A DNA stretch of 64,000 nt from Xiphydria camelus (lineage: Eukaryota > Arthropoda > Insecta > Hymenoptera > Xiphydriidae): the NCBI GenBank assembly GCA_963678675.1, contig OY783192.1, positions 38,905,250 through 38,969,249 of the forward strand. The letters run 5' to 3'. Below the pieces are notes generated by a model. The model ran no database searches. It was not told where the DNA came from and saw only the letters and a program-made list of their open reading frames with translations. The position numbers and the translations under genes were made by a program. This document shows, piece after piece, positions 1-64,000 of the stretch (the stretch's first letter is position 1; every line of letters begins with the position of its first letter).

Positions 1-284
1 TTCGCTCTCTCTCTCTCTCGGGGGTCGGTGTGCACACCGGGGTTCCGACCGTCCGCAGCAGTCGCGGGGAGGTACGACACGATCGCTCGCGTCCATCGTT
101 ATCGCCCGAGCATTCCTCGCTGCGGTCGGAGGAGGATCACCGATCAAGGTCGCTCGATCGGTCGCCCGACAGTGATATGAGAGCGCAGGAGCGTTCGTCG
201 GTGAGCAGAGGAGACGACGACGACGACGAAGAAGGCGGAGAGGAAGCGTAAAGCGAGAATTTGCCGCGGCGGCGAGCGGGGAAG
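1..284 (+). promoter_or_regulatory. 5' leader / proximal promoter region of the long isoform, with a uORF
   Basis: The stretch begins with a (CT)n microsatellite at about 5-19. It contains a small upstream frame starting ATG at 177 and ending TAA at 249-251 (24 residues, with an acidic D/E run), which finishes 33 bases before the main ATG at 285. If the transcription start lies upstream of 177, this uORF would sit in the 5' UTR and could dampen translation. I see no clear TATA box. The transcription start itself cannot be placed from the sequence. Confidence 0.4.
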
Positions 285-419
285 ATGTTTAATTTTATGA
301 AGAAAGTCGCGGAGAAGGATGACAAGGAGAAGAGGAAGCGCGAGAAGAAGGAGCGGAAGGACGTGAAAAAGCGCGATCGCGGAAGCATGTCCGCCGAGGA
401 GCTGCTGCGACTCGACGAG
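285..419 (+). CDS. Mhcl: Myosin-18 exon 1: KE-rich N-terminus
   Basis: The exon encodes 45 residues beginning MFNFMKK and followed by a dense Lys/Glu/Arg stretch, then [11 protein letters not shown]. This matches the KE motif that opens the PDZ-containing (alpha) form of myosin-18A, whose vertebrate start is also MFN-MKK. The ATG at 285 was chosen because it gives this conserved start. The donor GAG|GTACGT at 420 is near-consensus and in phase 0. In the family the KE motif contributes to ATP-independent actin or membrane association. Confidence 0.92.
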
Positions 420-3400
420 GTACGTCCCTGGGTTCATTTACCGCGGTGGTCGCGTGCACTCGCGCACCTCCGTACGCTTGGGCTTTTAGCGGGTGACGGG
501 GTGCTCGCGCGGAGGGCGAGATGGGCGAGATCCTCCCTCGGTCGCGTCTCATTTTTACGGTCACACCGCGACTCGGCGCTCCGAGAAGCGGCGGCACGAT
601 CGGCGTATCCGTGTACTTATCGATACGAGATACCGCCGCCGATGTTACTTATCCGTTACGTCATACCATTATTATATCGTCGGTTTTCTTTCGTTAACGC
701 CGAAGCGGTTGACCGTGGCAAGGCGTGACTCGGCGTGCGTACGCATACTCGCCGGGTAAGCGGCGTAACTTTGCGAGGGACGACGTCCTTGACTCGGTAT
801 ACCTTAAGTCGAACTTCGTTGCGGGTTTGGAATTTTCCTCTTATTTTAGCCATGTTGGGATGGCGTGTTTTATTTTTCCCCTTCTCCAATTCTCCTCGTT
901 TCTTTCTCTTTTATTATTTTCCTCCTTTTTTCTTAGTTGATCATTCGGCGCGCATTCCTTTAGACGGGGTATTTGGTCGCCGTGGTGCATTCGAGTGCGT
1001 TCAATTATCGTAGAGAGGGTTAATATTTATTCCTTAAACGGGGATGAGTAACGGGTATTTTGCTCGTTCGATAGATTTGATTCACGACTTCGAATAAAAT
1101 ATCGTCTGGCTGAAATCGCTGGGAAAGTGATTTCTAAGTTCACGCATAGTTCGTATACCACTCGAGAGATTGGCTTCAGGAATAAGTTTCTCCTTTATCG
1201 GGCTCGACAACTGGGATAACGTCGAAGGCAAATTGCGGTGAGAGAGAGAGAAAAGAGAGAGAGTCGATATTTTACGATAGATTTTATAGGTACGCGCGCG
1301 TACTCGCCTGCGAAATAACTCGACGAGGCGCGGGGCGTGGGCAGTTTTCGCGTTCTCACAGCAAAAGTATCGTTAAACTTCAGTGAAATGCCACGAAATA
1401 CAAAACTCGTTATCGAACTTAACAATTAACGCATAATTCATCTCGGAGTTAATTATCAACCGAAAACGCCGCGCGATTGAAAGCGAAATTTCGAAATCTC
1501 GTCATGGTCGGGTCGTATAGCAGCTCTCTCTCCCTCCCTTTCTCTCTCTCACTGTGGAATCCCTTTCCTTGACACGTTCCAGGTACGGCGCTCCCTGAAA
1601 ATTCGCGGACGTCGCAAGGAAAAGGAGAAGCTACCGAGCGGCATCACCGCCGACTACAGCGCCTCCTTCTTCGCCCAGCTGGACCGAGACCTCCTCGACA
1701 ACGCGCCCAATTCCGCCGGCACGAGCTGGACTCGCACGCCAGACGGGTTGACCCAGAGCGACTCCTCGGAGGCCTCTCTCACGAGCCTGACGAACGCGGG
1801 GCGCAAGCCCCTGCCGCCGTTGCCCCCGAAACCGCCGAAGCGCGGGATACTCAAGGGCCCGCGTCTCAGCGTCACCAGCATCGGCAGCAATATCGAGTCA
1901 ACCCTCGTAGTCGTGCAGAACGGCAACGAGCATCATCAGGATTCAAATTTGCTGGTGAGAAATACCCTCCAGAACGAGGTGATAGCCTATCAGAACGTGC
2001 CCCACCTGAGCGGTTTGGTGGCGAACAAAGAGGACGGTCCCGGCAGCGAAGAGGAGTCCTCCTCGTATCGCAGGAGCCCTCAGCACCATCATCATCACCA
2101 CCATCATCAGCAACAGCAGCAGCACCAGCACCAGCAGGACAATAAACTGCTCCAGGTGGTGACCAGCGCCAGTCCGTCCGCGGACTCGTTGACGGACACC
2201 ACGAACTCCAGCTTCGCCACGCCGCCCTTCAGCTTGTCACCCGTGGGCGAGTCCCAGGGCTTCTCCAGGTGGCGCTCGTCCGGCTCCTTCGAGGAGCAGG
2301 GCGTGGAGCTGTGCCTGCCGGAGATAGTGCCGCTGAAATTACCCGAACCCCGGGAATTGACCATCCAGAGGCAACCGCCTCCGCGCAACGATTTCGGTTT
2401 CTCGCTGAGGCGAGCCGTGATCGTGGAGCGCGGTACCAACGGGGTGACGCAAATGAGGCCGGTCATCTTCGCCGAGCCTGGCGCCATGGTGCAGAACAAC
2501 AACGACACAGGGCTGCTGCCGGGCGACAGACTCATCAAGGTTAACGGGATCAACGTCGACGACAAGTCTCGCGAGGAAATCATCGATTTGATAAAGAGCT
2601 CCGCCAGCAGCGTCACTATCAAGGTGAGTCGAAAGTCTCAACCGTTGCGGTTCTGTCTTGTTTTTTTGTGTGTGCGGGAGTCTTGGTTGGTCGGAGGTCT
2701 CGTGCCGCGATAGCGTCGAATTGATTTATCGGTAATGCACGAATCCGATTCCGGACGTCTTCGAGGGTATATCTCCACTGAAATTCCCCTCGGATTGCTC
2801 GTTTATTTCTCCCTTCGGCGGCCTGTCTCTCGCGAGGTGCAACCACCGGTGCCGACTCTAAGTGTTGACCGAATTCTTGGACGGTAGCCAGAAGAAACGA
2901 TTTGAAAAAGCACGTAATAGGTTCGTTGCACCTCGCGCGCTAACGACCTTGGCAACTAGGAGATCTCCCCCAATCGTCTCCGAGTACTTGGGATCGTCCC
3001 GGGGGGCGACGAATCACAGAAGAGGGCGTCTCTCCCCTTCGGGGTGAGATAATCTATATAACATTCCGTGAGTAAATTATAAGGAGGAATGGTCGCGACT
3101 GGAGGTGCCAGATGTGGCGGCGAGCGCGTGTCTCCGCCGACCGGAGCGTTCTCCCCCCTTTCCCCCCTCTTCTCTTCATTCCACTTTTCACGAACCGTTG
3201 TTCTTTCTCGACCGTTCTTCACTTGCAGGACGATAATAGACCAGGAAGGAGATATCGATAACCGCGAACCCCCTCTCTCGCACTGTGAATACGGCCGCGG
3301 GGAACAATGGGGTCTACGTAGCACTGTAGAAGTAGTAGGAAGTAAGTGGAGTATGCGGTACGAGGCGCATAGCGGTTCATCGTCGGTGGTTTGCCTTTCG

Positions 3401-6400
3401 AGCGTCGTGTGCGCGCCACGCGATTAATGCCCCGCTGACTACGGACGAGGGCTGCCACGTGATGATCGCGACGCGCTGTCTTCGCGAGTGCCATGATGCC
3501 TCAAGGGGATTTGGGGATGGATATCACCGGGGAAGCAATCGGACTTTTAACGCTCGTTCTTACGACTACTCGTGGATTGGACGCGTTTTACTCCCTCGTT
3601 GGAAGGTCTCTGGCCTTTCGCAGCTCCGTCATGGCGCATCTCCGATCCAAATGTCACGGGAACTCGCTTTCCGCGCGATGTGCCCCGATCAGAGTACATA
3701 CTCTTATACATTCGGTTCGGTTCTCGCGACGTTGTATGGAAGCCGAGGTCGCCGTTCGGATGCACGCGCTTCGTTTTTTTCTCTCCCTCACGGTCGATCA
3801 CCCTTTGCCGAAGTTCGGAGTCGGTGGCGCCAATTTTGTCTGTACAGTCAAAACGCGTATACAAACACGTCGCTTACACCCGGGAGCGTCGCGCGTACGG
3901 CGCAAAAACGCAATGCGAGCAAGGCATGCGCGAGAAATTAGGCTGACGCGATGACGCACGATCCTCGCTCTCGCGGGGGAGAAGATGATGCGTCTCGATA
4001 ACCCGTTCCTCTCCTCGTCGTTCTCTGACTCCGCGAAAGTGACGGTGCACGCACACGCGTCTTACGGATTGTCGTGGATCGCGCGGCGTGCGCGTCAGCG
4101 CGATCTTCTCTTCTTATTCGGCTTCTTCTGCTGTTCTCCGACAACTTGCTCGCGCGCTTCATTCGTTCCACATTTCCGCGGTATTTCGGCAAAAAGTAAA
4201 AGACGAGACGATCGACAGTTATAGTTCCACCTTCCGCTCGCCCTCTGCCCCCCTCGAGCGTTAATTTCTTTTTCTCTCCCACCCGCCCCGTCATTCCGCG
4301 CAACGACTTCCAAGAATATTTCTAAGAAACGGAGAAGAATATATCGCGCGCGGAGGAGAGCTTCCATCGCCGTTTTCTCTATCTCGCCTGACCTCTTTTG
4401 TTCCCACGCGAACGCCGGTGACCCGCCTCTCCGAAGGACAGACTCCGGCGGCGTTTTTAATCAAGACTTCCGAGCCACCCGTTGCAACGAACGGAGCGAA
4501 CACCGGTTTCCACCGAGGCTCGTGCAAGAATGCCGCGTTCACGCATCCTCCCACTTTCTCCCGGGGGATCGGAGGAGGATAACGAGAAGTGGGAGATGCC
4601 GGGAGGCGAGCAGGACAAGACGACGAGAGCGACGCATCGGGCTCCTCTTCGTTGCGGCATCCGGACTATTCGAGGAAACCCGTCGCTCTTCGCTCGCCGT
4701 TTCACGCGCGCACGAGATCGGTCGCACTCGAGTTGTCTCTGGAAGCCGTCGCGACGAAGCGAAGACCCGACCCCGATGAAACAATTCGCAAATAGGGGAA
4801 TCTAGACGGAGGTGGAATCGCGCCTGTGCGGATCTTCGTATATATTTCGGTTTCTTCGGAGAAAGAGCCTTTGGTTCATTGCCACGCGGACCAGTATAGC
4901 GCGGTTGACTCACTGCCTATATAAAACTATACTCGAAACTCTGACACGTATAAATAGTGGGGCGGTCCGACGAAGAACTACTTTTCGCTCGGATTAGACG
5001 CGCGACGATCGGGAAGGAGCGAGAAACGGCGGCTTCTCCAACGTTCCCGGAAAAATGACCCCCTTTTTTCGGCGCCGCGGGCAGAAGGGCGTCCATAAAG
5101 AGTCGAACGGATGAAGTGACCCGATAAGCTCCGTTGTCGTCTCCCTCTAAATTTAGACTTTTTCCGAGAGAACGCTCATCGAGAATTTTCGTCGGTTGAC
5201 CAAATTTGGGCGTCAAACGAGATGCTCCAGTTTGCGCAGGTGGCCGACAGTCTGCGGGGGGAGGGAGGGCAGCCGGTGTTAGGGCACGTAACCGCGAATA
5301 GATACCGCCAAGCGGCTGGGTGAGTCGCAGTCCAAGCGAGGAGAAAGAACCGCGGTACGTATGCGATAATACGTATTACGGCGCTGCGCGAGAGAGTATG
5401 GCAACAGTTGACGCGGGAGTCGTGGCTGAACTATTGCCTAAACAGTGTCGATGCGTTATGTAATTGTCTGCTTGTTTTTTTTCCCCCGCGCGAGTTATAG
5501 CCACGGCGGAGGGGCGAATCCGGGCGATATCGGTGCGAAGGTTCGCGCGCGTCGATGCGCGGAACGAGCGGCTGTGGCGTAAGGCCTCGAAATTTTTCAT
5601 CCTCACGTTGACGCGGACGAGGGTAGCCTTCACTCCTCGTTAGCAGTCGGAACGCCGAATAGAGCACGTGCCGAGCCGCGCGTTCGTTGCCTCCGTCGTC
5701 TCGTAGCGTGCATCCAGCACGGCACGTTGAAAGGGGTTGAAGCGACACGCCGTGTGTAGCCTTTTAAACGAGTCGCCGGATTCTCTCGCGCGTATACGTG
5801 TAGTATACGCGCGATACGCGCACGTATCGTACCGTATACCGATGTGCGCCACTTCCGATTCTTTTATCTCTCTGTCACGCTTTTTTCCCCAGGCTCGCAC
5901 CGTTACGCAAGTCCGACAAAGCGGGCCGCGTCGTGCTACTGTACTCGCGCGCTAATGTATGTAACGCGCGCTAATGTATGTAATGTGTGTGCTGTAATTA
6001 ACGCGCGAGCGACAGTGGCGACGGGGGGCGATAAAAGAGCTGCCGAGCTTCAACACAGAAGGCCACTTCTCGTTGCTTTGGATCGCTCCTGGGGTTGGGG
6101 AGGCTCGTTGCCTTTCGAAAAGTTCGCCATAGGATCTTATAGAGCGCATGCGCATCTCGGTACGTACTTGCGTACACGCGATCGGCTCGAAGTGTTGTGG
6201 TACATATGTATCGCTCGCACAATGCACAGGAAGCAGGATGCGAGTCGACCGGTCGCGTTAAATTGCGTCACGTGCCTCGACGTGACAAGTCGGGTGACGC
6301 AACGTAATGATCGGGCCGGGAGTACACGCGAGTGGAATCTCGCCGGGGCGATTCTACTATTTCTGAAGGTCTCGGACGCATCGACGCACAGTCGATGATC

Positions 6401-9400
6401 GCCGAAAGGGCGAGAGAGAGGTGGACGCGGACGGCGAAAGTGGACCCGAGACGCACTCATTTCTACGCCGTTGAACGCCCGGCTCCCGTTGGACGAGCGT
6501 TCGCGTACCAACGAAACGATCCAATCGACCGATGCGGGTGTCTCGTCGCTCTCAATTTCGATCGGCCCAATTATATCTACGCGCGGAACGCCCGCGAAAC
6601 ACGCACGCTACGTACATGCGAACCACTTTCCGCGACGGCTCTTCAGCGGCGCATCGTCGTGAGTCACGCGACACCCCGACGGGCGCGTCCACTAGCCGTT
6701 CTGCAAAGTACGCCTGACCCCGGACGCCTTTTTTTCGAGCATGGGTCACACCGATAGGTCGCCCCGCTTGTACAATCGGAGCGAGACGACGGGCGTGAAA
6801 CGCGCGCGCAAACGAATTCGCGTGTGCTCGACGCTCCTGGCGTACGGCGGCGGCGGATCGCTCGACCGCTCTTCGGCCGTCATAACCAACTCCCGGGCGG
6901 GGTGCGCTCCCTGGCACTTGGCACGCTCTTTGAGAGTCCGTGGCTATCAACTTCGTTGATGCGGGATAGGCGACGCGCGGTCCAAGTTCCGGCGTCACAT
7001 CGGTAAACACCTATGGAGATTTATCGATGACGCTATTCGTCGGCGATCGAGGCGAGGTATTTTCTGAATTATGACGAAATTGTTTTTCTCACAAATTCGA
7101 GGAGTTTGGTTCGAATTATTATATTATCGAGTCAACGTCGCACTCTTGAGGCGTTCTTCGCCGACAGGGGAGCCGTTAACCCGCTCTCGTGACGCGAGCG
7201 CAGGTCGCGGCTGGTAAATTAAAGCGTCGGCGGACTACTGGACACGCGAGGCTGCAAGTAAATCATTCGGCGGACGCGTTTATATCGGCTAATTTGTCGT
7301 GGTCGCGTTCGTCAACGTGGCATTTAGCGGTCGGTCCTTCGGGTGAAAGGGATCTTGCGGTTTCTGTATTTTAATTTGTGGGATGCAATGTTGCGCGGAG
7401 GTCTACGGTTCGTATATCTGCAGAAACTGGTCCGCTAGTTCGAGCCTCGCCCGCATCGCCACCCCCTACGAACAATGAGAGACTACCGGGGTAGTTTAAT
7501 TGTTCCTTCTTACGAAGCCCTACCCAGGAGACCCTCCCTGGTACTTTGCAATGGCGCGTCACTGCGCAACGCTCGGGCGAGTCGCCCCGTCTCGCGTCGT
7601 CTCTTCGTAGACGCAAAGTTCGCTCGACACTCGTTGCCAATGGGGTGTTCGAAAGTAATTCGAGATATCGCTCGTGACGTTTGCGCCGGAGCTCCTTCCT
7701 TTCTTGTCTTCCGACGTTAACCGAGGTTCTTTGAACGGCTGGTGGTTGCATCTAATCGAACTAAAACGGAGTGCGGTATATCGAAAGAAAGAATAGGGGT
7801 AGGAAATAAAATAGAGAACATAGGTTTTTTTAAGAGAGAGTGTAATTATCTATATCTCGGCGTTTCTGTGAGATTTCCTCGATAAATTCTCGATTTTCGA
7901 AATCAGCGCGAGAAAATATACAAGATAGGGTGGTCTCGGGAGCTCGATTCCAGTGGTCTGGATCTTTGCAAAAAATTGAGAAGATGCCGAGGTACGTTTC
8001 ATCAAAAATCCAAGTCTCTGGAATCGATCGCTCGACCACCCTATCTCGTGTATTTTTTCGCGTTGATTACGAAGAGCACGGCTATCATCAGGTGGATATC
8101 TCGAGGAAAACAAGATATCAGCGACTTCGCCTCCGCTTCCACTCCAATACAGATACGTTGAGTGGCGTTGTATTTAACGGATGCGAGGAAACAAGGCACC
8201 GCGCTTCGTATCCACCGTAAAACTCGCTGAAGTTGCTCTCCGTTTTCATTGGATAGGCTCGTCGAGGATAACCAGGCTCGTCAGCGCTTCGGGACACACG
8301 ATGCCGCGGTGTATATAACGCGATAATTATGTGCACGGTATAGTTAAAATTCTCTCACCCACTTGAACTTTCTCAGAAGTTACGGCGTTTTTTTTCCCCG
8401 CGAGATTAGAAAATAAATTATCACGATCGTCGATACGCGAGAGTGGGCGCGGTAATTATGTCGTAATAAAAATTGCCCCTTTGGTACACCCGTCTCATTC
8501 TCATTCCGTCGATTTTCACCGCGTCCTTCCGTTTCAGGTGCAGCCCGTGGCCGAATTGTCGGAATTATCGCGACGCGGCGGGTGCGACGGAAGGCACGTC
8601 GAGCTGGCGGCAGCGAACATCCGCGGCGGCACTCTCAGACGTTCGGGCAGTCTGCGCTTCCATCAAAACACGGTGAGTCAGCGATCTATATCGAACGATA
8701 AAAATCGACAAGCCCTCGACATGGGGAGAGAGAGAGAGAGAACCGCCGGAAGTTCGTGCTTTCTCTGGCCGCGCACGTGGCGATCGGCGTACACCACGTT
8801 TCAAAGCTCGGCTCGCAGGAGAAATGCGTTCAAACGATTCGCAATAGCGATTCGAGGGGGATCGCTATACCAGTCGTGACTGTATACACGTGAACGATTC
8901 TCGGAGCCGTAAAGATGCACCGCGCGATAGCTCGTTAGTCGGATCACTCGTCCGGCAGTTCCGAGTTCGAGTCTCGGACCAATTAGCGTTGTCTCTTCTC
9001 GCTCCGATCGTCACGCGTTTCGAGCGGGACCCGTCTCTCTCAGAGTATAGGTACGTCCAACGGAGAAGGACCTATTTTTTCCGTTTGTTTCCTCGTCATG
9101 GTAAGTCCAATTGCGGTAGGTCCCCCGTTTAAACGGTTAGATATAATCGGAACGCGAGCGTACCGAATACTCCGCGCGATTGCATACTCCTTAACGGTTT
9201 CGCTCAATTAGCTCTCGCCTTCTCGATCGAGCAATTTGCGTCGAGACCTCTTTCTCTCCTCGCGGGAACTTTGTTCTCTTCCTACGACCTACGCTGTACG
9301 CGTACATCTCCTTTGAATTTCGCGAACGCTTTTTTTTCCATCGCCTCCTCCAGTGGCGACTTAATTAATTCCACAGACCAGCGGACTTAATTGGTTTCAC

Positions 9401-12058
9401 CGTTCCCCGCGCTTATCGTCGGCTACCGCACGCCGTCACCGCAGCCGCCGCCGCCGCCGCTGCGAAAACGGAAGTCGAATTCACTGTTATATATCGTACA
9501 TACGTACAGCGGTAGTCGGACGAGTGCCACTCTCTTCCGGTTAATAGTATTATACATTCGTGTGTTTATATGCTTTGCGCCTTCCAAATACCGCCGCGGG
9601 TCTATTTTTTTAGAGGCACGCAACGCTTCCCGCTGCGTTAACTCTAGGCGCTTCCGCGTAGTAAACGAGCTTTGTTTACGATGAAAAAAAATTACGAGTA
9701 TATTCTCTCGGGATTTGTACGCTCCTATCCGGAGCGGACGGATCTCTGCGCAGCCCGTATACAGTTGTATATACATCCACCTCGTTTCTCCTTCTCGCGT
9801 TATCTGGCGGAAGCCAACTAGGTCGCGGTTGTTCGCGAGCACCGATTAACCGCTTCCCGGATAATCGCATTTGTCTCGTTCGTACGACGATCGTCGGTAA
9901 TCGTCGAATGATCAATCAACGGTGTTATCTTTACGAGGAACATTCCGCTCAGTTGTCGTTCCTAAGAGAATATTTGTATTTTGCTCGATTAAAAATGTGG
10001 TCGGTTCGTTCGTTCGATCGACGCTATCCGCCGCCGCTCTACGGCGTATCACACGTTGCTTGTTGTCCGGCGCTGACATTATCCGCCGGCCGCTGGACGC
10101 GCGGCCGGGTGCTAGCGGAGGATCAGCTGTACCGTGAGAGAGCGACTTTAGAGGAGAGCGCGGGGGAGGAGGAGAAGGTGGGGGTGTTCGAGGAGGTGGA
10201 AGAAGTGGTAGAAGCGGGACGAGTGGCGAGCGTAGTTTCTACGGGATCGAGCGGCGGGAAAAGGAGGGGCGCGCTCGCTTTCCACCCACATTCCCCGGAG
10301 CGGCGCGGCATAGTAATCGCGTAACGGTACCGCCTCCGTGTTGTAGAGCCTTATCTCCGTCCGCGGCGCGGCCGGAGCTCGTCCGTTGCGCGGAATCGCT
10401 TGGAAATATACCGAGGCGGAAATTGTCGAGTCGAGCCTGATCGATTGCGATTTCTGGTTAAATTGACGAATTGTCTTCCCCGTGCAACCGTCGATCGGCG
10501 GCAACGTGCACGCGCAATTTCCGTTCAATCGTCGCGTTTCTACCGTGTCAACACCTCCGTGAGCCGATGGCGTTGGAAGCGGAAAATACGCGGCATATCT
10601 TGAACGGCGTTATGTATATAAACGAGCGTGTATATTGCGTCAACAGTTTCCTGCTTAAAATACAGCCAATGAATGATTCAGAATGAAATAAATTTTGGTA
10701 TAGGTAAATTACAAACGCGAAGACGCAATTATTCCTCAGGGAATAATATCATCGTCGCGATAGTAACCACTATCGGCTACAGCGGTAGCTGTGACTAAAC
10801 AAATAAATCTAGAAGGGCGACGACTGAAATAAGCGACGGAGTGGTCCGTCGCCAGTCCTGTCGTACGATCGCGCCAGTACTCGACCGGTAGCACTTCCGA
10901 GTGCGATCGGAGTCGAGTTACTACGGTATGGGGTAGCAGGGTAGAGTGAGGTACCTATCTCGTTGGCCTCTGCCGTTCATTAGCACTTATGGTAATCGAG
11001 GGGCCAATTCGAGAGGAGCCCGTTTACCCTGCTCACTCTCATTTCCAGCAGTGGTTCGTTCGATCGGTACTCGACCGACGGCATTACCGGGTGCCGTCGG
11101 AGCCTCCGCGACGTGCTTCAGCCACGAGCGACAAAAAGTGCAGTGCCATGCGTCACCGAAGCCACTGCAACGGTACTTATCGCCTCGGCAGTGACTGTGC
11201 GATGATGATACTTCCGAGTTTCGTCGTAATCGCCGTGATGGTATTACGTATTGTACCTCAACGGTAGCTGCGCGATCGTACCGACAGAGAAAACCGGTTG
11301 GGGCGCTGGAAGTTGACTCCTCTTTGCCGTGGAAAGTAATGTGAACGGGGAACTCCGAACTCTTCGAGGTTTCTGACAGCACTTCCAAGTGTCGTTGGAG
11401 TCACTGCAACGGTATCACTCCTCTGGAAGTGGCTCTACGACGGGGTAGTTATCAGAGTGTTGTTGGAAATTGAGAATTGTGATATTCGTTTGAATTGAAG
11501 TGATAAACACGAATGTTCCGATGTAACCCAGAGAGATTGGGAGTGTTGTCGGAGTCACCGCGACGGTATCACCCCCTCGGCAGTGGCTGTACGACGGGGC
11601 AGTGATCGGAGCGTCGTTGGTAAACGAGGAAAATGATTTTCGTTCAAATTAAAGTGATCAACGAGTGTTCTGATATGACACGGACAGATTGGGAGTGTCA
11701 TCGGAACTACTGCAGCGACTGCATCACACATACCTGCAGTCTCGATTACTATTTCCAAGTATTCAACAAGTTCGTAATAAATAATGGACTTCCTTTCTCA
11801 GCTCCTCGTGTACTTCCTTACACCTTGATTGTTCCTAAAAATCGTACACGCTCCTTTCGCTTCTCAAGTATCGCTTGATCAGATTTTCTCGTCAGAACGT
11901 ACATTGCACAGATCACGTAAAGAGTGTATGTATGTAATTCGTAACAACTAAAAGACACTCGAAGGTACGTAACTAGGACGCTCGGACGTCACGGCGTAAT
12001 GTCACGAAACAGACGCTGATCGACTGCTGACATACTTTATAGCCGCTATCTGATAAGC

Positions 12059-12101
<43 letters not shown>

Positions 12102-15100
12102 GAAGAATCAGAAAGATGCCGCAAGCGTAACAATTTCTAATCGCCGCGCGGGTGTAATCGAGACTCCGGAGAATTTATAGGACGTAGACGTTGGTAATCG
12201 CGCTTACGATTCCCTCAGGTCTGCGGAAATTCCATTTGGCCCGAGTTATTACATCCGGGCCTCTCGGTTGGGTCAGGTCAGACGAAGTACGGAGACAGCG
12301 AAATGGCAATAGGCAGACTTCACGGCTGGAAGGATAGGCGTAATTATACTCGTATCCCGGTCAGCCGTAGTTAATCGAACGAAGGACCCGTCTAGCTCAG
12401 AAATGGCATCGTCTGCTAGGTACACTCTCAAAAGCGATCGATAAGAATGAAACTCCTCTCTCTGTCGTTAGCGAAACGAAGGGGAACCGTATCTGGAGTA
12501 GGATGGGAAGCTTAAAATCGGAGAGAATTGCGAATTCGTTGGTGGAGAATAAACGACACTTCTCTGCATTACATAAAGTTTCATTTTATTTCATATCGTC
12601 ATTGAGAATCGAAAGCGGGTTGCAAGTTACAACGGTTGGCAATGATAGGTGCAATCGAAGCGTCCAGAGGTACTCGACTTTTCCCCCCTGCAAGTGTTAG
12701 GAAAATTTGCCACTCTCGTTGCTTCCGTCTTAACACGAGGGACGTGCGTGTATTTGCCGCGAGCTACGGGGACTCATGGAGAAGGCGGAACGCGCGAACA
12801 AAGCGTAGATACGTACCGGAGCTCTCTGTACAGTCTGGAGTCGAGTGGACGCGAAGTGTCAGTGAACGCGGGCGAGGTGAGGTCCAGGAGGTGTCGAGGG
12901 TGGTGGTGCGCCGTGCTACGTACGTTTTATTTGACACGCGTTCGAATACCAGAGTTACTTCCAAGGTTTCTAGACGGATATATTACATTCAGGCATTTTG
13001 GATTACGTCATTATCACGAAATCATCATCTAGGTGGCGCGGGCTGCCGTCGCTTATGCATTCGAATGTAAGCAGAATCCCCTCGGGTAATCATCCATCAC
13101 ATTCGTCACACAGTGATTTTCCACGAACAGTGGATCATTTACGAAGCGCACGCACGTACGCAGGCAGGCGTCTGTCGATAACGGCTCCTATCTCTTCGGT
13201 GTAGACTTTTACCGCTCGCAGGATGATTGAATAATTGGGTATCCCTGCATTGTGATCCTGAATCCTCGTCGTTCCCTTGATTGCCGTCGTTGCTGAGCTG
13301 CTTGCTAAGCGTAATAGATATGTGGAAAATGGAACGTTTGAAAAATAGAGAACGTTAGGGGAAAGAAAAAATGGTATTTCTAAATTATTAAAAGTAATAG
13401 CATAGCATTTCTCTCTTCTTTCGAGAAAAGGGTTGCAAGGGAAGAGAGAAAGGGATTAAGAAAGAAACGGATCAGCCTCGCGTTCTCATTCGCTCCCTCG
13501 CAACGATGTATCCAACCCCATCATCGTTTATAGTTATGCGTCGCTTCCACATCGACCCGCGAAATGCCGCGTCGCTGGAATCAGAGCGCGTCGGCTAATG
13601 CTTGATAAACGTCATCACCGCGAAACAATCGCAATACACCGGTCATTTCTGCGGCGTTCCACGCGCTGCGGGAAAAGTTTGGGTCGAGCTGCTGAGTTTC
13701 CACCGCGTTCGCCACCGAACGATGCACTTTAATTGCTCCTCGGCGCGAGTGCGTTTTTGCATCGCTATTAAACAATGGAACGGTAAACGGCGTATGTATC
13801 CGTGTACGTGTTAATTAATGCACTTTATACTTCGGGATAAACGGATCTCGCGATATTTCTTCACACGTGCGGCACAACGTATAGTCCGACTGCGCCGGAC
13901 GGACGGCAACCGCGAGTCTTGCCTACAGCGATGTATAAGTTCTTGCATGGGTACAGGCGGTGTATTTCACTCGACTGCCTCTCTTGTCGAGCAGCCAAAT
14001 GAATCAATCGACCACAGGAGATATTGCAGAAGCTCGTTGTAAGATGACATTGGGTAATTTCGAAGGCACGATTAGAGCCGTGGGTTTGCAGGCTCCACGG
14101 CACACACATACACAAAAGTGGTATAACTATCGACATTGAAAAGGACGAAACTCTTAATTGAAAATATCGAACGCTCTCGCTTTCATCGAGTGCACCAGCG
14201 ACAGAGACCATCGAACGAGAAGCAACAGACTTGCATCACGCTTCAATTAAATAGCACCAATGTGGATTTTGTCGCGATGGATTTCGTTGCCGCGACCCTG
14301 GCATTGAAAGAGCCAAGCGTATACGGTGCTAACGCCGCACCGTGCGTGCGTGGGTTAACTGGGGGGATGAGAGAGAGAAAGAACCCTTCAAATTCATCAC
14401 TTCCGTCGCGCACGCAACGCGCGACCCTTATTCCGGAATAAATTGAACTCAACGATCGTCCGTGGACGTGCTGCCGAGTCGCGACGGGAGGACCTATCAA
14501 AGCTAACGAGCACCCGACGAGTTCTCCCTCGTCGCGACGCCGGTTCTTACCGACACGCCTTGCCGAGTAAGACATTTCGAGAATTTTGCTTTCATTTCCG
14601 ATTATAAATCGTAACGCTACATTCTCGTTCTTCGATCCTTCGTACCTCGGACAACTCGAAGGATCGGGGCCGTTGCGTATCGATTTCATGAAAGAAGGCA
14701 ACCCGACGCGACGAGAACCGTTAGTCGACTGTGACAAATTGGGAAACGTGACAACTCTACTCTCGAAAAAGTCGGGTTCTTTCTTGTGCAATTCTCATGG
14801 AAGCATTAAATTGCGATCGATCGGAATTTCGAGCGTTTCGAAGCGACGTGCACTCAACCGGTAATACGTCGAACGGATGAAGGTAAATCCTGTCATGTGT
14901 ATTGTGACAATGTGTGCTCGAATCTAACCATCGTGTTCGCCGTCGGAGGTTGCCCCTTTTCCGGGTCAAGATCGCGTATTAATGATCTATAAAGAGGATC
15001 GAGGTGCGACCTCCGTATGGATGTATTGCAAGAAGGAGAAATAAGTATGCAAAAATCTCAACATCTATTCATCGTACGGATATATTCTGCATCCTCAGCC

Positions 15101-18100
15101 GTTACCTATAAATGAACAACGAAGCATCGGGCAGATGAAAAGTGTACGCGTGTGATATTCTCGGAGGTACTAATTTATCGGACGTTTCGTTGTACAACGA
15201 TTGGTCGCGTGGTAGAGCGATTATTCACGCGGGGCGGCTGAAAGGTGTGCCGTAATCGGGCGGCACGAAAATATTCGGGCGGTAAATGTCAAGAGAAATC
15301 ATAAGTCATTCGCGGTGCGTGAGTCACGAGTTGAAAATCAGTGTACCGTCTGGTCGCCTTGCGAATGTACATATGTGTACTATACTACATACGATTCGGA
15401 GGAAGTTTAACACGGGGCGACATGATGTATGGGAGTAGCGTCGATAAATACCGCATACCATGGAACCTACAACGGATTAGGAAACGTATCGTCCTGAGTT
15501 CGGCAAATTTCAAATCAGATATTTGCGTAAGCTATGTAAAAAACGCCCGATCAGATCATCCCTCGTCTATTGCACCGACGAATTTAGGGAGTTTAAAAAT
15601 CACAAGTTCTCACAGACGCGGTTGAAACTTACGAATCCTGCGTATAATTCATCATCAATGCCTGACAGTGTCCTCTTTATTATATGGAAAAAAGAAATAT
15701 AAATAGCACATTATTGAAATAAAGAATAACTCAACGGTGGCCGGAGAAGTAGAAACTGTTAGATACGCAAGCGCATGACATACCTGTACGAACTACGAGT
15801 ATAATCTAAGGTCTCTGAATTAGGAGTTTTAATGCTTAGGATATTGGAATGGAAACTTAGGACTAAATGGGGAATATATGGGGATGAAGTGTTATATAGG
15901 AATGGAATACGTATGTACGCGTTCTACATATTCTTTAAACGATCAATAAAATTTGCCGGCGCCCTCCATTGATGTCACCAAATCTACCTCTTTTTATTCT
16001 CCCGTCCATGCGTTTGAACCTACATCCGAGGATCGAGACGACTCTACCTATAGGTATGGTACTGGTAAGGTAGGTGGATTACGTAGATATTACCGACTGC
16101 CACGTGGAGGTACAAGTCTCCATCGGCATGGCGTGCCGCTATGATCGTTGGATGGTAGCGGCCTCTGTGACAGGATCGATTCGTTGCTACGAAATCATAC
16201 GTGGAGCACAGGTTGAAAAGTTTGATGATTTCAGTGAGTTGACAAACATTATAAGTTTGACTGTATCAAGGTGCATCATTTAATAGGATGTTACCATTTT
16301 TGTAATGCATTTTGTTTCCATATTGGGGAACCCGGGAACGATTGAAAGAGGTATTTGTCCTTTCGTTTCGACTATAGTTCAATTTATCATATATAGTAGT
16401 AAAGCCCATTTCCCGTCTCCCCTATATACATATAACCCGTTACATCCCGTTATGCTAACTGTGCTAGCGACTAAGTCTTGCAACAGATTGCATCTCCGAA
16501 ATTTCTGACGGCAACTTATACCAAGTAGCAAATAAAGGATTTTTCTTCGTGCGAAGAATCGAATTACTTATCGCGCGCTTCTGACGCACGTTGCGTAGTC
16601 AGTTATGTCCCCGCGGATATGGGTGTTAAGTTTTTTTTTTCCTCGGCCAGTAATCTCACCCGCCGAGTGTCGCGCGGCTCTGGAGAGCTCAGGTGTTGCA
16701 GCAGCGAGCGCTGCACACGTGCGCGGATCCATATACTCGCGTGGAAATGCAATACGTTCGCTGCCTTCTTTGGTCGTGGATATTTTGATATTTATTCGCC
16801 GATTCAATTCTCTGCCGCCTTCCTGCACGCCTCTCTCTTCTCTCGTCTCCTCACGGTGGAACCCTTTTGGTCGGTTCGAGACTTACCTTTTTCGGCCGGT
16901 GGGTATTTCGATTTTTATCGTCGCGTCACAATGTGGTTCTCACGATCTCACGATTTCACGGACGGAGTTTCCTCCGCGCACGACGCGTCGTTCGACGTTC
17001 CGCAAAAGGTCCTTCGTTGCATCGAGCGCTCATTGTTCCGCGTTCGTTGCCATTAATTCGAGCGGAAGAATGCAATGCTACATATGTACGTATGTACATA
17101 CCGTCCCGGCACCGAGGCGAGTTTCGTCTCGTCGTCGTGCATTGTACCTACGCTTTCTCTGCGTATGCATAAGTGGAACTGGTATAGCTTTTCTAACTCA
17201 TTACCATCCATTCGGTTAGACGGAGAATACTTCCGCGATGTCTCCACTGGTTTCGCTCGATCACAATTTGACGTTATTTCCTAAACGACTCCCGAAGTGT
17301 CACATTAATGTCCGTGCGCACACGAAAGGTGGCATGCGCGAAGTGGTATTTATCGTAGAGAGAGATTTCGAAGGGAGGAAGATGACGAGAGTGAAATGCA
17401 ACCCTCATGCGCACACCTTCAACATTTATCAATGAATAATCGTCCTCTTGTGGATGCTGCAATGAAATTATCAATTTCGAGACTACAGCCGGCAGTCGAC
17501 AGCAGTGGGATAACGGTTTTGTCCCTCGCCCGAAGGACGTCCACTTCTGAGAATACGTGGAAAAAGCTCGAAATACGACACGATTTCTTAGACGCGCTGT
17601 AACCGAAGCGATTCTGATTGAATGTCGGACGATTTGTCAGCGTCGACTCTAGCGCGTGCTGCTGCTGCTGCTGTCTCCAAAGCGCTCTTCCGCGCGTTTC
17701 GAAGAAAGGAGATTCGTAGTCGAAACCGCGTAGGCATACGCATGGTTGTTGCAAAGAGACTCGAAGGCCGCGAAACAGGGGGCCGGAAAAGGGAGGGAAT
17801 GATTCACGCGGTTGTGCAGCGCGTATCGATGCGCCCACGAGGACGAGAGTGCATGACGTCAGGCCATCGGCTTTCTATAAATACTATGTTTCCGAAGAAA
17901 GTCTTACGGCCCACTCCCGGCTGTACCAGTTAAGGGAACTAGAAGTTCGATCGTCTTATCGATGAGATCGAGGGTTACGGTAGTACGAATTCTAATGTAA
18001 GTTTTCGATCGCCGCGACTCCTTATTTTTCTTTTCTTTCCTATTAAATAGATAAAAATCCACCGAGGTTTACGTACCGAATTAATTGGAACTCGTAACGC

Positions 18101-21100
18101 GCGACCTATCATTATCCGCTGAATAGACGACATTCGAGCGATCGATAAGTTCCACCGATCACCACCTATAATTTTCTTATCGCGTTCTGCGCACCGGCAC
18201 GCAAATCGCTCGTTTCGCGCAGACGTGTGGCGTGTGGCGTGGCGAGATATTCCGAAGATCGGTGCCACTTCGACTTCCATATGGAGACGCGGCGCGTATG
18301 CAACCGTATACACAATGTTCAAGTGCTATACCGGTCAGTCCGGTCCTACGGTCTGGCTCGTTACATGAGTCACGAGTTATCACTGAGACGAGGGCCGATA
18401 TTCGATTTGACTCGCGACTCCCTTTCTCATGTGGATGCGCGTAATATGTATTAATTTCTAATTCGCTTCACGCGGGAATCTCGTAGTCCATCAATTCGAT
18501 ATAATGAGATGCAACACGATCTGAATTTATAAGTATACAAATTATTATTTGTATCCTGCGTTTAATTGGTATTAAACGAGACTACGTCATTTGAAATAAC
18601 ATGTAAACGTGAAATCGAACCGAGGATCGAATTACCGAAGCAACGGTGGCAAAGAAATCGGCGCTCGACACCGAGACGAAAACCGATCGAGAGAAGTTGA
18701 TTACAAAGAGAGCTTCTCGACGGTCGTCCGTCACTCGCGACTTTTCGACGCACATTTTTCACGACCGAAATAGAACTGGATCGCGCGATCGCCTTTGGCG
18801 GATATTCCGCGCCGACTTCGACGTTGAAGGAGAACGACAATGGTGGAGAACAGACTCCCCGCGAATCGCGGCCAACGACCGTCGATTCCTTCTTCTCTTC
18901 CCTTCGACCGATGATTTTCTTGGAATTATCGGCAAACCTCGATTTGAAAAGAAAGCTAGTCTCTCGATAGACATATCGAATCGAGACACTTTCCATCGAG
19001 AGAAAACGAATTAGGTCGAGCCGTGACCCGAGCAGCGACGAACAAATGCAAAATTTATTATCCAACCGGCAGATCCTATTGGTCGCCCACGCTACAAGTA
19101 TCGCATTGAGCAAGGTCGTTAACCATATGGTCCGGTGTTACACGAATAATGGCGAAGACTGGGCGTGTAAAAGTTCACCGCCGATAAACCGGATCGACCC
19201 GCATCGCACCGAGTGGGATAAACGTAGCGATCCTTCGAATCCTCGCACGCGCAGTCACGGTCGATCCAATTAGCGCGCGCGAAACGCGGACAATTTTGCG
19301 GCGCGCTTATAAAAGCCCGCGGTCCGGCGGCGCGTTACACGCGTGAGTGGGACACGGAGGCCATTTAGAAACCGGGTGATTTTCTTCCAGCCATAAATAT
19401 AATATATAACCCCCGCGGCTTGCTCGGCGACCGTAGAGGCGTATAAAAGTTTGGTGTTTGCACTGGCATGGAAAAAAGTGCATCGGACGCAAATACCCTC
19501 GACCGGCTTTAACCGCGAGCCGTATACACTCGTTCCGTCGACCGTGGCGGTCGCATATTTGCGATTGCCTGCTATCGGTGCTCGCGGGATCTCTCCCGCT
19601 GATAAATCACTCGATCGCGCCAGTCGCGGTGTCGCGACGGCGCTAATTAACGGACGGATGTACTCGTCGGGTCGTTTCGGATGGTAATCGATAGGTTCGG
19701 GTATCCTTATACGGCGCGTCTCCTTTCGAGCGCGCGAACATCTTATCGGATCGGTCCTAAATGTTCGACGATCTATGACGATACCGGAGCTACGGCAGGC
19801 AGTAGGTGCGGTCCGTCATACGTCCGACCACCGCGCGACCGAATTTTTCTTTCTTCTCTCGCAATCTGATCCCCCGAAGCGCCAGCGTTTCCCCACTGCC
19901 GTCCCGTAACTCGTGACGGAGCTTCGACTCGACGCAGTGAACCTTATTTTCGATCGACGGCGACGGCGACGGCGACGGCGACACTTCCGCTTTTTATTTC
20001 GATGCAAATACAAATGGTACCAGCGTCGAGAACCGCAGCCTCTCGCGTCGACGATCAACCTGAATCCCCGAGTGGTCAGTTCTTTCGGCACGTGGGCCGC
20101 TCATGGGAGAGATAAATGGTCGGCCTGTGTCCTAGACTGCCTACGACATTTGTCTCTATTCCATACGCGAGTCGTGTGGGCGACTCGCGGGGACCTCGAT
20201 GCTCTCGCCCGTGCCACTGGTATTGCACTTTCCGGCCTTTTCTTTGGCCTCCCATTCCCTGCGCGGCCTGCAGGAATGGGAACCGTGCGAATCACCCATC
20301 GATTCGTAGGTTGATTTAGACTTTGCGAGATCCGGTATCAATCTCGTTGCAATTCCAAGCTCTCGTCCGAGATCGAAACTCCGGCGTTTCTTTTTCCATA
20401 CAAAAGAAACTCCGTGACACGCGCGCGCAACCATTTCACCGCCCGTATAGGTAGTAGCGTTAGCACGAGAAAGGTGACAGCAGTCACTTCCGCTTGCTTT
20501 CGCAATTCAGACGAACAGACCCGCGCGCCGGGTCTAGGTAGACGAGACGCGTGCCGCGCGCTTGCGCGCGCGCGGCGTCTCCACGAGGAGCGTCCGACTG
20601 CTGCTGGCACACGTGGGCCGCGTGATGCCTGGAACTCGCGTGCGCTCGATCGCCCAACGCGCGTAGTCAGATCCAATTCGCGCTCCGCGTCGCTTCAGCT
20701 GAGAACTGACGAGACGAGAGGAGAGTATCCGGCGTTTCACACACCGAGCACGAAATCGTGGTCGCCCTTCGTCGTGGCGCAAGCTGTGCGGCGCCCACGC
20801 GAAATCTCGCAACACATTCTCGATGCATTTCCTTTGTCGTCTTCGCGCGCGAACAATGGCTTGCACAATTCGGTCGTACGGCGCCGCTGTAAGAGCGTAA
20901 GCGTGCGCAAGGGACGCGTGGCACGGGAGATGTCATCGGTCACACCTTTAAGAGTCGTGGAAAGCTCGACTCCATCGTCGCGCGAGTTATTACGCGTTTG
21001 CGCGGCTGTACCGCGTCCATTGTTATCAATGTCGAGTTAACAGGCGAACCGGCGTTTACCGTATAGAATTTTGCGACGCCCCGCGGTGCACGCGCGGTTA

Positions 21101-24100
21101 TGCCGTCGGTTGGCGCGGCGTGTAAAAACGTTCGTATTTATGTCGACAACAGTTATATCGCCGCGGAAGATCTCTCGCCTCTGTCGTTGAATTTATAATC
21201 GAGTTGTGCCGCGGATATGCATATATTTTCGGTCGTAGTGCTCGTTTGAAACTGACGAGGAAACGAGGCGAACGTACCTATCGATAGTTCGACCCGATTT
21301 GCAAAATCGGATTGTAAGTCGACAGTTTCTCCTCGCAATCGATGTACGCGTTCTAGGTACGGCGGTACTTCGCCTCCTTCGTTCGAGCTCGCGCCGCGCG
21401 GCACGTTTAACTCGCGCACGCCGACTTGCTTTACCGGAATATAATCCTGCGAGTTCTCAAAATAACGCGGTGCGCGAGACTACGCGCCGGGGCATTAAGC
21501 TGCGTTCACAACGATCGAAGATTCTCAGCATCTCGTATTTTCGATTAGGATCTATCCGCTCGGAATCCCGTCCAATTGGATTTTTGCCCAAACCGCACGG
21601 CTTTTAATTGGCACCTGTCGTCCGACCGGGATAAATTGATTCGATGACCATTTAATATCCCGACTATATGAATGTACAAAAAAATATTAATTTCTCGCTT
21701 CCATTTTAACGAATAATAAAGCTACGATTATTTCCAATATTTTGCTCGAATACGCTTTATTTTTCCCACTTCCCCTCCTCCTTCTTCCGTTCCTTGCGCT
21801 TCCGCTTTTAGGTCGATCGCTAACTGCCGACGCACGAGGACCGATCGGCCGCGGAGTGAAGTGCCCCCACGAGACGAACGCTTCGGCACCGACGGGAGGA
21901 ACACGGAGCGACGGTTGTTCCTGCTCGTTCGAATTTCTCCTTTTTCCTCGGCATCCAGAAATAGTCGCGGAAAGAGCTTCCCGGATAAAAGCGCGCCCCG
22001 TGGTAATTCGGTGTCGGAGGAGATGCGTACGCGTCCACACACGCGTATCGCGTCGCGTCGCCGTCGTCGCGATATCTCTTCGTTCTAATTCCGTGCGATG
22101 GGAATCGAGGAGACCGTCGCGAGGCGAGTCGGAGGGGGGTACAGGAATTACGAGGAGCTACTGCCACAGGCCGTTTCCACTTGGGAAGATTTTTCGGGGG
22201 AAACAAAAATTCCAGGAAGCGCGCGTCGCGGTAAGGTTGACAGGACGAAGGAACGCGCGAGCGCGCGCGCGCTTTCGGACGATCTTCGTTAAGGTCGCGC
22301 GATTAAAAACCGGAATATCTGCATGTGCGTCGTTATCGCATCGGCGATATCGCGTCCGTATACGCGGTTCGACGCGATGAGAATAGCAATGTCGCGCGCG
22401 CAGCGAGAGAATGGATAAATAATTCTTCTCGCGCGAAATGGAGGACGACCGGGGGAAACGGGAGTGCGCCGCATACGCGAGTCGTCTCGAAGAATGTCCG
22501 CGGGGTAATTATAATCGCGTTAGACGAGGGAAATATTGCGGAGAATACGCGGGCGGAGGATTCCATCGGATCGTGGGTGGTTATACTCGCGCAACGAGGT
22601 AGGTATACGGCCGACCCGGGGGGTTGGCATCGCCGTGATCGATGCGCACCGGTAATTACTGCGATTCTTCATGCACCGGGATGGGTATGGGGGAATCGTC
22701 TACCCTTGGGTCGCGAGATTCATTCGACGCGTTCCTAAATAAATGGAATATACCGGGAGGGGATGTTATTTAGTGATCTACGCAATGAAGATTTATCGAG
22801 GACTTTGCTGTGTGTAGCGATCATCACTGAGAGAAATAATTGCCGGTACCGAGAAAAATTGTCTTCTTCGCAGGAAAAATAATATTTGCTAGGTTCGAGT
22901 AATTATTTTTCGCGCAGGAGGAATATCACGTCCCGATTGAGGTATTCTCAAATCAAGAATACGTATATATCATCTTCGATCAAGAATCCGTATTCTTAGA
23001 AATGTTTAAGATCATAATGCTCTCTTAGGTCAAGAAATATCCGTCTGATAATAGTTATTAATTCTCTCAGCGCATAGGATTTGTCGTCAATAATCAACTC
23101 CGCGTCACTTCCGCGCGTCGTCGAGTTGCACATGGTGCATCCACCGCCCGACTGCTACTCCGAACGAGTACGGAGAGACGGATAAGGCCCTCGCGCGATC
23201 TCTCTCCCGTGCAGCGACGGGCGGGCGGGTACGCACGCACGCACGCCTCGCTCTCACTCTTTCACGCTCTCCAGCCTCTCGCGACTCCGCTCGACGCGCG
23301 GCGAGTCAGTCGGTTCTCGAGCGATCTGCGACCTGCGTCGATCCGCTCCGGTCCGGTCATGAGAACTCGCGGTGGCGAGGCTCTGCGTTTCCGCGTGACA
23401 GTGCCGCGAGGCTCCCGCACATTTTCCAACTCGCCGAGGCGACACGGTGCGATCGAAGGCGTACGGGCGACGGCGCAGTGATACCGATCCCGACGACGAC
23501 GACGACGAGACGCGCTCTTCTTTTTCGTTGAAACGAAAATCCCCGTCCGCCGCGAAAAGGGGCGTTCAGCGGGGCGACTCACTCACCATCTCCGCGCGGC
23601 CTTGGTCGTTGGAGAACACAGAGCCTTCTGTCGCGACGACACACAAAGCGGAGCCTGTGCGCTTATCGGCTCGCAGCGCTCGCAGGGATACACTTCCACG
23701 CGGACGCGTCGATTGTGGTAACGGCGGACAGGGTTCGATGGCAGCGTAAACGTACCATTCCGCGTCTCGTTTCGTCGTCGACAAGAGCACTGTCCACGGA
23801 TAACGTCGCCCTCGGAGATTCGCTCGATCTTCTTCGGCCGAAATACCAGCGGACGCACCGCCCCCCAGACTTCGACATGCCTGCCAGCAGTCCGGAACTC
23901 CTGATGCGTCACCACAAGGCTTGCAGGGGTCAGGCCCACGCCAGTGGTATCGCCAAGCAGAACAGCCGGAAGAACGCGACTCCGTCGTCCGAGTCGCCGC
24001 GGAGCAAGGACTCCCGGTCGAGCCTGAACGGCAGGAGCGACTCGAGCGACGGCGGCAGGAAGATCAGCCGGAATAGCGTGAGCTCGTGGGAGTACAGCGA

Positions 24101-27100
24101 CAGCGACAGCATCAACTCCTCCGAGCACGGTGCCGATCCCCTTCGGGATCCCGCCAGCAACATGATCAGGCGAATCGATCGAGTGCTGAACGGGGTGAAC
24201 GAGAAGAGGTCCTCGAAGCAGGACCGGTGCGGCAAGAGGAGCGCGAGGAAGGCCTCCAACGAGGAAGAGGAGACGACGACGACGACGACGGCGAGGCGAA
24301 TACTCGAGAAGAGGGCGAGCTGGGCCGAGAGCCTCAGAGGTGGTTTCGCGGACGACAAGTTCAAGAAGATGGAGGACGGCTGGGACGGCAGCAACGTCAT
24401 CGACAGCCCCCGCGAGCGCAAGTGGCACAGGATCACCGCGGAGATCGAGCAGCGGACGCCCGACGAGCGCAAGGGCGAGAGAAATGGGGCGTCGCGACGA
24501 GGCACGCCGCCGCGAAAGGGCGGCACGCCGTTCAAGAAAGTCGCCAGGAGGACACGGAGCGGCTCGGCGGCTCGCGCCTTGTACGACGTCGTCGAGTGGG
24601 AGGAATTGCTGGAACTAGCTCAGGCTAGGAAGATAACGAGCGGCGGTCGTGGGAAGGACGGGGGAAAAGCTGCAGCCGCCGGTTATCTCAAGAACCTTGA
24701 AGCTCTCCTCGAGAACAAGGCGCCGCAAACTGTTAAGGTACGGAGCGCGCTGTGGTGGGAGCTGCTGCGAGTCGAATGGAAATGAGAGCACGCGCGATCG
24801 AGAGACGGACAGAGGGAGATAGACGCGAGACCAGCTGTAGCGTCCGCGCTGACGCGGGTGCGCGTGAGTCGATCCCTGCATCCAGCAATTTGCACTCGTT
24901 AACTCGGGCAACGCGTTTCCCCGGTAATGTAATCGCTGGAAAATTGCCGCATTTTTGCTTCGATTACACCTCCCTTCGCGGCTCGACCTTCGCGTCTGGG
25001 TCTAGAGCGTAACACAGCTTCGCGAGAATCGACTGCGTATTTATCCAGGGCGGATATCACAATGATTGCAATGACTTATGACGCGGACTTGCTGACGTCT
25101 CTCTCCGTCGCAACGGGGCGCTCGAATTTCCGTATAGCTGGCAAACGAGGATATGTACTTACGATGCAGGTATTCCGTCATCCGGCAGGGAAGAGATAAG
25201 GGGAAACTAGCTTAACGCCGAGTGCTTCGCGTTCTCTGCCATCATTGGAGCGCCATTTGCCAGGCACTCTCCTGAAAAAGGCGGAATAAGAATTACCTAA
25301 CGTAAATTCCTCTCGGCTATAAAACTGTTTCCGCGTCTAAAATAAGCTAATTCAAATTCGTGTTAGGCGCCAGTGGGATATCGCGCCGCCGATCCACGTG
25401 GAGATAGATGCGAGCGGCGCACACGGTCGAAGCGAACGGCCGGAGAGCTGTGTAGCGGGCGGTGGATACGGCCCGTCGTACGTCCGACGCGTGACGAGCC
25501 GTGTCTACTGGGCGCGCGCGGCTCTCCGGCGTTATGAGATAAGAAGAGACCGTCGCTCGGTTGGGACTCGGTTTGTGCTTAACGACACATTTGCACCTCT
25601 GTCAGGAATCTATTTCGAAAGCCATTCGTGGCTAATTTCCTCTTAACGCGCGCGCGCGCGCGCAGCATCCGATTTCAGTTCATACTCACTGCTTCGTACC
25701 AGTCGACTGCAGTTTCAAAAAAATGTATGTAAATTTATATTTCCTGCACTGTCGGAAATTTTGTGTTGGATATATGGACCGGTCATTTTTATATGATGTA
25801 AAATCAACCGATTCTTCGTCTCGATCCGACATTTTTTTTTTTTTTCAGTTAGAATAACGCAAGAAATAATAAATTAACACGAAAAATCGGTTGATCTTAA
25901 CATACAAAAATGACTGGACCATTTCCAACGTAAAATTTCAAACTACGTACGTATAACCGAGATCGTGTAACACCCACCCTGTACAGGCAAATACAACGTA
26001 CGCGGTACACTCGCGCGCACGATGGACCAATACCGCCAAATACGGAACCCCAAGGCTGCCAAATCAGCGGCTCTTGCTAAATTGTCGTTCTTACATCACT
26101 CTCCCTCCGATGGTTCTCGAGCGCTCACAAAAGTAAGAGTCCCAGACGGACATATGGTTCGGATCCGTTTCTCGAGTTTCGCTCCCGGGGAAGTCGAAGC
26201 GGATCCGGAGAAAGCTCGCTGCAGTGCGTGCACGAGTAATCGCGCGTCCCTCCGCGCGATAAGACGGAGGCGATGCAGGCGACTGGACCTGATCTCTCTC
26301 CGTACAGACGCGGACTCTAAAGTTGGATCTGGCTCGACGCTAGGCATTTTCTATGGAAATAAGAGACCGGACTAATTTTAGTTCACCTCCGTGGAAGCGG
26401 TTCACAATTTGACTCGAATTAAGCGCACGAAAGAAACCGTTACATCTGTTCATCGGATATCGTTTTATCCTCCAGTCACTTCGAGTCACTCGCGAGTCAC
26501 CGCGCGCAGCCGTTGTGCAGCTACCGCCGTCAATCACCGCGGGAAGTTTATTAAGACCAATCGCGGCGTCCGGAAGTTTTTAATTAATCTTGTCGATCGA
26601 CAGCTGCTTTTCGCCAAACGCGCCGCGCGGCCGCGCGTGAGCGTACGATAGCGAGCGGCGCGAATGATATCGTACTTGTATCTTTTACGCATATCACACG
26701 CGTGATGGGCCACCTCGGATTTAGGAGATCCATCCCTCGAGTCGGGTAGATCGTATCGGGAGCGCGATATATCATCGGTCGAGTTGCAATTAAATCTCGC
26801 ATGAAATGTGGCGGCACCTATTAATCGTCCTTATAAGGAGCCAAAAAAGAAGTCGAGCACGCCACCCAAGGCCGAACGCTTCTCCCGTGCCCCCGGCGAA
26901 CGCGCGGGTGCCTCTGCGCGACCGCGCCTCCCTTTGGGCATGTGCTCGCGACCTTCGTTCGTCGCGTGCGCTCTTTTGGTCTCCCTCGGCTGTCGCGTCG
27001 ATTCGTAAATAGAAATCCGTGGGCGCTGGTTTTACGCCTGTATCGATTCGAGGAGAAATGAGAAATGTCACGTTTCGATGATTTTAATCGCCTACGTGTA

Positions 27101-30100
27101 ATCAGCTTATTTGCGATATACGTGGATGAAGTACGAGGCAAGCGTAAGAAGGTACCTACACCGGGAAAAAAATTTACTCGAGTCGATTTGACGTGTTTTT
27201 TCAATAGTCCTAAAAGAATCAGAATGCGCATCGATTGGACGTACATAAATATTTTTGATTCGATTGAATTTTATTCGGATGAAATCGGTATTCATTGGGA
27301 CGAAGATAAATGTGCTCTCAGAACTGCCCAAGAATTGTACACTTTATCTCGCTCGAGCAAATCTTTTTCTCAGTGTGGAAATATGTTGGGTATTTATGAA
27401 TGAAAGATGATTTCGAATTGTCGTTCATTCGAGCAGAAATAAAGAGTACCCGATCGACGTATAGATACACACCCGAGCATCGTGACTCAGCGAAGCAAAG
27501 TTTTCGTTCCACCCGATAAATTGTCCACGAGGAAAACGAGTCTCTGCCTCCCGAGTTCGTTCCCATCCCGCCGTGTGCTTCGATACACGGTAACGAGAGG
27601 GTGGGCGTGAATTCAAAGCGGATTCTGCCAATCTTTCCCCCCTTAATCCGCCGCACCTCACGCACCCACTGACCGCGCGAGCATTCCGACAATGTCGAAC
27701 GTCTCTATCGGCGGACCCGAGTTGCATCGCGGGAACTCGCCTCCGCCTTATGTGGTTGCGAGCTTTCCCCTCGGACGAAACTTCTACGCGTGTGTCTCTC
27801 GTTGGCCCGCGATAAAATACTCTATTTAATACGACTGGCGCTTCGTCCGATCGGAGAATTTACATTCCTGCTATTCTCGGTTGGATTCGCCCCACCTCCC
27901 CTCTTTTTAGTCCCTGCCTCGCGATCCGCAGCGGCTAAAACAACCGCGCCTTTAGAAATTTCCGTTATTGTACGAAACGCGTATCGGGGATCGCGCCGCG
28001 ACGTCCTTGTATCCCTTCGCCGCGTCATTCGTCACTCTTTCGCCAGAGCGCGGAGAGACGACCGCGGGGTTGAATTTCCTCTCCCGTCGTCGGTGCAGCG
28101 CCGACCAATTTACGATCGCCGCCGAGACGCACCGCTCGCGAAAAACGTCGAACGATAAATCCATCGGGAAACGTATAGGCGTTTTAACATCTGACCTCGC
28201 ATATGGCCAGTGCCAAATACGGCGCGCGTCGGGGAGGCTCTTAATAAGGATTGCGAACTGTACGTTCAATTATCTCTATTTTGGCTTCCCGTTCTCCTTT
28301 TCGCTCCTTCTCTTCCTCGGCACAAATTGTGACTCCGATCGTTAGTCGCGTTAACGATCGACGCGCGCGATAAAGTACCGTCGCGATCGGCTTTGACGGT
28401 ACGATCGGCGTCAACGAGAACAGTCGTGTGTAGTTGCAACGAGTGGAGAAAGGGGGTGAATGGTTACGATTTTTTTTCGTGGATTTCACAAGACCGCGCG
28501 TCATGTTAATCGCCGCGTATGAGAATTCCCACTCTAATACGTAGATTCGTCTGTAATCAAATCTGTATGTATACTGTTAAGAAGAGTGTATGTGTACGAA
28601 TGCGTGAGCGATCGGACAGGTGTACTTACGCGGTACACAATTCTTCCGATGCCTGCCACTCAGCGGCTAATGGATGCGGCGTTTTAATGCCCGCGGAGAG
28701 GTCGATCCTCGTGTTTTCGACGAAATAATCGTAAACCCCTTAATGGTTGTTCGGCACACGGGTGGGAAATCCACTCAACGTACATACTTGCCGCGAGAAC
28801 TGTCCGTCCGCGTGCGTTCGATATCCCCCGTCGAGTATCCTTGTACCACGCGGACCGGTTCCGATAAGCAGATATGTGGATATTTGTGAAAGGTGAAAGA
28901 GCCGGAATCGGTATCTCGTACTCGAGATAAGTACTGACGCGGATTACGCACCATTCGGCTGGAGGATAAGCAGCTGTCGAATTACTTTTGAATTGGCCTC
29001 TAAAGGGTGCTATTTCTTAACGCAACTCTAAATTGATATAAATTGGGAAAAGGGGAGACGATGCCGGGGAAGAGTGATACCAGCAGTATCTACAACTATT
29101 GTCGCAACAGTCGGAACAGCATTCAAAGTTCATCTTCACTTGGCCTCTGACAAAGCGTATCAGCCAAGGACCACTTTGAAATTGATTTAATCCACCGTTC
29201 TCTCCACCCACTGCCTCGAGCGTAAGTCTAAATATCTCGAGTGGCCGAACGTTCGCGCGCGAAGTCCGAGTTCATCGGCGGTCAAGTGGCTGCGAGTGTC
29301 TTCACGCGGTGCAGCGGCTGCAACGGAAAGGGTGTCGTCGCGGCAGCGAGTGCACCGATGAATCGCTTCGAGCGCGTAAATCGTCTGATTAATTTTCCGC
29401 GAGGTGTCACACGTTACCACGAGCGGCGTTTGGTGTGCGTGAAGCGAAAGAAAGTAGGAAAAAAAAATCTTAGTTCTAAAAATCATCGCAGGACGAGTCG
29501 CCGATTTATTATTCCCGTTGTTGCGCCGCGACGCGACGTTGCGCACGGCGTACCTAGTCCACTCTCCCGTAGATTCTCGCAGTGGCGAACGGTGTCGTGG
29601 AATTCGTTCCGTCGACAAATGCGAATGTATCTTCGGAAGAACCTGTTATCAACCGGTCCTAGATCTTCCACCTCATCTCCCGTTGCGATTGAGACGTCTG
29701 GTTCGCAGTCGCGAGACTTTATCGTGGCCCCTTCGACGCGTTTTACAGCCCAGTCCGATTCGGCAAAAATAAAAGAGAAACGATGCACTGTCAGTGCGGT
29801 AACTCCGAGGCCTTTACACATATACGTACCAGTCTCACTACCACAACCAGTTTTACCTGATCCGTTGGTTGCGATAATTAATTCAAGTACAGGTACTGCG
29901 TACCCGCGGAAAAATCCCGTTATCGGCTATTTCACAGACCGCCCATCCTACGCGATTCTTCCTCTCTTCGTGCCTCGGTTCCCCAATGCGTTCGCGCGGC
30001 GAACGCATCAAATTAATGCCCATAGTACGTCGTGGCAAGTGGCCGAACCCACCTACTTGACCCGATGACGTCTCGAACGGTCTCGCCTGGGTTGGGCGAA

Positions 30101-33100
30101 ACACGAGCACCGATAGGCGAGCGAGCAGAATGTGTTCAGTGCCCGGTAGCGACGACATGCTTCTGACAAATGTCGCGATTGTGCTTTACATCGTTATTTA
30201 CGTCGCGGGTTTGCTGAAGAGGGTGCGAAGGGGCAAGCCGGATTCCGCCCCCGGGTGCCGGATTACCGTGACCGAGTGGTTGAGGATCGAACGAAAGGTC
30301 TCTGCGATTCTTCTAGTCTGACCAATTTCAGTACTGAGATTAATCGGGTTTACGTTACGTTTCAGCGACGTTTTTGCAAAGTGAGACGAGCAGAGTAAAG
30401 CTTTAAGCGGAAGAATCTCTTCGTTTCTATGAAAAAGAATTTAACAATATCGAATGACACTGTGTGCGTACACATATCACGGACGCTCCGAACACGTCGT
30501 TTCATCTGCTTTGACCTGCGAATAAAGTCCAATGTTTAGTTCAATCAGATCGAATAACATATCGTACATTCCCAAGTATTCCCCACGACTCGTATGAAAA
30601 ATAACCGATGACATGACTCTTATCGACGCTTCGTTTCCTTCTATTTTACAGGCGCGTTCCGAGGAGCACTTGGCTCAAGAGCAGGCCTTCCTGGCGTCTG
30701 AACGAGTGTGGCTTTTACACAGGGGTGGCTTTACCGCAGCGACGAGATGTGGTCCCGCGGATCCCGACACCGGGAAGCTGAGAGTGCGCTTGATACCCTC
30801 CGGGGAGGAGTTGCTCGTCGACGAAGAGGACGTGGAGAAGGTAGGCGTTCTCGATTATCCGCTCACGCGAGAAGGCGTCGATGCTTCCTCAATCCGAATC
30901 GTCGTCCCTCTTCTTCCTCCGAAAGGATACAGGGATCGCTTCTACTCGATCGGAACACAATTTTACACAGTTCTCTCGGATCCGTGATCATCAAAGCCGT
31001 TATCTTCCAGGCGAACCCTCCTCAATTCGACAAAGCGGAAGAGCTCTCCCAGCTGAGATTCTTGAACGAGTCTTCGGTCCTTCACACACTGAGGCAGCGA
31101 TACGCGAGCAATCTCATTCATACTTATGCGGGGGAGTGCATGATCGTTATCAATCCAGTGGCTCCGCTGGCGATCTACTCCGAGAAGGTGAGAGAGAAAG
31201 ATCCGCTGGTATGTTTTTTTAGTGTTTAGAAACGATCAACCGCCTACTCGAATTAATTCATTGAAAGAAAATAATATTTATCGTAACATCACCCAATTAT
31301 TGATATACCAATCTGCCTACGCAGGTCGTTCACATGTTCAGAGGATGCAAGAGCGAAGACATGCCTCCGCACATTTACGCAATGGCCCAATCAGCGTACA
31401 GAGGCATGCTGGCCGCGCGAAGGGATCATTCTCTCGTTTTCCTCGGTAGGAGTGGAGCCGGGAAGACTACCAATTTCAAGCACGCTTTGCACTACCTCGT
31501 TTTGGCTGCTGGAACCGTCAATAAGGTGAGCGTGCAGTCTTCGATGAATTTTTCATTCGGGAGGTAAATGCGTCGAAGACAATTCCCATCGCAACTTTAT
31601 CAGCCAGCTTGAATGTAAGAAGCGTTACCGTTTTACGTTTTTTTTTTTCGCAGATTCTGACCATCGAAAAGCTGAACGCTCTTTTCACGGTGCTCGAGGC
31701 TTTCGGCAACAGCCGAACCCACATGAACTCCAACGCCACGAGATTCACTCAGCTGTTCAGCCTGGATTTCGATCAATCCGGTCAAATAGCATCCGCGTCG
31801 TTGCAGGTACGGAGAGCAAAGGTTCTCGACGATTCGAATTAGTTCTACGATCGCTCGACGCGAAGAGAAGCGTGAACATCATTCGTTCCACCAGGTCCTC
31901 CTGCTGGAAAAGTCGAGAATAGGACGACGAGCCAATGGCGATCCGTCCTTCCACGCGGTGTACCGGCTCCTGGCGGGCGCCGAAGGAGCGCTGCGCAAGG
32001 AGTTACATCTGACCAATCTAGTCGCCGAGAACAACCCCTTCGTCACCCCGCTGCAGAAGCACGAGGACAAGCAGCGCGCCATGATCGAGTTCAATCGAAT
32101 CGTAGCCGCGTTCAAGATTCTCGGCGTTTCCGAAGCCGACGAGAAGGTCATCTGGTTGGTGTTGGCTGGCATCTATCACCTGAGCTGCGCCGGTGCCGTT
32201 AAAGCGGGGACCAGCTCGCAGAGTCGTTGGCAGTTCGAGAGGGTCGAGTGCGCCGAGAGAGCCGCCACATTGCTCGGCACCACGGTCGAGGAACTCAGCA
32301 GGACGGTCTTCGCGTGCAACGGCGGCGGTGGTACGCCCAATACGCCGAGACCGGCACTGAGGACGCCGAGTCCGACGGAACAGAGCAAGGACGTCACGGG
32401 ACTCGACGCGCTCGAGGGACTCCTAGTCGGGCTCTACTCGGAAGTCTTCCACTGCGTCGCTGCCTTGATCAATAAGTGAGTCACATCGAAGTTGACGATG
32501 ATACCGTGTTTTGGTACGATCTGTTGTATTTCATTTGCTCTCTTTCTCGCGTTCATCAGGTCCATCACCTCTTCCGTTCACACGGTGTCCTCGCTGCTAC
32601 TGTGCGACGCTCCGGGTTTCCAGAATCCCGCGTCTTGTGGGCGACAAACCGGAGCTACCTTCGAGGATCTGTGTCACAATTATTTGCAGGAACGTTTGCA
32701 GCTGCTCTTCCATCACACTACATTGGTAGCGCCTAAAGACAGGTGGGTATCGCGAAGAGAAAAACTGCATTTCGTTCTTTATAAGAAGAATTCTACGATT
32801 CCAACTGCATCTCCTTAATTTCAGGTACGCGCAAGAGGGCATTGACGTCGACTACGAAGACGATTACGACGACGTCGGGATCGGTTCTCCGCAAGCTCTG
32901 ATCTCTCTCCTGGATCGCGGTGGTTCGCAGAGCGCGACGATGCTCAGGACCAGTCAGTCGGATCTGAGCAGCAGCAGGCAGATGGAACGCAAAGGACTTT
33001 TATGGCTGCTCGACGAAGAGACCGTCTGTCCCGGGGGAAGCGACGAGACTTTTCTAGATCGGTTGTTCTCTCACTACGGAGACAGAGGTTCGTTGGCCTT

Positions 33101-36100
33101 CTTCCCTTTCAAGATCTACCGAATTTCGTACTCGTCTGATCTTCGATTTTACGTCGTCTTTCTCATGACCCTTTATCTTTCCACGCGCAGATCATCAAAT
33201 GTTGCTCAGAAAGGCTCCGGGTAACAATCAATTCGTCCTGCAACATCTTCAGGGCACCAATCCCGTTCTGTACACGTCGACCGGATGGCTGAAGGCCACT
33301 CGCGAGAATCCAGTGGCTAAGAGTGCCATCAATGTTCTTCAGGAAAGCGCCAGGTAATTATTTGTACGCAATAGGCTCAGCTTCTTCCAAATGCATTGGC
33401 TCATAGCGAATCAATTTCGAGGATCGAAGGATAAATCATCCGATTACCAGTTTGCGCTCGTATTTTACTTGCAGAGAAGATATCAGCAGGTTATTCGTAT
33501 GCGCCCGCGGAGCTGGCGTTTCCGGAGCTTTGAGTGGTTCCATGCACGGATTGGAAGGGTCGCAATCTTTGAGAAGAGCTTCCAGTATACGAAGAACGTT
33601 CACCGCCGTGAAGCGCAAGAACGTTTGTCTGCAAGTCAAATTCACCGTCGTAAGTGTTCCTTCATCCGCAGATAACGAAAGCTATACTTTATTGATCCGT
33701 TTTCATTCACAAACGAGTCGGTGCAATCTCGAGTTCAAAGGTGAATGGCGCTATCGGCAATGCGTATCTATTTCTTGGTGGTACCGCGTCGACAATGGCA
33801 TTCGTATTTGCTCGGTGGAACGTCAAGTGCATCGGCCGCCGTTTCAATTTTCTCGAAAGTCTCATCGAGCGGTAGAATGTTGTGCGAACCGTCGTTGATG
33901 ATTTTCTTCTGGTATATTTTCTTCTTCTTCTTCTTCTTCTTCCTCCTCTTCTTCTTCTTCGGTATTTCCGTCACCATTAGTTTATATCCGGTAAAAGAGT
34001 GTTGCTGGTATACTTTTTCGATTATTTAAATGCTTATATCCGAGTTATAAATCCGTTTCTTTCATTTATGTGCACAGGATGGCCTGGTAGAAACTTTGAG
34101 GAGAACCAGAGTGAAATTCATCCACTGCTTGTTGCCTCAACACAATGCAGGCTGCACCGACAATAAAAGCCTCCTCTCGGTCAAGTCCAATCAGAGCGAA
34201 GACAGCATCATCAACGTTCCTCTTCTGCGTTCTCAGGTAAATCTTCGGGCCGAAACGAGATTCCCCGATTTCTGTGATCTCGTATATGCGATCGGATGTA
34301 TGGATTTGTGCTATTACATTGTCCTCCTCAATTTGCAGATTCGAGGAAGTCAGATCATTGACGTCGTCCGACTGCACAAAGTCGGCTTCCCCAAGCACAT
34401 GCCACTCGGCGAGTTCAGACGACGTTTCAGCCTCCTGTCGAACGATGCCAACGCGCGACCCGGAAGTCCTGTAGCCGACGAGCGTCGCGCCGTGGAAGAC
34501 ATGCTGCTATCGGTCGACGTTGACCCCGCTTCTTATCGCGTCGGGCAGAGTCAGGTGAGTCCATCTTGCTCGGCATCACCAGTGGTGGGATCTCCTCTAA
34601 CGCTTTCACTACCATTGCCAGTCTTACTAATCGTCGATACTCTGCTATTCGCCAGTGAAACAAGAAGCACGCCCAGCGCGTGGCAATGGACAAGTCTCTT
34701 GCTACGCCAGTGCAAATTATTTTTGCCGACGCTATCTTTTCGTGTCGTTGCCTCGGAATAGAGCGACCTTATCACTGTAGCCGTACATTAATCGCGGACG
34801 ATTAAGCAGTCGTCGTGGTGGAGCACACTTATCCACCGTCGAACGAGACTCGACGACTGCGACGAGGCTGCGAGCAGTCAGTAGTCACGGCCCGTCGTAC
34901 GTCCGCGGCCGTACCGCGCCCGGTAGGGCGGCTGACATACGATGGACCGTGACTACTGCCTGGCAGAGCTCCGTCTGCTGGCTGGGCGGACGCACAGCGG
35001 ACCGTAGCTACTGGCTGCTAGTTCGCGCATCGCGATGACTTCGTACGTTATTGGCATGTCGAGATAAATAGCGATGCGCGTCACGCGTTACGACTCTAAA
35101 AGACGTCTTTGACAAGTCTTTTAAGTCCTTTAACTTGACTGCGGACGCGAGCAGTCGATAAGATGGTTGAACGTGTTTCCGGAGGCGAAGCGTTTAACGG
35201 CTGCATTCGTTTACTCGCCAGGAAAGTTGTCCATCCGCGGAGAAGGCGTACTCGATCTATACGTATGGGAAACTTTCTTCTCCGTGCGTGTCTTTGAAGA
35301 AATCGGCGAAAAAAATGCCGAAAGCCGGGGGCTTCATGACCCCATTCTGACCTCGACTCGAACAGTTCCGCGCATCGATCGCTGGCGACTGTTCAGTGGA
35401 AATAGAAATCCGTGTCACTGTAAATCTTAACACCCCCACCCAGGCGTGTGTACGTTCTTGGCAAGTAGGTGTTTCCGGGAAGCGAGACGAGCACGTACGA
35501 CCCGCGGCTGTGCGATTCGGTGCATAATACCGACGGGGTGCCGTTTGACGGGTGTAATCAAATCCCATTCGAGCCTCCACTTCGACATCACGACTGATCA
35601 GGACGATTTTTCCGCGTTCGTCTTCTGCATTGACGTAGGCACGACTTAACGAGCGTCGAACGTCTCGCTTTGCCTCGGGGTCATATTTCCAGCGCCGCGC
35701 AGTCGATTTCTACCGTAACGCGCTTGACTCGTGCGGACGAGTGCCTGCCCATAAACGGTCATCGCGGCGCATCGTGGTCACCTCGGCGTTCATTAATCCC
35801 GACAACGATCGGCTCCGATCGATTCGTCTCGATTCTCCGGCGGCCGCGATAAAAGGGGTTGTAATTTTCCGCGGTCGTTCATCGCGCGATCGCTTCCTGC
35901 GGCCTTCATTTGGAGCCTTCGATTTATCGAACACGTCGTTGGGACGAGAAGCGATTGACTCGATGATTGACACAGCACCTGTTCATACGCACTGTTCACC
36001 TAATCGCAGGCGCGAGTAAACAAGCGATTCCACGATGTGAGCGGAGTAACGGATATTACCGGTCGCCTCGTCGTACGCGATATTTCAGAGCGACTCTACT

Positions 36101-39100
36101 AGCCTCGGGGAAAAAACGAGAGGGAATAAATAAACGAGTACTTTCACTGTGGCGATGAAAAAAAGTTGCTAATGCGATTCGCGAGAAAAAAATCTAGCCA
36201 TGTTTTATGTTCCATTGTGTAGCAGAGGTGGGCTTCGCGCGAGCATATGTACATACATATGTAGGCATACGCGTGTATGTAGAAAGTTACACGGAGGACT
36301 TGGAGACGCCACACTCGAAGACGGCACGAACCGCGCTCCTCTGGAACGCGTCGAAAATCGATCAGTGAAGAATTCTCATTAGAACGATAGGCGGGGGAAG
36401 GATTTCTTTCCCGACTGGTAATAAGTTGCATTATCGAGGATGGATCGTGCGGAGCGGTACATCGCACCATTCTTTGCAGCGTACCCTGATCAGTCATTGA
36501 AACGCGTTGTCTCAATGGAAAAACAGTCGTTAAAATTAAATCGAATATTTTTCCATCGCCTGTGAAGTATTGATTAACGTTTTGAGCCTAAACAATCCGA
36601 ACGACGTAGGAGGGTTAAAATTAACGAGATGACTTCCATCTAAAAGGGTGATTGCAGTTAAAATTTATAGACAACGCAGTGTCGGAAAAATAGGAACGTT
36701 TCGGATTCGATGCCCCTGGTAATGATCACATTAGTATTCGGGGAATTACGAGAGATATTTATGATTAGTATTCGACGATTTCTTGCCGATTCAACGTCAT
36801 AAAAAAGATCCTGTTTCTCTGGTTTCCACATTATCGGTAACCGTCATCTCTGGCCGCCCCGGCGAGCAATCGTTTAATTTAATCGGAGGTCCTGGTGGGT
36901 TTACCCGGCTCTATACATTTACGAAGCGTGTCAAATGGCCCGAGGGTCGATACTTCTCTCAACCTATCCCCAAAAAACCGGAACAAAATTTATGCGAAAA
37001 ATATTCTTCGGATCACGAATAAAAGACGAATTCACGCGTGTTCTACTCGAGTCGAAATAACGATCGATTAGCAGTAATAGGCGCCCGCACACCGTCTACC
37101 GTGCGTCTTCATCGGAGGTTCGCCGATTTGCCTACAAATCCGCCTATTCGCGGAGGAGAAATTTGTCCATAAATAGCGCCGATCGCCTCTCATAATGGTC
37201 GACGATCGGTGGACCGCTCGTCTACAGCGACCGATTAATTATGAATTCGTGACTTTTTACAAATTGCGCAAGATAAAACGCTGCGTCGATGGCTATTTGC
37301 CTCGTCTACTCGGTAAAACCCATGTGCGCCCCCCGTGTATATAATTGCACGCACGATTGATCCACGCCGTCGAGCTGTTTTTTCATCGCGAGACAATCTT
37401 CACCCGTTACACCGTAATTATGACTCCTCACAGCTTTCGATGATTGATTGCAACCACTCCATACGCCCCTCGCTACGCTGTAATCGCAAGACCCATCCGT
37501 GCAACCATGCAATTCTCGCCTCGGGAATAAGTAATCCGACGCACAATCGGGAGAGCAATGTCGTAACTAAAGTACCGTCGCAGTTCCGTCTCATAAACAT
37601 TTCTCCCCGTCCCCCGTATTTACGTTCGACGCGCGTTTCTCATCGCGCGTCATCGATCTTCAACGCGACTCGCCTCGGCTTCTTACAACCGTGGTGCATC
37701 GGTGGCGAAGGTGCTTACACCGCGGCGTGCGTACGTGCACACTCGCTCGGCCGGTTCTGATGCAACGGCAAATGACTCGCGTCATTTTTATCAGTCGCTC
37801 GATTTTCATCTTCGCTCCGCGCGAGGTACGTATACCTGTATACATGGGTACACTCGACGCGAAGCCTATACGTAACGGTAAAGACCTGAGCAGATGCACG
37901 CGATCTACTCGGTTCGGCTCGCGTTGCCGCCCGCGCGAGGAGGAATTTCGTTCTCGCGGTCGTGCCCTGTACTACCCGAGTTCCATCAGAGTCGCTACGC
38001 GGTCCAGAGGCGCCGCCGGTATATCGGCGTGTTCGAGAGAGGTTCGCGCGGAATGAAGGCGAACGGGCGGTGCGAATGCACGCTCGGTAAATTCCGGTAA
38101 AGTGTCGCCGGATGGAATCGACGCGCGCGCGCGCGCGCGTTGCACCGTTATAAGCACCGAGGGAATTCACGGCGCGAATTCACGACGCGCGGCGAAAGAC
38201 GAGCGAGGGGTGCTCGTTTCACAGGAGCGACCATTCGCGCGTGGGAATCTGGTCTACCGCGGGGATAATACGGGCGAAGAAATCGGGCGAAATTCTCGAT
38301 TCGAGGAACGCTCCAAGGTCGCGAAATATTGCGACTCGCAACGCATCGTACGTCTCGCGATTCGTATGTGGGTTAGCGACGACCCGGCGAAATTTGCATA
38401 AAGAGTCGCTCGAGAGGGGCCCGCTTCTACCGCCGCAAGCGCAGTGAAAGCTCCTCCGCTTGCGAGCGCCCAGCCCTCGCCTGGTTAACGCGCGTCAAAT
38501 TGCAGCCAATGCGCGTCGTTTAAACTTATCGCTCGCAACCGGTGAAAATAAGCCGGCGCGCGTCTTCGTGTTGGCGCCGCGGGGGCACACCTGTATATCT
38601 CTACTCTCGCCTGCAGGGTTGCGACGTTATTTTCTCGATTTACGTGTCTCGTTGAAATCCTTAAAATCGATTCGAGAAGAATTTTGTAAAGATACAAATT
38701 CGAGACAGTCGTGTGGAAGAAATGTTTAACTCGATGAGAAACAGTTAATCAGTTGATTGACCGATCCTTTGACATTTTGCTAAAAATCGATATTCCTGCA
38801 GAAATTGGATTCTAGACCATCGTATTTAATATAATTTTGTTGACGCTAATTATGAGAAGAACGGTTATCGGCTCGATTTCTCAGAGGAAACATGAGATAT
38901 AAGTGATTTTGTGTTGAAAAAAATTATTTCTTTCCGTAAAATCATCGATATTTCGGTGTTGCTTTGAAATTTTCTCAATATATTCGTTATTTTCGGAATT
39001 TTCAGCATGAAAAAGACACATCGAGTAGGGTGGTCAAGAGTTCGATTCAGGGAATTTCAATTCTTGTAAAAATGTATCAAGAGAACGGTTCGAGAAAATG

Positions 39101-42100
39101 ATTTTCTTCTCGTAAAATGACCGATATCTGGTGTTCCCCATTGAGGGTTTTCCCAACTCACTCCTGCAATTCCCGATCTCCCTCATGATGAAAATTCCGA
39201 TCATCGACCCCCCGTCAACGATCGATTTGGCAAAACCGGATTGCAAAATCTGCCTCCCTCCGTCGAACATTTGCATCTATTTATACATATATGTTTACGC
39301 TCGAGTACGCGTAGCGAGTAACCCCGCACCCACGCGCGCCCACTCGCGTGCATCGAAATTCGCGCGGGCAAGTCGCCGCGGCTGCAGTGGTATCGCTTTA
39401 TCGGAATTGGCCACGAATTACGAAAACGAGTTTTGCGCGCGCGTATAATCACGGACGCGAGCGAACGGCCGATGCGCGCGAGGCGAGCACGACGGGGAGG
39501 ACGAAGCGCGGACGCTTTTTGTATAATTAGAAAACCCGTTTCCCGCGTCGATTCGTGCCTCTCGTACACGTTCCGCCTCCTTCCTTTTTTCCTCTCCCTT
39601 ACCATTCAACGCTTCTTTCGCTCCTCGTCCGCGCGCGAACGGGGCGCGTCTCCGCGCGCGTGAATACGCGCCACGGCGGCGGTGCGCGTTTATCTCGCGC
39701 GAAGGATGTCACGTCCCGAGGCGCGTGAAGGCTTCCACAACGCCCGTCGTGTCCAGTAGTTACGGCCGGTCATCTCGTAGATGTCCAGAATTCCTTTGTA
39801 CGACGCTCGAATGTCTATGGCAACCCGACTGACGCTCGCACCCGTACAGACGAAGTTCATTGACTCCCGGTCCTCGCCTCTTTTTTCCTTCGCTCGCGCG
39901 CACCGTGCCGGATATCTACCTGGCCTGTGTCCGGGAGTCCTCCGGCGGTGCTCGCCTGGAGCTAACGCCGACCGCCGACGCGTGGCCCGGCGCCTCGAAT
40001 TTTCGACGTTTCACGAGTCGCGACTAGATTTGACTCGATAACTCGTCATTGATCGATGGAAAACGAGAAAACGAAAGTGGGGATACACCTATCCCCCCCA
40101 AAGTTTATAGAGGCCTTTTCGTTTTCAACTGAAAATATATTCTCTCCGTAAATCTTTCGATATCCTCGCTCTCGCACTCAGACTACATACTTGTAACTCT
40201 CGCCACACGAGAATAATCTCGAGTATATAACTCGTCGCGAATTACGAGACGCCCCATGAGTCCTTTCTCCACGCGCCCATTCGCGCGGGGTGGCTGCCGT
40301 TCGGTGGCGATCGTAAATGGAAAATGTATCGATCGAAAAAGCGGGAAAACGGAATGGTAGGTACTACTCCGTCATCCTCACCCGACGCGCTGCTTTTCAT
40401 TGCAAACGTCGACAATCGCGATAAGTACCGTCCGCGTCGTAAACGCGAGAGTGCGAGCGCGGACGGAGGCGCCTTTGGATTTCCCACGTTTCACAGAGCC
40501 CATCGCCGCCGCCGCCGCGCGGTGTATTTATTTTTAGCCCGGTCGTAAATGTAAAATTTATCGAGTGAAAAACAAGATGGATCTCGGCGCTTCGTCTTCC
40601 TTCGACGGCTCGCCCGTCGCAGTTTCGACGTCCGGCACGCGGTCGTAAATGCGAGCGCGCACGCGAAGCATCGCCGCGCGTACAGCTTAGCCGTTGAGAT
40701 TCCCTGTGGTCATTCTGTTACGCGCGCGCGCGCACTGACACCTGCATGCCGAGCAGCGACGCGCTAAACTTCGCCCGGTGTTATTCGCGCGAGGCGCTCT
40801 CGACTCCTTCCCGCTGCCACGGGGATCTCTTCTTCCCGGGTGATGACCCCGTGCCCCCCCCCCCCCGCCACGGGACCTTTCGGGATCCGACCTCTTCGCG
40901 CGGTTGTGTTCGACGTTTATAATTCGCGATTCGTATTGCGGCCGATTTGCGATGAGCGTTCGGCCATTTCGAAGGGGCCATTACCGCGCTTCTTATCGGG
41001 AGGGAAATTTCACCGCGCGCACCGACTCGACCTGAAACCCAGCCGATCCGCGCGGACGATGTCTCCGACCGGAATGGTCGATCCTCGGGCACGATTTAAT
41101 TAGAAATCGGATACTGGTTTTTTCGCGGCAACCGTCGGGGCCCGGCAGCCGTATATAAATCGACGTGGAAAAGAAATTGAAATTAATGAGGTCTGGACCA
41201 ACGCCCAGCTCGAGAGAGCTGGACACTCGCGGTGCGGCTGGGAAAAGACGACGGGGCGATCGATCTGCAGGTCTGCATAGGAATGCTCCGATTCCGTTTG
41301 GCGAACGCGACCGGGTTTTTTTTTTAATTCAACACAGCTTTCGCGATACAGAGCGATTCACAGAAATCTTCAGAGTCAGTGGCCTCGAAGATCGCCCTCG
41401 TAATCCCCCACGCCCGTATCATCCCTCGGAAATTCGCAAGATATCCCGGAAGGCCGTGTCCTTCCGCCAGTTTTACGCACGCGCTTCGCGGCACTTCCAT
41501 GACCCCCCCACTCGATTCGCCATGTGCGCCGGGCGGAAAATTATTTTCGTACGAGAAATCCATCGCTCCCGATTTACTGTGTGCCGGGCGCTATTCGTTG
41601 CACGATGTGTTTCGGGTTGAAGCGATTCGCCGGAAACGCGCGCGAGGTATACGAGAGCGCCTCGTTGGATTGGACCTCTATTTGCGGAATCGGCATACAT
41701 AGACGAGCAAAGTCGATAGACGCCCATCCGCGTGGATCGTCGCACCGTGCACATTACCCCGAGGCCATCTGTGTGTGCGATAAAATTAATATTCGTTCGA
41801 GCGGAATTCTTTTTTTTTTTTTTTTCGAGAACTCGAAAATATTTTTCAATGACATTTCAGGAAAATGTCCGACGATTAATTTCTCGATACTCTGTATACA
41901 TTCATGCGATAAAATTGGTATTCGTTTGAGCGGATTTTTTTTTTTTGAGAATTCTAATATATCTTGGGAGGGTATTCGATGATTCAATTTTCGATACACC
42001 GTGCGGATCCATGCAATAAAATTAGTAATCGCTCGGGTGGGATTTTTTTTTCTTTTTTCGAGGACTCCAATAACCTTCGGTGCAATTTCGAGAAGGTGTT

Positions 42101-43574
42101 GGATAATTCATTTCTCGGTACCCTCAGCAGTTAATTCGTGCAATAAAATTGGCATTCGTGCGGGCGGGATTTTTTCTCAAAAACTCTCATAAATACATAT
42201 TCTTATCGGTGGATTTTCCTCCGATACGCCTCCAATCCCGCAGTTCATGATCGCCGCGAAGGAAGAAACGCCCGCGCGGCCGATCCTCTCGGTTCCCTCG
42301 CCACGAATTAACCTTGCTCGCCGAGAGACAAGAAGAGTAGTTCCTGCGTTTTACGCCCGCCGTAAAGTCCGCGCGGCAGCGACGATTAAAATTGCGTTTC
42401 GAACGCGAGGGTCGTAATTCACGGGCCACGCGGCGGTGCCGCTCGGACGACGAACGAGTGGCCTCCGCGGAAATTAAACGTCGCGGGCCGAGGATTTCTT
42501 CCACTGATGTTCGCGGCGGGTCGTATCGTCTGGAAGCGGAGGATGGCGTCTTCGGGGATGTGCGGATGGGTGTGTAACGGCCGTCCGCGCGACGATTGGT
42601 CCACGATTGCGACGACTCCTCGAGCGCGTCGCTGTTCGAGACGTCGACGAAAGCGTTTCCGTGCCCCGGCATCGGAACAATGTCTGTGCTGCACGGGCCT
42701 CGGGAGAGCTCCTTCGGAAGACAACGGACGTCTACCCGTTCGCTTTCCTCTTTCCCTCCCTCGTCCATTCTCCCTCTCGACGTTCCCTCGCTTCTCCCTT
42801 TCTTCGCTCTCTCCCCTCGCGCGGCGAACAATCTCGAACGTCAATCGGCCAGGGAGGAATGCACGCCCGTGCGGTCACGTATAGGACGCGACGTTACTGC
42901 TCGCACGTCGTGGGTGCTTATCTCATCTGCCTGCTTACGCCACGACGAGATCGCCGACGCGCTCGTATAAGTATCCTCGCGTAATCACGGCACTCTCGCG
43001 TGGAGGACGGGGGGTGACTCTGCGCTCTCCGAAGAGAAAACGTTTGTACGTCTGAAACGACTCGACTTCGAAATGGCTTCGCCCCGTAAAAAACCACGCT
43101 CCTTTTCCTTCGCCGACGAGTCAATCGTTTCGCGGCGGATCCCGACTCTCTGACCCCGAAGAAGCGACGGCGGGATGCACCGTGCGTCTCCATCGCCGCG
43201 AAGAAAGCGCTCTCGAACCGGCGGCGTGTCGGGACTTTCTTTCTCATTTCGGTCCCGTAAACACGATCTCGAAGTTTCCGTAATACACTCGCCCGCCCCG
43301 CGTATTACTTACACGTATCTCTACGTGGGTATGTACGTACGCGCGTACCAGCGCCGAACCACGGTGGGCAGTCTCGCTCCTCGTTCGGAGAGACATTGAA
43401 CCGCGCGGGGGAAAGTAACCTCGAAAGTAAGGCAGAGCCGCTTGCGCGCGAGCGGCCCGGGTACAGGGTACACTCCGCTTCTCCGATCGCGACTCGAAGA
43501 GGAGGAAAAGGAGAATCGAACCCGAAGGGCGGGAAGGGGGCCGCGACACTCGTGGGATATACGCGTGCCGAGTA

Positions 43575-43606
<32 letters not shown>

Positions 43607-46600
43607 GGGGTCCGGAGACGAAAGTAGAGCGCAGTCGGGTGTCCGCCGATTCGAGACGCGCCCGGGTCTTTTTGCCCCTCGACGACGAGAGGCGCGGAGC
43701 GCGAGGCGAGACTCATCTCGGGATCGTCGCCTGCGATGCACGTGTTGCCGATCGCGAACCAGTCGCGATTTCATTTTACGTAACGTCCGCGATTCGGACA
43801 CGGGGATGACGAAGACTCTCCGGTTTCAAAATGTTTTTTTTTTCCTTTTCGCAGCGTTCGCGCGGAAAGATCGACGTGACAAATGTTACTGTACTTTTCA
43901 ACGAAAGAGGTACGCGTAGGGGTTTTTGGATTTTTGGCAGTGCAGTAGAGTTTTCTCGTCGGAAGTATTAAATCGTGATCGTTTGCGTTACACGATTTAC
44001 CGATTTCTAAGGAAAAAATTGTTCTTCGGCACAGTATAGGAACATTCGAAAAAACCCTCGTGTGTCTCTTTTACTGTAAACACGGTCAAATTTATTACAC
44101 CGGTCTTTCTCTGTTCGATTTCTCTTTGTTTACATAGTACACATGTGTGTGGTACGTAGGCGCGAGTTGATCACCGCTGCAACTACAAGTGAGACTTTTT
44201 AGGGGAGGTGGATGCGAATAAGAGCGAGAAGAACGCGAGAAAAGCGTTAAACTTTTTTCCCTGCGACTCTTGCAAAAATGGAGCGAGCCACTGGTGCACG
44301 CTTACGCGCAACTGTGCGTCATCACGCGACGCGCACCCAGCGCCTTCTCACGGTCTCCGATGGAGCGTGACCGCGGGTGCGTCGCAAGAAAATCCACGAA
44401 AAAAAGGGTCGCCGCGGCAGCAGGAGCCGACGAAAGGGCACGCCAGGGCCGCTCTTTCGCGTTCTTGCGATCTTTTTCTCGCGATTATCCGCCCCATCCC
44501 TCGCCCTCGCTTCCTCGGAAATTCCCATGGTCATCTTTTTCTCACCTCCCCAATACCGCGACGGAAGGGACGCGAGAACGATCAGGAGCGTCGCCCTGGA
44601 GAGCATCGCCAATGCGTCTTTGTGAAAAAATCAAGGGCGGCGGAAAGATATCGGAACTCCCGCGCGCGCATAATCACCGCGATGCGATCTCGGCTTATCG
44701 GCGGTTGCGATTCTCAGCGCTCTCCGCAATTGGTACGATCGCTGATGATAATATCTGCAGACCCCCTTAATCCGGCTGTCGTTAACGATAATTGGCACAA
44801 TTATGGGGTAGTTCGGGTTTGGTGGTACGCGTAGGTGCGCACGCCTTTCCGGTGCACATCGTTGGAGGTATTTGTTACGGTCGTCCCGATCGAAGCTAAT
44901 CATCTTCTTAATGACTCGCAACGCGAGCACTGAACTCGGCTCAGCCGTGAAACGCGATGATCGGCGCTTTCTTCGACGCGCGATTTACACAAAAGAGCAT
45001 TTCGGTCGAGCGTGTAGCCCGTCAAAAATGTTTTGGGAAAATGTCGCGTCGTGTAGGGGCTTCCTCTCATCGTGGCGTTCCCGAGGGACGAAGCGGCGGG
45101 GAGAGCCTGTTCGCGTCTCGTCGCACGACAAAAACCGAGGTCCGACGATGATGACAACGGCGACGTCCGAGCGTCCAGCCGACGAGCACGAAGTCGGGAT
45201 CCTCCAATTACGGGTACAAAGGAGGCGAGCAACCGACTAAAAAGTCCTTCTCGACTTTCTCGTGGCCCACATACACGTCGGTTCGTGCCGCACGCCTCAC
45301 TCGAATTACTTTTGCACTTTGCTCCGGTCTTCTCCCCGCTGCCGTCGCGCCGCAGTCGCCACTCTTCCTCTTCGCCTCGATATCGCCGGAAAGGGGTTGC
45401 GTCGCGCGGCATGTCCCGCATCGCGCGGTGATGCGATTTGGATTGTTCATTAAATTCTTTGCTTTGTTGTTGGAATCGATCCACCCATTTGTTATCTGTA
45501 TTAATATTAACTGATTTTTTGCGTTAATTCATCATTATTCAAATTAATTTTAATCCGAAAAATGTTGGATCAACGCGAAGAATCGATTGATTTTTATGTA
45601 TTGTACGAAAATATGTGAATCAATTCCAACATGAAATTTCCAATTAGGATTCGATTAAATGGGGTAGAGTTCCGGAATGGAAAATTGAAAACTCTTCACT
45701 TTTTAAACGTGACCAAGTTTGAAATAGGATAATCAATGAATTTTTATGAGACATCACGAATCTTGATGGAAACATCACGTTATATAGAGTCGTTCATGAG
45801 ATCGATCTTCCCCCTAGTGCGGTAACGCATTGCCGCTGGTTTCGCGAGAGATGCGGAGTAATGGATCTTCATGGTCAGACGTCCGAGCGCTCTTCGAGAG
45901 AGGCCGCTCTAGTGATCTCTCACCCAATGTAAACGTGGGATCAACGCAAAATCAAGAGTAGTTTTTCCATGGTAGGAAAATGGAAAACATTTTTTTATTT
46001 AAATCTTGCACTTCCGACCGGGGAGTTAGTTGATCCCACTTCTACCCAATCCACCGGCCGGCTTACGAGCATTCCGCATCGGGGAACCGGAGCTCATCAT
46101 TCTCTCCACCTTCTCATCTCTCTCTCTCTCTCTCTTCCTTTCCGCCCGCTTCTTTCCGGTCGATCATCCACAAGTACAATCGTCACAGAAAAACCCCCTC
46201 GATTTCACGTCCCCGGCGTCCTCTCGCGCGGCACAGACCTGTATGTTGTCGTCCCAGGTCGCGTCCGTGTAACACTCCCAGCGTCCGCGGCGAATCGCGT
46301 GAAATTTAACCCGAATGACGACGCGCTATTCGCGCCGCTCGGGAATGTCGGAACTGTGACGGCACCTGCGTCGAATGGCAAGCCGCGGATCGTTCCAGAT
46401 GCGACGGGGAAAAGTGGGAAGGTGCTTTCTTTTCGAGCGTAGAACCCGCTGGAAACGTCGTAGTCGCGAGAGAAGGGCGAATTCGGCGGACGCCCGATTT
46501 CGCGCGGGCGACAAAAATAGCCGCCGATAAGAGCGACAATCAACGAGAAGAGGAGACGACCGCGAGCCAATGACCTCGCGCGAGCGGCGACGACGTTGAC

Positions 46601-46688
46601 GACGGGAGAAAGGTGCATCCGACCGGAGGAAATACCACGACCAGCGGAGGCTGACCTCTATTCGCTTCGTGAAACCACTGGCCGCCGT

Positions 46689-46732
<44 letters not shown>

Positions 46733-49700
46733 GCCTTCTCTCTCGGCGTCTCATGTCCTCTCGCTTCCTCTCGATTTCCAACGAGAGATTTTCATTCCGT
46801 CGAGAGTTTTTTTTCCACACGCCCCCGGTCGCTCTCCTCGCTACACCATCGGTCATTGTGGTCGTCCGTTCGCCGGTAGCGATCGATCAACGTTCGGTCG
46901 CTCGATTTTCGCGTTTCTCCCTTTTCTCAAAAAGTCTCCGTCGCGCAACCCCCCTCCCCTTCAATTTTTTCCGCGGCGTTAAATCGAATAAAAACCGCGT
47001 CGGTTCATTTCGACGTCGAGACGTAGTCGCGTGTAATCGGGTGCGAACTATACTCGCGTCAGCCGTTCGACCACGCGTAGGTATGCCCGCGGCCCGAGTC
47101 GAAAAATCGGTGACCGCGGCAAAAAGCGTCCCGTGTCGTTACCCCTCGCTACGTCGAACAGTAAATAAAGCGGTTTTTACCCGCACCCGCGACGGGATAA
47201 CGAAGCGAGTGGGCGCGTGCCACAAATTCGCACGTGTCCCGAATAGCCGGGAACGGTTGATCCGTGCGAGAGAGGCCAGAGTAGATACTTACGGGGGACA
47301 CATTCCTGCGACATTTATACATATATCGTCCATACCCACAGCCCGGCTGGTACAGAGCAAGCGCTCGCCGCGAATTGGATCGCGCGGCGCCGATTTATCG
47401 AGCCGGGTTTATAATAAAGTGGCTTTGTCCGGGGCCGGTCGTAGAAACGACTGTACCACCTAGGTACGTAAGTCGGAATTGCGGTGGGCCGTAGGTACGC
47501 GTCGAGGAGGAAACTAGACCAGGAACGCGTTGGTCGAAATAACGCGCCGGACTCGGTCAGTCGTTGGCATCGAATGCTTTCCGTCTAGCCGACACGAGTC
47601 GACGCAAAACCAAACCATTGGTTCTTTCCGCTGGAGCCTGCCGATCAGTTGGTCATTCCAACGGAAGTGTGCCGCGACTCGTGTCGTTGACGAAAAGCAC
47701 CTATTTCGTCTCACGACGAGAGATGCAAATTGGAACGCGCGCGCGATACGATAACGATAAAAGGGGAACGCGATTCGTCCGATCATCATCTTCTGCTCGG
47801 GTCATCGCGAGTGGCCGTCACTCGAGTGACGTACGATCCCGGCAGAAGGGTCGGATTTGCCGTATTCGCGTTCCAATTAGCGCGTCTCCAATTAACGAAC
47901 CCGATTAATCACAGCCGTTCGGACGGTAGGTCAGGTTCGCACAGCGGCACAATGCTGGGAGCCGGTTGCGCAATCAAGATCGCCGCGTGTTTCTCCGCTA
48001 CTTCGCGCGGCGCGGTACCTTAAGCGTCTCCGCGCGTTGCAAGGCACGCCGGTGCCGTGGATCTGGATATAAGCGTGATTTTCTGTTAAAATACCAAACG
48101 TAACGACCGGCCCCGGTCTCCCCTCTGGATGTTTATATTTTTCTCAGTCGCATCTGCTCGTCTAAATCAGGACACGCGCGACTGCTGTACGCCGTGCAAT
48201 CATCGCTTGTAAACGGCGCACAAACGATAATAGAGACGCGCGAGGAACGCGTGCGGCGGCATACGCGCGGGTATTAAATTCTACCGCAGATTTCGCCCCG
48301 CGATATAATAACGACACTCTCCTTGCGGTGAGCGGCGTTTTCTGGCGCGCCTGCGAAACGGTTTACACGCGTACACGTAATATACCGCGCGTCCTACGTA
48401 ATTACGGGGTCTACGCTGCGCGCGCGATCGTCAGGCCGGGATTCTCTTACGGTTCTTGCCGGGGAATAACGACGCGCGCGCGCTCCGTAAGGACCGAAAC
48501 CGGATAAAAAGTGTGCATCCGATCGGCGTATGAACGTCGCGCGGTCGGTAGTTCGTCGTACCTCGTCCGCAGGGATATCTGCCGTTGGATATCCTGCAGT
48601 GAAAGCGGAATAAAAAATGGATCCTACGATACGTTCTCATTATTTCAAGCTTCAAGTGATTCCAGGCGATTTGAATGAGCGAAACTCCATGTTTCCTTCG
48701 ATCCTCATGCGCGCGCGTGCCACGTACGAGAGAGATCCTCTCCTCGCGCGGTCACTCTCCCGCACTCTCTCTCTCTCTATTTAATTGCGAAACGCGCAAT
48801 TCCACCGCGATTACGATCGCATCGCCCCGCTCGCTTCGATTGCGCGTCGTGCCTCTCGTGGCCGCGCGGACGACTCTCGCGTTTAACGGTACATTCGAGA
48901 CTTCTGTACCTACATGATACGAGCTAAAAGCGCGCAGGGGCACGAGCGGCCACCGCGCGCAAATATGTGTACACGCGGGTACTTACTCTCGCGTTTATTT
49001 CCGTCGTCGGTTAATCGAGCGCGGATCGGGTTCAAGGTTGAAATCCGGGTCCGAAGACGGAATTCGGAGACGGGGGGTGGGCGACTCGAGCGCGTGTAAA
49101 ACCACCATCGCCGCGGAGCGCTCTTCCGTTTTTTGCGGGCGCTCCGACGAGCCCGCGCCTTGCGGTCTCGTCGTCATCGCCGTCGTCGTCGTTGCGGGCT
49201 TCGAGGACGACTACGTCGTCACGGCTGGTCGGAGAGAGAACTTCTTTCGATTCTCGGAATTCCGTACGCCTCCATCGGACGCGGTCTAGCGTGAAGCTTT
49301 GTCGGATCCTAGATTCCGCAGGGTCCGCGTAGCCCTCTTCGCGTCGGTTGGTGATCAACGACGGATTCGTCGTCGCTACATCGAGATAAATTATTGCCGG
49401 TGCCGAGAAGATGTTTTCTCTGGTCAAGAAGACGACATAATTACAGGACCGAGTCATGGCTTTCTTCGCACGAGATAATATTTCACAGACTCGAGAAGGG
49501 GAGAGTTGGTCATATCGTACCACCGATTAAATCGTAATACAAGTGATATTTTTTTATGAAATAAAAATAGCAGAGCACTCTGTTTCACAGAAAATCAATG
49601 GCGATACGATTCAGATGGTGGTAGGTAATTTGATTTTGTATAAAACAGAGTGCTCTGCTATCTCTGTATCATCATCATAAAATATCAGTAGTGGTACGAT

Positions 49701-52700
49701 TTAAGCGGTGGTACGATATAGCTAACTCTCCCCTAATTGTTTTTTTTTTTTTCGTAGAAGAAGAGTTTTTCGTTCAAGCGAAAGTATTCTTGGATGAAGA
49801 ATATATGCTGTTCAACCCCACCAAAAAATCTATATTCTTCAACATTTTTAAGATCGCGATATTCCTGTTTGAAGAAATATCTTTTTGATACTCTAGCTCT
49901 TATTTCTCTCGGTGTATGCTGAGGCTCACCCGATCGAGGCTCGAAAACACCCGGCTTAAATTCGACCAAATAGCGCACGAGTTCGTATTGGGAATTGGAC
50001 CGTGTCCGCATGGCGGACACATTTGATAGCATCTGGATCTCAAGAATAAAATGTACATCGTCGTGGTCTTTACGCTTCTTGCGTCTATCTCTTGATTATT
50101 TCTCGAGGCGAGCCATCGAAGCTCGGTCCCTTCGCTCGTAATTGTCGTGGTACGCGTTTTTATTTGGAGCGAAGCGAAGGAGTGAAAACTACACCGTGGG
50201 ACAATGGGAAGGGTTCGTCTGAATTAGAGATCACGTTTACAGAGTGATTAACGTAGTCAGGATTTTCATCGGAACGCCTGTGCGCGCGTTAGCGTCGCGC
50301 AATTAGCCTCGTCAATTAGACAAGGTTCGCGCGCTTCGCGGTCGCGCGCAGTCTGTAATACTTACGTTTGTTTTTCATATGCAAACTTAATAGGCGGTAA
50401 TCGGCGATCCACTTAGCCGGCCTCTTTGTTGTCTACTGTTATTCTCTCTCTCTCTCTCTCTCTCCTTTGAAAAAAATTAAATTTTTTCCTCTCCAAAATC
50501 TTTGGATAATACGGCCGGAATTTTATGTTCCATCTCCAGCTTCACGCGAGTCAGTTTTTCTCCCTTTTCGTACAGGCTCTGTAACACAGAGGGGAAAGGA
50601 CCTTTGTAGCAAGAAACTCACGATAGTACGAGACGATCGAACGAGCGACTGTACAGGTATATAACAGTGCTGTAATAAATTACACTGCTTCTCCTACTGG
50701 AGCGGAGCGAAAGAACAGATCGGAGAGGTTTACTCGCGAGCTGACCGTCTTCTTTTCGGTCCGGACCTTCGCTCCTCTCCTCCCTCTCTTTTTCTTCCGG
50801 AGGGAAGACTCTATCGTCTTCAGATTCTCGAGACAGCCTCGACTGAGCAGGGGGATAATGCGCATACGCGTACGTCTCGGTGCAGCGGTGTCCGCGGTCT
50901 TGCCGCGGCAGTTTTCACGGTCAACGCGAGTCAAGCGTGAAGACGCTCGACCCCATTCATCGACACCGCCTCGTCGACTCTCGTGATGATGACATTCCCC
51001 GCGAATGACGATTTTACCTTACGCGAGCGAATCTACCGCGAGCGGAGGCGCGTTTTCGGGAGAGTGTCGAGCAATCTAATGAGTTTCTCGATTCCGTCGA
51101 GTCACTCTTCGGTTAAGCGGGACGATCAATTCGTGGTCGACGCGCGGTATCGGCGAAGAAAAAAAAAGTGTACGAATCAATCAGGCCAGGTCTCGATTGA
51201 TTCGGCCAGCAAAGGCGATGATACATTTTCGAAATGCGAATAAACAGCTCTCGCGCCGCGCGATATCGGCGTCGGATCGAAATCCCATTCAACTCCCGAT
51301 CCTTTCATTATCGTCGCCGCGAGATTGCGCTCGAAACGGTACTTTTTCTTTTTTTACGAGCGGATCATCATCGACGAGCAGGTTTTTCGCCGAAGGAACC
51401 TCGGGCGATCGAGGCGCCGAGGAGTTTGCAAAAACTCTAGCGAAGTGGCTTCGCTCGGTACCTATCTCATTGCTCCGCTTATCCGATGGATCGTATTGTT
51501 GTTCGTCCCGCGCGCGTGGACGATCCTCGAGGTGTAGGTACCGCGGAGAGTCCCACGTACGACGAGCGGTTCGGTATTCACCGTGGTCCGTAGTCCGATC
51601 GGGGAGGCTTTCGCTTCATCCCGCTTCGCTTCTCGCTTGTCGAGCGACGAGCATCTGCGCCGGGTGCGATTCCGCGCGATCCGCATGGCGCGGAACTGCT
51701 TTTATTTCCCAGCATTTAAGCCGTCCGCATGCCAGGTGTCCGACGAGTGACGTCTCCTTGCGTCGTAACTGTCCGGTCTCTTCCTCGTCATTACGGCGAA
51801 TCGGAGATGTCCGGGATGTCCCGAAGCGTCCGTCACGATCGGTATTCGACGAAGAAAAGCTCGACGCGGCCGCGATTTCAACCGATCCCTTGCCGATAAA
51901 GATCGTTACGCGTCCCCGAGACATCTCGGAATCGTCGATCGGGGGCCAGGTTTTCTATCCATCGCGTCGGCGATCGCGACTCGAGAGTCGCGGGGGGATC
52001 TCTTCACGGTCCCATTACCGATCTTCCGCGTGAAAACACCGCGGCGGGGCCGGCCCCCTCGTTCCGCCAGCCTCGTCGGTATGTACGGGAATAATTGAAT
52101 GCTTTTATCCGCGCCACGCGTGAGCGACGCCTCGTTATTACGGCGTCACGCAGAGATTGTCCCCGGGGTACGTGGAAGGGAGACGCGGCACGCGTGATTT
52201 CATAATGCAATTGCCATCGCAACGATGCGAGTCGTCGGACGGCCGGGTTTGACGCGCGCCACGAGAGAGACACGGGTGTCGATGGGGGGCCAGAGACCGG
52301 ACAGAGCCGAAGGTGATGCCTTCCAATGCGGCGTAAGCGCGCGCTACGAAAGTGGGATGCGAATGCATCGGATCGCGGAGCGTCCGACGAGTCGTGGCGA
52401 TCGATGCGAATGTATCTTTCACCTTCTTCCATCTCCGTTATCATTGTGTACGGGCGCGAGATCGTTCTAAATAGTAGAAAATAACGCGAGGGAAGAATCA
52501 TTTTAATCCTTTCGAAGAGATCGTTCAAATCTACCATCTGGATTCGAACGATTTTCATACGATCCTTCCTCAGGATTTTATGAAACGCATTGCAGTCCCT
52601 TTCGCTACAAATCTTCGACGACGTCATGATTTTTCATTCGATCAAACGCCGATTTTATCTACGTCGATTTTTAATGAGTATCGAGAAAAAGTACGCGTAA

Positions 52701-55311
52701 TGTCCACGAGTTCGCGATCGAGAATATCGAGGCGCGTTTCACCGCGTCTATTGTCACGTACGGGGTGTCGTAACGGAATCGTTACCAAAGCGGAGCGACG
52801 TTAGCGAGTCGTACGGTAGAAGCATCGCGATCGACGACAGAGGGGCACTGACTCCGACGCGTGACGTATGTATCTCAGGCGTGTCAACAATTCGATTATG
52901 CGTCACGTAGATGAATCGAAGTGCGTAGAGGCCGTTGCACAACGAGAAAAGTAAGGATTAAGAAATAAGAAATCAAATTCCGATTGTTTGGAATAAGGAA
53001 TGGGAGATGAGAAATAAAATTCCAACCAATCGGAATCTTATTACTCGTTCCTTATTATTTTTTTTGCGCAAGTCAAGTATCATTTAAAAAGGGATGTCGA
53101 AAGTCGAGGAGGCAGAGGCTATAGTCGTTGTCGTTTCAATCAAATGCGTATCATCGAGATTGATATCGTGGAATGAAAATATTCGCTTCTCCGAGAAGCG
53201 ATACACGCGCAGTTGGAAATTTTGTGCTGAAACTGGTCCACTTATTATTCGGCATGATGAAATCAACCGATCCCTCGAATTGATCCAACCATTTTTTTAT
53301 GTTAAAATTAACACGAAAAATAGTAAATTAAAATGAACAATCCAATTGTTGATTTCAACATCCAGAAATGGGTGGACCGATTCTAACCCAGAATTTCCAA
53401 CTGCGTATGATTTATTCATTAAACGTATTATGCGATATGTACGAAGAAAATAACTTAATAGTCGCTTTTCACTTACACGCGTGTCTTCGTTCCGAATATT
53501 ATCAATATTCGCCTCGGACGCGGGATCCCGGCCGACGGATTTACGTCACTCTCGTTCCAATGAACGCCCGGGTGAACGAATTGACGGAGAGACCGCGCCT
53601 CGCTCGTGTCGTTCACAGTGAAAGTGATCGCACGCTGCCGATCTCGGCCGAGACATTGAAAAATCATTCAAGTGGAACGCCGTTGCAACTTTCGTGGCAA
53701 CGCTCCACGCGTGCACCGTTGGTTATATCCGAAGTGCACGGGTGGGATCACTTGTACAGGGCGATTCAGAATGGTCAAATATCGCGTTTCGATGATATTA
53801 TATATTTCTTTATCTCATTGAGAATTAAAGCTTGAAAAAATCGCCCACTCTGGAATATTCAGGGATCTTATTTAATTATTTTTTATTCATCATAAATTTC
53901 AGGAAGAAATTTCATGCGAATATCCAATTATGCAACGCAGGAATGATTAATTACACCATTGCACCGTAATTGATAAAAGCTTATTTAAATATGGCGATGT
54001 ACACCCGCGAGTTAAAATTTTTATAGCACCCAGTACGTGCTACGATCGTCTTCCTGGCGGCGATCCGATGATTCGGGATGTCCGTCAAGGGGTAGTACTC
54101 GTACCGCTGGCGCACTGCTGGCCTCCGCGGCTGCATCGTCGTCCAATTGTCATACTTACTGCGAAATTGTTACATTTCTAGACGCGTTGCAGGCCTGATG
54201 TCCGTTTGACGATGTGCCGTAGGTGTATCGCAGACGTACTGACTTCCAAAATTTCAATCGGGTTGAGTGTTTCGTTGTAGCAAAAACATATTTATCAATC
54301 ATTGCAACATTTAATCGTTTCGAGTGATTGCTTCAAAACCCTTATTTCAGACCATGAAATATCGCAATAATTGACACAAATAACTATTTGCCTTCAGCGG
54401 AATATTTATTTCGCCATATTTAGATCAGCTTTTATTAATTAGTAATAAACTATTTCTTCGGTGAATCGGTATCGGTGCTCATGTGTGCTCGTTAAAATAC
54501 AATTACTCTGTTACTATATTCCCGATAAACGTGTTCCTCGAGCTTCATCAATTTAGTTATCGTTAAAAGTGTGAAATTAATAGTAGATGACGAGTGGGGA
54601 CGACCGAGACGTGTTACCGGCTCTAGCGCTTGACGATAACTGCGTCGGATCGATGATAGGGAGAGTAGGGTGGCACAGGTAGACCGCGCGCGACTCTGAA
54701 TAACATCGCGGTCGAGCTTGTCTTCGTGAATCAACAGTGAATCGCGCCATATTGACATTCATTTAGCATATCTGTGTGTCTGTATTGTATTTCAAAATAC
54801 GTACGTTTTGTATAATATAAAGAGAATCGCGTACGATGAAGTATCAAGTGAAGTAGTTTGAAATTACGAAGCGTCATGAAAATTCTCTGATTTTTCTTTG
54901 ACTTTTCCATGACATAGATATCGTATTTCAAAATACGTACACTCTATATGAAGGGAATCGCGCGTGCTAAAATTTCAAGTGAAGCCTCTTGAAATTACAA
55001 AGTATTATCAAAACTTCCGAATTTTTCTTTGACATTTCCATGATATGGGAAAATGATTCGACAATTCCAGATGACCTGAAATTTTCCAATCGTTATTAGA
55101 TACCGTGATAAAATATTTCTGAATAAACCTGTACCATAAACTGGTCCGCTCCTACTCTCGAAACGAATGCGAGAGGAGTGGCTCGAAACGTCGGCATTCT
55201 CTTCGTCCGTCTCCATCGTTTCTTCTCTCTCTCCCTCTCTCTCTCTTAATTCACTTATCGATCCCGCTCGCAGCGTACAATATATAATTCGTCTCTCCGA
55301 TGCTTCTCTCC

Positions 55312-55367
<56 letters not shown>

Positions 55368-58300
55368 AGCCTCGAACCGATGGAACGTCAAAAGAAAACG
55401 CCGCAATCGCGGAACGAATTTCTTTCGCTGCAACGCGAAACGGGAACTCGGCTCGAGACTTTCTCCCGATGAGCTTTTGAGTGGATACCGCGCCGGGTTC
55501 TTCGACTGCCTCGCCTCGTCTTTCTTTTTTTTTCGTCGTTCCATCGCGCATACCCAGGATGAGAACTCGCGATGACAGAGTCGATTACGTATCGTTCCAT
55601 CGACGATTTTTAAACGTAAACGCCGACGTCGTTACGAAACGTTTGAAAAATTTTAATTTTTTTCACCGGACGATGAAGTCATTGGAGAGCAAGTCGGAGA
55701 ATTTCATCAGTCGGATGCACCTGTCTAATCGAATCCTCGTCGTGCCTCGGTTCATTCTAAAATTCACGATTCATTCGGGTTTTCCTCATCAGCGTCGATT
55801 TCTAAGATTTCAATTCTCTTATCCCGATCCTTTTCCGTTGATCGGTATACCAGACCTCGTTCGTGTTAATTTTACAAATAATCGTCCCGGTCTTGGAAAG
55901 CACGTTGATGCTCATTCGCGCTATGCATACGTACTCGTACACACAATGCGTCGGAGGACATTGACACGCGCGATACCGATGATCGACGCGATACAGGTAT
56001 GCAGATAGGTACAAGTATAGGTATATTTAACTCTACGGCATGGAAGTGCCGATCGAAGAGGTCGAGTGCGCGACTCGACCCGAAAAAGTTCGAACCTGCA
56101 AACTCGAGGAGAGGCCTGTTCAACTTCCGCGTTCGACCGCCCGCTTTTACTTTTTACTCGGAAGTTCGCCCCGTGAGAGTGCTACCGCGTAACTATCGAT
56201 CCTTATCCCCTTACTTCTCGGCCTCTCGTGAATACTGCTCGCGACACGCGTGTACAGATATCGGTTTTCTACTGCTTTCTTTACAGTGATGAGAGTTTGA
56301 CTGGGAAACTCACTTTACGCACATCGCGGAACTGCAGAACCCGCGTTAACAGTAGGAGCATTTATTTGTAAGCGAATATCTCATCCGTATCGGCCCGGAA
56401 CTTTCCCGTATCTCGGAATCTCGAGAGAAGAATAACGGTGGAAGGGGTTCTACCTCTGAAAATAATAAAGATCCTCCTCTTTTTTCCGCGGCGGAGGGAC
56501 CGCTAATCACCTCACGTGACCCGTACCGCATCATCGTTAAGAAGCACCGCGCGCGCGCGCGCGCCTGCCTTCGTAGAAATCCGCGCGGTACTCGCAGCCG
56601 TTCTCGCCGGGATATAGTATGTATAGAGAGTCGGACGGAGAATACCGTTTTCCCGCAGGGGTGTACAATTGGTTGCAGTTTCCGCAGGCTACCATCTCGC
56701 GTGGTACAGATACGGGCGGCGCGTTATACCGTACTTCCGCGTTTACGGAAACACCCCGTGTTTCGCTCCTTCGAATAAACGATCATTTTTCACGGTACCC
56801 GCGTTACACGGACATGCCTGATCTGCGCCGGCGATACCAACTCGAACCATTTCGCGCACCGCGCGCGACATGGTAGTCGGCGTCCGTGGCGATGAGCTTC
56901 CGCGGACTCTCTCCGCAGGGGGAAGGGGAGGGACGCCGCGAGGCACGCGGGAGAAGAACCGAGAGCTTCGCGGTAAAGCGACCGACCGGTTGTCGATCTC
57001 CCGACGCGACGGACGCGTGGATGCGGGATCGCTGCGAACGCGCGCCGGCGTCGGCGATGTGTGCCTTCACACCGCTGCGTCCCCTCCGCTGCGTCCGCAC
57101 GGCCCGCGACGGTGCTCACGGTGGGAGAGGGGGGCCGCCCCCCGAGGAGCGCACCTGACACCGAGACCGGTTGAAACTCCGAGAGGTGCTCTCTCTCGAA
57201 GTCAGTTCCCGTCGGTCGTCGAACGATACGGACGATCGAGCGGAATCTCGCGGCGAAACCGATCGGAGATCGGTAAGCGCGATCGAGACGGAGGGGCTCC
57301 GATTGCGAATCGGTTGAGTGCGGAAGAATATCTCGTCGTTGATTCGCGCAATTCCGAGCGATCCCTTCGCGACGTAACCGATTTCTCGAAGATCGCAATC
57401 ATAAATCGTTGACCGATCGCGACGGGAAAAATCCGAGCCCACACGGTTTACAATCGCTAACGGTACACGCTCGGCGGAGGCCGGCAGGTGTCACCGTCGA
57501 TCGAACGAACGATTGCGGAATAGAGTGCCCCTGACGATCGATCGAGCGCTTCTCATTCGCTGGTTCCCCGGCGAAAGGTAGAAGAAACCGGCTGGTCCGG
57601 CGAAGAGAACTCGTCGCGAAGCGCTTTCCGGTGTCTCGGGAAGCCCTGCCCTGCGGAAGAAAGCGGTGCTCGGTTGTTCGCGGCGGAGAATCACCGGTTA
57701 GTCGTTACTGGCGAGGGGCGAGTGTTATTCGTCGCTTATCGCGTATCAACGGCTGTCGTTGCAGTTGGGACGATAAGGAGAAGAGCTTCGTCGCTGTTTG
57801 ATTAATATTCATTCGCGCTAATTCCACCGACCGAAGGTTCTCGAGTTTTCGTACGTTTCGTCGAACGGAGTAGTTTCTTGCTTCGAAACGGAAGGAAAAC
57901 GCGTGGAAGAAAATCGAGAACCCGTAGAAGCACAGTGAGACGAGAAATTCGACGAAACCGCGCGCCAGCCGATGAGATGCTTTCGTGGCGCCACTACGAG
58001 AGTCATTCGCGCGAGGAAGAATCGAACGGAAGAGGCTGAAGGAACACGAAGAAAGTAGAGTGCCTCGAGGCCGCATCTCCTCGTACCCCCCGGCTAACGG
58101 TGATCGCGCGCGATGGCGTCAACGAAGACCCCCGTCAAGACCGGCCGGACCAGCGGCCTTCGAAAGTTCTACAACGGAACCCAATGGTCGTCGCCCGGTG
58201 CGGGAAGCCAACGATTGGCCAAGGCCAGGAGCAGTCCGAACATATCGAAACCGCTGACGATATCCGTGCCGATCGGACACGCCAACAGAACCGAGGAGAA

Positions 58301-61300
58301 ATCTTCAACGACGAGACCCGGTACCACTGGAGCGTCCCTCGCGAAAAAACAGACGACCGACGCCAGGTCGGCAGTCGTCTCCACCTGCGGAAACTCTCGA
58401 AACGCGGGTGGGACCGGCAAGTCGGTCGGCGCAAACGTGACCGTCGTGCTGATACCGGGTAGCGATTCAGGTGCGAGCGGTAAACCGCGCCAGTCGGCAT
58501 CCAACGCCAATGTCGAGAAGAACGCGGGTAAAAGCAGTGTCATGCCCGCACCGAGCGCCAGTCCCCGCAAGAAGAACGAGAAGAAAATTCGCGAAGCCAC
58601 GTCCACCTCCTGTACCATCCTGGAGGATCGAGCGTTACTGAAGAAGGGCCTCGGCGGCGCGCCGGACGGGCGGCTGCCCAAAAAACCCGAAGCTCTGCGC
58701 AAGGGTGCGAGTCTCAATCGGTCCACCAGCCTGTGGAGCGTCCCCGTAGCCTCCGACGGCCAGGGCAAGGGTCACGCGCGAAAAAAGGGCGCCTGCAGGG
58801 ACGAGGCGCTCGGCGAGCGGCGCAAGGAAACGCTGGACAGGACCACCAGCCTGTGGAGCGTGCCCTGCGACTCCGCCGCGGTAAGCGGCCGGATGTCCAG
58901 GGCCAAATCCGTCGCGGGACTGCGACCCAGTCGCATCCCCCTGTTCACGCAACACTTTTCCGTCGCCCCGAACGGCGCGCGCTCTCTCGCCGATCTAACG
59001 CAGGTAGATCGCAGCGGAGAGAGGAGCGCCGCGAAGATCGTCGCCGTCGCCGTCGCCGTCGACGAGGTCGATCGGTCCGTGGACGAGCACATCTACGAGA
59101 ATTGCAGGGACGCCGTCGCGAAGGACCGTTCGCCGAGTGTTCCCATCTACGAGAACTTCGTAGACGGGCAAGCGCAGTCCGCGAACGGAAGCGAGGGGAA
59201 AGCGGAGGACGAGAAGAAGCGAGAGCGTGAACTGGTCAGGACGAAATCGGTGCCGGTGGAGACGATAACCGACCTGGAGAAGCGGGCGGAGCAACTCATG
59301 GCCGAATTGGACGACGAGGAGGAGGAGAAACCCCCGCCGAAGACGTCCTCGTCTCTCGGCGTCGACATCGATCGCGATTGCAACGCGCATCGGGCGAATC
59401 TCGAAAAGAGCAAGGAGGTGCTGTCGAGGAGCCGAGAGAATCTGAACAGGAGCCGCGAGAAATTGGCCCGGAGCAAGGAGAACCTGGCCAGGAGCCACGA
59501 GATCCTCGAGAGGGGTCGCGGTTTCGCCAAGAGTCACGAGAGTCTGCTGCGCCGCGAACCGGAGATGAGCATCCAGGAGATCCGGCGCAATTGGGAGAAT
59601 CAGATCAAGAGGTCGAAGGGCGACGCCAAGAAACCGCCCAGAGCCCCGAATTCGCTCTCCACCGGCGAACTTCGCGAACCGAAGAGACCCGGAAACGGTG
59701 GGGTGCAGAAGCCCGCGAAGGAGATAGAACATTTGGTGAACTTTTTCAATTGCAAAAACGTCACCGAGGTGTCCGACGGCCCTGCGAAGGACCCGGCGCC
59801 GCCTCTCGTCGGCTCCAAGAAGGACGGCAAGGAAGAGAAGAGCAGCGGATACGTCTCCGACGGCAATTGCTCCGAGGACAGCGGCCACATGAGCAACGAG
59901 AACGAAGTCGAGTGGAAGGAACGTCACGACGAGCTGAAGAATCTCGACGACAAGAGCGAGCGCTTCCTCAAGGAGATCATCCACGACCTGGACGCCAGTT
60001 TGGAACGGACGATCGAGGTCTTCACCTCGACGCCCATCGTGCGACGCTTTATCTCGGTGGACCGCGAGGAGAAGAAACTGGCCGAGAAGAGCCTGTCGAC
60101 GTCGAGCGGCGCCAGCAGCATCGACAGCTGGGAGGAGAGCGCGAAGAGCTCGGATGGGAGCGAGAGGTGGCGGGGTGGGAAGACGAGCGCGAAAGCGGCG
60201 TCCGCACCGGCGACCACGGACGGACGACAGGTCACCGTTAAGACTGCGCGCTCTCGTACTCAGGTAGCGGGCGAGGGGAAACGCTTGATAACTCGCGACA
60301 CGGTAGCGGCGCGCGACCCACGTGCGTCCTCGCGATCGCGTTTCCTCGATCGGCGCACCGGTCGAGATTTATCGCGGCAATCGGCGCGTGGGATTTACAC
60401 GGAGATAGATGACTTGAGAAACGACGGCGATATATGAATTACGCGAGGCGCGCGTCCGAAAATGGTTCGGAGGAAGGTCCTCGCTGTGTGTGTGTGTGTG
60501 TGTGTCTGGTTCGGAAAAAAAAAGTCATCAAGTCTTTGAATTATCGGCCGGCAGTGCCACGGTTGCGAATCGAGTAGCGTATACATCACGGCGATCGCTT
60601 CGAACGTCGTCGAGAATATTATGCAGTCTCCGCCGCGCTATCCTTTTTTCACCGTGCGAATAATCAGGTCGCCATCGTAACCAAATATCCGCGCGGACGC
60701 GGCCACGCATGCGGGTCGATGCGAAATAATCTGCTGAAATGATCAGCACGCTTCTATTAACGGCTTGGCATGATCCATCGCTTCACCCGAGAGTGCGGCT
60801 CTCATTCCGGTAAATGATTATCGCGGAAGCTTTGGTGTCGGACTCGGTTTCGTTGGCAAACGCGCTGGATCGGTGATGCGTGCGTGTACGGGATTTTTAT
60901 GCTTCATGTGGTATTCAAGTGCCCGTAGAAAGTCGTGTACGAATTTTCGAGCGAAGCTTTCAGTTCAAACTGAATCGGGATTTCAAGCATCTATGAATAC
61001 CGTCGATGGAGCTGGCAATGGTTGTGAAAGCATCGCTACAAAATACCGCCATAAATCTGACGCTGCAATCACGTAATAACGTTCCCGACTTAACGAAGCT
61101 AATTCTTCCTTTCTTCCCTCGTTCGTCGAATAGATATTCTTCCGATCCGGCGCTCTGGAACGGCTCGAGGCTCAAAGGGACGAGAAGCTCACCGGACATA
61201 TCATACTCCTGCAGGCGCGATGTAGGGGATACCTCGCTCGTCGGAAGCTTCAGACCTTAAAGGTATTCCTTTGCACGAGTACCTATACATATATGTCTAC

Positions 61301-61847
61301 ACAAGACGAAAATAACTCGGTGCAAATTAAAGTCTCACCCACATTCAACGATCGTACGCGTCGAGCGAAAAGTCAATTGTCATTCCGTCCCCAGCTGCAA
61401 GACCTGGCCGTCAGATGCATTCAGAGAAACGTGAGGAAACTGATGTCAGTTCGAGAGTGGCCGTGGTGGCGACTCTACGTGAAAGTCGCTCCCTTGCTGA
61501 ACGTCCACCGCACGGAGGATCAGCTCAAGGCGAGAACGGTAGGTTGGGTCCCGTTTCTGCAAACTGATCGGAATCGATGTCCCATTTAACGTTACCCGGA
61601 TCGCACGGAATCATCGGCGCGAGTCTACCATTCGATTACCGAACCGTCGCGCTTCGTCGGATCTTCCAATTATTCAGTTATTCGATTATCCCTCGATCCC
61701 CGTTCGTAGCATCATCGGTAATATTGTAATTTTTCCTCCCGTTCGAACGATCCGCAGGAAGAACTGGAGGTGCTTAGAGCGAAGGTCGAGCGACTGGAAC
61801 AGGAGCGTAATCATCTGAAGCACGACAACGACAAACTCGAGGCCAAG
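285..61847 (+). CDS. Mhcl: Myosin-18 (unconventional myosin-XVIIIa), long KE/PDZ isoform, 3' partial
   Basis: This entry gives the span of the spliced gene. CDS join: 285-419, 1583-2623, 8538-8672, 30652-30840, 31011-31187, 31325-31525, 31654-31806, 31895-32475, 32560-32742, 32825-33087, 33191-33353, 33475-33649, 34078-34236, 34339-34554, 61134-61262, 61395-61538, 61758-61847. It makes 1378 codons with no internal stop, and all donors are GT and acceptors AG. Domain order is KE-rich start (1-45), PDZ (about 304-395), SH3-like fold and motor (about 438-1257), IQ/lever arm (1258-1348), and start of the coiled coil (1349-1378). A PDZ domain ahead of a myosin motor is diagnostic of class XVIII. 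Family members bind actin, Golgi or adhesion partners and dimerise by the tail; the motor has little or no ATPase. Roughly the last third (coiled-coil tail) lies beyond the window. Identity is confident; exact exon ends come from reading frame and splice consensus only. Confidence 0.93.
420..1582 (+). other. Intron 1 of the myosin-18 gene
   Basis: The intron is 1.16 kb, from donor GTACGT at 420 to acceptor TTCCAG at 1577-1582. It contains GA/CT-rich patches near 1242-1264 and 1523-1550. I see no other gene or convincing exon inside it. Confidence 0.85.
1583..2623 (+). CDS. Mhcl: Myosin-18 exon 2: low-complexity linker plus PDZ domain
   Basis: This exon encodes residues 46-392 in phase 0 at both ends. 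The first part is a disordered Ser/Pro-rich region with a polyproline stretch ([11 protein letters not shown]) suited to SH3 binding, then a His/Gln run at about 2081-2137. The PDZ domain fills residues about 304-392: the carboxylate-binding loop is seen as DFGFSLRR, followed by [24 protein letters not shown] and [19 protein letters not shown]. In the class the PDZ domain and its flank recruit partners and help localise the protein to actin and membranes. The donor AAG|GTGAGT at 2624 is strong. Confidence 0.95.
2081..2137 (+). repeat. His/Gln homopolymer run coded by CAY/CAG triplets
   Basis: Mixed CAT/CAC codons followed by CAG/CAA codons encode eight His and then a Gln/His mixture inside the linker before the PDZ domain. 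The codon mixture limits slippage, but the tract is the sort that varies in length between alleles and species. It lies in predicted disorder, so a length change should be tolerated. Confidence 0.9.
2624..8537 (+). other. Intron 2 of the myosin-18 gene
   Basis: The intron is 5.9 kb. Contents I can see are a small direct repeat at about 5947-5983 (two near-identical 19-bp units with CTAATGTATGTAA) and a palindromic foldback-like element at about 7860-8110. Open frames here are Arg/Ser-rich shadows of CpG-rich sequence without splice logic. No second gene is supported. Confidence 0.8.
7860..8110. repeat. Palindromic foldback/MITE-like repeat, family A copy 1
   Basis: Two long imperfect inverted arms, about 7901-7979 and 7998-8068, share in opposite orientation the cores AGATAGGGTGGTC and GACCACCCTATCT and an adjoining CGATTCCAG/CTGGAATCG block. 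The arms flank a short centre of some 20-25 bp. Related sequence occurs at about 38930-39190 and 63375-63692, so this is a dispersed non-coding family and not a chance hairpin. No transposase is seen. I could not define terminal repeats or a target-site duplication by eye. Confidence 0.7.
8538..8672 (+). CDS. Mhcl: Myosin-18 exon 3: PDZ C-terminal flank
   Basis: The exon encodes 45 residues (393-437) starting [12 protein letters not shown], which continues the last PDZ strand (TIK|VQP). The corresponding vertebrate segment is VQPIPELSELSR, so homology is clear. It ends [16 protein letters not shown] before a phase-0 donor ACG|GTGAGT at 8673. The acceptor is TTTCAG at 8532-8537. The next constitutive exon is 22 kb downstream. 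Confidence 0.93.
8928..8978 (+). other. tRNA-like vestige with A-box and B-box resemblance
   Basis: TAGCTCGTTAGTCGG (8928-8942) resembles a Pol III A box with the D-arm of a tRNA. GTTCGAGTC (8965-8973) resembles a B box and sits in a perfect 5-bp stem, 7-nt loop T-arm (CCGAG...CTCGG). The A-to-B spacing is about 37 nt, shorter than the usual 45 or so. A complete cloverleaf is not formed, so it is at most a decayed tRNA or tRNA-derived SINE head. Confidence 0.25.
10840..11760 (+). repeat. Diverged satellite-like tandem array, period about 154 bp
   Basis: The segment CACTGCAACGGTATCACTCC at 11402 recurs as CACCGCGACGGTATCACCCC at 11556 and, more weakly, near 11709 and 11247. This gives a period of 154 bp. 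The stretch CTACGACGGGG(T/C)AGT and the following AGTGTTGTTGG/AGCGTCGTTGG recur in register. More diverged pieces of the same theme (TCGACCG..GGCA..CGAGTGC, CGGAGTC) extend back to about 10860. It looks like an old satellite remnant; copy limits are approximate. Confidence 0.7.
12062..12096. repeat. (GA)n microsatellite
   Basis: This is an uninterrupted GA dinucleotide run of about 35 bases within intron 3. Confidence 0.95.
19797..19835. repeat. Short copy of the CAGTAG..CGGYCCGTCGTACGTCC hairpin family (family E)
   Basis: The sequence GCAGTAGGTGCGGTCCGTCATACGTCCG matches one arm of the hairpins at 25437 and 34879 with a few changes. Only one arm is clear here. It is immediately downstream of CpG-rich sequence and upstream of a GCGACG run. 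Confidence 0.45.
19955..19982. repeat. (CGACGG)n short tandem repeat
   Basis: This is a run of CGACGG hexamers of about 28 bases in intron 3. Confidence 0.85.
22835..23085. repeat. Dispersed repeat (family D), uninterrupted copy
   Basis: The copy starts at AATAATTGCCGGTACCGAGAA and includes TTCTTCG...ATAATATTT...TTCGAG|TAATTATTTTTCG, then several blocks related to CAAGAATACGTATA, and ends near TTATTAATTCTCTCAGC. A second copy at 49385-49915 follows the same order of blocks but is interrupted by a 236-bp palindrome exactly at TTCGAG|TAATT. It has no coding capacity that I can see. Confidence 0.65.
23300..23876 (+). promoter_or_regulatory. Candidate alternative promoter and 5' leader of the PDZ-less isoform
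   Basis: GTCAGTC at 23305-23311 fits the insect initiator TCAKTY and lies in CpG-rich sequence upstream of the alternative first exon. The frame of the exon is open back to about 23715 but contains no ATG before 23877. Upstream ATGs in other frames (for example near 23358 and 23739) would make a complex leader. No TATA box or clear DPE was recognised, so the start site is a guess. Confidence 0.3.
23877..24737 (+). CDS. Mhcl: Myosin-18 alternative first exon (PDZ-less N-terminus)
   Basis: This is a 287-codon open segment from ATG 23877 ([19 protein letters not shown]) to a phase-0 donor AAG|GTACGG at 24738. The next constitutive exon (30652) is also entered in phase 0, so the join reads ...[20 protein letters not shown] and gives a motor protein without KE and PDZ modules. 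This parallels the beta isoform of vertebrate MYO18A. The segment is Ser/Arg/Lys-rich with an acidic patch and a Thr run coded by ACG (about 24268-24288). Near the end it has [12 protein letters not shown] and [13 protein letters not shown], probably helical. Codons are G/C-rich at third positions, like the known exons and unlike the flanks. I do not recognise a named domain. It could instead be an internal exon or a small nested gene, but no stop occurs before the donor and the phase fit favours the isoform reading. Confidence 0.72.
25437..25531. repeat. Hairpin element, family E, 95-bp palindrome
   Basis: The outer arms are GCCGGAGAGC and GCTCTCCGGC. Further in, ATACGGCCCGTCGTACGTCCG pairs imperfectly with the reverse complement of ACGCGTGACGAGCCGTGTCTACTGG. 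The inner sequence recurs in the hairpin at 34879-34958 and in single arms elsewhere, so it is a dispersed structured repeat. Confidence 0.6.
25647..25663. repeat. (CG)n run
   Basis: This is an alternating CG run of about 17 bases. Similar runs occur at about 38122-38139 and 56548-56564. Survival of such runs points to little methylation-driven CpG decay in these introns. Confidence 0.9.
25750..25945. repeat. Palindromic MITE-like repeat, family B copy 1
   Basis: The left arm at about 25754-25819 (GGAAATTTTGTGTTGGA...GGACCGGTCATTTTTATATG...AAATCAACCGATT) pairs with the right arm at about 25885-25940 (AATCGGTTGATC...CAAAAATGACTGGACC...CCAAC..AAAATTTC). The loop includes a T-run and AAATTAACACGAAAAAT. 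The same arms and loop recur at 53205-53410, and the right half alone at 45540-45655. Confidence 0.75.
30652..30840 (+). CDS. Mhcl: Myosin-18 exon 4: SH3-like N-terminal fold of the motor
   Basis: The exon encodes 63 residues (438-500), [33 protein letters not shown]..., ending VDEEDVEK. It corresponds to the K(T/S)EEQ...EKVWLVHRDGF and DVDEDDVEK segments of vertebrate MYO18A. This is the common entry point for both the PDZ form (from 8672) and the alternative start (from 24737). The acceptor TTTTACAG ends at 30651 and the donor AAG|GTAGGC is at 30841, both phase 0. Confidence 0.95.
31011..31187 (+). CDS. Mhcl: Myosin-18 exon 5: motor domain N-terminal subdomain
   Basis: The exon encodes 59 residues (501-559) with [24 protein letters not shown] and [13 protein letters not shown]. 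The block [14 protein letters not shown] is nearly invariant in class XVIII. The myosin purine-binding region that normally has NPxxxLxxY is represented by [10 protein letters not shown]. The acceptor CTTCCAG ends at 31010 and the donor AAG|GTGAGA is at 31188. Confidence 0.95.
31325..31525 (+). CDS. Mhcl: Myosin-18 exon 6: P-loop exon
   Basis: The exon encodes 67 residues (560-626). [17 protein letters not shown] precedes the P-loop [11 protein letters not shown] at residues about 599-609. The canonical myosin P-loop is GESGAGKT; here Glu is replaced by Arg. Changes at this position are usual in myosin-18. The Lys-Thr that contact phosphate are kept, so nucleotide binding is plausible. Phase 0 on both sides. 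Confidence 0.95.
31654..31806 (+). CDS. Mhcl: Myosin-18 exon 7: switch I region
   Basis: The exon encodes 51 residues (627-677). [38 protein letters not shown] is the switch I region. The canonical N-x-N-S-S-R-F-G-K is replaced by N-S-N-A-T-R-F-T-Q, matching the class XVIII pattern NATRFSQ. Loss of the usual serines and of the Gly-Lys fits a motor with poor hydrolysis. The acceptor is preceded by a long T tract. Confidence 0.95.
31895..32475 (+). CDS. Mhcl: Myosin-18 exon 8: upper 50-kDa subdomain
   Basis: The exon encodes residues 678-870 plus two bases of the next codon. It contains [53 protein letters not shown] and [13 protein letters not shown] Thr/Pro-rich insert ([17 protein letters not shown]) sits at the loop where vertebrate MYO18A also has low-complexity sequence. 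The donor AA|GTGAGT at 32476 makes a phase-2 intron; read-through would hit TGA at once. Confidence 0.94.
32560..32742 (+). CDS. Mhcl: Myosin-18 exon 9: switch II exon
   Basis: The exon completes Lys871 and encodes [27 protein letters not shown]... through [10 protein letters not shown]. Switch II reads DAPGFQ (residues 887-892) in place of the canonical DIxGFE. The catalytic-relay Glu is Gln, as in vertebrate MYO18A (DTPGFQ). [18 protein letters not shown] is the standard helix after switch II. The acceptor TCATCAG ends at 32559 and the donor CAG|GTGGGT is at 32743. Confidence 0.94.
32825..33087 (+). CDS. Mhcl: Myosin-18 exon 10: relay region with acidic insert
   Basis: The exon encodes from Arg932, with [21 protein letters not shown] (acidic), a Ser-rich stretch, then [32 protein letters not shown]. 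The last part is the relay helix (canonical LLxLLDEE). The reading frame requires the donor GAG|GTTCGT at 33088, which lacks A at +3 and is weaker than the others in this gene. The acceptor TTTCAG ends at 32824. Confidence 0.9.
33191..33353 (+). CDS. Mhcl: Myosin-18 exon 11: lower 50-kDa subdomain
   Basis: The exon encodes [54 protein letters not shown]. The block V-Y-x-x-x-GWL-x-x-x-x-N is the myosin signature seen in other classes as Y-x-x-x-GWLxKNKDPL. It is entered in phase 1 and left in phase 2 at CAG|GTAATT. Confidence 0.92.
33475..33649 (+). CDS. Mhcl: Myosin-18 exon 12: loop 2 / actin-binding region
   Basis: The exon encodes [59 protein letters not shown]. It corresponds to the vertebrate segment with LSGSIAGLEGG, LRRATSMRKTFT and AVKKKSLCIQMK. 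RRASS and RRTF resemble basophilic kinase sites in loop 2. The donor GTC|GTAAGT at 33650 is strong and in phase 0. Confidence 0.94.
33650..34077 (+). other. Short intron with a TTC-rich tract
   Basis: The intron is 428 bp between the loop 2 exon and the HCLLP exon. It contains an interrupted (TTC)n tract at about 33920-33960. Nothing else coding is seen. Confidence 0.85.
34078..34236 (+). CDS. Mhcl: Myosin-18 exon 13: SH1/SH2 helix region
   Basis: The exon encodes 53 residues (1133-1185), [25 protein letters not shown]..., ending [18 protein letters not shown] is the myosin block F-V-R-C-I-x-P, here with the class XVIII form HC-LP. The acceptor GTGCACAG ends at 34077 and the donor CAG|GTAAAT is at 34237, both phase 0. 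Confidence 0.94.
34339..34554 (+). CDS. Mhcl: Myosin-18 exon 14: converter subdomain
   Basis: The exon encodes 72 residues (1186-1257): [49 protein letters not shown], then YRVGQSQ. GFPKHM..EFRRRF is the converter motif (canonical GFPxRxxYxxFxxRY). In the spliced protein SQ is followed by [11 protein letters not shown] across a 26.6 kb intron. The donor CAG|GTGAGT at 34555 is strong. Confidence 0.95.
34806..34860. repeat. Small inverted repeat with perfect 10-bp arms
   Basis: GCAGTCGTCG at 34806-34815 and its exact reverse complement CGACGACTGC at 34851-34860 flank 35 bases. It lies just upstream of the larger hairpin at 34879. Confidence 0.6.
34879..34958. repeat. Hairpin element, family E, 80-bp palindrome
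   Basis: The left arm CAGTAGTCACGGCCCGTCGT (34879 on, 24 bp in all) pairs with the right arm ending ACCGTGACTACTG at 34958 with about four mismatches in 24. The terminal 12 bp, CAGTAGTCACGG/CCGTGACTACTG, are perfect. A further single arm, GGACCGTAGCTACTGG, is at about 35001-35016. Confidence 0.7.
38930..39190. repeat. Foldback-like repeat, family A copy 2
   Basis: TTTTCGGAATTTTCAGCATG, then GAGTAGGGTGGTC, TTCGATTCAGGGAATTTC and a TTGTAAAAATG end match the left arm of the copy at 7860. The outer block CGTAAAATCATCGATATTTC (about 38936) recurs in direct orientation as CGTAAAATGACCGATATCTG (about 39113), so this copy is partly tandem and not a simple palindrome. Confidence 0.6.
39754..39788. 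repeat. Single arm of hairpin family E
   Basis: CAGTAGTTACGGCCGGTCAT followed by GATGTCC matches the arm of the hairpin at 34879. No clear opposite arm was found here. Confidence 0.4.
40854..40866. repeat. Poly-C tract
   Basis: This is an uninterrupted run of 13 C within the giant intron. A second such run lies at 62739-62752. Confidence 0.9.
41777..42190 (+). repeat. Four-unit diverged tandem repeat, units about 107-129 bp
   Basis: GCGATAAAATTAATATTCGT at 41777 recurs as GCGATAAAATTGGTATTCGT at 41906, GCAATAAAATTAGTAATCGC at 42013 and GCAATAAAATTGGCATTCGT at 42140. Each is followed by G(A/C)GCGG-like sequence, a T-run, GAGAACTC-like sequence and a TTCTCGATAC-like block. Unit starts are 129, 107 and 127 bp apart. 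No coding signal is present. Confidence 0.8.
43575..43606. repeat. (GCC)n trinucleotide repeat
   Basis: This is about ten GCC triplets in a CpG-rich stretch of the giant intron. It is not in a supported coding frame. Confidence 0.9.
45540..45655. repeat. Half copy of palindromic family B (copy 2)
   Basis: CGCGAAGAATCGATTGATTT, then CGAAAATATGTG, ATTCCAAC and ATGAAATTTCCAATT match the right half of the palindrome at 25750 in the same order. The left half is not recognisable. Confidence 0.55.
46692..46729. repeat. (TC)n microsatellite
   Basis: This is a TC dinucleotide run of about 38 bases. Confidence 0.95.
49385..49915. repeat. Dispersed repeat (family D), copy interrupted by a MITE
   Basis: AAATTATTGCCGGTGCCGAGAA opens the copy and TTCTTCG, ATAATATTT and CTCGAG follow as in the copy at 22835. 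The sequence then breaks off at about 49495 and resumes at 49734 with TAATTGTTTTTTTT, ATTCTTGGATGAAGAATATA, ATTTTTAAGATC and TTATTTCTCTCGG. The break is filled exactly by the palindrome at 49498-49733. Confidence 0.65.
49498..49733. mobile_element. 236-bp palindromic MITE with terminal inverted repeats
   Basis: The ends are GGGGAGAGTT and AACTCTCCCC, a perfect 10-bp inverted repeat. Inner arms include ATATCGTACCACCG paired with CGGTGGTACGATAT, and a perfect 18-bp pair TAGCAGAGCACTCTGTTT (49568-49585) with its complement at 49643-49660. Almost the whole element folds back on itself. It has no open frame of note. Flanks are AA on the left and TA on the right; the empty site in the paralogue at 22835 reads TTCGAG-TA-ATT, consistent with a TA duplication whose left copy has mutated. 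This would suit a Tc1/mariner-type non-autonomous element. Confidence 0.75.
50442..50464. repeat. (TC)n microsatellite
   Basis: This is a TC dinucleotide run of about 23 bases followed by an A/T-rich stretch. Confidence 0.9.
53205..53410. repeat. Palindromic MITE-like repeat, family B copy 3
   Basis: The left arm (TTGGAAATTTTGTGCTGAAA, CTGGTCCA, GATGAAATCAACCGAT) faces a right arm (GTTGATTTCAACATC, GGGTGGACC, CAGAATTTCCAACTG). The loop contains AAATTAACACGAAAAAT, as in the copy at 25750. The inverted-repeat plan and loop are shared, so the two copies are the same family. Confidence 0.7.
54787..55048 (+). repeat. Two-unit tandem duplication, period 136 bp
   Basis: GTATTTCAAAATACGTAC at 54787 recurs at 54923. 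GAATCGCGTACG/GAATCGCGCGTG, TCAAGTGAAG, TTGAAATTAC and TTTTTCTTTGAC..TTCCATGA follow in both in the same order. The units differ by scattered changes. Confidence 0.8.
55314..55366. repeat. (TC)n microsatellite
   Basis: This is a TC dinucleotide run of about 53 bases, the longest simple repeat in the window. It gives rise to spurious Ser-Leu or Arg-Glu frames. Confidence 0.95.
58113..60263 (+). CDS. Long alternative first exon, probably giving a motorless myosin-18 isoform
   Basis: ATG 58113 ([19 protein letters not shown]) opens a 774-codon frame with TGA at 60435-60437. A phase-0 donor CAG|GTAGCG at 60264 would end the exon after codon 717 and join it to the IQ exon at 61134 as ...[17 protein letters not shown]. 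Features by residue: basic Ser/Thr-rich start (1-200); twin TSLWSVP motifs (205-211, 245-251); HIYENC (327-332) and PIYENF (344-349), both YxN; acidic helix with [23 protein letters not shown] (384-405); 7-residue repeats with RS(R/K/H)E (about 433-480); and a conserved-looking segment around [37 protein letters not shown] (601-637). No motor or PDZ domain is present. Codons are strongly G/C-ending up to about 60240, then less so. A nested independent gene ending at 60437 remains possible, but no AATAAA or ATTAAA occurs before 61133. Confidence 0.68.
60264..60437 (+). other. Read-through extension of the 58113 frame to its stop codon
   Basis: If the donor at 60264 is not used, the frame continues for 57 more residues, Arg-rich and without recognisable pattern, to TGA at 60435. 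Composition differs from the preceding exon, which suggests intron sequence. It would be coding only if 58113-60437 is an independent intronless gene. Confidence 0.35.
60485..60505. repeat. (TG)n microsatellite
   Basis: This is a TG dinucleotide run of about 21 bases, shortly after the stop of the 58113 frame and within the last 650 bases of the giant intron. Confidence 0.9.
61134..61262 (+). CDS. Mhcl: Myosin-18 exon 15: lever arm with IQ motif
   Basis: The exon encodes 43 residues (1258-1300): [43 protein letters not shown]. It matches VFFRAGTLARLEEQRDE and FQAACRGYLAR of vertebrate MYO18[13 protein letters not shown] is the IQ motif (IQxxxRGxxxR) that binds light chains or calmodulin-like proteins. 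The acceptor TCGAATAG ends at 61133 and the donor AAG|GTATTC is at 61263, both phase 0. This is the join point for both the motor exon 34554 and the candidate exon 60263. Confidence 0.95.
61395..61538 (+). CDS. Mhcl: Myosin-18 exon 16: neck with conserved WPWW block
   Basis: The exon encodes 48 residues (1301-1348), [60 protein letters not shown] and WPWWKLF are the counterparts in vertebrate MYO18A, and the W-x-W-W-x-L-x-x-x-x-x-PLL block marks the head-tail junction of class II-like myosins. The acceptor CCCCAG ends at 61394 and the donor ACG|GTAGGT is at 61539, both phase 0. Confidence 0.95.
61758..61847 (+). CDS. Mhcl: Myosin-18 exon 17: start of the coiled-coil tail
   Basis: The exon encodes 30 residues (1349-1378), [30 protein letters not shown], a heptad-repeat coiled coil corresponding to the vertebrate segment [30 protein letters not shown]. 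The acceptor ATCCGCAG ends at 61757 and the donor AAG|GTGAGT is at 61848, phase 0. The following tail exons (expected to begin with a SELT-like segment) are not in the window. Confidence 0.94.
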
Positions 61848-62738
61848 GTGAGTCCGATCCTCGGTTTGTTTTCTTCGTTCAGAGTCGATGATAATCAGCG
61901 ATCGGAACGCAGCTCGATCCATCCCCGCGTATCGCGAGCAAATCCTGGCCGGCATCCATGTGTTGCGCGAGAGAAATTTTATCGCAGGGACCGAATGGCT
62001 CGGGCGAAGATATCCCGGTAAAAGCGTTCGATTCGATCGACCCTCGAGCGCGCGTGGGACGGCGTGCGCGAAGCCGTTTCAACGCCGGTGCGGGAAATGA
62101 CGAGCGGATGGACCAAAAGAGAGTACAGCCTCCGGGCGTTTCGAACCGATATTGTATTCGTTTTCCATGGTTTTCTCGTCATTTTTTCTATCGCTTTCGT
62201 CGTCGTTACATGACGAGGAGAATCGGGATCGACAGAATTCACTTTTGTCTTCCCCCATCGTTGGCTTCTCTTCGTTATTTGACTCTTAATAATTGTAATC
62301 GGCTCTTTTCACGTTCAATAATCTTCCTTTCGCGCTCGCTTTATCTCCCACGATCAATCGGCAGCTCGACGTTGAATCGAATCGTTTAGAAGTCATCGCG
62401 GAGAACGAAGAACGCTCCATTTATCCATTGTACAGCTATTACGCGTGGACGACAGGGAACCGAGAAGCACGAATTTCGGCCCAGTCGACCAGTCGACCGC
62501 GTGTAATCTCGCGACACTCCCTTCTCGTGCCTTCTGATGAAAGACTGGTTTATCTTCGAAACCACAACGTCCACGCGTTGTTACAAAAGAGAAGTTTACG
62601 TAGGTGGAAGAGTGGGACGAACTCGTATAGTTAATTCGACTTTCGATTCGTTGATTATTTTGTCGAAGAAAGAGTGTTTTTCGCAAACGAAGTTCCGATA
62701 ATTGCAGCAGGACCGAATCGGATCGAATGGAACTTCCG

Positions 62739-62752
62739 CCCCCCCCCCCCCC
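62739..62752. repeat. Poly-C tract
   Basis: This is a run of 14 C in the last intron of the window. Confidence 0.9.
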
Positions 62753-63374
62753 TTCCCTAGCAGCTTTTCTCGTAACAAGGTTAAAGTCGTCTCGAGATTT
62801 TCGCGTCAGCTGCAAAAAAATCGCGACACGAGGTAAAATGTTTTTCTACGCTTCGCGAGCTATGATCCGTATACCTATGAACAACGCTACGACGACATCA
62901 CGCGCCTATTTATATCCTTTCGATCGTCGACGCTTCCAACTGGACGAATCGCATGTAGGAGCAAGGTTCGCGTGCGCACGTTCCTCCGTCCGTTAATCGG
63001 CGTCGGGGTGCAGATTTCGAAACGCACTCGTCGAAGGGGGGACGTGCTCCGTGCGCCCGTTATGTCAGCCGAGATGCCTTTACGCAACGAGCGCCCGTTC
63101 CTCCTAACGAGGCGCCGATCTCGAGTCGATGCCATTGATCCCGAAAACGGAACTCGCGATGTATGTATCTAGATTCTACGCGCGGCCTTGTGCAATCTCA
63201 AATCGGGAGGCGATGGAAGTTCTGTTTTGGGAACGATAGCTTTGTAGTGGGGGATCACGCAGCTTCGCCGTTACGAAATCAGAAACGGATCGCCTCTACG
63301 AGTACAAATTGAATTTTCTTGAGATTCTTGTTAATTGTAACAAAATATACACGCGCGTTTAAAGTAACGGATAT

Positions 63375-63692
63375 TCCGGAACACTTTTGCAAAAATCAAA
63401 ATCTCCGTAATCGATCGTTCGAGCATTTTATCTCGTGCATTTTTTCGTGCCGATCCCGAAAATAATGGATTTATCGGCGGAATCTCAAACGAAGACCGAG
63501 ATATCGATGATTTTTGGTGAAGAAATAATTTTTTCATACATAAAATCATCTCGATATCTTATATTTCTTTTAAGATATCGACCTATAATGATCGTGATTT
63601 TCGTAATCTGCGTAAAAAAAATACACAAGATAGAGAGTTGTTCAGCGATCGATTCCGGAGATTTCGATTTTTGGCAAAATGTACCTATTGAT
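63375..63692. repeat. Foldback-like repeat, family A copy 3, arms facing outward
   Basis: GCAAAAATCAAAATCTCCGT, ATCGATCGTTCGAG and TATCTCGTGCATTTTTTCG (63390-63449) are mirrored as complement by AAAAAAAATACACAAGATAG, CAGCGATCGATTCCGGAGAT and TTTTTGGCAAAATG (63615-63682). The arms match the copy at 7860 but are arranged the other way about, around a centre near ATCATCTCGATATC. Confidence 0.65.
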
Positions 63693-63703
63693 TAAAATAA
63701 TGG

Positions 63704-63958
63704 TTAGCTCCCATACTTCATCGGCTCAAACATTCGAGGTGCAACGACTAGTACACCCGCGAAGAGCGCAATCAAGGTCGTTAAATCTCTTCCGTGAAAC
63801 GATGCACCTGTCGCGGCAATAAAGTACGACTGCCAAAAATTAGGGAGAAAGGAGAGGAAGAAAACAGCGAGTAGTGCCAAAGGGAGAGAAACGAGGGCGA
63901 AGAACTGGCCGAGTCCGTTGTCACTAACGACTCGATGCATATTATTAACTCTGGCCAC
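63704..63958 (-). CDS. Hydrophobic open frame on the minus strand, unidentified (doubtful)
   Basis: The frame encodes up to 84 residues, but the first codon in this span is GTG. The first ATG lies six codons later, giving MHRVVSDNGLGQFFALVS..., and the frame is open further upstream, so it could be the last exon of a gene read from the right. Two hydrophobic stretches (FFALVSLPLALLAVFFLSFL and LTTLIALFAGVLVV) would suit membrane helices, and the end is FEPMKYGS. I do not recognise the family. It lies in an intron beside a dispersed repeat, so a chance frame or decayed element is quite possible. Confidence 0.18.
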   Translation of the reverse strand: MARVNNMHRVVSDNGLGQFFALVSLPLALLAVFFLSFLPNFWQSYFIAATGASFHGRDLTTLIALFAGVLVVAPRMFEPMKYGS

Positions 63959-64000
63959 TCTCGCGACCGTCGAGCGAGAGTGTAAATGTTGCGCGACACG

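What the first reader, a model, noticed from the sequence alone, without database searches (positions are those of the whole stretch)
58113..61262. Candidate motorless myosin-18 isoform from an internal promoter
A 717-codon exon opening with ATG sits 870 bp upstream of the IQ exon and ends in a phase-0 donor (CAG|GTAGCG, 60264). The IQ exon is entered in phase 0, so the join yields a new N-terminus on the lever arm and tail with no motor or PDZ. The 26.6 kb intron is placed precisely between converter and lever arm, where such a promoter would have to lie. No AATAAA or ATTAAA occurs between the in-frame stop and the next exon, which argues against an independent gene. Such a product could dimerise with full-length protein through the tail and act as a scaffold or dominant regulator.
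Basis: partly seen in the sequence, partly recalled or inferred. Interest (0 to 1): 0.75.

Follow-up and report, generated by a model that had tools for sequence, protein, structure and literature searches.

The report
Motorless myosin-18 alternative first exon
This stretch is a large alternative first exon of an insect myosin-18 gene that would make the protein without its motor, and the same arrangement is predicted from genome sequence in many other insects, which suggests it has a job of its own.

Summary
In detail: a 717-codon exon (58113-60263) opens with ATG, ends in a phase-0 donor and lies in the 26,579-bp intron between converter and IQ exon. In a search for long homologues, 43 of 43 hits carry the exon's orthologue ahead of the neck, 42 of 43 the tail, and 0 of 43 a motor; 32 of 43 bear the name myosin-XVIIIa/b, so the product already sits in databases. 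Against it, 4 of 11 NCBI-named hits of the first search stand alone, reading through the donor. Homology favours donor 60230 over 60263. Profiles extend the exon to flies and, more weakly, beetles; locusts, cockroach and aphids have motorless models whose N-termini show no detectable homology. An SxIP (EB1-type) and a DSGxxS (Slimb-type) motif are conserved in order. My mechanism: the tail joins myosin filaments while the N-terminus recruits partners. The join is supported by homology; promoter, expression in this species and function are inferred. Headless isoforms are known for myosin classes 2 and 10; my paper searches showed none for class 18.

The parts
58113..60263 (+). alternative first coding exon, 717 codons (706 if donor 60230 is used)
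   Evidence: open frame; 85 homologues at E<=1e-3, best 2.5e-156; 43 long joined homologues
60225..60236 (+). phase-0 donor A, CGACAG|GTCACC (exon end 60230)
   Evidence: 39 of 49 joined models end in ..Q before IFF, most as RQ or QQ
60258..60269 (+). phase-0 donor B, ACTCAG|GTAGCG (exon end 60263)
   Evidence: 1 of 49 models (Neodiprion, P0088) joins at the equivalent ..RYRTQ|IFF
58611..58652 (+). conserved island CTILEDRALLKKGL (residues 167-180)
   Evidence: pattern in 38 of 44 hymenopteran, 14 of 16 beetle-group, 3 of 3 sand fly/soldier fly N-termini; 0 in shuffles
58929..58940 (+). SRIP, an SxIP (EB1-type) motif (residues 273-276)
   Evidence: S[RK]IP counts and shuffles; absent from four control sequences
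59091..59102 (+). IYEN (residues 327-330), a pYxN-type motif; a second copy follows at residues 345-348
   Evidence: 44 of 44 in the hymenopteran set; position not collinear in beetles and flies
59877..59894 (+). DSGHMS, a DSGxxS (Slimb/beta-TrCP-type) motif (residues 589-594)
   Evidence: collinear after SxIP in every N-terminus with all three motifs
57972..58058 (+). 28-codon upstream ORF in the putative 5' leader (a second of 20 codons starts at 57977)
34555..61133 (+). 26,579-bp intron holding the exon, between converter and lever arm
61134..61262 (+). IQ exon joined to by both the motor and the motorless form
   Evidence: PF00612, E=1.8e-6; tblastn
61395..61538 (+). second neck exon
   Evidence: tblastn
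61758..61847 (+). third neck exon; the coiled-coil tail lies beyond the window
   Evidence: tblastn

Best explanation
58113-60263 is an alternative first coding exon of the Mhcl (myosin-18) gene. A transcript starting inside the 26.6 kb intron splices it in phase 0 to the IQ exon and gives a protein of about 1,500 residues: a ~700-residue disordered-looking N-terminus, IQ neck and myosin-18 tail, without PDZ or motor. Shown by homology: exon, join and lack of motor in related insects. Inferred: an internal promoter; expression in this species. Proposed mechanism: the tail dimerises with full-length myosin-18 and enters non-muscle myosin-2 filaments, as the Myo18 tail does in vertebrates, while the N-terminus docks other partners, EB1 on microtubule ends through SxIP being the best candidate, with level set by Slimb through DSGxxS. 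Confidence for the product is about 0.92; for filament scaffold action about 0.5; for EB1 or Slimb binding about 0.25 each.
For: 85 homologues of the exon. 43 of 43 long homologues have exon orthologue plus neck, 42 of 43 tail, 0 of 43 motor. None of the 17 motor-bearing proteins gave a significant match to the exon profile (best E 6.2). Six joined models scanned show IQ and Myosin_tail_1, no head or PDZ (the tail scores lie below Pfam's cut-off in 6 of 6, IQ below it in 1 of 6). Conservation stops at the donor: P0001 and P0002 share VTIKTTRYRTQ|V with the window and end 7 residues after that V. Fly models match the hymenopteran exon profile (E 7.6e-10 to 3.2e-6; hhalign probability 93). Motifs: S[RK]IP 44 of 44 hymenopteran N-termini (shuffle maximum 5), 15 of 16 beetle-group, 3 of 3 sand fly/soldier fly, 3 of 3 polyneopteran; DSGxxS 44 of 44, 16 of 16, 3 of 3, and 5 of 5 Anopheles; order CTILE < SxIP < DSG in 38 of 38, 14 of 14 and 3 of 3 that have all three. 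Myo18A/B need the tail to bind myosin-2 filaments (PMC13249394, passages).
Against: No transcript, CAGE or proteome data for this species. Most supporting models are automatic predictions. 4 of 11 NCBI-named hits (P0042, P0050, P0057, P0061) are stand-alone and read through the donor. 9 of 49 joined models have other junctions. No DPE or TATA box. Motifs were picked after looking, sequences are related, and SxIP is missing in 5 of 5 Anopheles, 2 of 3 hemipteran and 1 of 1 louse N-termini, DSGxxS in 3 of 3 polyneopteran, 3 of 3 hemipteran and 1 of 1 louse. A 14-3-3-type pattern was not enriched (7 of 44, shuffle maximum 8), and YEN is not collinear between orders. Beetle N-termini gave no hmmsearch match at E<=10 and only hhalign probability 23.5 to Hymenoptera (score 40.3 against shuffle maximum 20.6).
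Confidence: 0.85

Rival explanations
1. A stand-alone gene nested in the intron, ending at the in-frame stop at 60437, that never joins the myosin exons.
For: Frame stays open 57 codons past the donor; 4 of 11 NCBI-named hits are stand-alone models; a CATAAA at 61050.
Against: 43 of 43 long homologues join the neck. The read-through part is not conserved. No AATAAA or ATTAAA before the IQ exon.
Confidence: 0.05
2. A cassette exon put into the motor-bearing protein between converter and lever arm.
For: Phase 0 on the 3' side would permit it if an in-frame acceptor lay within the exon.
Against: In-frame stop 12 bases before the ATG; 0 of 43 exon-bearing long homologues has a motor match, although admitted proteins of roughly 830 to 2,640 residues; no significant exon-profile match in 17 of 17 motor-bearing proteins.
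Confidence: 0.02
3. Same product, different job: a simple competitor or dominant negative. It pairs with full-length myosin-18 and removes its PDZ and actin-binding head from the filament, as proposed for headless myosin-10; the N-terminal motifs are incidental.
For: Headless Myo10 is proposed to dimerise with and compete against the full-length form (PMC6345916, passages). Vertebrate Myo18A-beta, which lacks the N-terminal extension, is proposed as a negative regulator by heterodimerisation (PMC11112018, passages).
Against: A mere competitor needs no ~700-residue N-terminus with ordered conserved islands across insect orders.
Confidence: 0.3
4. The join is an annotation artefact: gene predictors extend a real but separate exon into the next strong exon.
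For: Automatic models can propagate between species; junctions vary in 9 of 49.
Against: Predictions come from several pipelines and many species; junction residues follow the conserved end of the exon; the unnamed 5,089-base contig P0121 encodes 455 exon residues plus neck and tail in 1,240 codons.
Confidence: 0.04

Closest known systems
Myosin rod protein (MRP) of Drosophila muscle myosin heavy chain (class 2)
   Same: Headless product of a myosin gene from an alternative start; keeps the tail (PMC3912159, passage).
   Different: Class 2. Starts at the first exon after motor and light-chain-binding region, so without neck; its N-terminus is reported as not conserved even between Drosophila and mosquitoes, whereas this one has islands shared between orders.
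Catchin / myorod of molluscan catch muscle (class 2)
   Same: Alternative product with a unique N-terminus, encoded by a long unique exon, on the rod; N-terminus phosphorylated (PMC3912159 and PMC4410989, passages).
   Different: Class 2, molluscs, thick filaments; no IQ neck; I made no sequence comparison.
Headless myosin-10 (vertebrate brain)
   Same: Motorless product of a motor-myosin gene, starting downstream of the motor exons (PMC6345916, passages).
   Different: Class 10, other tail; no large new N-terminal exon is described in the passages I saw.
Myo18A alpha, beta and gamma (vertebrates)
   Same: Same gene family; alternative N-termini (PMC7900500, PMC11112018, passages).
   Different: PMC7900500's figure legend says that all known isoforms contain the motor domain.

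Membership tests
Class-18 myosin gene (Mhcl) | PDZ, myosin head, IQ and tail exons in one gene on one strand | tested here: met
   PDZ and IQ by Pfam above cut-off; head above cut-off in two of three pieces; exon order by tblastn. Tail lies outside the window.
Headless (motorless) myosin isoform | shares neck/tail exons with a motor-bearing product of the same gene | tested here: met
   The IQ exon at 61134 aligns to both motor-bearing (P0129, P0132) and motorless models
Headless (motorless) myosin isoform | no motor domain in the product | tested here: met
   0 of 43 joined models with a motor match; 6 of 6 scanned without head. By homology, not from this species' mRNA.
Headless (motorless) myosin isoform | own transcription start downstream of the motor exons | tested here: inconclusive
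   Start codon after an in-frame stop, inside the intron; no clear core promoter; no 5'-end data
Headless (motorless) myosin isoform | protein made and assembled with myosin filaments | not testable with these tools
   needs proteomics and imaging
SxIP-type EB1-binding protein | SxIP in a basic, serine-rich disordered region (PMC3517537, passages) | tested here: met
   SRIP with 6 K/R, 2 D/E and 12 S/T/P in 44 residues around it; disorder not computed
SxIP-type EB1-binding protein | EB1-dependent plus-end tracking | not testable with these tools
   needs binding and imaging
Slimb/beta-TrCP substrate | DSGxxS consensus (PMC7895526, passages) | tested here: met
   DSGHMS at residues 589-594
Slimb/beta-TrCP substrate | phosphorylation-dependent binding and degradation | not testable with these tools
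   needs biochemistry

The most novel reading that the evidence does not exclude
Insects make a conserved motorless myosin-18 that rides growing microtubule ends through an EB1-binding SxIP motif, inserts by its tail into non-muscle myosin-2 filaments, and is removed by SCF-Slimb through DSGxxS: a regulated bridge between microtubule tips and the actomyosin cortex, made by the same gene as a motor-bearing PDZ myosin.
Probability: 0.18. Interest if true: 0.8.

Novelty: new variant of a known kind. Interest (0 to 1): 0.55.

Why it matters
Class-18 myosins have no measurable motor activity and are thought to act as regulatory parts of myosin-2 filaments (PMC13249394, passages). A product that drops the motor but keeps the filament tail and adds a conserved docking region would separate those roles and can be tested cleanly, since one exon can be deleted without touching the motor form. 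It also bears on how to read knock-downs: in flies Mhcl RNAi gave no consistent wing-hair phenotype (PMC12286378, passages), and exons shared by both forms cannot tell them apart.

Tried and rejected
Stand-alone gene and cassette exon: rejected, with four stand-alone models standing against. Core promoter scan: nothing convincing. Solved structures: one chance-level hit, E=0.37. Pfam on the exon: none at E<=1. 14-3-3-type pattern: not enriched. YEN as a cross-order homologous motif: dropped, since it lies before CTILE in beetles and flies and after SxIP in Hymenoptera. Homology of polyneopteran and hemipteran N-termini: not shown; hhalign scores 21.9 and 20.9 lie near the shuffle maxima 22.6 and 19.6. 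The polyneopteran exon end, GRQ[VI]S.SRYRTELE|IFF, resembles the sawfly end RQQVTIKTTRYRTQ|IFF, but this was seen after the fact. P0141 looked at first like a transcript but seems to read through an intron, so I gave it no weight for the join; it stays in the beetle group for motif counts although its source is unnamed. Drosophila: no Drosophila entry among the 120 listed of 180 hits; 60 were not shown, so nothing follows. Papers: searches showed me no paper describing a motorless myosin-18; the library is open-licence only, and the main Drosophila papers (Bonn 2013, Guzik-Lendrum 2011) were seen only as citations.
Full report
Observation. ATG at 58113 follows an in-frame TGA at 58101; 717 codons run to 60263, where CAG|GTAGCG is a phase-0 donor, and the stop-to-stop frame of 777 codons is the longest of 72 listed. 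Markov resamples of the region reached at most 491 codons in 500 trials. The exon sits in a 26,579-bp intron that splits ..YRVGQSQ from IFFRSG.., the converter/lever-arm border, in phase 0. The gene is a PDZ-head-IQ myosin, class 18: PDZ, head and IQ by Pfam (one of three head pieces fell just under the cut-off, 32.7 against 33.3), exon order by tblastn.

Homologues. Searching with the exon alone gave 85 proteins at E<=1e-3 among 7,992 scored candidates. Of the 11 that carry NCBI names, 7 already run from the exon into the IQ neck (P0014, P0015, P0017, P0033, P0048, P0083, P0084) and 4 stand alone and read through the donor (P0042, P0050, P0057, P0061). That search admitted only short proteins. 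A second, with a longer joined query scored on the exon part alone, gave 43. All 43 carry the neck, 42 of 43 a tail match of 669 residues or more (the exception is P0083), and 0 of 43 a motor match. By their names, 42 of 43 come from Hymenoptera: sawflies (Cephus, Athalia, Neodiprion, Diprion), Orussus, parasitoids (Fopius, Nasonia, Trichogramma), wasps, bees and ants; P0121 has no name. 32 of 43 are called unconventional myosin-XVIIIa or XVIIIb, mostly as a numbered isoform. The placing of genera in orders is recalled.

Transcript hint. P0121 has 1,240 codons on a contig of 5,089 bases and holds 455 exon residues, neck and full tail. The window's own intron after the third neck exon is longer than 2 kb, since nothing of the tail follows up to 64000. 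So P0121 is most simply a transcript contig; the tool does not say so.

Donor. Of 49 joined models, 39 end in Q right before IFF, most as RQ or QQ, which fits donor 60230; one, Neodiprion P0088, ends ..VTIKTTRYRTQ|IFF, the equivalent of 60263; 9 have other junctions. The window and the unnamed P0001 and P0002 share the stretch VT[VI]KT[AT]R[SY]RTQ between the two sites, so donor B may be used in this lineage. Both donors keep the frame.

Beyond Hymenoptera. A third search scored on the exon's last part plus neck gave 180 hits, of which 120 were shown. Motor-free models with neck, tail match of 427 to 695 residues and an N-terminus of 194 to 820 residues include 20 that I picked from Orthoptera, Blattodea, Coleoptera, Diptera and Hemiptera. 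Others have very short N-termini (for example P0131, P0157) and may be truncated models. The hymenopteran exon profile finds the soldier fly and sand fly models (E 7.6e-10, 1.1e-7, 3.2e-6) but no beetle at E<=10. Profile against profile: Hymenoptera-flies probability 93, beetles-flies 98.6, Hymenoptera-Anopheles 64, Hymenoptera-beetles 23.5 with score 40.3 against a shuffle maximum of 20.6 in 30; polyneopterans and aphids at chance. So the exon is shared by Hymenoptera and Diptera, very likely by beetles through the flies, and unproven elsewhere.

Motifs. Between low-similarity stretches lie islands: CTILEDRALLKKGL, SLW repeats, SRIP and SEDSGHMSNEN. S[RK]IP is in 44 of 44 hymenopteran N-termini (the window and 43 models, two of them from one Trichogramma gene), 15 of 16 in the beetle group (one of unnamed source), 3 of 3 soldier/sand flies, 3 of 3 polyneopterans, 1 of 3 hemipterans, 0 of 5 Anopheles, 0 of 1 louse. 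DSGxxS is in 44, 16, 3, 0, 0, 5 and 0 of the same. Residue shuffles reached at most 5 and 6 of 44 in the hymenopteran set. Where all three motifs are present their order is the same in 38 of 38, 14 of 14 and 3 of 3. None occurs in the PDZ N-terminus of P0128, the other alternative exon, the P0130 N-terminus or the P0095 neck and tail. Limits: chosen after looking; sequences share descent, so the counts are not independent trials; the DSG stretch was inside one search's query while the SxIP stretch was not.

Mechanism. SxIP in basic, serine-rich disordered regions binds EB1 (PMC3517537, passages); [quoted passage not shown] The Myo18 tail joins myosin-2 filaments (PMC13249394, passages). Put together, the isoform would be a filament-borne scaffold with microtubule-end docking and regulated turnover. 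Only the sequence features are shown.

What is known. Headless isoforms exist in class 2 (MRP, catchin/myorod; PMC3912159 and PMC4410989, passages) and class 10 (PMC6345916, passages). A 2021 review's figure legend says that all known myosin-18 isoforms have the motor (PMC7900500, passages). My searches showed no paper on a motorless myosin-18, but the models are in public databases. Hence: new variant of a known kind.

Noticed in passing
window 23877-24746 (frame 23532-24785): Second alternative first exon of the same gene, upstream of the motor exons: it matches the N-terminus of a motor-bearing chalcid model without PDZ (P0130, 36% identity, E=2.4e-39).
   Followed up: partly
window 8532-8672 and 61134: In one braconid model (P0128, Diachasmimorpha isoform X7) the PDZ-side exons, whose equivalents lie here, are joined straight to the IQ exon, skipping the motor: a second kind of motorless form, or a model error.
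   Followed up: partly
beyond window end; P0093, P0104, P0106: Three hymenopteran models carry about 300 extra residues between neck and tail with an inner 'MPLSPTTY'-like start in two of them; possibly a further internal start. No convincing match in the window (best E 0.011, antisense).
   Followed up: partly
P0084 (Vespa velutina X3): Uses a donor well inside the exon, dropping its last part including the DSGxxS island; if real, a form without the putative degron.
   Followed up: no
window 59091-59102: YEN motifs (pYxN type, recalled as Grb2/Drk SH2-like) in 44 of 44 hymenopteran N-termini, in another position in beetles and flies.
   Followed up: partly
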